From Citrus sinensis (lineage: Eukaryota > Streptophyta > Magnoliopsida > Sapindales > Rutaceae): a stretch of 64,000 bases of DNA. The stretch spans positions 1,116,001 to 1,180,000 of the forward strand of contig NC_068562.1 of NCBI RefSeq assembly GCF_022201045.2. Direction: 5' to 3'. Numbering within the stretch: the stretch's first letter is position 1; each line of letters begins with the position of its first letter. A program made the translations under genes and the position numbers. The notes under the pieces are model-generated. The model made no database searches, had not been told where the DNA came from, and saw only the letters and a program-made list of their open reading frames with translations. Of the stretch, positions 1 through 64,000 are shown in pieces.

Positions 1-259
1 AATGGAGTCTGATAATGGCACACTACTCTTATATGATCTGATTGTAGAAGAAGTGAGGGATCTTGGACGCTTTACTAGAGGAACACTTGGAACAGCAATC
101 CTAACTTATTGCTACAAGGAAAGTTTAGTCAGACTCAAGAGGGTGGAAGATGATAGGTTATCCGATCCTTTCGACATTCCATGGCATATAATAGAAGACA
201 ATCAATTAGATATTACTCTTTTTGGGAGAAATTCTAGATTTGATATTATTCTTAATTAA
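1..259 (+). CDS. F-box/FBA protein, C-terminal end (5' part outside window)
   Basis: Open from the first base of the window to a TAA at 257-259, so this is the 3' end of a gene that starts upstream. The 85 visible residues match the last part of the F-box-associated (FBA) domain of the other four F-box genes here: a 'LLLYD' strand, a 'VRDLG' turn, a 'YKESLVRLK' strand and the terminal 'FDIPWHI' block. The tail after that block is about 20 residues longer than in the neighbours. The Met at position 2 is internal, not a start. Such proteins are substrate receptors of SCF ubiquitin ligases; the F-box itself is not visible. Only the family assignment is safe. Confidence 0.82.
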   Translation, partial: MESDNGTLLLYDLIVEEVRDLGRFTRGTLGTAILTYCYKESLVRLKRVEDDRLSDPFDIPWHIIEDNQLDITLFGRNSRFDIILN

Positions 260-1587
260 TGCATATATAATATGTATAACATATTAAATATAACTATTAA
301 TTACATGGTAATTTTTTAAAACAAATATACAAGTGATGTATTAATTAAGTGTAACATCAAAATCCAGAAATCCGTCTCCTTTTGCAAGTGATGTCTAAGT
401 GTCTCGAAGGAGCCACAATCAATCACATACTCTCCTTTTAAATGCTATAAACTCTCAAATGAATTTTGACAATTGACAAATTTGCTTTGCACTCTATTTA
501 ATACTCAATTATAAATGAAAACTGAAATGTTTTAAATAATAAATGTTGAACAAAAAATTATATTAATGTGTTTATAAATTATAAACTATATATCAATTGA
601 TAAAAAAGTATAATTTAATTATTTTAATGAATTATTATATAATACTTAAAATAAGTTATTGAATTTATATTATTTTATTTAGTATATTTGTTTTAAATCT
701 TTAAATTTGATCTTTGGTTAACAAACTTTAATAGTTCTAAAATCTTTCTATATTAGTAATATCAAAAATATTTTTTTTCCATAATATTGTCCAATATGTT
801 ATTATGTTACTAATCATATTTATGTAAAAGGATTTTGCTATGTTACATTGAATGTACCATACACAACTAACAAGAACCACACAATTATACTATGTTTAGC
901 ACCAACCTATAAATTTTTAAATCCATTAGCAATAGCCTAAGATACGCTTTATTAAAACCACACCAGCCTACTCGTTGTCCTATATCTTAGAATATCACTA
1001 AAAGACTATTTTAATTTTTTTCTTCAAATATTTATGAAAAAAAATAAACTCTCTCCCAATAGACTCTTCAAATAGAAATAAGTTTATATTACTTTAATCA
1101 AATTTTTTCCTTCATCAAAATAAAAGCAAGTATTGCACTTTTCTTTCTTCATGAGTGATAAGATAAAAAATAATATAATACTAAACTTAATGTTCCAAAA
1201 GACTCTTCAAATAATATTATTCAAATGAGAAAGATGAATAATCTTATTTGAAAAGTCTTTTAAGCTCTTTTTATTTACACGACTCTTCATTGTTTCTCAT
1301 TTAAAGAACTTTTTAGTGATGTTCTAATTTTATATATACATATAAGTAAAAAGTAAAGAAAAATTGTTATTTTACCCCCTAATTTTCAACTTTTATCACT
1401 TAGGTTACTCTTTTTGCAGTTTTCATTATATCGCCATAGTTATTGATGTCAAAATTTCAACGTCAAAAAATCATTCCAACAACAAATTTCTTATTCAAAA
1501 TGTTATTTTTTTTCTTATTCAAATTAACCATCGTCATGTAACAGAAGATTTATCTACTAAAATAATTGCATGATCTTTTTGGAGGTT
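260..1587. other. Intergenic, AT-rich, no gene seen
   Basis: About 1.3 kb between two convergent F-box genes. Very AT-rich, with no coding signal. A 69-codon ORF at 1364-1573 lies in low-complexity sequence and resembles nothing I know. Around 1010-1310 short copies of 'gactcttcaaat' and its complement recur, which hints at an old small inverted-repeat transposon, but no clear ends or target duplication could be set. Confidence 0.5.
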
Positions 1588-2733
1588 TCAACTTGAGTCA
1601 AAATCTGTTTGATACACACCCAATATCTGCCACGGAATCGGAATGTCAAAAAAATCGACTACCCAATCTTCCCACTCGGTAGAAATTAGGCTTTCCTTGT
1701 ACCTGTGAAGGAATAAACCATCAGTTCCTAGTCCAACATCTCTCAGGGCTCGTGTATTTGGATCATATAAAAGAAGTTGGTTAGTGTTGGATTCTATAAA
1801 AAATGAACCGTTCTTCCAAAATTCAAGTGCCCTCAAGACTCCCAAAATAGGTCCAACGGATAATTGCTTTGTCCAAGACCCCTCTTTCATCACCCATTTC
1901 TCAAAGCAACTTTCAGACCTATCGAAATCTAGGAAATGAAGAGAGTTGTCATATACTCCAAGAATTGGATTTGGAAAATAAGAATTATCAGGACATTTTA
2001 TCACATGGAACGCCTCATCACGCATGTGAAATGAAAGGATCTCTTGGCAGTTATTATAACGCCATGCAATCCAGTAACAAATTCTGTCCAAATATGTGTT
2101 CTCGGACTGCTGTCCTCCCAGAAAAGAATAGTCACTAAGCTCGTTGGCTTTTAAATATCTCCAAGAATCTGTGCTTAGCGTGTGCAAAATAACTTCTGTG
2201 GATACAGAATCCTTGCGTGTGTTATCATCGGTCAAATTCAGTATGAATATTATCTTGTAGTCATTACTTGATGAATCTAATTCAAAACCAAAATTAAGCT
2301 GATAAACCCATTTATGGCGCGGGATTTCCCCTTTCCATTTTGGGAGAGCTCTAAATTCTCTAGTTGCCAAGTTCCATATAGATATGCGATTAGAGTTTTT
2401 ATCATGTAAACAAAACAGGCCATTACAATTACCCAAAAGTTCGTGATCGTGCCTTGTTGGAGGTTCAAATCGTTCGTCGTTTGATAAATCTACCAGTGTT
2501 TCATCATGGAACAAGACATAGGGAGGTCCCTCATCATAACCAGGAACCTTTTCGACAACAAGACGAGTATTATCATCATTGTAGTTGATAATGTGCCTGG
2601 AAACAAATCTAGGGCTTTTAATTAAAGCGCACCAAAACCGACAAACAAATTTGTATCGCATTAAAGATTTAACGGGTAGTCTTGATAGAATTTCGATGAG
2701 TAGATCTTCAGAAAAATCATCATTGCTTGTCAT
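1588..2733 (-). CDS. F-box/FBA (CPR1- or SLF-like) protein, 381 aa
   Basis: Single-exon gene. The start used is the ATG at 2733 (protein begins MTSNDDF). The reading frame runs 8 codons further upstream but has only a TTG there, and the related gene at 27154 begins the same way (MTSDEQF). The F-box lies at about residues 6-48 with the core 'ILSRLPVKSLMRYKFVC'. The FBA domain follows (about 90-370) with 'GNCNGLFCLHD', 'LATREFRALP', a 'SNDYKI' turn, 'WVMKEGSWTKQLSVGP' and the terminal 'FFDIPIPWQILGVYQTD'. Proteins of this plan bind SKP1 through the F-box and recruit targets for ubiquitination through FBA; the target is unknown. It is the most diverged of the complete copies, and it is intact. 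It converges with the partial gene at 1-259. Confidence 0.9.
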   Translation of the reverse strand: MTSNDDFSEDLLIEILSRLPVKSLMRYKFVCRFWCALIKSPRFVSRHIINYNDDNTRLVVEKVPGYDEGPPYVLFHDETLVDLSNDERFEPPTRHDHELLGNCNGLFCLHDKNSNRISIWNLATREFRALPKWKGEIPRHKWVYQLNFGFELDSSSNDYKIIFILNLTDDNTRKDSVSTEVILHTLSTDSWRYLKANELSDYSFLGGQQSENTYLDRICYWIAWRYNNCQEILSFHMRDEAFHVIKCPDNSYFPNPILGVYDNSLHFLDFDRSESCFEKWVMKEGSWTKQLSVGPILGVLRALEFWKNGSFFIESNTNQLLLYDPNTRALRDVGLGTDGLFLHRYKESLISTEWEDWVVDFFDIPIPWQILGVYQTDFDSS

Positions 2734-5700
2734 GATTGTCTTCCCCTGGATTTGCAATCTTTACCCTGCAATAACAAATTTCAAAATATTCTCAATTCCA
2801 GTCTGCTATACATTTCACACTTTGGCATTTATGATGATCATCAATTTATATTGAAACCCTTATGCGTAAAATATGATTCTGATATGTTGTTCCCTATTTG
2901 GCATATCATAACTGAGCGTCATAAAATTGTGGGAAATGTTTGGGGAAACAAGACAAAAGCTCATTCAAAACAACACAGTTTTGGTACATATATCAGTCCT
3001 CAATATTTTCAGTCATTTCGCATAACGTTCCACATCATTTGAGACATAAATTCACCAACAGGTGACATGAAATTAATCTAGTAAATGCCCAGAAAGAAAA
3101 TCAAATCGCACACCGTAACTTACTATAATGGCAAATGCAGGATTGATCGGAATATTAACTGAGTGTAATCTCCACCAGGACTGCGAGTCTCATTTACATC
3201 AAATAAATTGTGATTTCCATCGACCTGATCCGACCCTTGACTAGAACACGAGGATTCATATTTTCCAAATGCATGAGATGACATAAACCTTCTAATTGTG
3301 GACAGCAAAATTTTAAATGAGGAATGACATGACCAATTTAAGTGCGAGAAATGTGGCTGGAGCTGGATTTTGCTCTTGAAAGTAAATGCTCAATCTAAAT
3401 TTAGTGTCAACTATTGACCGTTAACGAGGAGTCGGATTTCGGATGTTTACTCAATGGACGGATGCCTTGTCATCTAGGCTTGAATGATATTCCTCTTTGG
3501 ACTTTAGATGATTATATTACATTCTTTAGTGTTGTGTTGATTTTTGCGAGATGAAATTTTAGTGGTATTTGCAAGACTTTCGGGTAATGATAGTTCCACC
3601 GCACTATCAGTGCAATGCACTCATTTTATAAATTTTTCGCTGCTATTACCCATCCTCAATTCTTGTTTGAATTTTCGGTAATTGCTTCATGAAAATAGCG
3701 TCCACCGATGGCATTTCTTTTAATTTTAAACATAAAATCAATTATGTCATTAATTGAAATTTATGTGGTGACCCACGTAAATGAGAGAAATTCTACAATG
3801 CATCTATGTTCCATATCACAATTTGACATAAAACCACCAACTAATGATAAGTGGACACATGTGATAGATGTTGAAAATTTTTTAAATAAAAATCCCTCAA
3901 ATATTTTTAAATTCCAAAAAAGGGGGGACAAATAATTAATGTTAGTATTTCTCTCTCACTTCAATATCCCATTCATATTCTTTTGTTCTCTTTTTAACCT
4001 TTATCTCTATTCTATTGACTACTATTGCTAAAACCTCGTGAAGAAGAAGAAGAAGAAAAAGCATTTTTTTTTTAATGATGAAGATGTCACTACCACTGAA
4101 TCAGCAGATTTCTTTATGATGGATGAAGAGGAAGATGATTTTGCAATATCTGCTATTCTTTAAACGGACATCGCAATTGTCTTTTTTCTGCTGGAAAGAT
4201 TATATTGGATTCATTCTAAATTTGTTAACTTATTATTATTCATATAATTAATGAATTTTAATGAATCATGCTTAATCTTTTTTTTAACTAATTCATTTGG
4301 ATTTTATTAATCTTGTTTATCTTACAATGACGTAAAATTATCACAAGATCAAATAGTAAGCTCTATAACATCTTAATTTCCATTAAGCCCATCTTAATTT
4401 CCATAAAATCCACTGAATACTGATGACATTATTCTTCTATAAAAGTAAAAAATCCGAAGACATTTAGGATTTCTCGTATTCAATAAAAAGTAATTAACAT
4501 TTTCTTGGAAAATGAAATAAAATAAAACCCGTTTGAGGTGTTGTTAACATTTTCACGGAAAAGACATTTGTCATATGTTTAATTGGCAAGAACAATTTCA
4601 GCGTAACTTTACTGATGTTTTTGCAAAATATAGAGTAAACTAAAATTATGCCTTAATATTGCCAAATAAATTGTTAAAAGAACCGCAAAGATATGGTGAT
4701 GAGAGAATCAAGAGTTGTGGAATTTTAATTACAGAAGAACAGAAGAGTAGCCATTAATAGACCAATATGCTACAAGAATTATTGTTTAACATTAGTTTGT
4801 GAGTAAAACAAAAGTGTCCTCTCAATACTCTAAGGGTAAATTTATATCTATTCCACATAAAATAATTTTCATCACTGAAAAAAAAAAGATCTTCTTCTTC
4901 TGCCCGAGGTTTAAAAGTTGCAGCCACTAGAATGGAGATGAAGATTGGGGAGGGAATAAAAGAATATGAATGAGATAATGAAATGAGAGATAGAAATAGC
5001 AACATTAATGATTTGTCTCTTTTTTAAAAAATTCAAAAAATATTAGAGGAATATTGAAAAGATGAAACATAAATTTTTATTTTAAACATTTTTCAACATT
5101 AACTACCATCTAACGTGGAACCTCAAATGTTTTGTAAAATTTCTCACAGAGAAGGAGAAGAACACTTAGGAGCCTTAATTTTAAGTTTTTAACTCAATTA
5201 AACGATTTAAGAATTTGAAGAATCACTATTTTTAATTAATTCAATCTAATACCATCCACTTTGCTGCAGGTTTTTATTTTATTGGAATCTCTTTCTTTGC
5301 AATTTCAGATTCTCGTCATTAATCAAACTCTAATACTTCATCATCTTAGCATCTAAACTACCTCATCGTATTCATGCATTATTAGAATTAGAATAACCAG
5401 AATAATCAAGTTTTTCTAAAGCTTAGTTTGGTCAGGTGGGGAATTTCATTGCGTTGATTTTTCTGTTTCCAACTTGAAAAACATGATGGGTATAAATACA
5501 GAAGATATAAAGCAATGAAGAAAATTAGCTAAGGGTAAAATTAGTGTTAACTGTTAAGTGGACATATTTTAAAAAGGAGTGTTATTATACAAATGGTAGG
5601 GTGAAAATATCCCCAACCAAGACTTTTTTACATCAATCAATATGATGAATAAAACCATTCCTATGTCGTTGTGCATTGAAATATTGAATTTGTACGAGAA

Positions 5701-5787
5701 ATCGTTTCAGGATAAAGGCTAAATACGGCATATCGTCCTATCAGGAAATGCTAGTATAATAAGAAGTGGTGATGATATGGACAATTT
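2734..5787. other. Intergenic region with a diverged inverted duplication
   Basis: No supportable gene. The region holds the upstream sequence of the F-box gene at 1588-2733 and a pair of diverged inverted repeats (listed separately). Short ORFs at 2752-3042, 3708-3935 and 4754-5005 lie in low-complexity sequence and show no family motif. Confidence 0.5.
3780..5150. repeat. Diverged inverted repeat pair (about 3780-4100 / 4870-5150)
   Basis: Read on the minus strand, 5150 to 4870 follows the same order of blocks as 3780 to 4100: 'gagaaatt', 'acaaatNattaatgttNNtatttct', 'attcatattctttt', 'aaacctcg', an agaagaagaag run, then a T-tract and 'gatgaa'. The arms are roughly 300 bp and perhaps 75% alike, with about 770 bp between them. 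This could be the long terminal inverted repeats of an old MULE-type element, or two inverted copies of one repeat. I could not find a target duplication. Confidence 0.55.
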
Positions 5788-6244
5788 GAATTTGATGATT
5801 TCATGTAAGTGTGCATATATACATACACACACGATGAATAAAACAAACTTCAAACTTGGAGTTGGCTGATATTTACACTGACATTTTTATCCTTGGTCAA
5901 TTTCTTTGCAGTCCTCGACCGAATAGAAATAAGAAATTGATGTAATTTTTTAAGGCCGAGGCCCCTCTTCATGCCATTTCGGGCTTCCCCTTATTGCCGC
6001 GAAAACACAAATAACGAATTCGATGATTTCATGTAAGTGTACATAAATACATACACGCACGATGAATGAAAATCTTTAAACTTGGAGTTCGCTGATATTT
6101 ACACTGACATTTATATCCTTGGTCAATTTCTTTGCGGTCCTGGACCGAATAGAAATAAGAAATTAATGTAATTTTTAAAGTAAAACAGAAGCCCCTCTTT
6201 ATGCCCTTTTGGGCCTCCCTTGTTGCCGCGAAAACACAAATAAC
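5788..6244. repeat. Tandem duplication, 2 x about 228 bp
   Basis: Copy 1 (5788-6015) and copy 2 (6016-6244) both begin 'gaattYgatgatttcatgta' and both end 'gccgcgaaaacacaaataac'. They share most bases, with scattered substitutions and a small indel near the T-tract. The array ends about 250 bp short of the APE2 stop codon and may overlap its 3' UTR or the flank beyond it. No coding potential was seen. Confidence 0.85.
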
Positions 6245-6490
6245 ATGAACAGTATGATTTTCAGAAAATACTTAACACTAACTACAATTCCTAATACGTG
6301 TCAAGATACACTACAAAGTGCCATAGGTCCAGGGTGAAACAGCACATGACTACAAATTTCTCCAATGAGAAACTAGGTAATCTACAAAACGTTGCCACAA
6401 CAATGACTCATCCATTAAGGCCAGGCTCAAGAGAAAAGAAGGATGGGCATTTGTAATCTTATTAGACTTTTCATACAAAAGACACCAGTT

Positions 6491-9400
6491 TTATTTTTGC
6501 TTCGACTTCGAAAATGCCCATTTAAAGTAACCACAGTTTGCTTCAGGATTAGATGCAGGTCCCTGCATGATAGGAGAAAGAAATCTATTAGTTCATATGT
6601 TCTCCAACTTCCTAAGAGCTCACTACATATAGCATGTGGGCGGTGACAGCTAGAACAAAGAAATGAGGCAGCAACAAGCTCATCACAATTCACAGCTAAC
6701 ACAAACAATCAGAGACATACATTGGCATATGGGCCACAACAAATGGCAGCTTGCCCTTTTGTGCGCTTTAATAGGGGACCACTAAGTGGTCCTTATTGAT
6801 AGAACCATAACTCCACTGAGATAATTCTATCCTACCATCAGATAATATGAGGGTAAACAGCACAAAAGTCATATGAATTCCCATCCTGCTAAAGCAGGTC
6901 AGAAAGAATGTCTTAGATATGGACATTGACTTGTCTTTTGCATAAATTGGGCCGCCTTGGAAACTTGAAGCAAGCATTTGTACTTACTAGTCCAAGACTT
7001 ATACCATTACAAGCTGAGCCCATATTTTAGAATAACTAATAGTTGAAAATTACCTAGCATGTCAAAATTAATTTGAAAACTGAACCTAAATAGGGAGAAC
7101 TGTATGTATACTACTTTCTTTCCTGCTAGTTGTCATGCACTGAAAAGAATTCAGTCACCAGCAAGGCATTTATCTTTCTTCGTTTAAGACAATGGGACTT
7201 TACAAAAATCCTGCAGAGACTTGTTTATGAATGGATGCTAAGAACATGAAATACCTCAGCTCGAGCACACACAAAAAATCTGCGACCAAATGTTGGACCT
7301 GGTTTTTTTACCACTCGAGCAACACAAGGTTCCTTGTGCCCCTTGCAAAGAGGTATACTAGTCTCCATGAGTTGTTGTATCCTTCGCCATTCTAGTAAAG
7401 CAACATTATTTCTCTCTTTGTCCAAAAAACGTTTGCCCTTTTTTTCATCCTGATCGTGTGAGCACACACTTGAGTTCACTCCATGCAGCTCATGAACACT
7501 GCAGCTGTAATCTGTCACAGGAATTTTGTTGGAATGATGATGAGACTCGGGGACTTCTTCCTGACTAAGTGAAGTATCGGTAACAGAATTATTAACATTA
7601 AGTGAAGTATCAGTAATAGAATTGTTATCATCATGGCTAACATTTGACCTCTTATGAAAAAATGACTTCAGAGAGAGTTGGCCAAGTTGACTTTTTTTTG
7701 CTTTTTTCCTGGCTCTATCAACATGAAATGGAGAAATATGGTTACTACTCCCCTGTGTAATTGTTGAATGAGAAGCCACATTAGCACTATCTCTACAATT
7801 CTCAATTGTTTTCGTAAATTCTCCTTCGGACTCTTGGTTTGAAGAAGAACAATAAACACCCTGGAGAATGCCAGAATCACAATAGTTGTTGAGTGATCTA
7901 TCAACATTCTCACTGCAGTCCTCTGTGTCCCCTGTTGAGTTACTTTCAGCTGGAAGTGAACCAGAGAATTTGCAAGATTTCCCTTGTTTAGCAACTTCTC
8001 TTTTCATTAACACAGACACTGCACAAAATCAAGGGCCAAGTGAATTTGCAGAAAAAATAAAGAACAAGAAGCTGGTTATGTGTTTAGATCTTCTTATTAT
8101 TGATACAAATTTTCCTAAAGGTTCTCCCTTGGTAAGAAGGTCAAAGGAAGCAACTCATTCCCTCGCATATGAATAGAGATTTCGATGGACCTAAGGATCA
8201 AAAGTTGGGTTGCCATTATTTATTTCAAGCCTGATCCCAATCACTTACAACCAACATTCAATATATGATTAATCAAATTTTAGCCAAGAAGTTTCTTTGT
8301 CTATACACACACACACACATATTTTTGCCCTACAGAACAATCAGGAAAAGCATAACTAGACATTAAATCCCCTTCCAACCCATGTAAGCAGGGTTTTAAC
8401 CCTAGACCTCTTGTACCACCCCAAGAGGTTTCACAAGTAGCACCCACAAATTTTAGCAAAGTTAGACATTGTTGAAGGGCTGAGCTTAAGATATCTAGGT
8501 ATCCAGCCCAATAGGTAACTTATTGGGCGGAGGGACCTATCCTACTTATAAGCCAAGTGATTTCCTGGGTCACAACTCAGTAGACATTAAAACATTACAA
8601 AATTGTTGAACATTTATATTGATAACCAATAAAATTCTATAATTATCTTTAATTCCCCATAGAAGGAAAACTGAAACTTAAGTTTCTTGCAAACAATGGT
8701 TGCATATATTCACAAGTACACAAATACATAGGAAAACTAACACATTTCAAGAAAAAAGAGGGAAAAAGGGAAGAGAAAATCTCACCAAGTGTTTGCTGGA
8801 CACCACGAATTATAGGAAGATATCTAGAAGCTAATGATGGAGTGCTATGTTGGGGAATTTCAGGAACTTCCCCTAAACACATATAAACAGGGGCATGGTC
8901 TGAACCTTCTAATCTAGTGCTCATCCCTCCCTTCCACCTGTAACTGGAAACAGCTTCAGTTATTGACTTAAATAGCAAAAACCACACTGACCAAGTACAG
9001 TACATTAATCTACTATGAAATCTAGCTACCTTGGTGCATTTCCAGGTTTCCAACGTTTATAGTCTATCAATATGTCACACTCATTAACATGGCAAGTTAC
9101 GAAGTTATGGCTTTGCAGGTCATGCTTTTGATGCAGACATGGTCCAGCACAGAGAATATGGTCAATTCTTGTCCCATAATTAAATTGTTCAGCACCTGTA
9201 TTTGATGGCCAGCATGTGTATGCTTCTCTTCTGTAGAAAAATAGTACGAGAAAGGAAGAAAAGCAATATCACTGTGCAAGAATAGTAAAAAACATTCTGG
9301 CAATATTAGTGAACATTGATATTGAGATGGAAGCATATTACATGCTACTACAAAACCCAAATCTTAAATAAATATAAACAAAGTCTCCTGTCTGTAGAAA

Positions 9401-10263
9401 ACTAAATAGCTGTGTTCAAATTCATAACCTTGTCAAGAGAAAATAAAATCTTTTTTCTAATAAGTCACAGTATAGAATCAGTCAATGATTAGCAGTAGTG
9501 ATGCTCATGGTGGATATAAAGTATTTTTTTAAAAAGGCAGTAATATAGAGGAATTCAGAAAATGAAATGAAATTTCGATCAATGAAAGCATCCATCTTTT
9601 CCAGGCAAGAAAATAACAATCTAGCATACAACTAAATTAGAATCATGCATGGGTAGTATACGTGGTTATTCACAAGATAGAAAATCCTACCTGAAGCTTA
9701 AATAATTGGGGAAAAGAGCCTTATAAAGGTTTGAATGCCAAATCGAAAACAAAATTCAATGGAATTTGGATTCCCTAACACATTCATTTAACATCAATTA
9801 AAGGAAATCCAAAGTAGGTTGAAGTTCTAAACCTTTCAGGATGTTTTGATCTGAAAACATCAAAGAAAGAGCCACCAGATTCCACAAGCATAGATCTGAA
9901 CCATATTCTGAACCTGCAAAACAATTTGTTTAAATTATACTTAACACTGGCCATTACTTGTAAAACTGTAAAAACTTATAGGAAACAAGAGCTAGGCAGT
10001 GCCAAAATCAGCCAGATGGATATGAAACAAGCACTGCATCAAAACCAGCCAACAACTTACTCGTTCTTTGCAAAATCTGGTCCTGCATCACAGCGATCTA
10101 TAGCAGCAGGAGCAATATTAAGATCGCCGACAACAAAAATCCTCCTCCCCTGACACAGTAGAAACTCCCATCTTTTCTACATCAAATACTACCAATATCA
10201 AACATTCATATGAAATTACCATGTTTGCTCATTATTTCACATACTCAGCTCATTAATAATATG

Positions 10264-10312
<49 letters not shown>

Positions 10313-11136
10313 GTATGTATGTATGGAGGAAGTACAAAATTAATAAACAATTGAATAAGAAGCACCTGTAATACATGGAAGAACTGAAGCTTAAATTGAA
10401 TTCTAACTGTATCCTCACTATCAGCTCGAGGCCCATACACATTGAATAGAACTGACCAATTGCAATATAAGTTCGATCACTAAATTGTAAAACAGAATTT
10501 AAACAATCTTTTGCATTAACAATAAGTAGCATATTTTTAACTTACTAAAATGACCATGATCTGTAATAACACACCGTCCCTCACTATCAATTTTAAGAAG
10601 CTCATCTTTTGAAAAGTCTTCAAGACCTTCCATAATTTTACTTCCAGAAGTTTCTAAAAGGCCAGTGAAGCCCTCCTCAGCTGCCACTGGCAGAGCCACC
10701 TCGGTGCTGGAAAATGGTGATTTCACGCGGCAAAATGTCGCCACACCTGAAGAAATTATAAGTTTTTAAAATGAAACTGGATCAAAGAGGAAAGTGAAAG
10801 CATATTTGGTTGAGGAAATTTAACAAACAATTTACCGGAGTAGCCAGTTCGGCCTTTATCAGAGGTACGTGTACATGAAAAGAACGACTCGTATCCATCG
10901 GCCATTACTAAATCTGATTTTAACTCCTGCCTTCTTAATTTTGTTTCCTATTTTGTGTAAAAGATTGAAATTAAACAATTTTTTTCGTGCAAAATTGAAA
11001 ATAAAAAGCGAATTGGATGACTGTGTACCTGGAAGCAAATGATGTCGGCATCGAAAGAGTCGAGTAACTTTCGGAGAGAGCCGAACTGAGAGACGCGTTG
11101 TCTCAGGCCGTTTACGTTGTACGTTACTATCTTCAT
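6491..11136 (-). CDS. APE2: DNA-(apurinic/apyrimidinic site) endonuclease 2, 10 exons, 630 aa
   Basis: Base-excision-repair nuclease: cuts DNA 5' of abasic sites and trims blocked 3' ends in the nucleus. Exons, in gene order: 11136-11029, 10947-10836, 10746-10546, 10451-10366, 10176-10061, 9913-9833, 9230-9030, 8937-8786, 8018-7255, 6562-6491. All junctions are GT-AG and phases join to 1893 nt. Residues 1-345 form the exonuclease/endonuclease/phosphatase fold: 'NVNGLR' (7-12), 'CFQETKLR' with metal-binding E37, 'GDLNIAP' (D187, N189) and 'GSDHAPV' (D315, H316). A PIP box 'QLSLKSFF' (466-473) should bind PCNA. Residues 577-622 are the GRF zinc finger (CKGHKEP... to CGYFKW), split by a 692-bp last intron. 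The last exon gives only 23 residues. Intron 4 contains a microsatellite. Length and layout match plant APE2. Confidence 0.95.
6563..7254 (-). other. Last intron of APE2 (692 bp), splits the GRF zinc finger
   Basis: The donor follows the 'CARAE' codons at 7255 and the acceptor precedes '[15 protein letters not shown]' at 6562. The intron contains two short ORFs (6768-6977 and part of 6427-6708) with no family resemblance. If it is retained, the protein would lose the distal zinc ligands of the GRF finger. Confidence 0.85.
8019..8785 (-). other. APE2 intron 8 (767 bp) with repeat-like insert
   Basis: Lies between the end of the nuclease domain (exon 8) and the long low-complexity exon 9. It contains a short (AC)n run near 8310-8322 and a moderately GC-rich block at about 8370-8580 that looks transposon-derived ('aagcagggttttaaccctagacc'-like text, written here only in part). 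No termini were resolved. Confidence 0.5.
10262..10325. repeat. Compound microsatellite in APE2 intron 4
   Basis: Runs as (CATA)n, (CA)n, (TA)n, then (TGTA)n over about 64 bp. It is almost self-complementary end to end, so it can fold into a hairpin in DNA or in the pre-mRNA. It lies inside the 189-bp intron between exons 10366-10451 and 10061-10176. A polymorphic marker is likely. Confidence 0.9.
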
Positions 11137-12409
11137 CGCTCAGCGGTGTCCACACATTCCACGAGCAAGGTCACCGGCTCTTTCAGTTTCCCACTTTGCC
11201 GGCTGCGATGCTCCACAACGCAAAAACGGTGCCAGAAACGGTTTCGCAAACTTTTCTTGGACAGAATTACCTCGGCTCCGCAGGTAAAATTATTAAAATT
11301 ATCATATTAAACTTACGACTGTTTGGAATGACTTACAATAATTATAAGTGTTATTATTATTGATTATTTGTTAAGTAGAACTCTTAAGATTAAATAAATT
11401 ATTTTGTGTTTATTAATAAAAATTTAAATTTTAAATTTTGAGAATAGTAGTTAAAATTTGTTTTTAAATATTAAAATATTTAAAATATTATTTATTTATT
11501 TAATAATCTTATTTCATTAATTTTATAATCTATTTTTAAAAAACTCATTAATCAACTAGTTAAGTTAGTAGCTCCACACAGAAAAGGGACTCAGCAGAGA
11601 ATGGTGTGGCTGTGGTAAGCACAAGTTGTTGTCCTCATTTTTAGTAATAATATTTTTTTTGATAAATAGTAATAATATTTTAATTGAGGATAAAAGTAAA
11701 ATAATAAAATTTGGGTGGGATTCTCTTATAGTTGTAAAAAAGCATGAGCGGACACGACTTTGATGCTCTAGTTGTCGGGACTCTTTCTACCCCATGTTAT
11801 ACGCTCACTTTCGCAAGAACAAATGAGCTAATATTTAGTCCCGAGTACAGTGATCATGCTCAAATTAGTGTTGTTTCTCAATTTCACCACCGGACATACT
11901 GATTTGACATTCTTACATATGTGCAATTTCCGCTGAAGAGCTCAATGTAAATGCGCTCTCCGTCTCCCAAGAGAGCTTTTACAAAATACAGGGAACGACT
12001 TGGATCCATCGCTATTAGCTCATGATACCTTTGCTTAGGTTGTTCTCGTGACAACCATTCCGCATGTCAAAGGCCAACGGTCATGGCTGTGACCAAAACT
12101 GTGACGGTCTTCAGACTGTCACCGCAACTGATAGTCAAACTCAAAGCCCAAGAGCATTCTTCTGCTACTTAAGAAGACTTTGGAGCCGAATGGTTGAAAA
12201 AGAGAATGAAAAGCCTGCATTGATCTACTAGTCAAATTCGTAAGGCGATGCGAATGCAACTTTCATAAGAGTTGGCTATGGCTATTAGCATCCTCTAACC
12301 CCATTTTTATTATAACTAGATAGATTTAAAGAAAAATATAAATAAATTAATTCCACTTATCTCTCTCTGAATGTCTCCAATCTATTTTTTTGTTTTTTTT
12401 GTCTTAATC

Positions 12410-12620
12410 ACGAGATAATCTGGGGAGGGCCTCAACTGTGGGAGGCACTTTTAAGTATGTACCACAACTCAGACTAGAAGTTCCCGCTCGAACCGGCAGG
12501 CACATGTTCTCGCAACAAAGGCGACTTCTCTAAGACTCGAACTGAGGAGCAAATCCAGTCAAACCACTTAAGGGGACTCTATTGCCAGTTATTGCCAGTG
12601 GAGCCAACACTTTGTTGGTA
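12410..12620 (-). repeat. Possible tRNA-derived SINE fragment
   Basis: On the minus strand there is a B-box-like 'ggttcgagcggg' and, further on, text with alternating GC-rich phrases unlike the surrounding AT-rich DNA. I did not find a clear A box, poly-A tail or target duplication, so this is only a resemblance. Confidence 0.3.
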
Positions 12621-13196
12621 TCTCCAATCTACTTTACCTGCACATATATAATTTTTTCTTTTTAAAATTACATAACCAATTCATTTATTTGTTGTCTCAT
12701 TTATACAACTAGTTTACACAAACTTAAAACATCAATTTTTCTCATCATAATGAGTTAGGTCAATATTTTTGTTGATAATATAACATGTTTTAAGAGTCCA
12801 AAGAGAGTTTTTTTTTTTAAATTAACTGAAGCATAATTTAAAAAGAAGTTTTAAGAGGATTTTGGTGGGGTGACAAGAGTCCAACTCTTTTCATAATAGT
12901 GTTTCATGATTACGCTTGCTTTATTTTTTGGCCCTCCCATAAGTTGGTAGAATTTTGCGACAAGAGTGGACAAGCTTTGAGGAAGAGGAGCTGGTTCGGA
13001 CAAAGTTGTTACCACAGTTGTACGAGAATCTGACCACTACCTTCCTTTCCAGCATTTGCCAGCTATGCCTAAATACTAGGAACGCGGAACTCTTTTTGGG
13101 CAATATGTACAATATAACTGATGCAATTATAAAAAGGAAATGGTGAACAAGACGAAGATGAAGCACAAATGAATTCTAGTACACCATATTTCTAGG

Positions 13197-13302
13197 GCGT
13201 TTGGGGCAGCTGCGCTGCTCCCCATGCCATATTCTAGGGGAATATTCCCTAGAATATGCATGGGGAGTAGCTGCGCGGTGGCAGCGCAGCTGCCCCAAAC
13301 GC
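13197..13302. mobile_element. Foldback MITE, 22-bp perfect ends
   Basis: The first 22 bases (13197-13218) are the exact reverse complement of the last 22 (13281-13302): 'gcgtttggggcagctgcgct' is the outer part. The inner stem continues through 'ccccatg' and 'ttctaggg' to a centre at about 13245. With a small bulge on one arm the whole 106 bp folds on itself. It is GC-rich against an AT-rich flank. No convincing target duplication was read, so the superfamily is open. Confidence 0.85.
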
Positions 13303-13313
13303 GTCTTTCATTA

Positions 13314-13376
13314 ATATATCATTTATAGTCACATTACAATTTGGATATATCATTTATAGTCACATTACAATTTGAG
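13314..13376. repeat. Short tandem duplication, 2 x about 32 bp
   Basis: Two adjacent copies of 'atatcatttatagtcaca' followed by 'ttacaatttgR' lie just outside the 13197-13302 foldback. They are almost identical, so the duplication is recent. Confidence 0.85.
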
Positions 13377-13671
13377 GGCACGACTCAGGGAACCCGGAAA
13401 CCCCAAAATAATTAAATGTACACTGACATGACTATCATACCCAAACCCACCTTCCATGCTGAGCATAGTGACTCTACTTTCATGACCCTTAATGCATAAC
13501 ATATTCAAGATCCCATGTGATTGTGAAATCCCAACATTGACACTTGAGTTTCAATATATAGGTTCCTCTATGCAATCTTGTCTAGATTTGGGTACAACCT
13601 TGACATAAATAAAAAACACCTCTCTCCTCCAACCTCTCCTTGCTCTTGATCTTAAATATTTTAAGTCTAAT

Positions 13672-18024
<4,353 letters not shown>

Positions 18025-18290
18025 GTTTTGTAATTACAATATTGTTGGATGGAGTTAAAGAGATATCGAAATATCTAGAGAGGTGAAGCAACAGCCCATC
18101 ACAATTTTATTAAATAGTAATAATAATTGAATACATGAATACTGAGACAGAGAAAGGAAAGGAGGAGGAAGAAGGGAAGAAAGAGAGATCAATTTTGGAG
18201 AAGGAGATGGTGGTGGTCAAAAGAGACTTTTTATTTTTTTGAAAGAGAGGTGATGATTCAACTCCTCCTTTTTTTATTTTAATTTTTCTG
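18025..18290 (-). promoter_or_regulatory. CDPK 5' leader/promoter-proximal region with GA-rich tract
   Basis: Directly upstream of the CDPK start codon. On the plus strand, 18149-18245 is a run of 'gagaaaggaaaggaggagga'-type purines, so the gene's sense strand is CT-rich there. Pyrimidine-rich tracts of this kind are common in plant 5' UTRs and near transcription starts. No TATA box was assigned. Confidence 0.45.
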
Positions 18291-19349
18291 GTTTTTTTTT
18301 TCTCTTTTAATGGAGAAGCTAGTTTTTCTTTTTTATTAATTTATTTTTCTTATTGGTTCAATTAATTTACTGGAAAAATTAAAATAAAAGATGTTAGTAA
18401 TAGCATGATCATAGCTGTTATAGTCTCTGATCATATGCCGTTTGTATATTTTGTTGGAACAATTTTCAATGACAAGTGTAAGTTTTTCCTTTCTTATAGC
18501 GCAATTAACATTTAAATAGTTAATATCGAACAAACAACCCGAGCTTTTAATAAATTTGCAGTATTTACTCTGTTTGCATAAGTTAATTGATATGCCTTCG
18601 TATGGAGTTAAATTAATTGCAATAGTTAACAAATTTTTTTAAAATTAACTTTCTATATTTTTTTTTTTATGATTATAAAGTTGTGTTTCCTCTTCTTCCC
18701 CTTGGGTTGTTGTTTTTTGTTACTTTATCCACTGAGCATTCAAAATAAACCCTAATCTCACTTCATGTAACAGCTTAAGGCATGATTCTAAATATAATCT
18801 TAATGTTGATCATCCCAATTAGTGAGGTGACGTTAGTATGTTGAATGATGAACATAGTAATAAGTGTAATTTTTTGAGATATGAAATTGATAAATTTAGA
18901 GTATTTGGTAACTCTTTGAGGTGGTAAAGAAGTTTAAGACTCAAATATATTCACATTAGTGGAAAGGGAATTGAGTATTAGGCTATTAATAAAAAATATT
19001 ATTTATGTAAAATGAATCAAATATAAATGCATTTTTTTAATTAATTTTCGAGTATGTTTAAAATTACTTTTGAGAGACTTAAAAATGACTTTTAAAAACT
19101 AATTTAAGTGTTTGAAAAAATTTTTAAAAAAATTATTTTGACAAAATTATCCCATCAAATAGCAGATTTTAAAGAATAAGGAATGAATATCTTTTCAAAA
19201 TCTAATTTTAAGAATTAATTTTATACTTAATACAATTTCATATATAACCTCACAAAATTATTAAAAATCCAAAAGTATCCTTATTCAATTAGGGAATAAA
19301 ATCAAAAAATTTAAAGACATTATTAATGCCCATTATAGTGAGATAGCAA

Positions 19350-19380
<31 letters not shown>

Positions 19381-21103
19381 TATATTTTTAGTTATCAATT
19401 ATTATTTTATATATATACACACACAATAAAAAATTATATATATACATATTTACAAATGTGTAAATAAATTTTACTCGACATTTATTTTACTTCAGCTATT
19501 TGTATTATTATATAAGTTTAATAGTAAAATTTACCAAACACATATGATTATTTTTTAAATTTATAGCACTTTTAAAAATAAATTTTACTAAACATTTAAT
19601 AAATTATCTACACAACTGATTATATTTACAGTATAGTTAATAATTATTATTCTAAAAGGTATAACATTACTTAAATGACCCTTAATAATCGACTCTCACA
19701 ACTTGCCCTAATAGATAACTACATCTCACCATTTTTAATTTTGATAATTAAACTCTCATTGTTATAAATGAAAATCTAAACACTTTTATATTAGTGAATT
19801 TTATTTATTTAGATGCTAATGAAGAAATTACAGTACATTGATGCTCTTATTTTTATCCAAATATACACATGTCTATTTCTAACATAATGGAGCCTACACA
19901 TAAAATTTTGAGTAGCGAGGGTTAATTAAACAGTGGAAGTTTGTGCGTCTTTTTTTTCCTTTATTCGATTTATACTTTTTCAAATTATTCATTTGGAAAT
20001 GTTTTGTCATACAAGTTTGAGCAATGGTAAAACTTAGAATTTAATAGTCATATTAATAATTTTAGATGTTAATTCATAAGTTAAAAAAAAGAAAAATAAA
20101 TATGCCATTCATATTCATTAAATTTTGTGGAGAAAACAAAAAACTATGACTTACAAATATATAGATACTTGTATGAAATATTCCAAGTTTTTCATATATG
20201 TGTCAAAAAGTACATATTCAAAGTTTTTCATTAAAAATGCATATTTGTATCATAGGACAAAAACTTGTTGTACTTCATCTATGATTTTTTTTTTTAATTT
20301 CATTGTTCAACCAAAGTGATTGAGGTATTTCAAAATGAGAAAAGATGCAGAAATGGTCCAGCAATTTGTTTATTAATTTCAAGAAAGAATCGCCATTTTC
20401 GAAGTGTTGACTGTTGAGGCAGCAATAGCTCGTGATTCCCAATTACAAACTCAAACAGAACTTGTTCTGACTTTTCAACTCTGACCTCAAAACTCGTACT
20501 GAAGTGAAACAAAGTTAATCATTTTTTTTTAATAATGTTATAAAGAACTGTAGGTATTACAATTAATATTTATAAATAGATTCTATAATGGGGACCTTCT
20601 TCGTGGTATGTACTCCTCTGAAGCGCTGCCCAAATTCTTCAAACCCTCTCAAATATTTGAGGGCTGTCCACTCTACTCACATTTCATGAGGAATAGACTG
20701 GCTTCACTCAATTATTTGATAATCGAGGAAGGATTGTAAATAAGCCCTATAAATACTTTTATGGAGGCTCGAACCCTTGCACTCATTATTCTAAGTGTAA
20801 GGATTCTCCTACTAGACTAAAAGCCCATTGATAAAGTTACTAATTTCTAACGATCAAATAAGGAGACTCCGCTAGTCAATTCCCCAACCTATGCAAATTC
20901 TATTCACATGAAAGGGATTTTATTTTCAGCTTTTTATTATTATTAAGTTTTTTCTCCACACCAGGTCTTGATGTGTGATTGTTGGCAGCCACATGTAGCT
21001 GATTTGTTAAAATTAAAGTATGAAATTTTATTTATTTTTTTAATTTATGTTTAATTTTTTGACGTTTATTTCTGAATAAAAAATAATTTTTTAATTTTTA
21101 TTT
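18291..21103. other. Intergenic, strongly AT-rich
   Basis: No gene seen. It contains an (AAT)n microsatellite at about 19350-19379 and a block at about 20580-20830 of higher GC whose phrases ('ggaggctcgaacccttgca') resemble tRNA-related or SINE DNA. Small ORFs at 18336-18632 and 20125-20319 have no recognisable motif. Confidence 0.5.
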
Positions 21104-22114
21104 GGAAAATTATCACTGCACCACCTCTTTTTTGCCTTATGTTTATCCAACCACCAAAATATTCTAACATATTCTCTGCACCACTTTTTTGTTTTTAATT
21201 TGTATCAACTAGCCACTTTTTAACTAACGCCGTTAAATAATTTAAATGAAATGATAATTTTACCCCTAAATAAATTAAAAGACCATTTTATTTTACAAAA
21301 ACTTTAAAAAATAAAAAAATTATAATTATAAAAATACCCCTAAATTTAATAAAAAATAAAATGAATATTGTCATTCATTAAAATGAATACTAAGCATAAA
21401 TTATATATGTATAAAAATACTAGCCTACAAATTCTGCAACTTTTTCTTAATTTTTTTGTGCGTGCTAATTTGTTACTAAATAAAAATATAATTAAACAAA
21501 ATAAAATAAATTATTGCTAAAGAACTTTAAATTGACCGACTTAAAGCACTCATAATTTCAACTTTTGATGTGGTTAAAGAAGCAAATAATCAAATGCTAA
21601 TTGCTTATTTACATTTTTCTTCTCTTTTCCAACTCTCAGTCAGCATACATTTTCCTAATGTTAAAATTAATTTTAATTTTTTTGTGGTCAGCTGGAATAG
21701 TTGGAATCACTTCGGTTGCAATATTCAAGAGAAAACTGATTAGGGAAACAGGTAAAATCAACCTTATAAACATTAACAAATAATCGAAATTAATTATAAA
21801 TTTTATTCCTCAAAATTTAATGTTGATCCCATCTACTTAATTAATTAGTCGATATCTAATTATTTTTTTATTAAATTTAGGGGTATTTTTATAATTATAA
21901 TTTTCTTATTTTTCAAAGTTTTTGTAAAATAAAATGGTCTTTTAATTTATTTAGGGGTAAAATTGTTATTTCATTTAAATTATTTAACGGTGTTAGTTAA
22001 AAATTGGTTAGTTGATACAAATTTAAAAAAAATGTGGTGCAGAGAATATGTTAGAATTTTTTGGTGGTTGGATGAACATAAGACAAAAAAGAGGTGGTGC
22101 AGTGATAATTTCCC
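21104..22114. mobile_element. Non-autonomous Mutator-like element, 9-bp target duplication
   Basis: Long terminal inverted repeats of about 250 bp, from 'ggaaaattatcactgcacca' at the left to its near-complement ending at 22114. Both arms carry 'ggtggtgcag', 'aaaatacccctaaattta' (or its complement) and 'cggtgttagtt' type blocks. It is flanked by a perfect 9-bp direct duplication TTTTTATTT (21095-21103 and 22115-22123). A 9-bp duplication with long inverted ends is typical of MULEs. The 500-bp core has no transposase ORF; the ORFs at 21601-21783 and 21963-22151 have no known motif. Confidence 0.88.
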
Positions 22115-22123
22115 TTTTTATTT

Positions 22124-23121
22124 TAATGTAAAATGTTTGAATGTGAAATAAATATTATATCTAAAAAATATTTCTATTTTATATATTTATTTCCTAAGTT
22201 ATAAAACTTAATCTTTTTTTTAATTTACAAGGATATAAATATTAAATAATTATGTTTAAGATTATTAATAAAAATAAATAACATACTATTTATATTTAGA
22301 TATTAAAGAACAAACAAACATATGAATTTATATATTTCTATTTAAACCCATTCAAATTTTAAAAAAAATCAAACCGATTCCAATTTCAAATAAAAATATC
22401 AATGCTACTATCGTTTGGATATATATAACGTTCTCTAGGTAGTTTGCCTTCTTGCTGGACATTAATGATTTGTCTAACCATACATAATAGCATAAACTAC
22501 AATAAATGACATATAAATTGATCACGCATGAACTAATTATTATACTCTTATGGTTACTATCAAAAGCTTTAATGAGACATATTCTTCAAGATGAACATCA
22601 TGTGAAACAATTATAATTTATGTGGATATTCATCAAAGTAACTTTTAATTTTCCCACAAACAATCTTTAACCTTCTTATAACTAATTATCTTCCTAATTT
22701 GAGGATTATTATCTGTTATAATTATTAGGTATCATTTGCTACTTTATTATATCACTAGTTCACTATAAAAGGAGGTCTTTACTTCTTTTTTGGATATACA
22801 TGTAATTGAATAAAATTTCTCTATAGACATTGTGTCTCTTATTTTCTCTCTCTTTTTCTCTTGTTGTATGTTGTGCTCTTAATTGATAGATAATTTAACA
22901 ATATATATATATATGTATGTATGTGTTCATTATAGGCATCTCATTTTCTTTTTAAATAGTTTCTTCCGATCATAAGAGATAGAATAAAAAGAAAAAGAGG
23001 CAAAAAACAGCAAAGAGCAAAATGCTGAACATAACAGCAACATTATAAAATATATCCATTCTTAATCCACTTCAAGGTAAATTTTGTGCAAAGGGTCTTA
23101 TCACAGTGCAATACATCATTG
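22124..23121. other. Intergenic; possible LTR remnant at about 22520-22900
   Basis: Downstream of the F-box gene at 23122-24261. At 22764 there is a TATA-like 'ctataaaagg', followed 50 bp later by 'gaataaaattt' (poly-A-signal-like) and then CT-rich text. That order resembles a short Copia-type LTR. No TG/CA ends or target duplication could be fixed. An (AT)n(GTAT)n run lies at about 22902-22924. Confidence 0.4.
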
Positions 23122-24261
23122 TTAACAGGAATTAGTTTGATAAATTCCCAAGACATGCCATGGAATGTCAAAATCCAACAAATTATCTCCTCCCTTGAGC
23201 CTAATTAGACTCTCCTTGTAGATATGAACCGAAACATCAAAACACGTGACTCTGAGATCTCTCATTTCTTGTGTATTGGGGTCGTATAAGAGTAACTGTC
23301 CACTGGTAGAAACTACAAAAAATGCTCCTTTTTTCCAAAACCCAAGTGGCCTTTGCACTCCAACAAAAGGTCCTATAGACAATTGCTTGATCCAACATTT
23401 ATCTTTCATTACCCATATGTCATAATAGTTCTCGATATTATGTGAGAGAAGTACGCAGAGAGAATGATTATATATCCCAAGAATCGTTGGTTTTGATTCG
23501 GGAATGTGCGGCTCCTGAACTTCTTCAAATACATCATTACCCAGATGAAATGAAAGAATCACTGCGTGGTCGTTGTTTCGGAATCTAGATAACCAGTAAC
23601 AAACCCCGTCCAAATACAAGCTACCAGACCAAAAACTCATAACGTAGTGATCTGATTTGAAGGACTTGAAATCTCTCCAAGAGTTAGTACGAAGATTATA
23701 TATGGCAACATGCGCAAATTCGTATAGTTCCTGTCTCTTTTCATCCCACAACGTGTGTATCATAGCTAATTTGTAGTCATTACTCATAATATCCAATCCA
23801 AATCCCATAATAGTATCAGAAATGCTGCAAAAGCGAGGAAATACAACTCTACGTTTTGGAAGAGTTCTGGACTCTTTGGTTGCCAAATTACATAGAATTA
23901 ATCGATCATTCTTTGGTCCATGTATACAAAATATACCATCAAAAGGACCCCCAAGAAATTCGCGCATTGGTTGTTGAAAATCAAGATCTACCAATGATAT
24001 GTCTGTTAGTGTTCCATCAGGGAACAAACAAAACGAATCTGTTGGATAGCTGTAATCATCTTCGTCATCCGTAACCATATAAGTGATAAACAGACGATCG
24101 TTGTTATCATTTCTTAGGTGCTTGGAAATGAAACTAGGATTTTCAAATAAAGAGCACCACTCGCTGCACACGCACTTGAATCTTAATAAAGATTTCACGG
24201 ACAATCTTGATAGAACTTCAATCATAACATCCTCCGGAAAATTTCCGTTACGTTTCGCCAT
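23122..24261 (-). CDS. F-box/FBA (CPR1- or SLF-like) protein, 379 aa
   Basis: Single exon, ending in TAA at 23122-23124. The start is the ATG at 24261 (MAKRNGNFPEDVM). The frame is open 17 codons further but begins there with TTG. The F-box core is 'VLSRLSVKSLLRFKCVC' (about residues 11-40). The FBA domain has 'FCIHGPKNDRLILCNLAT', 'GFGLDIMSNDYKLAMI', 'VAIYNLRTNSWRDFKSFKS', 'CWIKQLSIGPFVGVQRPL' and the terminal 'FDIPWHVLGIYQT'. It is very close to the gene at 27154-28296 over the whole FBA domain, so the two are a recent tandem pair. Predicted role: substrate receptor of an SCF E3 ligase; the ligand is unknown. Intact. Confidence 0.92.
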   Translation of the reverse strand: MAKRNGNFPEDVMIEVLSRLSVKSLLRFKCVCSEWCSLFENPSFISKHLRNDNNDRLFITYMVTDDEDDYSYPTDSFCLFPDGTLTDISLVDLDFQQPMREFLGGPFDGIFCIHGPKNDRLILCNLATKESRTLPKRRVVFPRFCSISDTIMGFGLDIMSNDYKLAMIHTLWDEKRQELYEFAHVAIYNLRTNSWRDFKSFKSDHYVMSFWSGSLYLDGVCYWLSRFRNNDHAVILSFHLGNDVFEEVQEPHIPESKPTILGIYNHSLCVLLSHNIENYYDIWVMKDKCWIKQLSIGPFVGVQRPLGFWKKGAFFVVSTSGQLLLYDPNTQEMRDLRVTCFDVSVHIYKESLIRLKGGDNLLDFDIPWHVLGIYQTNSC

Positions 24262-24867
24262 TGCATCATCCAATTTAGTTTCTAAATCTAATGAATCCTT
24301 TGCTTGCTGCAATAACTTGCACTATATTTACAGTAAAACACATCGATTCCAATTTGATATTAAAAAAAAAAAGAGAATTAACTTTACTCTTTGATGATAA
24401 CAGAAGCGAAGTATCAAATTTTATTCTGGTTTTTTAGCTATATTTCCAATCATCATCTTTAGTGCAAATGTATTCTAATATTTCTTTGAATTTATTTTTA
24501 TCGATAATGGAAAGGTTATCAAAGTTCAAGCAATAAGTTAAGGAAAATGACAATTAATATCATACCCTCATCTTCCCGGCGATTTAAATCGTAGTTGCGA
24601 CATCTTCTATATCCAGATTCTACATTGATCCAGACTCAACATAATTGGCAAAAGCCTCCTCTGAGAACAATGAAAGAATTGAAGTGCAATTAAGATGTTG
24701 ATCTTAAAATTTGATAGATGACATAGGATAAATGGTACTGGTACGAAATGCTAAAGGATAAATTGTGGGTGAGCAACAGCTTCGGAAAACTGTCACATCT
24801 TTACTTGGTTATACTTGGTTAGATTGTGTATTTTATTTTACTATTTCTTTAGAGGGTCCAGTTATGT

Positions 24868-24972
24868 TGCAACTGCAGTATGGTACCACAGTTGCTTTCA
24901 GTCATTAGATCCAGTTAATGTAACTGTGGATCTAATGGCTGAAAGCAACTGTGGTACCATACCACAGTTGCA
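24868..24972. mobile_element. Foldback MITE, near-perfect 105-bp hairpin
   Basis: The left arm starts 'tgcaactgcagtatggtacc' and the right arm ends with the complement 'ggtaccataccacagttgca'. The arms pair across almost the whole length (via 'acagttgctttcagYcattagatc'-type text), leaving only a few bases of loop near 24919. No coding capacity. The target duplication is uncertain. Confidence 0.85.
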
Positions 24973-25827
24973 ATATAGTTTTGCCCTTCTTTAGAATAAT
25001 CACTTTTAATTTTATTTTTTTTAAAGATAGGAGATTGTACATAGCCCAAATAAAGATATTTAAAAAACTATTCAATCATATCTCTTGGGGTTAGCATCAC
25101 TCTAAAATTTGTTTTTATAAGGGGAGTATAAAATTTTAATTCCTTGTTCCATCCCTCATAATCAACTAATAACAAAAGAATTGCATTGTTCAAGGGTTAA
25201 TGCGGTATTTTTGTATATAAATTATTATTTATACACTTACAAATGAAAGCTAGTTAATTTGTTCGTTAAAAAGTCACATTACCTCTTACAACACTATCTT
25301 AAAGAGAGAATGACCATTACCCTTATGTATTTTAGATTATTTCCAGTTAGGACAAGTTTAGTAACTGTTGTATCTTTTAAAATAATCGTTGTAAACTGTG
25401 CTGTAAAAATAATCAACTGTAAAATGAATAAGTTATATGATTGGTAAAATTTATTTAAAAAATTGTTACAAGTTGCAAAAATAATCGTATATATTTGGTA
25501 AATTTTACTGTTAAATTGTTGTAAGAATACAAATGACTAAAATATACATGATATTAAATAATTTTTTTATACATACATACATCAATACATACATATATAT
25601 ATAGTATTGTTTTATTGTGTTAATATAATAATGAATAAATATTTTTTTATCTCAATGTAATTGGTAATAATATTGATCCTTTTAAATATCATGATTTTAT
25701 TTTCTATTTGGATTAGGATAATTCTAAATTTTTATAATATATGTAAGGATATAAATGGAATTGTAATAAGTGTAAAACAATTTTTTTTTTATAATATAAG
25801 TGTAGCATTAGGTGATCTAAGGGTCCG

Positions 25828-25953
25828 GCTACGGTGCAATGGTGATACGGTATCACCGTTGCATCCAGCCGTTGGATCCACGTGGATGAATGAATCCAGT
25901 GGAATCCAACAGCTGGGTGCAACGGTGATACCGTATCACCGTTGCACCATAGC
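25828..25953. mobile_element. Foldback MITE, about 126-bp hairpin
   Basis: The outer arms are 'gctacggtgcaatggtgata' and its complement ending 'caccatagc'. Each arm itself contains the small palindrome 'ggtgatacggtatcacc'. The inner stem runs through 'ccagccgttggatccac'. It has the same general build as 24868-24972 (a GC-rich hairpin with 'ggatc' near the centre), but the ends differ. Confidence 0.83.
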
Positions 25954-27153
25954 TTTCTCCGTGATCTAATCTTGCCAAAAGTGATTTTTAAAAAAATTAT
26001 TAAATACCAAAATTAATTTTTGTCTTTTCAAAATCACTTTTGAATCTCTAAAAAATAATTCCAAACAATCCCATACTCCCTTGTCAAATTTTATTCTGGT
26101 TTTTTAGCTTCCTTAATACTCTACCCAATACTATTACTTCCTTTACCATTTCAACCAACTATCATAGGGCATACGTGTCTGTTGACAAAATAAAAGTTAT
26201 TTTTTTATAGCAATAAAGTTAATACTAAAATAAAAGTTATTTTTTTGTAGCAATAAAGTTAATAATACAGTTAATACAAAATAATTGTCAAATTTAATTG
26301 AAAATATTTAAAATTAATTTTATCAAATTTAACTGAAAAACAAGTAATACATTAACACTTACAAAATCATTTTGTAAAATTTAATTGAAAATATTTAAAA
26401 TTAATGATTTCAAATTGAAAAATCAAATCAAAATTATGATTCAATCTAGAATGCAGAACTAAATAAAGAACAAAGGAAATTAGAGTTCAATCTAAAGCAA
26501 ATCTTTATCAAAATTAATAAGAAAAAAAATCTCTAGCTGATAGCCCATAAAAATTAGTATACTTAGAAATTCTTATATTGATGTTGCATAATGAGTAATA
26601 AAAACGTGGAATACACACACACACACACATACGTTTCTTGCTTTGGCATAAGCCCAAGATTTGAACAGAACCAAATCGAAACACTCATAAATTCCCTCCA
26701 GCGGTTTGAAAATTAGTGATTTTCAACAGAAGGGAGTGAATTTTGTGCAACATGTTTGCATATATATTGAAAAAAAAAAAAAATAGTGTGCGTATGAACG
26801 GCACGATTAATTTGCTCTGGTTCGGATTTACCATTTTGATGGTCAAAATTTTCTAACGCGCCATTTTCTTTGTTTCCTTAATCTTCAGACCTCGAAATGG
26901 ATTTAGAGAGCAGTTTTCATCTATAGCCGGGCAGTAATATCAAAATGGATTTCAAACAGAGAATTTTCTGCCACGCCTTAAATTTCTTGAGTAGATGTAA
27001 TTAATTTAGAGCTTAAATATCTGCATTACCACAAAGAAGTTCCAATAAACTTCTGATTGTAACTATTAGTACATCAACTATAGAATAAATTTATACGAAA
27101 GCACCAAGCACCAAGCACCAACTAACAACCAAAATAAAAAAAGTTATCATTTT

Positions 27154-28296
27154 CTATGGGGGTGATGCATCGGTTTGATACACACCCAAGAGATGCCACG
27201 GAATGTCAAAATCCAACAAATTATCCTCTTGCTTCACTCTAATGAGACTCTCTCTGTAGATATGAACTGAAAAGTGAAAACTTTTGCGACCGAGATCCCT
27301 CATCTCTTGTGTATTAGGGTCGTATAAGAGTAACTGTTCATTGGTAGAATGTACAAAAAATGCTCCTTTTTTCCAAAACCCAAGTGGAGTTCTGACTCCA
27401 TTAAGTGGTCCTAGAGATAATTGCTTGATCCAACATTTATATTTCATCACCCATATGTCATAATAATTTTCAATATTATGCGATAGTAGTAGGCAGAGAG
27501 AGTGATTATATATTCCAAGAATTGTAGGCGTTGATTCAGGAATATATGGCTCCTGTATTTCTTCGAATACCTCATTACCCAGATGAAATGAAAGAATTAC
27601 TTTATGATCATTATCTCGGAATTCAGATAACCAATAACAAACCCCGTCCAAATAAACGCTATCAAACGCTCCATCCATATAATAATGATTTGATTTGAAG
27701 CAGTCACAATATCTCCAAGAGTTGGTGCTTAGCGAGTATACCGCAACATGTGAAAATTCGTATAACAAATCAAGTTTTTCATTCCATAGGGTGAAAATCA
27801 AAACCAATTTGTAGTCAGTGCTCATGGGATCCAATCCAAATCCAGTACATTTACAAAAAATGCTGGTATATTTTGGAAAGACTGTTGTACATTTTGGAAG
27901 AACTCTTGACTCTTTGGTCGCGCGATTCCAGAGAGTTATACGATTATTATTTCCAAATATGCAAAATATGCCATTATAAGGACCCCCAAGCTCTCCACGT
28001 ACTGGATTATCAATAGCTTGCAACGATAAATTTGTCAGAGTTTCATCCGGGAATAAAGAACAAAGGAATAGCGGATAGCTGGATTCATCCGGACCGTCGA
28101 ACTTCTCCATATAGTGAACAATTAGACGAGTATTGTGATAATTATTTAGATGCTTTGAAATGAAGTTATGTCTATTGAATAAAGCGCACCACGATTTGCA
28201 AATGCACCTAAATCGTAACAGAGACTTCACAGGCAGTTTTGACAGAATTTCTATTATTGTCTCTTCTAGAAACTGTTCATCACTTGTCATCATCAT
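27154..28296 (-). CDS. F-box/FBA (CPR1- or SLF-like) protein, 380 aa
   Basis: Single exon, TAG at 27154-27156. It starts with three ATG codons in a row (28296-28288); the third gives MTSDEQF, matching the start of the 1588-2733 gene. The F-box core is 'ILSKLPVKSLLRFRCIC' with 'KSWCALFNRHNFISKHL' behind it. The FBA domain runs from 'GIFCIFGNNNRITLWNRAT' through 'GFGLDPMSTDYKLVLIFTLW', 'VAVYSLSTNSWRYCDCFKS' and 'CWIKQLSLGPLNGVRTPLG' to 'FDIPWHLLGVYQTD'. It is the closest relative of the gene at 23122-24261 and lies in the same orientation about 3 kb away. Predicted SCF substrate receptor; no disruption seen. Confidence 0.92.
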   Translation of the reverse strand: MMMTSDEQFLEETIIEILSKLPVKSLLRFRCICKSWCALFNRHNFISKHLNNYHNTRLIVHYMEKFDGPDESSYPLFLCSLFPDETLTNLSLQAIDNPVRGELGGPYNGIFCIFGNNNRITLWNRATKESRVLPKCTTVFPKYTSIFCKCTGFGLDPMSTDYKLVLIFTLWNEKLDLLYEFSHVAVYSLSTNSWRYCDCFKSNHYYMDGAFDSVYLDGVCYWLSEFRDNDHKVILSFHLGNEVFEEIQEPYIPESTPTILGIYNHSLCLLLSHNIENYYDIWVMKYKCWIKQLSLGPLNGVRTPLGFWKKGAFFVHSTNEQLLLYDPNTQEMRDLGRKSFHFSVHIYRESLIRVKQEDNLLDFDIPWHLLGVYQTDASPP

Positions 28297-29535
28297 CTCT
28301 TTCTCAATTTAGGCTTCAATTCAAATGAATTCTTTTCCTGTTGAAAAATTCGCAAAGAGGGGAAAAGAAAATGTTTAGTTGATCCAATCATTATCTCTGC
28401 GGTATCGGATTTTCCTTAGGAGTTAAAAAAAATAAAATAAAATTTGTACCATAGTCTAAGTAGGGAAGAAAAATCGAACCTCTTGCGTACCCTGTGTTGC
28501 TTGCGACTATTTTTGTTGCTTGTCTTGCATGTGATGTCATAGGCCATTTCCATGATGAATATACAGAAGTGTAATCTTCGCCATGATCATGTTTAATGAA
28601 CCGATATGCTTCTGATTAACTCAGATTCTAATTTACACAAGGCTTCGCATAATTTTATAAAACGTCCCTTGATATGGAGATTTGTAATAAAACTCGATAT
28701 GATTCAATATGTGAAACTTAAAAAAAAAAAAAGTGAAAAAGGAAAATTGTGGTTTGGCTGTAACCTCGCATCCAATTTGACTTCTAGTACTTGAGAAGAA
28801 TGACTGCTGATAATACCCAATTCCCCTGTTATGGCTATGATCAATCTTTAATACCCCCATTATCACTCAAATTTGGTAAAATTGGATGAATTCTCATAGA
28901 GTGAAAAATTTACCCTCCATAAAATATAACCACTTAAATTTTCTCTTTTCTTGTTTTCCCATTTTAAAGTTTTCATTCTTTTTTTTTTCTCTTTCCTTTT
29001 TCAAGGCCTTCTAAAATTTTCTCTCTCTTTCACTTCATTCAATTTTTTTTTTGAATATACAGTAAAAGGTAATTTACATATAAACTCATTAAAATTCATG
29101 ATTAAAGCCTGTCATAAAATAAGCCCGAAAAGAGCAACAAAGAAAATTAAAGAAAACAAATTCCTATAGAAACTAAGAAGACTCTCACCCTGCACCACAC
29201 TTCTCAAAAAAAAAAAAAAAAAAACCTGCACCATAGATAAGAAAGTACCGCCCAAATCAACCAAGAAAATTTTTAATCTTTTTGTTCTTTTTTTACTTAC
29301 CATTAATTATAGAATAACAAGTAAGGGCCACCGAAGACTTTTAAGGAAAAAAAATTGGAGGGTTGCATTGGCATTGGGTCCAACTAAAATGTAACTGTAG
29401 TTTCACACACCATTTTTTTTTCTTTTTTTTTCTTTTTGTGATCTAATCATTAGATTCAATCTAAAAGTTGCAAAGTTATTTCCACGGCATGGATGTAATT
29501 ATTTGGTTATTAATATTGCAGTCCCTTCTATTTAT

Positions 29536-30089
29536 GATGTAGAGTAGGAATCCATATTATACTAAGATATGTTTCCTTATTAATTAAGACTTAGGACTTT
29601 TAATTTCCTTTCCAATTTAGAGTTTTGTTTTCCTTTTACTTCATGATTTAAGATAATTACTACTAATATAAATAGCTCCCTATTGTTGCCTTTGAAGCCA
29701 GATTCGATTTCCATAATATTTTTAATTTTTAAATTTCTGCGTGAGTATTTGAGTTAATTAATTCTCGATATTCTGTAGAATCAACGAGTCTTAACTCATA
29801 AATTCGTGGAATTCTTTTGAATCAACATGAATTTAGCTTGTTCAAAATATTTCGGTACACGCAAAGATTTGAAAATTGAAAATATTATTGAAATCGAATG
29901 TGCCTTCAAAGGCTACATGAGATATCTATTTATATTAGTAGTAATTATCCTAAATCATGAAGTAAAAGGAAAATAAAACACTAAATTGGAAAGGTAACAA
30001 AATTCTAAATTGGAAAGGAAATTAAAAGTCCTAAACCTTAGTTAATAAGGAAACATATCCTAGTATAATATGGATTCCTACTTTGCATC
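29536..30089. repeat. Long inverted repeat with LTR-like content
   Basis: The left arm (from 29536, 'gatgtagagtaggaatccat') and right arm (ending 30089, 'tggattcctactttgcatc') pair over about 190 bp. Both carry 'tatgtttcc', 'tccaattta', 'ttacttcatgatttaRgata' and 'gcctttgaag' or their complements. The left copy has a TATA-like 'taatataaatagctccc'. The core contains 'gaatcaacga' and 'gaatcaaca'. It may be two inverted pieces of one short LTR. No target duplication was established. Confidence 0.75.
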
Positions 30090-30108
30090 AATTTACTTAC
30101 GGGTCCTT

Positions 30109-30215
30109 CTATCTTACATGCATGTAAGATACATTCCTCTCACATGAATATAGTGTGGATCCCACACATGCACTATTCATATGAGAGGGATGTATCTTAC
30201 ATGCATGTAAGATAG
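30109..30215. mobile_element. Foldback MITE, 107-bp hairpin
   Basis: The arms 'ctatcttacatgcatgtaag' and the complement ending at 30215 pair over about 45 bp each, with one or two mismatches, around a small 'tggatcccacacatg' loop. Each arm contains the palindrome 'cttacatgcatgtaag'. It lies 20 bp from the end of the long inverted repeat 29536-30089. Confidence 0.85.
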
Positions 30216-31314
30216 GGATTGCCTTTACTAAAACAATAAGGAAAGATTAAGTTTCAAAATTTTAACACAGTAGTCCGTTAAAATATTTTATTATATGGGT
30301 CAAAGCTAATTTAGTAAATGAATATATTTACATATTAAAAATATGGATGGGTCATTTTAACTTGCTAAAATACTCTCCACCCCCATTTACTTAAAATACC
30401 AATTGGATTATAATAATATTATCTTGTGTTTAGTGAATACAAGATTGGACAAGGGCTTATATAAATTTTGACAATATTAAAATGAAAAATAAATAAATAT
30501 TAAATAAATGCTTGGATAGTCATTTAAATTTCATTATAGAGTTTATATATAATATTTTCAAAATAATAAATTTTTATATGTAAATTTGAAATTATGTAAA
30601 ATTACTTATACCTTATCATATGTATGAAGCTGATCATGTATTTATTTAATGTGAAAACAAATAAATTATATAATATTTATTATATTACTTAAATTTAAAA
30701 TTATAAAGAATGAAATTTAAATTTAAAATTGTAAAGAACAAATAATAACTTAAATTAATAGATTATGGGAGAATACCTTTCGAAGAAAATTAAGATTAAC
30801 TAAGTTTTAAGGCTTCTAACGTAACCTTTTTATTTTGTGTTGTTAACATAAGACAAAAATTTAGTCTAAAAAATTTATTCTAGGGTCTCCTAAAGGCAAA
30901 AAAACATTATTATCACATGATAATTTGGTAGCCCAAGCTGTATTATTTTTTGTTTACTTATTCATGCCAAACACCACATTGAAATTAAATTTTAGTAAAG
31001 TAAACCGATCCCACCATCTTTGGCCACATTCAGTAGGCCCTAATTGATTAGATCTTATTGTAGAAAGTAATATATAACTCGTTTTTTTATTACAGTGGTA
31101 AAGAAGAAAACATAGACACAATATATTTCTTTTGAGAAAATGCAAGTATTATTTTTCTGAGATTTTATGTTCAAGAAATTAATTTAATTTATGTAGTTAG
31201 AAGACTCTTTATTTTTTGATGTTTTAGAAGAATTATATGTTTGATAATGAATAAATTAAAATTTAAAGTAGGACAGACTGATTGAGAAGGAGATAGAGAG
31301 AATAGATTTTTTAG

Positions 31315-31550
31315 AATTTGACAATTATTATATTTTAATTGGGCTTATTATATAAAATTATTAAAACTTATGGTTTTTATTATTTATAGAAAACAATAGG
31401 GATTGCTGAAGAAAATGCCAAATAATTTTTTTGGGATTTTGAAATTATTATATTTTAATTGGGCTTATTGTATAAAATTTTTGAAACTTGTAGTTTTTAT
31501 TATTTACACACAACAATAAGAATTGCTAAAGAAAATACCAAAATTAGGTG
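31315..31550. repeat. Two diverged tandem copies, about 118 bp each
   Basis: The block 'attatattttaattgggctt' occurs at about 31325 and 31447, followed in both copies by 'ataaaattNttRaaacttRt', 'tttttattattta' and 'acaataRgRattgctRaaga'. The copies are about 85% alike. Confidence 0.75.
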
Positions 31551-31641
31551 TTTGGTACAATGATTGCAAAGTAGTTTTGTCCAACTATATGTGGGAGAAA
31601 TATGTCACGGTCCAACTGAGTTTTAAGTGTAAGCATTCATT

Positions 31642-31860
31642 CCTTAAGTATATTTCTGTACGTTTTGATTGATTTTTCTGCATAACTTGTTCTTTTTCCT
31701 TAATTATATTTATGTACGTTTTGATTGATTTTTCTGCATAACTTATTCTTTTTCCTTAAGTACATTTATGTAGGTATTTGATTGATTTTTCCGCATAACT
31801 TGTTCTTTTTCCTTAAGCATATTTGTGTAGGTATTTGATTGATTTTTCATATCTTGTTTT
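31642..31860. repeat. Tandem array, about 4 x 56 bp
   Basis: The unit begins 'ccttaaRtatattt', then 'tgtaNgt', 'ttgattgatttttcYgcata' and 'acttRttcttttt'. Unit starts are at 31642, 31698, 31754 and 31811; the fourth is partial. The last two units share a change ('ggtatttgattg' in place of 'cgttttgattg'), showing stepwise growth. Confidence 0.85.
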
Positions 31861-32748
31861 CATGGTTACGAAAATTAGGATATTCCCAACCATGAAGTAT
31901 GATGACAATGAAGATGCGGGGATAACAAATGGGCAGGCTGGGCTGAGCTTGGCAAAGCTTAGCCCATCCCCGGTGTTTGCTTTGTGAAGTAAATTTAAAA
32001 CCCGAGGTGTACCAAAGTTATTAATGCCTAACTTTATGTGATCTAGCAAATTAATTGAGATTCAATTGTTAAAATTCTTAGTATTATTTAATAAAATATA
32101 CTTAGAGTATTAATTATTAATATATGATTATAATATATTTTGGATAATTTTTTAGAAAAAAACAAGATCTACCGCTTCCAAATGTCGATTATTTTAGTTT
32201 CAAACAATTGACAAAAATTAAAATTAAAATTTAAAAGAGGCTTTAGCTTTCGATGGATCCTCTACTCATTTTTCTTTTGGTTTTCTTTTTACGATCCACG
32301 GATTGGTGTTTGATTTAAGAAAAAAAAAAGTATTTGATACATTCAAACTATACATTACTTATAGCATACACGTGTTTGCTATAAAATCATATGTAAAAGA
32401 CAGCTGAAGGCAAGATGGATAAAGAAACCATTTCCTTTGATGAAGCCATACAAAATAAATGCAATAGTGATAGTCTGATAGATGCCAAGTCTTATTGTAC
32501 TAAAATAGCTAGTCAAAACAATCCTTACTGCCATATATAAGAAGAAATGGGAAAACAATGAATCAGTGAGATAGAGGCAAGAAGATCGGTATAATAACTT
32601 TGTCGCAATAATTTCTAGCACTCAAGAGTTGCATCAAACTAAATATTAAAATCAAGGACGTAAGTGCAAAATAAGTTCTAAAGGGCCAAAGTGATATTCT
32701 CCTGATGAAAAATGATAAGATTCAATATATAAATATCGAGTGATTGAT

Positions 32749-33452
32749 GATATCTCCACCCCACGATTTTTGTGAATCCACCCCATTTTCACAAAATAAT
32801 TATAAAAGTTGCATATTATTTTTGAAATTTTTAAATCAAGAAGAACTTTAATTCACTTTTTTGTGACTTAAATTTTTTTATTATATTTGATTATAAAGAT
32901 TGTTTTGACATAAATTTAAATTGACTATTTTACCCTTATAAAGTAAAATTGTCAAGAATTTACTTTAACTTCAATATTTTTTAATTTGTACCAAATTCAT
33001 TGTTTCTAATACTACTTTGTTAGTATGATGATTATTTTTTAATTAAACTAGCATAGTATCTTTATGGCACATTTCTCATGTAAATTATTAGGCTGTCAAA
33101 TTTATGTCATTTACATATAAGGATAGTGAAATAATAATTAGGTTTTATTTAAAAATATTAGATTATAAATTACAAAATTAAATACCTAAATTATTAGATG
33201 TAAATAACTCATGTGTTTATGAGGGTAATTTTGTCTTTATATATCATAATAATAAAAGAGTAAAATAAAACTTATATTAAAATTTATAATTAAAGATGGT
33301 CAAAGAACTTAAGAAAAAAATTAATAGAAGGATTTAATTGATTAACTGTACAAATTTTTTATTAATTTGTATTTTTTAAGAATATTGTGAACACATTGTA
33401 ATCATTTTCTAAAAGTGGAGTGGATTTACAAAAATAGTATCGTGAAAATATC
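32749..33452. mobile_element. Non-coding element with imperfect inverted ends, about 700 bp
   Basis: The left end reads 'gatatctccaccccacgatt' and then 'tttgtgaatccaccccattt'. The right end on the minus strand reads 'gatattttcacgat', then 'tttttgtaaatccactccac'. Arms are about 50 bp and imperfect. The interior is AT-rich with no ORF. A MITE or a decayed MULE is likely; no target duplication was confirmed. Confidence 0.6.
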
Positions 33453-34268
33453 CACCTCCATAATTATCATATGAAATGACCCGCCCCGAATATTTAGAGT
33501 GAGTCTATCTAATCTCGCCTAAACGAATTAATAATAATTCTAATATTTAAGAATTATACTAAAAATTCGACAGAGTCTCCTATGTAGTTATGACATCCCC
33601 AAACCTGTAATTTATAAAATTAACACTCCAAAAAATGATACAATAATCAATCAACCTCCACAACCAACTTTCTCAATCAAATACTAGTATCCTTCAAACA
33701 TATAATGTCAAGAATACAAATATTTTATCCTTAATCACAAATAAGTAATAAATTATACAATTCAAAATATCTCAACAAAACATCTATGATTCCTAACACC
33801 ATTACGTGGTCATAATTTCAAACTCTAACTATCGTTGCTGGGTCGACTGATGTACCTGCGAATCTCCTGTGTGGGGGGGGGGGAATATAATAAAAACGGA
33901 GTGAATATAAAACTCAGTGAGCTCAGTGAGTGGATAATAATTTTTGAAAAAATAAATTTACTTAAAAATGATTTAATTCTTCTCTAAACAATCTCATCAA
34001 AATATCATAAGACTTTAAATAAACTTATTTAATTTAAATCATGCACTGGAATAACAATATTACATAAATCTGCATAAAATCAATAAAATCATAACATTGA
34101 TAATATCGAATACTGAATACCGAAAACTATCACCAAACAAGTACTCAGGGGAATAATCTCATCATATCCGGACCTCGACGGACAGACAATCAGGGAACCA
34201 TCATGCCTTAGAGCTACAACGGATAGACGGGGAAATGCCATCTCATATCTCATATATCTCATCATGTC

Positions 34269-35611
34269 TGTTGTTGAGTGTTAGAAAATGCATATTTATA
34301 AAGGAGAAAACCGTCATTTTACATTTCAAGTCTTACTAACAACCCTTACTTTTATGTATTTAACCTTCTTGTGATTTAATTACATGTGTTTTATTTTAAT
34401 TAAGTATTTTATGTATTTTAGGGGCATCATAGTCATTTCACAATAAACGAGAAATCAGATGGCAAAACAGACATCACTTTTGAACTCAGGACGGTCGAAA
34501 ACCTTAGGAGGAGCATAAAAGGAAAAATAGCACTGTTCACATGTACGGTACTATTCACGTGTACGGTACTGTATACGTTACTGTTCACGACACTGTTCAC
34601 ATAGATGGACCGATGACGTGGGATTGACTGATGAGGTGTCACGATCCTGTTGGACTAAAATTCTTATATACTGTTGATGGTGACGTGGCAACATATCAGT
34701 GGACGAAAAATCTCACATACGGTGCATGCATCACACAGGATTATTTTCAACCAAACTGCGTTACTGTTCAAATTCGGGTCAAACCGTGTTACTGTTCATC
34801 CGCGTGGTCAAACCGTGGACTGTTGACTGATGACGTGGCGTAATCCTGAGCGTCCAAACTATTTTTAATCTGATAGCCATGATTTACTCCATGTATCTAT
34901 AAAAAGGGGGCCTCTCCCCCCTAATTTGATATCTCTGAATCCATTTTTGGACTCTGTTTTCTGTAATTCCCTCTCCATCTTGTATTTTCTTCGTATTTTA
35001 ATAAATTCCCATTTTGCCCCTAGTTCAATTATGAGTAGCTAATTTTCTTTCAAGCTTGGGTTGAAGGTGAAGTCTCAACATGTGTCATGGGCTTAATTTG
35101 GTAAATTTATTTTCTCTTACCCTCTAGTTTTTGTGGATGTTTTGACTTCTCGTCGACAAATAATACTAATCTTGTCTAGTACCGCTTTGGTTTCACCGGC
35201 CCTCTAGTACAAGGTTATTATTATTTGGCATGATAAGCCCTTAGCACCATATTGATTAGAGCGTGGTTCATGAGGTGTGGATTCCCCCCTCATGATTTAA
35301 TTGGCATTAATAAGGAATATTTAGCCCATGATGCATGTTGATACGGATCCAGATATCCAAGTACGTCATTTCAATATAATTCTCTTCAATTTATTCTCGC
35401 CATTTCAATACCAATTTTAGAATTTATTCTCGCCATTTTAATTTAAGTTTTAGCATATCCCAAATCATTTCCACCACAAATCCAATCACCCATTTACAAA
35501 ATTAATTCTACACAATTAAAATCCACCTCCTCGTGGGATCGATACTCGTCACCATTAGTCTATACTACAATAGATTCGTGCGCTTGCGAGTACATTAAAA
35601 TTTGCACAACA
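34269..35611 (+). repeat. 5' LTR of the Athila-type element
   Basis: Begins 'tgttgttgagtgttagaaaa' and ends 'tttgcacaaca'. U3 (about 34540-34850) is full of 'actgttca', 'tacggtac' and 'gacgtgg' repeats, possible binding sites for transcription factors. A TATA box (34898-34905) and 'aataaa' (35000-35005) follow. If the LTR is taken to start at 34272, the flanking match becomes 8 bp (ATGTCTGT). The 5-bp reading is preferred because it is usual for the family and makes the PPT end exactly at the LTR. Confidence 0.93.
34898..34905 (+). promoter_or_regulatory. LTR TATA box
   Basis: 'tataaaaa' within 'tatctataaaaaggggg', followed by a pyrimidine-rich stretch where transcription could begin. The same box is at 45955-45962 in the 3' LTR, from which transcription would read out into the flanking older LTR. 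Confidence 0.7.
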
Positions 35612-35617
35612 AGTTTT

Positions 35618-35635
35618 TGGCGTCGTTGCCGGGGA
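35618..35635 (+). promoter_or_regulatory. Primer binding site (tRNA-Asp)
   Basis: 'tggcgtcgttgccgggga', six bases after the 5' LTR, complements the 3' end of plant tRNA-Asp(GUC) with one mismatch (T for C at the sixth base). Use of tRNA-Asp primers is typical of Athila/Tat-type elements. Confidence 0.85.
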
Positions 35636-35998
35636 GGTAAGTAATTTTAATTCATAGAATTAATTTTTGTGAATAATTTCTTTTATTTGTTTTCTTGTAT
35701 TTTTTTTATTATTAAAAAAAAAGAAAAAGAAAAAAAAAGTGAATCTACATTTAAAGGTTAGTATTTCTTTTCTTTTTCTCTTCTTTAAAATTCTGTAATT
35801 TAATTTTCAATTTATTTTTCTTTATAATTTTTTTTTATCTTATTAATTTATTTTTAGTTAATTTATTTCACGTATTTGTTTTTGTGTATTTTTATAGAAA
35901 TGTTTTAATAGCGCAATAAGGTTAGTATCGTAATTTCTCCCTCTTATTTATTTTTATTTGTTTTGTTCCCATCTTTATTTTCATTTTATTTGTTTTGC

Positions 35999-37663
35999 AT
36001 GCATGGTCGTAGGTCATTATTACCTAATCTTGAACTTATAGATCTTGAATTAGAAAAAACACTTCGCACACAAAAGCACATTAAAAATAAATTTGAAATG
36101 GATTTGCAACCACAAGAGAGGCCATTTAAGGACTACTTCAGTCCCTTAGCTAATTTGAGCACATCATGCATAAGATACCCAAATGTAGCTGCTAGGAGTT
36201 TCGAATTAAAACCTAGTGTGCTAAATTGTCTCCTCACATTTTATGGCCTAGAAAATGAGGATCCATATAATCATCTGAATGATTTTCATGCCATTTGTCA
36301 AACTTTTAAATATAAAAATTTTTCAGACGATGATGTTAAACTTAGACTATTCCCATTTTCTTTAAAGGATAGAACTCGTTCATGGCTTAATACATTGCCT
36401 GCTAATAGCATTGCATCATGGGAACAAATGGTTACAAAATTTTTGAATAAATATTTTCCAGTGCATAAAACCAATACTATTCGCAGGGAAATCTCGGAGT
36501 TTACCCAGAGAGAGGATGAGCAATTTTTCGAAACATGGGAGCGATTCAATGGGCTACTCTTGAAGTGTCCACATCATGGGTACGAGAAATGGCACCAATG
36601 CCAATACTTTTTGGAGGGATTATTGCCGAATGTGCAAGAATGGTTAATGGCAACAAGTGGAGGAGAGCTAATGTCAAAAAGTGCATCAAAAATTTGGGAA
36701 TTCTTCCAGCGACAAGCGGATAATTCCTAACAACGGAGTCGATCACTCAGGAATACTAGAAGGATTAAGGGAGTAAATGAGATTCAAATTGGCGAGTCAA
36801 CTTCGGGAATCAAAGAAGTCAAGGAGATGGTTGAAGGTCTTGCTCGACAAATAGCATCGTTATCGACTGCTAAATCAATAGAGCCACATGACCATGACTC
36901 ATACTCAGATCAAGTCAATGCCATAGGTGTAATAAGAAAACCATCTAATTACAACCCATACTCCAACACATATAACCCTGGATGGAGAGACCACCTTAAT
37001 TTTTCATGGTCTCAAGGATTCCAACAGAATGGACCAGCAGCTCCAGCTCCACCAATGCAACAAATTTCTCAAATTCCTCAAGCCTCTCAGCCCCCATTTA
37101 GACCATACAATCAGAACCAGAACTACTCTCAACCCATACCATGGGAGGATTCATTCCAAAATCTCAAGAATCTTACTCACTCTACGATTGAGCAACAGAA
37201 CCGCACCATTGATGGACTACGAAATGAGTTAAGAGCAGGCTTCAACTCACAAGCTCAATCAGTTTCAAGCCTCGAGAAGATGGTGGGACAACTTGCTTCT
37301 TCAGTTCAGACCTTGGCAATGACTGTTGAGAAAGGCAAATTTCCAAGTCAACCAGTGCCTAATCCTAAAGGAGTACATGAAGCAAGTACCAGTTCACCAC
37401 AGCAGCATGGAGAAGTCAAAGCAGTAATGATCTTGCGAAAAGGAAAAGAAGTCGACAACAAAGTGGAGATGCCGGTGACAAAAGAAAATCAAATTTTACC
37501 TGTGAATGTTGAGGACTCACCACCGGAGGAAAAAGAAGAAACCAACCCACGAGAATATGTTCCTAAAGCTCCATTTCCTCAGAGGTTAGCGAAAGGAAAG
37601 AAAGGAAAATCCACAGGTGAGATTCTCGAAATCTTCAAACAGGTAAGTGTTAACATTCCTTAA
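35999..37663 (+). pseudogene. gag: gag (capsid/nucleocapsid polyprotein), interrupted
   Basis: Structural protein of the retrotransposon particle. The first ATG in frame is 35999; a second candidate is at 36098 (MDLQPQERPF). The retrotransposon gag domain is clear ('FPFSLKDRTRSWLNTLPANS', 'EQMVTKFLNKYFP', 'ETWERFNGLLLKCPHHGY'). A TAA at 36728-36730 breaks the frame; the same frame then continues with 'VNAIGVIRKPSNYNPYSNTY', a Pro/Gln-rich linker and 'YVPKAPFPQRLAKGKK', a phrase found just ahead of protease in Athila elements. Further stops follow at 37661 and 37679. The nucleocapsid knuckle (CxxC zinc motif) was not seen. Confidence 0.9.
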
Positions 37664-37732
37664 CTTGATGCTATTAAATAAGTTCCATCTTATGCCAAGT
37701 TTCTTAAAGACCTTTGTACTAAAAAGAGAAAT

Positions 37733-38161
37733 ATGCATGTTCAAAAGAAGGCATTTTTAACAGAAAACGTTAGTTCTATACTCCAACATAAAATTCCTTT
37801 AAAATGCAAAGACCCAGACTCCCCCACTATCTCATGTAGTATAGGGAACCACACAATTGAGAATGCTTTGTTGGATTTAGGAGCTAGTGTAAATTTGTTG
37901 CCTTATTCAGTATTTGTGAAACTTGGACTGGGAGAATTACACCCGACTCCAGTGGTGTTACAGCTTGCAGATCGGTCCACGAAAATACCTCGTGGTATTG
38001 TGGAGGACGTGCTTATCCAGGTAGACAAGTTTTATTTTCCTGTTGATTTCATTGTAATTGACACTCAACCAATACAGGATTCGAGGAAGCACATCCCCAT
38101 TATTCTAGGCTGACATTTCTTGGCAACTGCGGATGCTCACATTTAATGTAGGACTGGAAAT
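37733..38161 (+). pseudogene. Retroviral-type aspartic protease domain, interrupted
   Basis: Would cleave the Gag-Pol polyprotein. The active-site phrase is 'LLDLGASVNLLPYSVF' with the catalytic Asp codon at 37874; the Athila-typical 'DLGAS' replaces the more general DTGA/DSGA. It is followed by 'LQLADRSTKIPRGIVEDVLI' and 'VDFIVIDTQP'. A TGA at 38111 and a TAA at 38147 break the link to RT. The protease fold itself is otherwise complete to the 'IPIILG' strand. Confidence 0.88.
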
Positions 38162-39663
38162 ATGCAGTTGTCTTTCGGCAACATAACTATGGAGCTAAAC
38201 ATCTTCAATATTGCCAAACAACCTCACAGTGTAGATGATGGAATTGTTGATGTGGATTTAATTGAAGCATTAGTTGATGATACTTTTGTTTCAAACCTTA
38301 GTGATGATCCTTTACAAACATGTTTAACTCACTTTGGTTTGGATTTTGATATTGACAGATCAGTCGATGAGGTCAACGCCCTGCTTGACTCAGCACCATC
38401 TATGGACACTAATAAATGGAAGTCAAGAGTTGAGCAACTAGCACCATCAGAGAAGAAACTCATCCCATCATCAGAATCACCACCGAAACTCGAGCTCAAA
38501 CCATTACCCAACACTCTGGAATATGCATTTTTGGGAGAAGAAAGTACTCTACCGGTAATCATCTCATCATCCCTAAATGACGAACAAAAAGGTAAGTTGT
38601 TGGATGTTTTAAAAGAGCACAAAGGAGCATTAAGATGGACCATAGCAGACATAAAAGGTATAAATCCAGTAGACTGCATGCATTACATTCACCTTGATGA
38701 AAATGCTAAATCTACTAAGGAAATGCAACGTCGGTTAAATCCTAATATGAAAGAAGTTGTTAGAACAGAAGTCCTTAAGCTATTAGATGCAGGTATCATT
38801 TACCCAATTTCTGATAGTTCATGGGTCAGTCCTGTACAAGTTGTGCCCAAAAAGTCAGGAGTCATAGTAGTTACCAATGCTGATAATGAATTAATACCCA
38901 CTAGAGTAACTACAGGATGGCGTGTTTGCATTGATTATAGAAAGTTGAATTCTGTCACACGTAAAGACCATTTTCCTTTACCATTTATCGATCAAATGCT
39001 TGATAGATTAGCAGGCCATGAATTTTATTGCTTTCTAGATGGCTACTCAGGATATAATCAGATTCCCATAGCACCAAAAGATCAAGAGAAAACTAATTTC
39101 ACTTGCCCTTTTGGCACTTTTGCATATAGGAGGATGCCATTTGGATTATGTAATGCACCTGCTACATTTCAACGATGCATGCTAAGCATTTTTTCTGATA
39201 TGGTTGAACGATTTCTTGAAGTCTTTATGGATGACTTTTCTGTCTTTGGTGACTCGTTTGATCAATGTTTACATCATTTAACACTAGTTTTGCAGAGATG
39301 TATCGAGAAGAACTTGGTCTTAAATTGGGAAAATGCCATTTTATGGTAAAACAAGGTATTGTTCTCGGTCACATCATTTCGAGCAAATGTATTGAGGTTG
39401 ACAAAGCCAAGGTGGATCTCATTTCTAATCTTCTTTCACCCAAAACAGTCAGAGAAGTAAGATCTTTCCTTGGGCATGCTGGTTTTTATAGACGTTTCAT
39501 TAAAGATTTTAGCAAAGTTTCTAGACCCTTATGCAATCTACTTGCTAAGGATGTACATTTTTTCTTTGATGATTCATGTCTTGTTGCGTTTGAAAAATTA
39601 AAGCATTTGTTGACATCATCACCCATCATTCAGCCCCCGAACTAGAACTTACCATTTGAGCTC
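38162..39663 (+). pseudogene. pol: Reverse transcriptase domain, frameshifted
   Basis: RNA-dependent DNA polymerase. Visible: 'PVQVVPKKSG', 'WRVCIDYRKLNSVTRKDHFP', 'FLDGYSGYNQIPIAP', 'RMPFGLCNAPATFQRCM' and the catalytic 'FMDDFSVFG' (first Asp codon at 39230). At 39326-39334 the frame shifts: the thumb ('VLGHIISSKCIEVDKAKVD', 'VRSFLGHAGFYRRFIKDFS') is read in another frame from about 39330. A TAG at 39643 separates it from RNase H. All conserved RT blocks are recognisable. Confidence 0.93.
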
Positions 39664-41391
39664 ATGTGTGATGCATCTGATTATGCAGTAGGAGCAGTAT
39701 TAGGACAAAGAGTTGATCGAATTCCCCACGTTATTTACTATGCTAGTATGACATTGAATGATGCACAGTTGAACTATTCAACTACTGAAAAAGAAATGCT
39801 AGCAGTAGTGTTTGCATTAGAAAAATTTCGATCCTATCTCATTGGTTGTAAAATAATTATATTCACAGATCATGCTGCTCTTAAATATCTTCTCACAAAG
39901 AAAGATGCAAAAGCTAGACTAATTCGTTGGGTGTTACTTTTGCAGGAATTTAACTTGGAATTCAAAGATAAGAAAGGGACAGAAAATGTTGTGGCGGACC
40001 ACCTCCCTCGTCTCCATTTTGACACAATTACAGAGCTATTAATATTGAATGAGTCATTTCCAGATGAACAATTAATGAGTGTGGAAGTATTACCTTGGTA
40101 TGCTGATATAGTTAATTATCTTGTTATAGGTAAACTTCCAGAGCATTGGACCAAGCAAGACAAGGCTAAATTCTTTGCAGAGATAAAGAATTTCTTTTGG
40201 GATGACCCGTATTTGTTCAAGTATTGTACTGATCAAATTGTTAGACGATGTGTCCCAGAAAATGAAATTCAGAATATTCTTTCATTCTGCCATGAACAAG
40301 CTTGTGGAGGCCAATTCAATGCTAAGAAAACAGCAACTAAAGTTTTACAATGTGGTTTTTATTGGCCAACTATATTTCGAGATGCTTACACTTTTTGTTC
40401 TTCATGTGATAGGTGTCAACGAATGGGGAGCATTACGCGAAGGAATATGATGCCACTAAATCCAATTTTAGTGGTTGAGATTTTTGATGTATGGGGTATC
40501 GACTTCATGGGACCTTTTCCCCCGTCTTTTGGCCATCAATACATATTGGTTGCTGTTGACTACGTATCGAAATGGGTAGAAGCAATTCCATGTAGAACCA
40601 ATGATCACAAGGTGGTGATAGGATTTTTGAAAAGTAATATTGTCTCACGCTTTGGATTCCCTCGAGCAATAATTAGTGATGGTGGTGCCCACTTTTGTAA
40701 CAAAGCATTCAAAGCTCTTTTGACAAAGTATTCAATCACACACAAAGTGGCGACTCCGTATCATCCGCAAACCAGTGGCCAAGTTGAGATATCCAATCGA
40801 GAAATAAAGCACATATTAGAAAAGACGGTGAGGCCGGACAGAAAAGATTGGTCATTAAGACTTGATGATGCCTTATGGGCATACAGAACGGCTTTCAAGA
40901 CCCTGATTGGGATGTCACCCTACAGGCTAGTGTATGGAAAAGCTTGCCACCTACCTGTGGAACTCGAGCATCGTGCATATTGGGCTATCAAGAAATTCAA
41001 TTTTGACATGCAGCAAGCCAGCTCAGAAAGAAGATTACAGCTGGCAGAACTTGAAGAAATTCGCAATGATGCATACGAAAATGCCAAGATTTACAAGCAA
41101 CGAATGAAAGTCTTCCATGATAAGCAAATTATGAGAAAATCATTCACTCCAGGTCAGAAAGTGCTTTTATTCAATTCTCGCTTGCACCTATTCCCAGGTA
41201 AGTTACGCTCTCGTTGGTCTGGCCCATTTATTGTTCATACTGTTTTTCCACATGGGGCAATTGAAATTAAGGACCCAAAGAACGGTGTCACGTTTAAAGT
41301 TAATGGTCAAAGATTAAAGCCATATCTAGAGTACCAACCATATGAAGAAAACACCGAAATAAATTTGAGTGACCCACCAAATTTGAATTGA
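39664..41391 (+). CDS. pol: RNase H and integrase part of Pol, open for 575 codons
   Basis: Longest intact piece of the element. RNase H: '[14 protein letters not shown]', '[18 protein letters not shown]', '[13 protein letters not shown]', 'VVADHLPRL'. Integrase: N-terminal zinc region '[12 protein letters not shown] ... CSSCDRCQ', in which the second His expected in 'GGHF' is a Gln; the core has D,D-35-E residues in 'WGIDFMGPF', 'IISDGGAHF' and '[13 protein letters not shown]'. The C-terminal '[13 protein letters not shown]' region is followed by the TGA at 41389. No chromodomain is present, as expected for the Athila lineage. The upstream stops mean it is not made as part of a full polyprotein in this copy. 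Confidence 0.93.
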
Positions 41392-41518
41392 TTTTTTTTT
41401 CTTTTCGTTGATTTGATTTTTCTTTCTTTCTTTTTATTATTATTCTTTTGCTAATTGAAATTGTTTTTGCATAAGTGTGTTTATTTTACCATTAAGTTTT
41501 CTCTTATCATTTTTAATC

Positions 41519-41752
41519 ATGAGTCTCATACTTAGACTGTTCCTCCTGAACATTCTTAAACCACTTCAACGTGTCAAAACTCATCTCAAAAGGCAGATTC
41601 AATTTTGTAAAACACAACGCATTTGGGCTCTACAACCACCAGAGTTAGTAGCCTATGTTGAGGGTTTAGAACGCCAACTCAGAGACATTGAGAGAAGTGT
41701 TTACGACATCCAGTTGGAGCTTGAGGTAAATTCAATAAGAGGACGATTTTAA
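41519..41752 (+). CDS. Small ORF downstream of pol: hydrophobic N-terminus and helical tail, 77 aa
   Basis: Unknown protein. The ATG at 41519 begins 'MSLILRLFLLNILKPLQRV', a short hydrophobic, Leu-rich segment. A basic stretch follows, then 'LVAYVEGLERQLRDIERSVY', which has the heptad look of a coiled coil. The frame is open further upstream but without a better ATG. It sits 130 bp after pol, where some Athila elements have an env-like ORF; a truncated membrane-anchored relic is possible, though no family match is claimed. It could also be a chance ORF. Confidence 0.45.
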   Translation: MSLILRLFLLNILKPLQRVKTHLKRQIQFCKTQRIWALQPPELVAYVEGLERQLRDIERSVYDIQLELEVNSIRGRF

Positions 41753-41887
41753 TTGTGTGTTTTAATTTGTTTTTCTATTTGTGTGCTTTAGTTTGTTACC
41801 CAGGTGAAGTGGCGGATAACGGTACTCCGTGACAATCAAGTCGGTTACTTCAGTTTCCCATAATAACTGATATTCTGAGGCGAAGGT

Positions 41888-42361
41888 ATGGACAGAAACG
41901 AGATTCTAGCGAAGCTTCACAAGCGATTCCCTTCATTTCCTCAGAATGCCCTCCTTACGATCTATAAAACTTGGTCCGAACGCATGCGATTACTCATGAG
42001 GAATAACATACCTGCTGACATCCGTTGATTAATCGAGGCTAAAGTACGATCGGCAGGTGAGTTACCTCCAAAATTTATTGCATACATGCCTGGTTGTGGT
42101 AAAGGAAATTATGCAAGAAAACGACGAGCTCGAAGAATTTCTGTTGCTTGTCATAAGTGTGCCAGAATGAGTTGCAATAAAAACCCATGTTCTTTAGGAA
42201 TGATGTCTGATAACAGGGAAAATAAGATTCAATTCATTAGGGATGGCTTGAATAAGGAGTCATTGGATGATATCCTTTTGTCTCTTGAAACGCATCCCAG
42301 TGGATATGTGCAAGGAGCGATTCTCCAGTTATGGCCATTATTCCAGAAAGAGCATGCATGA
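41888..42361 (+). pseudogene. Basic Cys-rich ORF of the retrotransposon, one in-frame stop
   Basis: Frame of 158 codons from the ATG at 41888 to the TGA at 42359, broken only by a TGA at 42026-42028 (codon 47). Before the stop comes a helical, aromatic segment ('FPSFPQNALLTIYKTW'). After it, residues 76-83 are 'ARKRRARR', followed by four cysteines C88, C91, C96 and C101 (CxxC-x4-C-x4-C), then a helical tail. A nuclear-localisation-like basic run directly before a compact Cys cluster suggests a nucleic-acid-binding protein. The pattern resembles the small Cys-rich nucleic-acid-binding proteins of carlaviruses and relatives, several of which suppress RNA silencing; this is resemblance of layout only. 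The portion after the stop (42086-42361) has its own ATG. Confidence 0.6.
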
Positions 42362-42790
42362 TATAGTCTCGGGAATCTGACTATAAACGACCCTGTTTGC
42401 CAGTTTATAAGAAAACTGGATAGGAAGCCTATCCTCGACCCATAGAGGGCGTTCAAGCCGTTTCTGGACGTAAAACTAGAGGAAGATGTGAGCCACAGTC
42501 GCAATTACCTGTAAATATCCTTTTTACTTTACTGTTATTTTATTTCACTTCATTGTTGTTTTATTGTTTGCATTATTGTCTTTAATAATTTTATTATTGT
42601 TTTCTTTTTCCTTATTACTGTTTGCTTTTTCCTTTTTTACTGTTTCCTTTTTGACTCGCAAGCCACGTGCTTACGCGTTATTTGACACTGACATGTTACC
42701 TCATACACAACTGTGACCCACTGTCACCAAGACTCTTAAATGTGATTTTTTTTGTCAAGCACTCACGAATTGTTTTTGAGAAATATTCCA

Positions 42791-43459
42791 ATGGCAGCTA
42801 CTCCAAATAGACAATTCAAGAACATTTGTGTGCTTTCTGGATTTACCTATGGCAAACATAAAGAGTTCGTTGAGGCAGCCATCGATCTTGGTCGAAGTAT
42901 AGCAGAGAGAAAATTACACTTGGTGTACGGAGGAGGTAACCGAGGGTTATCAAAAATGGTCTCAGAAGCAGCTTTTATCAGAGGAAGTCAAGTGTTAGGC
43001 ATCATCCCAAGAGTCCTAAAACCATTGGGCAGTTCGTCTGACTCATCAACTGGAGAAGAGTTAGTCGTCTCAGGTATGCAAGAAAGAATAATTGCAATGC
43101 TTAATCATGCTGATGCTTTTATTTTCCTTCCAGGAGATCTTGCAACACTAGAGGCACTTATCACACTAGCATCTTGGGCCCATCTGCACATCCACCAGAA
43201 ACCCATCGGTTTGTTAAATGTCAATAACTTTTATGATGGCTTTATCGCATTTCTTAACCATGCAATAAAAAACTATTTCATTCTCGCTAATGTGAAAAAA
43301 CTCTTTATTTGTGCTCACACTGCTAATAAGCTACTTGATCTGTTACAAGCTTATAGACCGGAGCCAGACCCCTGGACCTTTGTGTTGGAACGTCCAAATA
43401 ATGATGGTAACAGTAGCAGCAGTAAGAAGTACAAATTAGATTTAACTCTCCGCCTGTAA
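42791..43459 (+). CDS. LOG-like (cytokinin-activating phosphoribohydrolase family) ORF inside the retrotransposon, 222 aa
   Basis: LOG enzymes release active cytokinin bases from their riboside monophosphates in the cytosol. This ORF starts at ATG 42791 (MAATPNRQFKNICVLSG); the frame is open a little further upstream but lacks an ATG. It covers the full LOG fold: 'NICVLSG', 'LHLVYGGGNRGLSKMVSEA', 'VLGIIPRVLKP', 'SGMQERIIAMLNHADAFIFL', 'SWAHLHIHQKPIGLLNVNNF'. The signature PGGxGTxxE reads 'PGDLATLE' (114-121): two glycines are lost, Thr119 and Glu121 are kept, and Arg99 is kept while the Lys that normally follows it is Ile. It has no intron, unlike plant LOG genes, so capture from a spliced RNA is likely. 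It lies within the element, sense to pol. Activity is doubtful; the fold is probably kept. Confidence 0.87.
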   Translation: MAATPNRQFKNICVLSGFTYGKHKEFVEAAIDLGRSIAERKLHLVYGGGNRGLSKMVSEAAFIRGSQVLGIIPRVLKPLGSSSDSSTGEELVVSGMQERIIAMLNHADAFIFLPGDLATLEALITLASWAHLHIHQKPIGLLNVNNFYDGFIAFLNHAIKNYFILANVKKLFICAHTANKLLDLLQAYRPEPDPWTFVLERPNNDGNSSSSKKYKLDLTLRL

Positions 43460-43642
43460 ATATTTTCTTCTGTGTTGCACCACCCAGGTGATGTCTTCTA
43501 AACTCTACTTCTTTCATTTCAAACATTGAGGACAATGTTTCGTTCTGGTTGGGGGGAGGGAATAGTCGACAATTGTGGAATTTTGGTTAAGTTTTTACTA
43601 ATTTTTTGTTGTAGAAACTAACTGTCGCTAACTTTTTGTGTT

Positions 43643-43858
43643 GAAGATGGCTGAATATGGAGTGTAGTGACTCTAGAAACGAATCTTCATCGTTTAAAAA
43701 AAAATTAAAAAAAAAAATTCAGACATTTTCTTTTTCTTTATTATGTGTTTATGTTTATTTTTCTTCTTTTTAATTTCTCCTCTATAAATATTCATTTCCC
43801 AACTTTTGAGTCGAAGATGACTGAATATGGAGTGTAGTTCCTCTAGAAACTCATCTTC
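43643..43858 (+). repeat. Two copies of a hairpin-forming 46-bp block
   Basis: 43643-43689 and 43813-43858 share 'gaagatgRctgaatatggag', 'tgtagt' and 'ctctagaaac', and end in 'atcttc', which pairs with the leading 'gaagat'. They are spaced 170 bp apart in the 3' non-coding part of the element. Function unknown; a structured RNA element is possible. Confidence 0.6.
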
Positions 43859-45316
43859 TTTAAAAAAAATAAAAAATCATTTTCGTTTTCTATCATTTTA
43901 TGTGTAACTTTTCTAATTAATTTTTATGCATCATTTTCACATTTCTGCATGCATATTTTCCTTTCATGTTTAGAATAGGTTGGGGGGTAGAATGTTGTTT
44001 AAAAAAAAAAATTTGTGTGATTTGTTTTAACATTGGGTGACATGATTAATTTTAAATTTTAGTATTTGTATTACCTTTGGTCTTAAGTGATGTTACATTA
44101 TGTTTGCCACTCTACATGTTGATGTCGGAGACATATATGAGTTGCTTGAAGGAATAAACATGTCATAATAAGTACCAAGTGAGTTTTTGAGCCTATCATT
44201 TTTCTTGGAGAGTAACCCTTTTGCCCATTCTTTATACAGCTTAACAGTTTATTATTGTATACACGATCTCTAGATTTCTTTTGAGTTAACCCTTAATAAA
44301 AAAAAAAAAGTGTGTTGCTACATTTGGAGGCCCATCTAACTAGTAGATATGGAAGGTTATTTAGAGCCCTAAAAGACGATGGAAAGGCTATCTTTGATCC
44401 GTTTGAGCCTTTCTAGCCATCCCTTTTATTAAATATCCATAGTTAACCCTTTTGAGCCTTAAAAAAAAAACATTTTCTTTGTCAACTTATCATCTTGACC
44501 CACTCCGATTTGAAGTATTACCCGATATCTTATAAGTTCCATCACCTATTTATGTTTGAGAAAATGTAAATAATTATGTTGTTCAGTGAAGTTATACAAA
44601 AAAAAAAAGCAAAAAAAAAAAACAACAAAACAAAAGTTGTTGTTTCAAAAGAATAAAAATAACAATAATAGGTGAAATCCACCTTGCAACTTGAAAAAAA
44701 AAAAAATCTCTGCATTTTTCTCAAACATACACTTTGTTTTCCTTATTTCCTTTCTTTGTTAACCATGTCCCTAGCCTACGTTACATCCTAATAAAAGTCC
44801 TTTCTGATTTTAGGGAACTATAATCTAAAGTAGAAGCTAGTTATATGGGCTAAAAAGATGTAGTGGTGCATATAAAAAATAAAAATAAATTGGGTTGACT
44901 AACAGTTTTTATTTGACTTGAGATCGTATTATTTTGATGCTGAGGGCATATTTATTTCATCTTGGTGAGAGCATGTGATATCACTTCTTCATTATTTTCT
45001 CTCAATTACCATTCATTGGAGTGACTATTTTTATTGGGTTTAATTTCTTTGTGAGAGTGTCACTACTTCCAGTGAGATTTTGGGGTTTGACATGTCATTC
45101 TTGAAAGTAGCTATAACAAAGTCTACTGGGCTGATTCATGTGGATGGTTGATGTGGGTGTGATGTTACTTTAGACTGGAGATAATGCTTATACTTTTATT
45201 TGATTGCTATCATTAATCTGATTGAATAAACACAAGTGTTTCTAAATTTTTTAAAAAAAATCATTTTGAATTTGAATTTTATTTTCGCTTCATTTGCTAG
45301 GGACTAGCAATAAGCT

Positions 45317-45326
45317 GGTTGGGGGG
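45317..45326 (+). promoter_or_regulatory. Polypurine tract (PPT)
   Basis: 'ggttgggggg' directly abuts the 3' LTR ('tgtgttgagtg'). It would prime plus-strand DNA synthesis. Two near-identical G-tracts lie upstream at 43548-43556 and 43978-43986. Confidence 0.75.
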
Positions 45327-46668
45327 TGTGTTGAGTGTTAGAAAATGCATATTTATAAAGAAGAAAACCGTCATTTTACATTTCAAGTCTTACTAACAAC
45401 CCTTACTTTTATGTATTTAACCTTCTTGTGATTTAATTACATGTGTTTTATTTTAATTAAGTATTTTATGTATTTTAGGGGCATCATAGTCATTTCACAA
45501 TAAACGAGAAATCAGATGGCAAAACGGACATCACTTTTGAACTCAGGACGGTCGAAAACCTTAGGAGGAGCATAAAAGGAAAAATGGCACTGTTCACATG
45601 TACGGTACTATTCACGTGTACGGTACTGTATACGTTACTATTCACGACACTGTTCACATAGACGGACCGATGACGTGGCATTGACTGATGAGGTGTCACG
45701 ATCCTGTTGGACTAAAATTCTTATATACTGTTGATGGTGACGTGGCAACATATCAGTGGACGAAAAATCTCACATACGGTGCATGCATCACACAGGATTA
45801 TTTTCAACCAAACTGCGTTACTGTTCAAATTCGGGTCAAACTATGTGACTGTTCATCCGCGTGGTCAAACCGTGGACTGTTGACTGATGACGTGGCGCAA
45901 TCCTGAGCGTCCAAACTGTTTTTAATCCGATGACCATGATTTACTCCGTGTATCTATAAAAAGGGGGCCTCTCCCCCCTAATTTGATATCTCTGAATCCA
46001 TTTTTGGACTCTGTTTTCTGTAATTCCCTCTCCATCTTGTATTTTCTTCGTATTTTAATAAATTCCCATTTTGCCCCTAGTTCAATTATGAGTAGCTAAT
46101 TTTCTTTCAAGCTTGGGTTGAAGGTGAAGTCTCAACATGTGTCATGGGCTTAATTTGGTAAATTTATTTTCTCTTCCCCTTTAGTTTTTGTGGATGTTTT
46201 GACTTCTCGTCGATAAATAATACTAATCTTGTCTAGTACCGCCTTGGTTTCACCGGTCCTCTAGTACAAGGTTATTATTATTTGGCACGATAAGCCCTTA
46301 GCACCATATTGATTAGAGCGTGGTTCATGAGGTGTGGATTCCCCCCTCATGATTTAATTGGCATTAATAAGGAATATTTAGCCCATGATGCATGTTGATA
46401 CGGATCCAGATACCCAAGTATGTCATTTCAATATAATTCTCTTCAATTTATTCTCGCCATTTCAATACCAATTTTAGAATTTATTCTCGCCATTTTAATT
46501 TAAGTTTTAGCATATCCCAAATCATTTCCACCATAAATCCAATCACCCATTTACAAAATTAATTCTACACAATTAAAATCCACCTCCTCGTGGGATCGAC
46601 ACTCGTCACCATTAGTCTATACTACAATAGATTCGTGCGCTTGCGAGTACATTAAAATTTGCACAACA
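45327..46668 (+). repeat. 3' LTR of the Athila-type element
   Basis: Matches the 5' LTR base for base apart from about 25 substitutions, mostly transitions (many at CG or CNG sites, as expected of methylated DNA). TATA box at 45955-45962. Ends 'tttgcacaaca' and is followed by the target duplication ATGTC. Confidence 0.93.
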
Positions 46669-48403
46669 ATGTCTGTGCATGCATAATCTGGTCCCCAAAG
46701 GACAAGGCACCCAAGCACACGACCCAAAGCCTCTGTGTGTACTCAGATGGGCCTCAAAGGCCTATATCTCATTTGTATCATCATATTTCATCTATATCAT
46801 ATGTCTCATCTGTAATCTCAATATCTATTTGTATCTCAACATCTGTATCTCTGTAATCATCATACTGCATGCATAAGCTCCCAAAAGGCAAAATCGCCCA
46901 AACACACGGCCCAAAGGCCAAAGCCTTTATGTGTGTTCAGACGGGCCCCAACAACCTCTCATCTCATATCATTATTATCACTGTATCTGGAAGAAAAGGG
47001 TACTGTCCAATATTTTGCAACAACCTTTTACACAATGTACAGAAATCACATCTGAAATCTCATTTCCTTTTTATTTAACATATCTCAAATCCAGTCAATT
47101 CTACTATCATGCATTTAATAAAAAATGATAATAAAAGCATTAATCAAACTCATTTTTAACAATGATAAATATCAACGCGTAGATTAAAATCAATTTCTAG
47201 AAAATCATTAAATCGAAGCATCAAATACTTATTTATCAAAACATGCTGTACTCTATCGTAGAATCAACATCTACTATGAAAATATGTTTTATATATTCCA
47301 CTCATAGTGATGACGTTCGAACTCAGTATCGTCAACATCTACAGGTTGATTCTCGTTCGTGAATCCTCTTAATTCAAGGAAACGACATAATCATTTTTCG
47401 TAAATGTGAAATACAACTAATTTTACATAATAATTCTCGAAACGAATATCTATCAGCAATAAACTATTCCCGTATGCATAAAATTACCAAAATACCCCTA
47501 CATGTCAAAATTACCAAAATGCCCCCAACATCATTATTTTACCAAGTTATCCTCAAAATCTTCAATTACCAAACTACCCTCAATTCAAATCACAAAAATA
47601 ACCATAATGTCAGAAATTACGAAATTACCCTCGAAGTGCGAAATTACTAAAATGACCTTAATAACTTAAATTACCGAATTACCCTCAAAATCTCAAATTA
47701 CCTAACTGCTTTAGTCCAAAATTACTAAATTATCCATCAATTCCAGAAATTACAAACTTATCCCCAAAGTTTGTGAAATTATCGAATTGCCCCTACCGTC
47801 AACGGTGACCAGGATTCAGTCGACGACGACAAGAAGCTTCCAAGTGGCCGATCGATAGAAATCCGATCGTTTTAGGTGACAGGGTTGGTCGAAAAATGAT
47901 GAGGGTGAGCTGAGGAACAAGATCCCGGTGGTGGTGCGGCCCAACTCCTGTGGAATCGAAGGCGACTAAAACGGGTGGAGTCGCAATCTTTTCGGGCTAA
48001 ATCGCCGGTAACCCGCAGTTCTTTCGAGCTAAATCGACGGCATTCTGGCCGTTTTTCAGCGACGAGGATGGATGGAGTATAACGACCGACTTCCAAGCTT
48101 CAATTCGGTACCTTGCTCGACCGGTGTGGTGGTCAGAATCATGAGATCCGACCAGGTCACGTTCGCGGGTCGGGTCAGGTTCGCAAGTGAAAACCAGGTC
48201 AACTCTCTCTCTCTCTCTCTCTCGCGCACGCACCCCGTCTCTTTCTCGTTTTGGAAACCAGCTCCCCCCATTCCATTTATAGAAATTAGCTTTTTTTTTA
48301 AAGCTTACTACCAATTAAGCTAATGCTGGACCTGTGTTGAAATAAAATTCGACTACACAGCCATTGAATCATGTTCGAATTGTCTCAATTTTATGTCGTG
48401 ACA

Positions 48404-50538
48404 AATTTAAATTTGTTCAAAACACGATCCATTTATTAACTCGACTCAAATCCATTAATTCATGATAAGAAATCAAGTCGCGTCAAGTTTGTCCGTAATA
48501 ATTTGTAACCAACCTGACGACTTTAAAATTAATACCGAAACGAAAAACACATAATACACTTAATTAGGAAAAATTAAGGTGTATATGTTACATCATATGA
48601 TCTTATAATATAATATCACATTATCTACCTCTTTAATTGATGCTAAATTGCATTTTGCAAGCCTATATAATTTAATGATTTCAATTAATTTTTACCATAT
48701 GTGCATTCAAAATGCAATTAATTCTTAGAAAATATATATGTCACAATGGCTCCTATTCTTGTCAGGTTCATAATGACCTCGATTTATTTTTGTTATTTGT
48801 ACATGTCATAATCTCTTTGATTAGGAAGAATTAATGCAAGTCCAACCAAAAGTAATAGTTACTGTGCGGTTGGCAAAAAAATTTTAAGGCTTGGACTTTA
48901 AGAAAAAATCTCGCCGTACCTGGAGCTCAGGTTCTAATAAAAAAAATAATTACTTTCATTGGATTTTCACTAAAATCTAATTTGAACCAATTTTGAAGTT
49001 TTTATAAGATCCATCTCAAATCTGATTCAAAGAAATAAATTTATATTTGAGACAAATTTATGCCGAGTTTGGGTTTAAGTGTGTTTTTTTAATGCTTGGG
49101 GCTGATGGTACAATTGATGTAATTTGAGTGGTGAACTTTGGTGATTATATAAGGGATAATTTAGAGAATTCAGAGAAGCTTATAAAAATTAATTTAGAGA
49201 GTTGATATGAGGAGTTAAAGTGAGTTAAAGGGTAGCGTGGTAGCTTCGAATAGGTCATGTACTAATTCTCTTCTTTGAAAGTGTAGAAGAAAGAAGTAAG
49301 TGAGCTCAAGGATTCTTAGAATAGCTGGGATAGCTCAAGTGAGCCCATATGTGAAATAAAATTTGGGCACCAAAATCATCCTAATAAGTAGAGATAAGTA
49401 TAAAAATAAAGAACACAAAAGAATTTACGTGGTTCAACCTTTTGGCCTATATCCATTGGAGCATCTCATCACCAATCCCCTATATAAATAAAGTATTACA
49501 TAATTCATTTTACAATATGAACAAATTCTACTAAAGGTTGTTTACGGTGAGTAATAACATAAAGGAGAATATGAGTTTAGTAGAGATAAGAGAGGTCTCC
49601 ACAATAAGAATAAGGGAAAAACTCCTTTGAGAGGTGATGTGATGAAGACCTTTCATGGAGGTGTAAAAATAGAGGAAGAAACCATAAAATTGGTAGAACA
49701 AAAAGATGAAGCGGCTCAAAAGTCTCGAGAGTTAGGAAAAAAAACCAAGAGGCCTCCTTCTTATGTGCCTTTAGGTGAGTATATATAAGTTCGATGCCTT
49801 AAGGGCATTTTCATATTTTTCTACAATGTGGCACTTCTTTGTTTGCTGGATCCACTAAAATGAGATTGCTAACCAAGTTATAATCAAGTTATAAGTGATA
49901 TTTATTGCCAATGGGCCCGTAGCCCATTGGCACACCCATGCCCTCAACAACCTTGAAGGCATGGGTTTAAGTCTCAGTGCATGATCAACGTTGAGACTTG
50001 ACTCCCCTATATGATGGGGGTTAGTAGGCTCTCTACATTGGAATAGAATCGATCTCTCTCTAATATTAATAGTGAGGGTAAAATCTCCTTCCTAACTTTA
50101 TATGATGGGGGTTAGTAGGCTCTCTACATTGGAATAGAATCGATCTCTCTCTAATATTAATAGTGAGGGTAAATTCTCCTTCTAACTTTAAGTAAGGGTT
50201 GATATTTAGACTGTACTGTAATATGATTATTTATGAGAGTCCCGATTTATTTTGAATTGTAAATAATAATAGCGCTCTGATTGTAATATATTAAAAAAAA
50301 GTGATCTTAATCATTTGTACTCTTGTACACATAGCGGTTGTTGACTGGCAGCCTTACTGCCCTTACGAAGGTAGTTACAGAGATGTTGTGGCATCATCTG
50401 CTGACGAGGTACCTTTTTAAGTTTGATTTCTTATTAGTTCCTTATTTTTAGGTTAAAAGACAAAGAACTTTTCCTCATTGATGCTGATATTTAGGAAACA
50501 CATATGGCACCAACATATCTTGATTTCCTTTTATTTTT
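48404..50538. other. Intergenic; SINE and LTR-like fragments
   Basis: No gene. Around 49420-49510 the phrases 'tttacgtggttcaacctttt' and 'cccctatataaataaag' resemble the LTR or leader of a plant Copia element; a similar 'taagtggttcagcaacccgc' occurs at about 58640. A SINE-like unit with an internal duplication is at about 49910-50190. The remaining sequence is AT-rich and unrevealing. Confidence 0.5.
49910..50190 (+). mobile_element. tRNA-derived SINE-like element with 91-bp internal duplication
   Basis: It has an A-box-like 'gtagcccattggc' and, 40 bp later, a B-box-like 'gggtttaagtctc', the spacing of a Pol III promoter from a tRNA. The body 'tatgatgggggttagtaggc' to 'gtgagggtaaaatctcc' is present twice in tandem (starts at 50010 and 50101), nearly identical. 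No A-tail or target duplication was defined. Confidence 0.5.
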
Positions 50539-50756
50539 GGGAAATTTACACCAATAACCATAAAAATTTTGACTTTTTCTATCTTAGCCCCCCAAACAAA
50601 CTTCTATCAACATTAGCCATAAAAAAGCCTTTGAGACCAAAATACCCCTCTTTCTCATCTTGAGAAAGCGGGAATATACGCAACCAACTATCAGCACAAT
50701 TACACAATGCTTTTATTTTTCTTTTTTCTTTTTTATTTTGGGTAGCGAGAGAACAT

Positions 50757-51413
50757 TTACAACTTGACGCACATCCTGAATTCAACTAACATGCAGTCAT
50801 ACCTTGCAACACCTTTTCCTGGAGTCCCACCGCACCATGCAACCTCAGCAAAGCCTTTAATAATGTTTCCTTCAACTAGTTCGCCATGCACTTCAAGGTT
50901 CACAACCTTCGGGATTCCACTACCTTTGCATAATGAAGGCGCATAAAAAAGAACAATAGAGACTTTTAATAAGCATTCAGTAAACAATGAATTTTAAAAA
51001 ATAAAATAAAATAATTTACCAATGTCTTCATGCTTTGGCCAATATGAAAGATATGCAATTTAATTCAACAAAAAGTGAAAGACATACCCCGTGAAACTGG
51101 AGAAGATATGGCAAAGATAGGAGGGTACTCAGTTTCTCCCAGCATAGGAGTACATTCCACTTTCAGAAATTTACCGATGTCTTCATGCTTTGGCCAATAA
51201 ACCTGGTCATCATAAGGTGTCATCAACATAAGAGAAGAGAGAGGAAAAGCAATATTTTCCACCCAAAGTCCAAACAACAAAGAAGATATAGCTAGAATCA
51301 GTTACCTCACTGGTGACACCAGAAATATCAACAAAAATTAAAAGCGGTCTCTCTCCTATGAACCACTGATATTTCAAACCTAATTGCAGATCAGTGCTCA
51401 CAGTGCTGTCTTG
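50757..51413 (-). pseudogene. AIR9-like gene fragment (with introns) in Pack-MULE A
   Basis: The minus strand encodes pieces of the repeated A9 domains of AIR9, a large plant microtubule-associated protein that marks the division site. Visible: 'DLQLGLKYQWFIGERP', then after an intron 'VYWPKHEDIGKFLKVECTP' and 'FAISSPVSR', then after a second intron 'IPKVVNLEVHGELVEGNIIK' and 'AEVAWCGGTPGKGVA'. Splice donors and acceptors (for example 'gatgaccag' before 'VYW') are still present, so genomic DNA was captured, not cDNA. Identification rests on the conserved 'AEVAWCGGTPGKGVA' phrase. Truncated at both ends; not a functional gene. Confidence 0.72.
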
Positions 51414-51433
51414 AACAAAAACAAAGTGACTGT

Positions 51434-51703
51434 GACAAGCATCTTGTTCGACTGGTTGATCTTTTTCATGATTTTCTATTATCTGGGCAGGTTGATGGTT
51501 CATTTGAAAAGCTTCAAAACTCTATGGCATTTGAAAGAGATGGAGAAACAAGTGTTTTTGTCCGGACTAGCAAAGCCATTGTGGACACCTTGGCTAAACA
51601 TTGGACAACAACTAGAGGTGTTGAGATTTTGTCCATGGTGTCTAGTCAGCTCAAGGATAAACAGCAGGAGCATGAAAAGTTTCTGCAGTTTCTAGCTTGG
51701 TAC
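51434..51703 (+). pseudogene. NUP133-like nucleoporin fragment in Pack-MULE A
   Basis: An open frame of about 85 codons reads 'LVRLVDLFHDFLLSGQVDGS', 'SMAFERDGETSVFVRTSKAI', 'DTLAKHWTTTRGVEIL' and 'KQQEHEKFLQFL', then runs into the tandem array. I recall this text from plant nuclear-pore protein NUP133, but could not check it. The fragment lies back to back with the AIR9-like piece, in the opposite sense. Confidence 0.5.
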
Positions 51704-51850
51704 GACAGGCGACAGGCACCTGTCGCACCAAGCTTCGTGCGACAGGCGCCTGTCGCACTAAGTTTCATGCGACAGGTGCCTGTCGCTCTAAGTTTTGGTG
51801 CGACAGGTAATCTGTCGCACTAAGCTTCGTGCGACAGGCAGTCTGTCGTC
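51704..51850. repeat. Tandem array of palindromic GCGACAGG units (about 5 copies)
   Basis: The unit is about 34 bp: 'gtgcgacaggYgcctgtcgc' followed by 'ac(c/t)aagYttY'. Each unit has a self-complementary core. The matching array in copy B (52688-52768) has about 3 units. Confidence 0.85.
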
Positions 51851-52009
51851 AGATTCACTCACGACTTGCAGTTCCGAAACTCTCGATCAAGTTCAGAAGG
51901 GTAATTTGGGGGAGAAAAGCGTGTGTTTGGCTAATGTTGATAGAAAAAAAGTTGAGAGGATTAATTGTGAAAATAATAAAAGTTTTATGGTTATTTTTGT
52001 AAATTTCCC

Positions 52010-52524
52010 CATATATTTGGGATAAAATCTCAAGTGAAGTAATGTGATAGGTGAACACTGACATATGGTAAGAATGATTGGTGACTCCTTACTTGTGGTA
52101 TAATTACTGTATCTAACTAAATAAGTATAGTATTATTGTCTAAAGGAAAGGGTGTTTTAATCTTGTTATCAATTATGTCAAAGTTTTGTAGCTTTGTTTT
52201 TGTGAAAGTAGCATTTATGTTGATAAACCTTATTAATTTCGTTGCCTCTGATTGGCGGAGAAATTATATTAACTACTGTAAGATTACTTCAATCTAATTT
52301 AATTAAAAATGAAAAAAAATTGGATGTACTAGGTGGGATTAAAAAATAATTATTGTTGGGGTAAAGTTGGAAGGATATTAATGGGCCAATACCCGGTTGA
52401 CACTTGGCAAAAAAATAAAGAAAAAAGTTGATTGATGGAAAAACAGCTGAATCACCTCACATGAGCCAATCAGGGATAAATTCAATCTTGGCATAATTAG
52501 CTTGCCTCATAGGGCAAAAATAAA
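52010..52524. other. Spacer between the inverted Pack-MULEs (inverted segment)
   Basis: 515 bp of AT-rich sequence with no gene. It begins with CATATATTT and ends with AAAAATAAA, which are the reverse complements of the 9-mers outside the opposite elements (AAATATATG at 53923-53931 and TTTATTTTT at 50530-50538). This fits an inversion of the segment after insertion of both elements. Confidence 0.8.
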
Positions 52525-52767
52525 GGGAAATTTACAAAAATAACCATAAAACTTTTATTATTTTCACAATTAATCCTCTCAACTTTTTTCTATCAACATT
52601 AGCCAAACACACGCTTTTCTCCCCAAATTACCCTTCTGAACTTGATCGAGAGTTTCAGAACTGCGAGTCATGAGTGAATCTGACGACAGACTACCTGTCG
52701 CACCAAAACTTAGAGCGACAGGCACCTGTCGCACGAAACTTGGTGCGACAGGTGCCTGTCGCACCAA

Positions 52768-53030
52768 GCTAGAAACTGCAGAAACTTTTCATGCTCCTGC
52801 TGCTTATCCTTGAGCTGACTGGACACCATGGACAAAATCTCAGCACCTCTAGTTGTTGTCCAATGTTTAGCCAAGGTGTCCACAATGGCTTTGCTAGTCC
52901 GGACAAAAACACTTGTTTCTCCATCTCTTTCAAATGCCCTAGAGTTTTGAAGCTTTTCAAATGAACCATCAACCTGCCCAGATAACAGAAAATCATGAAA
53001 AAGATCAACCAGTCGAACAAGATGCTTGTC
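52768..53030 (-). pseudogene. NUP133-like fragment in Pack-MULE B
   Basis: Mirror copy of the fragment at 51434-51703, almost identical (it reads 'LGHLKEME' in the shadow frame where A reads 'LWHLKEME'). Truncated at both ends by the array and by the AIR9-like piece. Confidence 0.5.
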
Positions 53031-53050
53031 ACAGTCACTTTGTTTTTGTT

Positions 53051-53707
53051 TAAGATAGCACTGTGAGCACTGATCTGCAATTAGGTTTGAAATATCAGTG
53101 GTTCATAGGAGAGAGACCACTATCAATTTTTGTTGCTATTTCTGGTGTCACCAGTGAGGTAACTGATTCTAGCTATATCTTCTTTGCTGTTTGGACTTTG
53201 GGTGGAAAATATTGCTTTTCCTCTCTCTTCTCTTATGTTGATGACACCTTATGATGACCAGGTTTATTGGCCAAAGCATGAAGACATTGGTAAATTTCTG
53301 AAAGTGGAATGTACTCCTATGCTGGGAGAAACTGAGTACCCTCCTATCTTTGCCATATCTTCTCCAGTTTCACGGGGTATGTCTTTCACTTTTTGTTGAA
53401 TTAAATTGCATATCTTTCATATTGGCCAAAGCATGAAGACATTGGTAAATTATTTTATTTTATTTTTTAAAATTCATTGTTTACTGAATGCTTATTAAAA
53501 GTCTCTATTGTTCTTTTTTATGCGCCTTCATTATGCAAAGGTAGTGGAATCCCGAAGGTTGTGAACCTTGAAGTGCATGGCGAACTAGTTGAAGGAAACA
53601 TTATTAAAGGCTTTGCTGAGGTTGCATGGTGCGGTGGGACTCCAGGAAAAGGTGTTGCAAGGTATGACTGCATGTTAGTTGAATTCAGGATGTGCGTCAA
53701 GTTGTAA
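53051..53707 (+). pseudogene. AIR9-like fragment (with introns) in Pack-MULE B
   Basis: Plus-strand copy of the AIR9-like fragment. Coding pieces 53063-53157, 53267-53373 and about 53540-53665 are separated by sequences with intact GT and AG ends. In the second intron the phrase 'attggccaaagcatgaagac' repeats part of the preceding exon (53266-53297 versus about 53423-53447), a small internal duplication shared with copy A. Confidence 0.72.
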
Positions 53708-53931
53708 ATGTTCTCTCGCTACCCAAAATAAAAAAGAAAAAAGAAAAATAAAAGCATTGTGTAATTGTGCTAATAGTTGGTTGCGTATATTCCCGCTTTC
53801 CCAAGATGAGAAAGAGGGTATTTTGGTCTCAAAGGTTTTTTATGGCTAATGTTGATAGAAGTTTGTTTGGGGGTTAAGATAGAAAAAGTCAAAATTTTTA
53901 TGGTTATTGGTGTAAATTTCCCAAATATATG

Positions 53932-54671
53932 AGTCTAGCATTACTTTGAATAATTCTTGGCATATGACGAAGGTGTGACCTGTTACTTCTGTACAAGCAG
54001 ACTTACTACGCAAAGCTTCACAGATTCTGGAAGGAGTATGAGCTGGCAGTATGATTTGAGTGCGTAATAACACTCTACCAGTCAACTTGGTTACGACATT
54101 ATTGCCCATCCACGATTTTTTTTTTTTTAATTTCCTACTTCAAGCTACTTTTTCGACGCCATCATATATGTATATGGACTTTCAAGATCAAAACTCCCTT
54201 AGAATTACGAGGAGGCCTTTTCCAATTGCGTAGAGTCTCAGGTAAATTGGAATATCAATTCATCTAAAATCTATTAGCTCGTTTCAAAAGGGTATTAAAA
54301 AAAAAAAAAGAAGTCTATGAGCTAGCTTGATCACAGCGAAGATTACTATATTTTTCCCTATAAAAGTGCACTATTGCCATAACGATTTGTTTCTTGCTGG
54401 AAATTTCCTGAAAAAATAACATTGAATTATTGTTTCCAAATGAAATGTCAAATATATATCGTTGTCATTACATTATAAGTGAATCGGTAGGTGTTTCATG
54501 GATAAGGTGTTCCATATATATAATCTCGTTTCCATTTCATTTGTCATGATCAAGATACCGTGAAAATTGATTTTCAATTCTATTGCAAATTGAAGCGCTC
54601 GTGTTTTACAGTATTTTGCGGCAGCTGGGAAGGGATTCTTTCGATTTAGAGCCTAATATAAACAAGAGAAA
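53932..54671 (+). promoter_or_regulatory. Upstream region of the F-box gene at 54672
   Basis: Non-coding. At 54090-54200 the phrases 'attgcccatccacgattt' and 'actttcaagatcaaaactcc' resemble 63876-63950 near the window end, suggesting shared 5' flanks of F-box paralogues. A TATA-like 'tatatataatct' lies at about 54514, 160 bp ahead of the start codon. Confidence 0.45.
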
Positions 54672-55802
54672 ATGGTGTTATTGGGCAATGATGATTCACC
54701 TGAAGACATAACGATTGAAATTCTATCAAGGCTACCTGTGAAATCTCTTATACGATTAAGGTGCGTTTGCAAATCTTGGTATGCTTTAATAAAAGACCCT
54801 AATTTTATTTCCATGCATCTTAAAAATGATGTCAATACCCGTCTAATTGTTCTATATGCGAAAGAGGATGACACAGAAGAGCATAGCCATCCGAAAGAGT
54901 ATTTTTGTTTATTCCCGGATGAGACACTTGAAGATTTATCATTACAAGATCTTTCAACTCAAGAACCCGTACTTGGATCGTTTAAGGGTCTTTATTGTGG
55001 TATTGTTTTTATAGAAGGGTTAAACAATCGCATAACTCTATGGAATATTGCAACTCGAGAGTCCATTACTCTTCCGAAATATAGGGCTATCATTCCACAA
55101 TATACGAGGGTTTTTGGTACTAAAATTGGATTCGGATTGGATCCAAAAACTAAGGACTACAAAGTGGTTTTAATATTAACCTTGTGGGACGAAAAAAGAG
55201 ATTCCTCATGTGCATTCTCCCTTGTTGCCGTGTATACCCTACGTACTAATTCCTGGAAAAATTTGAAGCCAATTGATTACACTATGCGATTATCATCTGA
55301 GCGCACATACTTCGATGGAGCTTTTTACTGGTTGTTGAAATTGGAAAATGATAACGACAGTTATGTAATCCTTTCATTTAACATGGCCGACGAGAAGTTC
55401 CAGGAGATACAGGGGCCTTGCATACTTGAATCATCATTAGATGTGACTCTTGGGATATACTATCAGTCTCTATCTCTACTAATTTTAGATAATGTAGACC
55501 ACTGTTTTAAAATATGGGTGATGAGAAAGAAGAATTGGATTAAACAATTAACTGTTGGACCTTTTATAGGAATTTTCCAACCACTCCTGTTTTGGAAGAA
55601 AGGCGCATTCTTTGTTGAATCTAACTCTTCACAGTTGCTCCTGTATGAACCTGGTACCGGGGAATTAAGGGATTTTGAACTCGAATGCTGTTGGTTTTCA
55701 GTTTATATTTATACTGAGAGTTTAATTCCATTAAAAGGAGGGGATGGTGTATTCGACTTTGACATTCCATGGCATGTTTTGGGTGTACATCAAACAGAGT
55801 GA
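54672..55802 (+). CDS. F-box/FBA (CPR1- or SLF-like) protein, 376 aa
   Basis: Single exon, ATG at 54672 to TGA at 55800-55802. The N-terminal F-box reads 'SPEDITIEILSRLPVKSLIR' with 'CVCKSWYALIKDPNFISMHL' behind it (residues 8-48). The FBA domain has 'GIVFIEGLNNRITLWNIAT', 'GFGLDPKTKDYKVVLILTLW', 'VAVYTLRTNSWKNLKPID', 'NWIKQLTVGPFIGIFQPLL' and the terminal 'FDFDIPWHVLGVHQTE'. It is the only complete F-box gene here on the plus strand and is intact. It lies 750 bp from the inverted Pack-MULE pair. Predicted SCF substrate receptor with unknown target. Confidence 0.93.
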   Translation: MVLLGNDDSPEDITIEILSRLPVKSLIRLRCVCKSWYALIKDPNFISMHLKNDVNTRLIVLYAKEDDTEEHSHPKEYFCLFPDETLEDLSLQDLSTQEPVLGSFKGLYCGIVFIEGLNNRITLWNIATRESITLPKYRAIIPQYTRVFGTKIGFGLDPKTKDYKVVLILTLWDEKRDSSCAFSLVAVYTLRTNSWKNLKPIDYTMRLSSERTYFDGAFYWLLKLENDNDSYVILSFNMADEKFQEIQGPCILESSLDVTLGIYYQSLSLLILDNVDHCFKIWVMRKKNWIKQLTVGPFIGIFQPLLFWKKGAFFVESNSSQLLLYEPGTGELRDFELECCWFSVYIYTESLIPLKGGDGVFDFDIPWHVLGVHQTE

Positions 55803-57695
55803 GTTGTGAATTAATTAATTTTTATTCCTCGTGGGAGTATTAACCGAAGATACGAGGATACAGACCAAAGCGAGGTAAAAATGTTTGAATTTTTTTTTAA
55901 TTATTTCTTTTAAAAGTATAGTAGATAGAGTATAAATTGATTTTTCACCCTTCAACCTCTCAAAATACTCCGGTGATTAGTCAACTCTATCAAACTCTTG
56001 GAGGAGATCTAATATTCGAACTTCGAGAAACATTGCAAGATATAATATTTTGTTTTGCTGTTACACGCACTCTTCCAAATTTAATCTAATACGCTCTTAT
56101 CATTAGTTTTCGTGATCCCTCGTGAAAGAAGGCAACTGATTTCCCTCTTACAACTAGATTTAATTTTTTCTCTGCTAATATTTTGATTTCATTAATAGTT
56201 CTAACAGTGGAATTTGAAATTATATCTCTAATTCTCTATGGATTCATTTCCCTCTTTCATATTTTGGATGTCAGATTTTGTTTATTGGATCTGATGAACA
56301 ATGTTATTCAAATGATTTCAGAATTAAGCAGCTGCTAACGGAGCAAACTTATTTTGGATTTACAAATTTGTGTTAAGGTCCAAAAAGATGTATATCATAA
56401 TACTAGAAACAATTTAATTAGAAGGATAAAAATTACTAAGAAATAACGGACAAAACTATCCTGCACAGTTGTACCTTAACAATAAAAACTATAGGTTTTA
56501 AAATTTTAAGATACAAACCCTAATTTTAAGACTATTTTATTTTTCTTCTTGTTAATCCTGCTCTTGCTCCACGTTTGTTTTTCTTTTCTTTCACCTTTTT
56601 TTTTCAATTTCTTTCTTCTTCTCTCTCTTTTTTTGAGAAAATTTCATAGATAATTTCAGATTTTTAAATTGTCAAAGACAATAAACCAAATCAATCAATT
56701 GGGTTTGATCTGTTGCTCGATATGTTAATTTGGTTTAATGTTTTCAAGTTGGATTTGCTACACTATTGACCTCTCAGAGATGCTCAGCTTAATTTGGCCA
56801 ATATTTGTCACAATCAATTAATTTAATGATCAAGTTTTGTCAGTAATTATAAAAAAAAATTATTTACTTATTATTATTATTTTTTATGTAAAGAGGCTTA
56901 AGATTCAACTTTCATCTCTCTTTCTCTCACTCGCCATATTCTCTCTAATCATTTCCATGTCCCAACTACAATCTCAAAGTTTCAATCATTAACTTGAAAA
57001 GAAAAATTGAAACTATATTATAGTTGATGGAACAAGTGCACTAAAAGAACTTACCCATCTCAAGTTTGAACCATGATCATTAAAAGCTTGAACCATGATT
57101 TTTTGGCCAAATATAAAAGAAGCTTAACCAAATACCAACAAGTCTTTTAGGTTTTGGCCAATTAGAAGAACTTTGCTCTATATGTTTCTATCTCTTGAGC
57201 AAAAGAAGACACATATTCTCTTCTCATTTTAGTTCATGAAAATCAAATCAATGAAGTTATTAGAAATCTTTACATGGATTATATTATTTTTAGACAATAA
57301 CTAATAAATTCATTATAAGTCTCTATAAATTTTACCAAATATACATGAAAAGACAAGGCATAGTTGTTCTACCAATAAATAGCTCAATTTTGTTGTCACA
57401 ATGAAGCCAAAGAAATAAAAACAGAGGATAACAAACTCCTCTTTATTTTGTAGTTCAGGTCTCTAATTTAACAACTTGGCAAATAAATAAAAATGTTTTT
57501 TTTTAGAAAGGTATAAACGATGAAGACAGAAGGAAAAATAAATGCTGTCCAAAGATTACTTACAGGTTCAAGGGGGAAGAGAGAGGAAAAAGATTAACAG
57601 GGGATTCAAAGAGAGTTCGATATATAATAATTATGTTTTGTCCAGACCTTTTGAGAATCTATAGGAATGGCAATGCTAATAACCTAAGTATATAC

Positions 57696-57799
57696 ATCCT
57701 TGCCTTTGAACAACTTTTGCAAATATTACTTAATTTACTTTGGATAGATCCTTGCCTTTGAACAACTTTTGCAAATACTACTTAATTTACTTTGGATCC
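57696..57799. repeat. Tandem duplication, 2 x 52 bp
   Basis: 'atccttgcctttgaacaact' to 'ttaatttactttggat' is present twice in direct succession with one or two base differences. Confidence 0.85.
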
Positions 57800-60174
57800 A
57801 ATGGTTGGATCACAAAAAGACAAATTTGGGAATATCCTGCAATGGTGGCAAAGTAGCAGGACCCGGTAATAACAAAGTAGACAAATGTTTTAGCCAAATT
57901 CTTGTTATTGTTGCGGCAAGTATCAAGCTCAGAAGGAAAGAACGGAAAAAAATTTGCTTGAAGAAGATGGATAGGGAATATTAGGTTCTCATTGGCGGGA
58001 GCTACTATCCGAAATATAATTTAGGATGTGTATCATTGTTCTTGCTATTTTACTTTTCTAACTTTATAGAAGCAGATAAATAAATATTCGCCATTTAATT
58101 TATTTTTTAACTACAAGTCTTTTGATTGTTGTTTTCCACAGATATACAGGGAGAGGATTTAATCCGATGCAGTATGACTAAAAGCATTTATTATGCAACA
58201 CACTTATTTTGCTGTCTATATCAAATAAATTATTGTTTCTCATAAAAAAAAAAAAAAAAAAAAGAAAGGTTTAAAATAAACTTCCAACAATTTGAGTGTT
58301 TTGGATCTTTTACATGTCTTATGCCTCCTGCCAGGGGAAGCATGATGTTTGTTTTATGAGGACCAAAATGAATAAACGACAGACTTAAGTATAAAAAATA
58401 CAAACCCTGTCAATCTAAGGAGACTAGAACGTAAACTTCCCTTTGGAATGGACTAAATTTAAATGAAGACTGAAATTCTAGCTGGACAACCCAAGAGGGT
58501 AATTGAGTTTTTAGAAAATTCTTCAAAAACAACACCACAATTCAATACCAATAACTACCACCATCAATAATAATAATAATTTCAACAATAAGTAAATTTA
58601 AAGAATTAAGGATAGAGAAACCAACACGATATTTTTAAGTGGTTCAGCAACCCGCTTACATCTATGGCTCCAAGCAAATCCAGCTTGAGAATTCCACTAA
58701 CCAAGCCTTATAACCTAAGGCTTCAAGATGTTTATAATTGACTTCTAAGGTGTCAATAAACCATTACAATTCAAGATGATTCCACACCTCTCTTTCCCAA
58801 GTGTTTCCAACACTTAAATCACTCAATTTTTGATGTTGAAATGAAGATTATAAAGATCAAACCACTCACAAGAGTATATGAACAAATGATAGTCAATAAT
58901 GAATCAGTGTTTATGAATAAGCAAATGAAAGGTCGAGATGAATTGTATGAACAAGCTTGAGCTTGATAGAGATTGAAGAACTCTCTTGGAATCAATTTGA
59001 TTTAGCTTTTTATAATTTGATAAGAAAACTAGCCATTGAAGAGAGAAACTAGTTGTTATAAACTTTATGGGCACAATCAATTTACCATTTCCCATGAAAT
59101 AGTTCACCGTTTGTTATTTGACTATATTTAAATTTGAAAATTTTACGCAAACAATTTACCGCTTGAAATTAGCAGTTTTATTATTTCAATTCTAGAAAAT
59201 CATAAACAGTAAGTCGCTACGGTGAAAAGGTTTACTACTAACTTTTTAAAATTATATTTTACACCAAAAACATTATGAAATTATACTATAATCTAAAAAC
59301 TTTATATAACTTTTCCAATAGGTCCATTTCTAGAATTTCAAACAATACTTGTTGATTTCAAAGTTCTCAAAACTATTTCAATTTAGTCTATAAAATTGAA
59401 AACAACAAATTTCATAAAATCATTTCATTTAAGTATAAAACCTTTATAGTATGAAAATAATGATTTATTTAAAATGTCATGAAATGTAATTTGAGCTTTT
59501 AAATGCTCAATCATGTATACGTTTAATCATACTAGCTTTACAAAAAAATGTAACAAGAGAAATCACTTTAGTTAGAACCCTTAACGCTTGTCCTTAACTT
59601 GATGAGCTTTGTGCCATTGTCCATTGAGTGCCTTGAACTTGAACTCACATGAATGATTTTTGCCCTTCAAGAGCTAGTAAGATTGTGAAATATATGCATT
59701 TTTCTATTTTACCCATGACACGTGATTTGTTATCATCAAAATCAAAAGACTGTATGATTGTATAGGTCAACAAAGACATTTATCTTTTCATAAATTTTTT
59801 TCTAGTTTAAGATGGCCATGGCCAAGGGCAAAGGAACATTAAGACCAAAAGGTGCCATGACAATGTAGGATTTGAAAAAAAAATAAAAAATTGGGACCCC
59901 TATACAATATATGAAAAGTTACTGTAAAAAACCTAAATTGACTCTCTATAGTTAATCTATAAGTTTTATTAGATGAAAATGTAATTTAATAATTCCCATT
60001 GATGTCAAAAGAATAAAAGATCAAAAAAATTATAAATGCATTTTTTTAATATCCCATTTATATTAAATAATGGCCTTACTAACTTTTTTTTATGTTAATT
60101 ATTGTTTGTTACTAATTTGTTATTTTTAAGAACTTGAAAATCTGAAGCCTGTAGAAATTTACATTTAGGTCAGG

Positions 60175-60608
60175 GCACACACAAAAAACCTTGGTCACAA
60201 CTCTCTCCAGTCTCCACTAACATTTGTCTCTATTTCGTATTAATTAGTATTTCATATTTTATTTATTTACTTGTTAAAAAGTCTTGACTGACGCTTGACC
60301 CTTAAATTAATTTTTAATATAAAAAAAATGTAACACTTAAAAGTTAAAGAGCACACACAAAAAAACGTGGTCACAACTCTCTCCAGTCTCCACTAACATT
60401 TGTCTCTATTTCGTATTAATTAGTATTTCATATTTTATTTATTTACTTGTTAAAAAGTCTTGACTGACGCTTGACCCTTAAATTAATTTTTAATATAAAA
60501 AAAATGTAACACTTAAAAGTTAAAGAGCACACACAAAAAAACGTGGTCACAACTCTCTCCAGTCTCCACTAACATTTGTCTCTATTTCGTATTAATTAGT
60601 ATTTCATA
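60175..60608. repeat. Tandem array, about 2.5 x 176 bp
   Basis: The unit starts 'gcacacacaaaaaa' at 60175, 60351 and 60527, a constant 176-bp period. It contains 'tggtcacaactctctccagt', 'tctctatttcgtattaatta' and 'cttgactgacgcttgaccct'. Copies 1 and 2 are almost identical; copy 3 stops after about 80 bp. The 176-bp length is in the range of plant satellites, but only 2.5 units are present. Confidence 0.9.
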
Positions 60609-60711
60609 GTTTATTCATTTTCTTGTTAATTTGATTAATTGTTACACGTTTTATTGTTGTTAAAGCTAAATAAAAAATAATTTATTAAATTCTTTACAAT
60701 CAAATTCAACA

Positions 60712-60761
60712 TAATAATAATAATAATAATAATAAAATTATTATTATTATTATTATTATTA
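60712..60761. repeat. (AAT)n(ATT)n perfect hairpin microsatellite
   Basis: Runs of AAT directly followed by the complementary ATT repeat, about 25 bp each side, so it can extrude as a cruciform. Confidence 0.88.
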
Positions 60762-61127
60762 AAGAATGAAGAAGTGGATCCTATTTTAAAAAAGTATGTA
60801 AAAATTAAAAAAATAAATAATAAAGATTATAGCTGGGCTTAGATAAAGTCCAAGCCCGATCCTAGTTTGATAAAAGTTAGGACACTTCATTTTAGGTCGG
60901 GCTGGGCCATAGGTTGGGTTTAGGCTTCATTTTAAAAAATGAAAATAAACATCTCCCATGTAAATTTTTTTCCAGATTATGCTTTCCGTTAACCTTTTAT
61001 ATCTCTATTAATAGCTATTTAATCAATACAAAATATAGTTATCAGAATAATAAATATTAATTAAAAAAAAACCGAATTATCAGCAAGGAAATTCTGATGC
61101 TAATAGCTTCTTCTAGCAATCAACATG

Positions 61128-63859
61128 TGTAACCACCTGCCCCGACCTCTACGGGGCGAATTCCGTGGAGGGCGAATCTTACTAGAGTTCAAATATCTAT
61201 ACTTAATAATAATAATAATAATCATTTTACAATTCATAAAAATTTAAACCTCAAAATACAAATATATTACACAAATTACAGCGGAAAAATTTAAAATTTA
61301 TGTCAAATTATCTACCGTCCTTAATTCATGTTCTTCTCGTCATTCATCATGAATCAATCCTAATTTATGAAAACTGACTCATAATAAATTATAATGAGTA
61401 TGAAATTCAATAAACAAACCAATTTTTCATATACCAAAATACATACATACATACATACATATAACGCAAATAGATGACATGCCATGATATTCGAAAACAT
61501 TGTAAACAATTCATTGAAATCTCATTCTATCATTCTCAAACTTTCAATTCTCTTTCAAATCACTCACTTGAACTACCTTCATTCAATTACTGCTTAGTAG
61601 GACACTCTATTAATATTCATAACTTCCATACACTTTGGGTTTCTCGCCAACACGTTCCTCGCCCACTTATCTCATAACAATAATATAACATCCATAGTGT
61701 CCTCCCCTAAGCCAGTAATGAATTCAAACATCCAAGCCAAAATTGTAAAACAATCTTTCTTTCTTCAAATTTCGGTTGTCTAAAATTCACTTTCTCGTTT
61801 TATAGAAAACATAATGCATTTTCATGCTCATGCCAATGAAATTCTACACATACATATACCCATGTCCATAAATACACACATAACACATAACAACACATCC
61901 TATCAACACATCATGTAAACACATGGGCAGAACATATAAATCAATATCCGTATATATCAAAATAGACTTTCCAAACATGTCAAACATATAACGTTGTTTA
62001 TTGTGATTCGTTTGAAAATTTAATTTACTTACTTTCTGACATTCTCGAGTACCAAATGCGTATAGATATCATCGGCCTAAAATCAATAAAAATACTCTCA
62101 TAAGATAAAATTAAATCATAATCATAAAATCCAATATTCTCAAATTCCTCGATATAATCACATTCCATACTTAACCTCAAATAATCTCAATTTAAATCAT
62201 AAATCACCAAAATACACATTAATTCCTCAAATTATAAAATTACCCTCAAATATCTTAAAATTACTAAAATGCCCTTGAATTCAAAATAACCAAAACACCC
62301 CTAAAATCATAATTTACCAACTTAACGTCAAAATCATAAATTACCAACTAGGGATGGTAATTGTACTCGCAAACCCGCAAACTCGCCCAAACCCACCCGC
62401 CAAAACCCGCCCGTTGTGGGTAATTTTATCCGTTGCGGGCGGGTTTAGTATTATAAATTAAAACCCGTACATGGATGCGGGTGGGTTTGGTATTAACCTT
62501 ATATCCGGTGGATACCCGCATGAATATCCACCAAACCCGCAATATTTTTTTTAAATATTTTTAATTTAATTTTAATCTATAAATGTATAAAAAAAATAAT
62601 GTCATTAATCAAATTACCAAATAGCCAAAGGTTCAAAGTTGTGTATGTGTTTATGTGGTCAATCTCCTATTCTAAAGTCATAACCTAAAGAAAACTAAAG
62701 GCATTTCCCTTCGAATTAGTATTTGAAAATATTAATTTTAATTATTATTATAGGCATTGTGTTGGATGGGTGCTTATGGTGGTGAATGAAATGAATATAT
62801 TCTCTTAGAGCTTGTTTTAAATGATAATATGAAATGTAATTATTATTTTTAGATACTAGTTTGTGTTTTTAAAATAGATTTGTGTAATTTATACTTAAAT
62901 TTGAGAATTTATGTTGAATTGATGTGGAAATTTTAATTTTTCATTTACATTATTTAAATATAAAATTGAGTATGTTATATGAAATTTGAGGTTATTATTA
63001 TAAATTTATATATTAAACATTTGTGATTTTAAATACGAAAATCCACAAAAAATCCACCGGATATCATTGCAGGTTTGGTAATTGTTAAAACCTGCTGCGG
63101 GTGGATTTTTTTAAAAAAATTAAAACCCGCTGCGGGTTGCGGGTGGGTTTGATAATTTCAATTTTGTGCGGATTTGGGTTTGGTAATGGCAAACCCGCTA
63201 TTGCCATCCCTATTACCAACTTTATCCACAATTTTGACAATTACTAAAATACCCACAAAATATGAAATTACAAAATTGTCCTTACACTGTAAATTTACCG
63301 AAATACGCTTGCCGGTCAACGGTCACCGGAATTCAACCGACGGCGACGGGAAGCTCAGAACGGAAAGTGCAAGCCACGCTGAGTCCAATGGTGGCGGTGG
63401 TGACCTTCCACGCGCGGCAACGGCACCGAAATCCAGCTCGGAAACCGCGAATACTCAAGTGGCCGATCGGCGCAAAACAACATCTTCGACGGCAGTGGAT
63501 GGTCGGAAATAGTAGAGGAGATGGTGGGGAACAAAACCAAAGCGGCGGCGTCACCGAAAACCGCCAAAATCGCAGCCAATCGAGGCGGCGATTCCGCGAA
63601 ACTTTAAGGCTTCGATCGGTGGCTTTCCGAACGTTTTCCGGCGGCAAGGACGACATGCAGATAACCAGTGGCTCAAGAGCTTCCGATCGGTACTAAGCTT
63701 GGCTGGAGTGGTGGCCGGAAATGGGATAACCGGTCGGGTCACGTTCGGAGGTCGGGTTCGACCCGGTTCTCTTTGTCCTCTCTGTCCCCGTCAGCTTTTT
63801 TTTTATCTTTTTATAAAGGGCTGGGAAAAAGTCAAAGAAATGGGGTGTGGGGTATTACA
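61128..63859. mobile_element. Solo LTR of a Ty3/gypsy (chromovirus-like) element
   Basis: Begins 'tgtaaccacctgccccgacc' and ends 'gtggggtattaca', the complementary TGTAAYACC...GGTRTTACA type of terminus. It is flanked by ACATG (61123-61127) and ACATA (63860-63864), a 5-bp duplication with one mismatch. No gag-pol is present, so this is a solo LTR left by recombination. It has a GC-rich 3' third (about 63300-63780) and shares phrases with the older LTR at 46674-48403. A hAT element is nested inside it. ORFs at 63174-63865 are in the LTR and are not genes. Confidence 0.78.
62349..63212. mobile_element. Non-autonomous hAT element, 864 bp, 8-bp target duplication
   Basis: Ends 'tagggatggtaattgtactc' and the complement of 'tagggatggcaatagcgggt'. 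Flanked by a perfect 8-bp duplication TTACCAAC (62341-62348 and 63213-63220). Subterminal regions are dense in 'aaacccgc' and 'gcgggttt' motifs, the usual pattern for hAT transposase binding. No transposase ORF; AT-rich core. It inserted into the solo LTR, so it is the younger of the two. Confidence 0.92.
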
Positions 63860-64000
63860 ACATAGTTGCGGAGTTATTGCCTATCCATGATTGTCCGCGC
63901 TTTTCGCAATTTCCCCTTCTATATAATCATTGGTCTCTCAAGATCAAAATTTTGTTGAACTTGACCTCCAACATCCCAGAGGTGGAAGCTTGATCCAGCA
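63860..64000 (+). other. Window end: sequence like an F-box 5' flank
   Basis: 'tattgcctatccatgattg', 'tctcaagatcaaaattttgt' resemble 54095-54200 upstream of the F-box gene at 54672. If the similarity is real, another F-box gene may start just beyond the window. No coding start is visible here. Confidence 0.4.

Follow-up and report, generated by a model that had tools for sequence, protein, structure and literature searches.

Predicted adjacent CRP-like and LOG-like genes under purifying selection in Athila-like Ty3/gypsy retrotransposons of Citrus sinensis

Comparison of retrotransposon copies in the Citrus sinensis genome showed that two adjacent predicted genes, coding for a CRP-like and a LOG-like protein, co-occur in diverged element subfamilies and are under purifying selection. 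Judged on sequence features, there is about an even chance that the pair is a selected, long-lived two-gene cassette of an Athila-like lineage, in which the LOG-like part would be a non-catalytic protein with a binding or corepressor-recruiting role.

The window (the whole stretch of DNA analysed, 64,000 nucleotides) contained a single Ty3/gypsy element with both of its ends present (34269-46668, 12.4 kb). The same 5-bp target-site duplication, ATGTC, was read directly on its 5' side (34264-34268) and on its 3' side (46669-46673). The 5' LTR (34269-35611, 1343 bp, + strand) matched the 3' LTR (45327-46668, 1342 bp, + strand) at 98.1%, and both had TG...CA ends. Over the 1342 aligned bases the LTR pair differed by 22 transitions and 3 transversions, giving a K2P distance of 0.0189. 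A borrowed rate of 1.3e-8 per site per year dates the insertion to about 0.7 My ago, and a rate of 7e-9 to 1.35 My ago. Two short features on the + strand were read from the letters: a PBS-like sequence, TGGCGTCGTTGCCGGGGA (35618-35635), which we take to be of the tRNA-Asp type, and a polypurine-tract-like sequence, CTGGTTGGGGGG (45315-45326), directly 5' of the 3' LTR.

All coding regions of the element were on the + strand, in the order gag, reverse transcriptase (RT), RNase H, integrase, and LOG-like ORF. They comprised gag (Retrotrans_gag, 35963-36730, Pfam 1.6e-19), the RT part of pol (RVT_1, 38162-39349, 3.4e-26), and the RNase H and integrase part of pol, which was open over 575 codons (39664-41391; RT_RNaseH 5.4e-35, rve 7.5e-16, Integrase_H2C2 1.5e-10). 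The RT frame was broken in the window copy, the next piece (39265-39645) lying in a different frame, and gag-pol as a whole appeared in the ORF list as several broken pieces. Downstream of pol were a small accessory ORF (41477-41752), the CRP-like ORF (41888-42445, 185 codons where intact, with in-frame stops in the window copy), and the LOG-like ORF (42791-43459, 222 codons), all three on the + strand. An open frame matching the small accessory ORF was present in 34 of the 41 rows of the window's family (family 1), a set made up of the window and 40 copies picked from the 149 other best LOG matches. Its counterpart in the second family had 73 codons (L052:9-230), and no Pfam family matched it at E up to 0.1. 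The initial annotation dealt with the LOG-like ORF; it did not mention the neighbouring ORF with its likeness to viral CRPs, nor the tail at the C-terminus of the LOG-like protein.

The LTRs, the target-site duplication, and the gypsy domain order agreed with an Athila/Ty3-gypsy layout, and the LTR pair, the ATGTC on both sides, and this layout bore out the initial placing of the LOG-like ORF inside an element and sense to pol. A one-off insertion beside a host gene was rejected on the LTRs, the target-site duplication, and the presence of at least 150 copies. The name Athila itself is a putative label for the window element, drawn from its layout and the PBS. One RNase H region was found in the seven pieces scanned with Pfam, which took in the broken frames and spacers only in part; a second RNase H (aRH) marks the Tat lineage (PMC6317226). 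The extra 3' ORFs described for Athila (env-like and Athila ORF1) occupy the same slot between pol and the 3' LTR (PMC6317226, PMC11728184), but no env-like or Athila ORF1 Pfam domain was found in the seven scanned pieces of the window element. Athila elements are abundant in Citrus, with 8,999 reported over eight genomes (PMC7145672).

Translation of 42791-43459 gave 222 amino acids and a stop in an open, intronless frame. The protein matched Pfam Lysine_decarbox at 4.5e-27, and the LOG domain model NCBIfam TIGR00730 covered its whole length with 124 bits (cut-off 96.35), so the uninterrupted 222-codon LOG-family ORF first annotated here was recovered as such. A non-LOG Rossmann family was rejected, LDcluster4 matching far less well (6.8e-10) than Lysine_decarbox. 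With the equivalog model NF058542 the scores were 90.4 and 78.5 bits (cut-off 300), a shortfall of little weight because this model was made for bacterial and archaeal annotation. The nearest solved structures were both from Arabidopsis, At2g37210 (2a33, 2e-43) and At5g11950 (1ydh, 1.4e-40), which are presumably AtLOG3 and AtLOG8. Similarity to these plant LONELY GUY proteins extended over the whole domain, and the core was 36-45% (about 40%) identical to host and Arabidopsis LOGs. The element protein differs from them in being intronless, in forming a clade on a long stem, in the absence of the catalytic Glu, and in an extra LxLxLxL tail. The lack of introns noted at the outset was confirmed: host LOG matches in the same genome were exon-split across the motif region, whereas the element ORF was unsplit.

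A LOG tree was built with 8 of the 10 host loci, the other 2 being too partial. The element LOGs formed one clade on a stem of length 1.35, which joined one host LOG with support of only 48/31. The Pseudomonas LOG, also on a branch of 1.35, was placed among the plant LOGs, so the long branches in this tree are unreliable. Capture of the gene through RNA, as initially proposed, is still plausible, but the placement of the element clade among LOGs is too weak (48/31) to add to it.

Each search scored 150 of 1372 to 2110 candidates, taken from the top of a ranked list; the copy numbers are therefore minimum values, and good copies are over-represented among those analysed. At least 150 near-full-length copies of the LOG-like ORF were present in the 300-Mb genome. 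All of the 150 scored matches (the best 150 of 2110 candidates) spanned residues 1-222 or 2-222, and 149 of these 150 contained no stop. For counts of single residues, 81 distinct places were used, namely the window, L001-L060, and L073-L099, minus seven repeats of a place (L001-L005, L007, and L049). An unbroken full-length LOG match was found in 76 of the 81 places, and these were counted. Left uncounted were L083 (LOG absent from the fetched stretch), L094 (open, with the first residue outside the region), and the frameshifted L095, L096, and L099.

The motif region of the LOG-like protein was changed in the same way throughout the element copies. That the PGGxGTxxE signature is altered had been recognised in the initial annotation, which gave it as PGDLATLE; the altered state stood, but the true form is PGDLATLEA, in which the retained Glu precedes the catalytic one and the final, catalytic Glu has become Ala. 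For CgLOG, Arg99 and Glu122 have been proposed as catalytic; the phosphate is held through the Gly116 and Gly118 backbone and the Thr119 side chain, the adenine by Lys100 and Glu121, and the prenyl group by Glu125 and Trp129 (PMC4979012). These roles were transferred through the motif and through alignments with the structure relatives, and the two numberings coincide by chance. Glu122 was present in 0 of the 76 distinct copies (Ala 74, Val 1, Thr 1). Asp was invariant at position 116, Ile at 100, and Thr at 125 (76 of 76 copies each), and 74 copies had Ala at 118. Retained residues were Glu121 and Trp129 (76/76 each), Arg99 and Thr119 (75/76 each), and Gly47, Gly48, and Gly49 (82, 81, and 83 of 83 rows, repeats not yet removed). 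Three element loci outside the count (L071, L072, and L100), with tails or frames partly decayed, were likewise without the catalytic Glu. The catalytic Glu was kept at 9 of the 10 host LOG loci of the same genome, the exception being L070 with a Lys and a stop. The catalytic change is not the decay of one copy, because both families and the further loci share it. The absence of the catalytic Glu from all 76 copies disfavours a functional LOG enzyme and makes the earlier description as a hormone-metabolism gene doubtful; we infer that the LOG-like protein has given up cytokinin phosphoribohydrolase activity.

The retained residues leave room for a changed enzyme, which would still bind or hydrolyse a nucleotide with an altered substrate or mechanism, the tail serving only for localisation or binding; shifted cytokinin or nucleotide pools would then favour dividing cells. 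This is judged unlikely. Among six subfamily representatives the motif region (110-131) was 91.2% and the core 79.2% identical, which agrees with such an enzyme, as do the kept Arg99, Glu121, Trp129, Thr119, and glycines 47-49, but Glu122 is missing from every counted copy and the substitutions at 116, 100, 125, and 118 alter the phosphate, adenine, and prenyl sites given for CgLOG in PMC4979012. A dead protein could also enter mixed dimers with host LOGs and lower local cytokinin activation. CgLOG is a dimer in which Glu125 and Trp129 come from the neighbouring molecule, placing the prenyl site at the interface (PMC4979012), and the core identity of 36-45% to host and Arabidopsis LOGs is consistent with this. 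It is nevertheless regarded as distinctly unlikely: the conserved tail is left unexplained, and mixed dimers are doubtful because the divergence from host LOGs is large (stem 1.35). AlphaFold models of the LOG-like and CRP-like proteins were unusable (mean pLDDT 38.8 and 40.1), probably from lack of a deep alignment.

The LOG-like protein is laid out as the LOG core, about 20 variable residues, and then KKxxLDLTLRL, which in the window reads KKYKLDLTLRL (43424-43456, + strand), a tail of the EAR-type pattern LxLxLxL. Leu216, Leu220, and Leu222 were found in 76 of 76 distinct copies and Leu218 in 75, so that the LxLxL pattern is conserved. Tail identity was 88.5% among the six subfamily representatives, and 95.2% over the last seven residues (216-222), compared with 58.4% in the linker (191-211) of the same proteins. 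Two host LOGs (L066 and L070) were readable through their C-terminus to the stop, and neither had the LxLxLxL tail. The chance of LxLxL within the last 12 residues of this Leu-rich protein is about 2% by composition, so the argument for an EAR motif rests on conservation and not on presence, which could be chance. LxLxL EAR motifs act via TOPLESS corepressors (PMC10942257), and the tail resembles an EAR-type motif, as predicted from this short pattern.

The companion ORF was open over 185 codons between pol and LOG in 32 of the 41 rows, and the second element family also carried it, with a protein 68% identical to that of family 1. The family-2 protein matched Carla_C4 at 3.9e-4 (20.8 bits, cut-off 20.9) and, over 87 residues, Viral_NABP at 5.8e-4 (20.3 bits, cut-off 23), and these were its sole Pfam matches at E up to 1. 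The open piece in the window matched Carla_C4 at 5.8e-4, and the full family-1 proteins gave weaker values (0.01 and 0.05-0.08). In the rows of A4, at E up to 1, Carla_C4 was matched in 5 of 5 rows (4 distinct places) and Viral_NABP in 4 of 5 rows (3 of 4 places). None of 8 shuffled controls matched Carla_C4 or Viral_NABP. One of the 8 shuffles matched two other families, at 0.05 and 0.37. A Viral_NABP search of the whole 300-Mb genome yielded 10 matches with E of 0.1 or less, the best at 0.008, 2 of them flagged over the curated cut-off, and the same search gave no match in 14 control genomes. Neighbourhoods were checked for 5 of the 10, and all 5, including both matches over the cut-off, were directly upstream of a same-strand LOG ORF (four by coordinates and one, L100, by reading).

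A Cys motif C-x2-C-x4-C-x4-C was present in 53 of 56 distinct CRP copies, a count that took in copies with a full-length match and excluded the window copy with its broken frame. Visual inspection of the aligned proteins showed a basic stretch, RKRRARR or KKRRAKR, that precedes the first Cys by four residues. This recalls the CRPs of carlaviruses, allexiviruses, and mandariviruses, in which a basic stretch likewise stands a few residues before the Cys motif; in carlavirus CRPs it is an arginine-rich NLS adjoining the zinc finger (PMC8742542). The matches to the viral families Carla_C4 and Viral_NABP covered 25-93 profile positions and were mostly below the Pfam cut-offs. Differences from viral CRPs were the spacing CX2CX4CX4C, which does not follow the carlavirus zinc-finger spacing CX2CX12CX4C (PMC9559581), an extra conserved C-terminal region, and the location in a retrotransposon. 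A PDB search with the family-2 protein gave no match at E up to 1, and four viral-contig scans (P0002, P0001, A4, and A3) gave no tblastn-confirmed relative. The similarity is weak but repeated, and the ORF is called CRP-like and not a CRP.

Both protein features could be of a more general kind: the tail, with its KK and hydrophobic repeat, would be a general contact or localisation signal, and the likeness to viral CRPs would be convergence of a basic zinc-finger protein. Both motifs are short, the single-protein CRP matches lie under the curated cut-offs, and the Cys spacing is unlike that of carlaviruses. On the other side, the family-2 protein matched no families other than the two viral NABP ones at E up to 1, and half of the genome Viral_NABP matches, both over-cut-off ones among them, adjoin LOG ORFs. 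This reading of the tail and the CRP-like ORF is judged unlikely.

The order of the CRP-like and LOG-like ORFs was the same in family 1 and in the second family (LOG 75% and CRP 68% identical). A CRP match in the same order was also found in 7 of 8 further loci, the LOG of which was 71-94% identical to that of the window; L076 had no CRP match within the fetched stretch, and the frame was open only in L075 and L080 of the seven. In a CRP-ascertained sample of 20 copies (L081-L099 and L050), LOG was open in 16, 15 of them full-length and L094 cut by the region; in the remainder it was frameshifted in 3 and not seen in 1. The CRP frame was broken more often than the LOG frame, with stops in 11 of 56 CRP copies versus 2 of 76 LOG copies, both counted among unbroken full-length matches.

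The pooled Nei-Gojobori omega for LOG was 0.109 in the 41 LOG-ascertained rows, a biased choice of copies, 0.225 in 16 CRP-ascertained rows, 0.242 (s.e. 0.16) in ten family-2 copies, and 0.238 among the six subfamily representatives, whose pairwise dS reached 0.86. For CRP the pooled omega was 0.283 in 37 LOG-chosen rows and 0.348 among six representatives. Three close CRP pairs among the representatives had omega of 0.56-0.84, which is expected from decay after insertion and is not proof of constraint. The RNase H-integrase region of the same copies gave 0.134 (37 of 41 rows kept). L079 was not part of the CRP selection set, elsewhere rows with indels were dropped (37 or 38 of 41 kept), and the rearranged copies L010, L029, and L035 inflate dN/dS. 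Since end branches include neutral decay after insertion, the omegas should be upper estimates. With codon models in IQ-TREE, a free omega gained 78.5 lnL units for LOG and 29.1 for CRP over omega 1, the omega=1 status of the second model being read from its syntax.

Between the two families, DNA identity over aligned and over all columns was 78.5/67.8% in the CRP-LOG spacer, 72.5/72.1% in CRP, and 78.0/77.3% in LOG, so the ORFs do not stand out by raw DNA identity, the spacer being equally similar. The between-family dS was about 0.75, equivalent to some 29 My at the borrowed rate of 1.3e-8, and the cassette is for this reason old as well as selected. A captured gene without function, carried along by a successful element, would also be expected in many copies, and with a window LTR distance of K2P 0.0189 young copies look intact regardless of function. 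Such a passenger is hardly credible, given a LOG omega of 0.24 between subfamilies that differ by a pairwise dS as high as 0.86, a doubled lnL difference of 157 against omega 1, and a linker that diverges where tail and motif stay. The initial concern that the ORF might be a one-off passenger was answered by the at least 150 copies, by omegas of about 0.1-0.35, and by the rarity of stops in LOG.

A change of job is the simplest reading of the LOG-like protein, because the Glu is gone, the changed motif is constant, the core is constrained, and the tail is kept. Within the cassette preferred here, the LOG fold is probably retained, perhaps together with dimerisation and nucleotide binding, and the protein would act as a binding or scaffold protein. 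Its EAR-type tail would recruit or titrate TOPLESS-type corepressors, which may help element expression or escape from silencing. The CRP-like protein, with its basic stretch near the Cys motif, would have the role presumed for the viral proteins, nucleic-acid binding in the nucleus, and would possibly suppress RNA silencing. The effect of the pair may be either a damped silencing of the element or a cell state that favours transposition. In two citrus mandariviruses the CRP acts as a pathogenicity factor, in one case as a suppressor of silencing, and silencing suppression is common among carlavirus CRPs (PMC12172455). A counter-defence module, in which a nuclear nucleic-acid-binding protein related to the silencing-suppressor CRPs of flexiviruses and a dead LOG with a TOPLESS-binding tail would together redirect host corepressors and silencing and thereby allow expression of the element, is put forward tentatively, as a lesser possibility. 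If true, an endogenous element would share its kinds of tools with plant viruses and effector-bearing pathogens.

The LOG domain in Citrus Gypsy elements was already in print, and the initial view that such cargo was undescribed had to be given up. A YgdH domain (LONELY GUY family) has been reported for Gypsy consensuses from Citrus sinensis, from C. clementina, and, without the filter used there, from Populus trichocarpa, a finding called 'in line with' Steinbauerova 2011 (PMC9289625). These Citrus elements are probably of the same kind as that in the window. The section of PMC9289625 on YgdH gives the presence of the domain only and is silent on the Glu, the tail, selection, and the CRP-like neighbour; the loss of the Glu, the tail, the CRP-like partner, and the selection go beyond that section. 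A search of CC-licensed literature, with few subscription papers, found no account of the lost catalytic Glu, the tail, a CRP-like partner, or selection acting on the ORF. The same source describes orchid Gypsy elements with an m6A demethylase domain that has its cofactor-binding residues and is active as purified protein (PMC9289625). That domain, too, belongs to an accessory ORF with an enzyme fold that the element gained and kept, but it is active, whereas the LOG of the window element is without its catalytic residue.

The results point to an abundant plant Ty3/gypsy family with two selected, predicted extra 3' genes that have testable features, namely the absent catalytic residue, the EAR-type tail, and the CRP-like Cys motif. 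They also advise caution, in that LOG-family matches in genomes of this kind may come from transposon genes that lack the cytokinin-activating residue.

The retrotransposon contained a third accessory ORF at window positions 41477-41752, with a counterpart at L052:9-230 in the second, diverged element family. This ORF of 73-91 codons was common to both families, with a DNA identity of 67.6%. An open frame matching it was found in 34 of the 41 family-1 rows (the window element and 40 other copies). The spacer between the viral cysteine-rich-protein-like ORF and the LONELY GUY-like (LOG) ORF (L052:969-1335 compared with family 1) was identical between the families in 78.5% of aligned columns, a similarity as high as that of the coding parts despite a LOG dS of about 0.75. 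The spacer may harbour a leader, promoter or splice signal.

Two host LOG loci, L066 and L070, were located nearby on the same contig as the window (G000:C7, near 1.37-1.41 Mb). Judged from its sequence, L070 looks like a pseudogene, because it contained a stop and the catalytic Glu was replaced by Lys.

The window also contained a pair of inverted repeats of about 1.25 kb (50532-51785 and 52684-53929, 97.2% identity between arms), accompanied by short tandem repeats of period 30 at 51709-51848, and a tandem array at 60175-60629 (period 176, 2.6 copies, 98% matches).

The element was flanked by four F-box ORFs that also carried F-box-associated domains. Each was a single open frame; they lay at 1588-2757, 23122-24312 and 27154-28296 on the minus strand and at 54672-55802 on the plus strand. 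Since a ribonuclease T2 match was also present about 70 kb outside the window (G000:C7:1250015-1250510), the region may be a self-incompatibility (S) locus within which the element was inserted.
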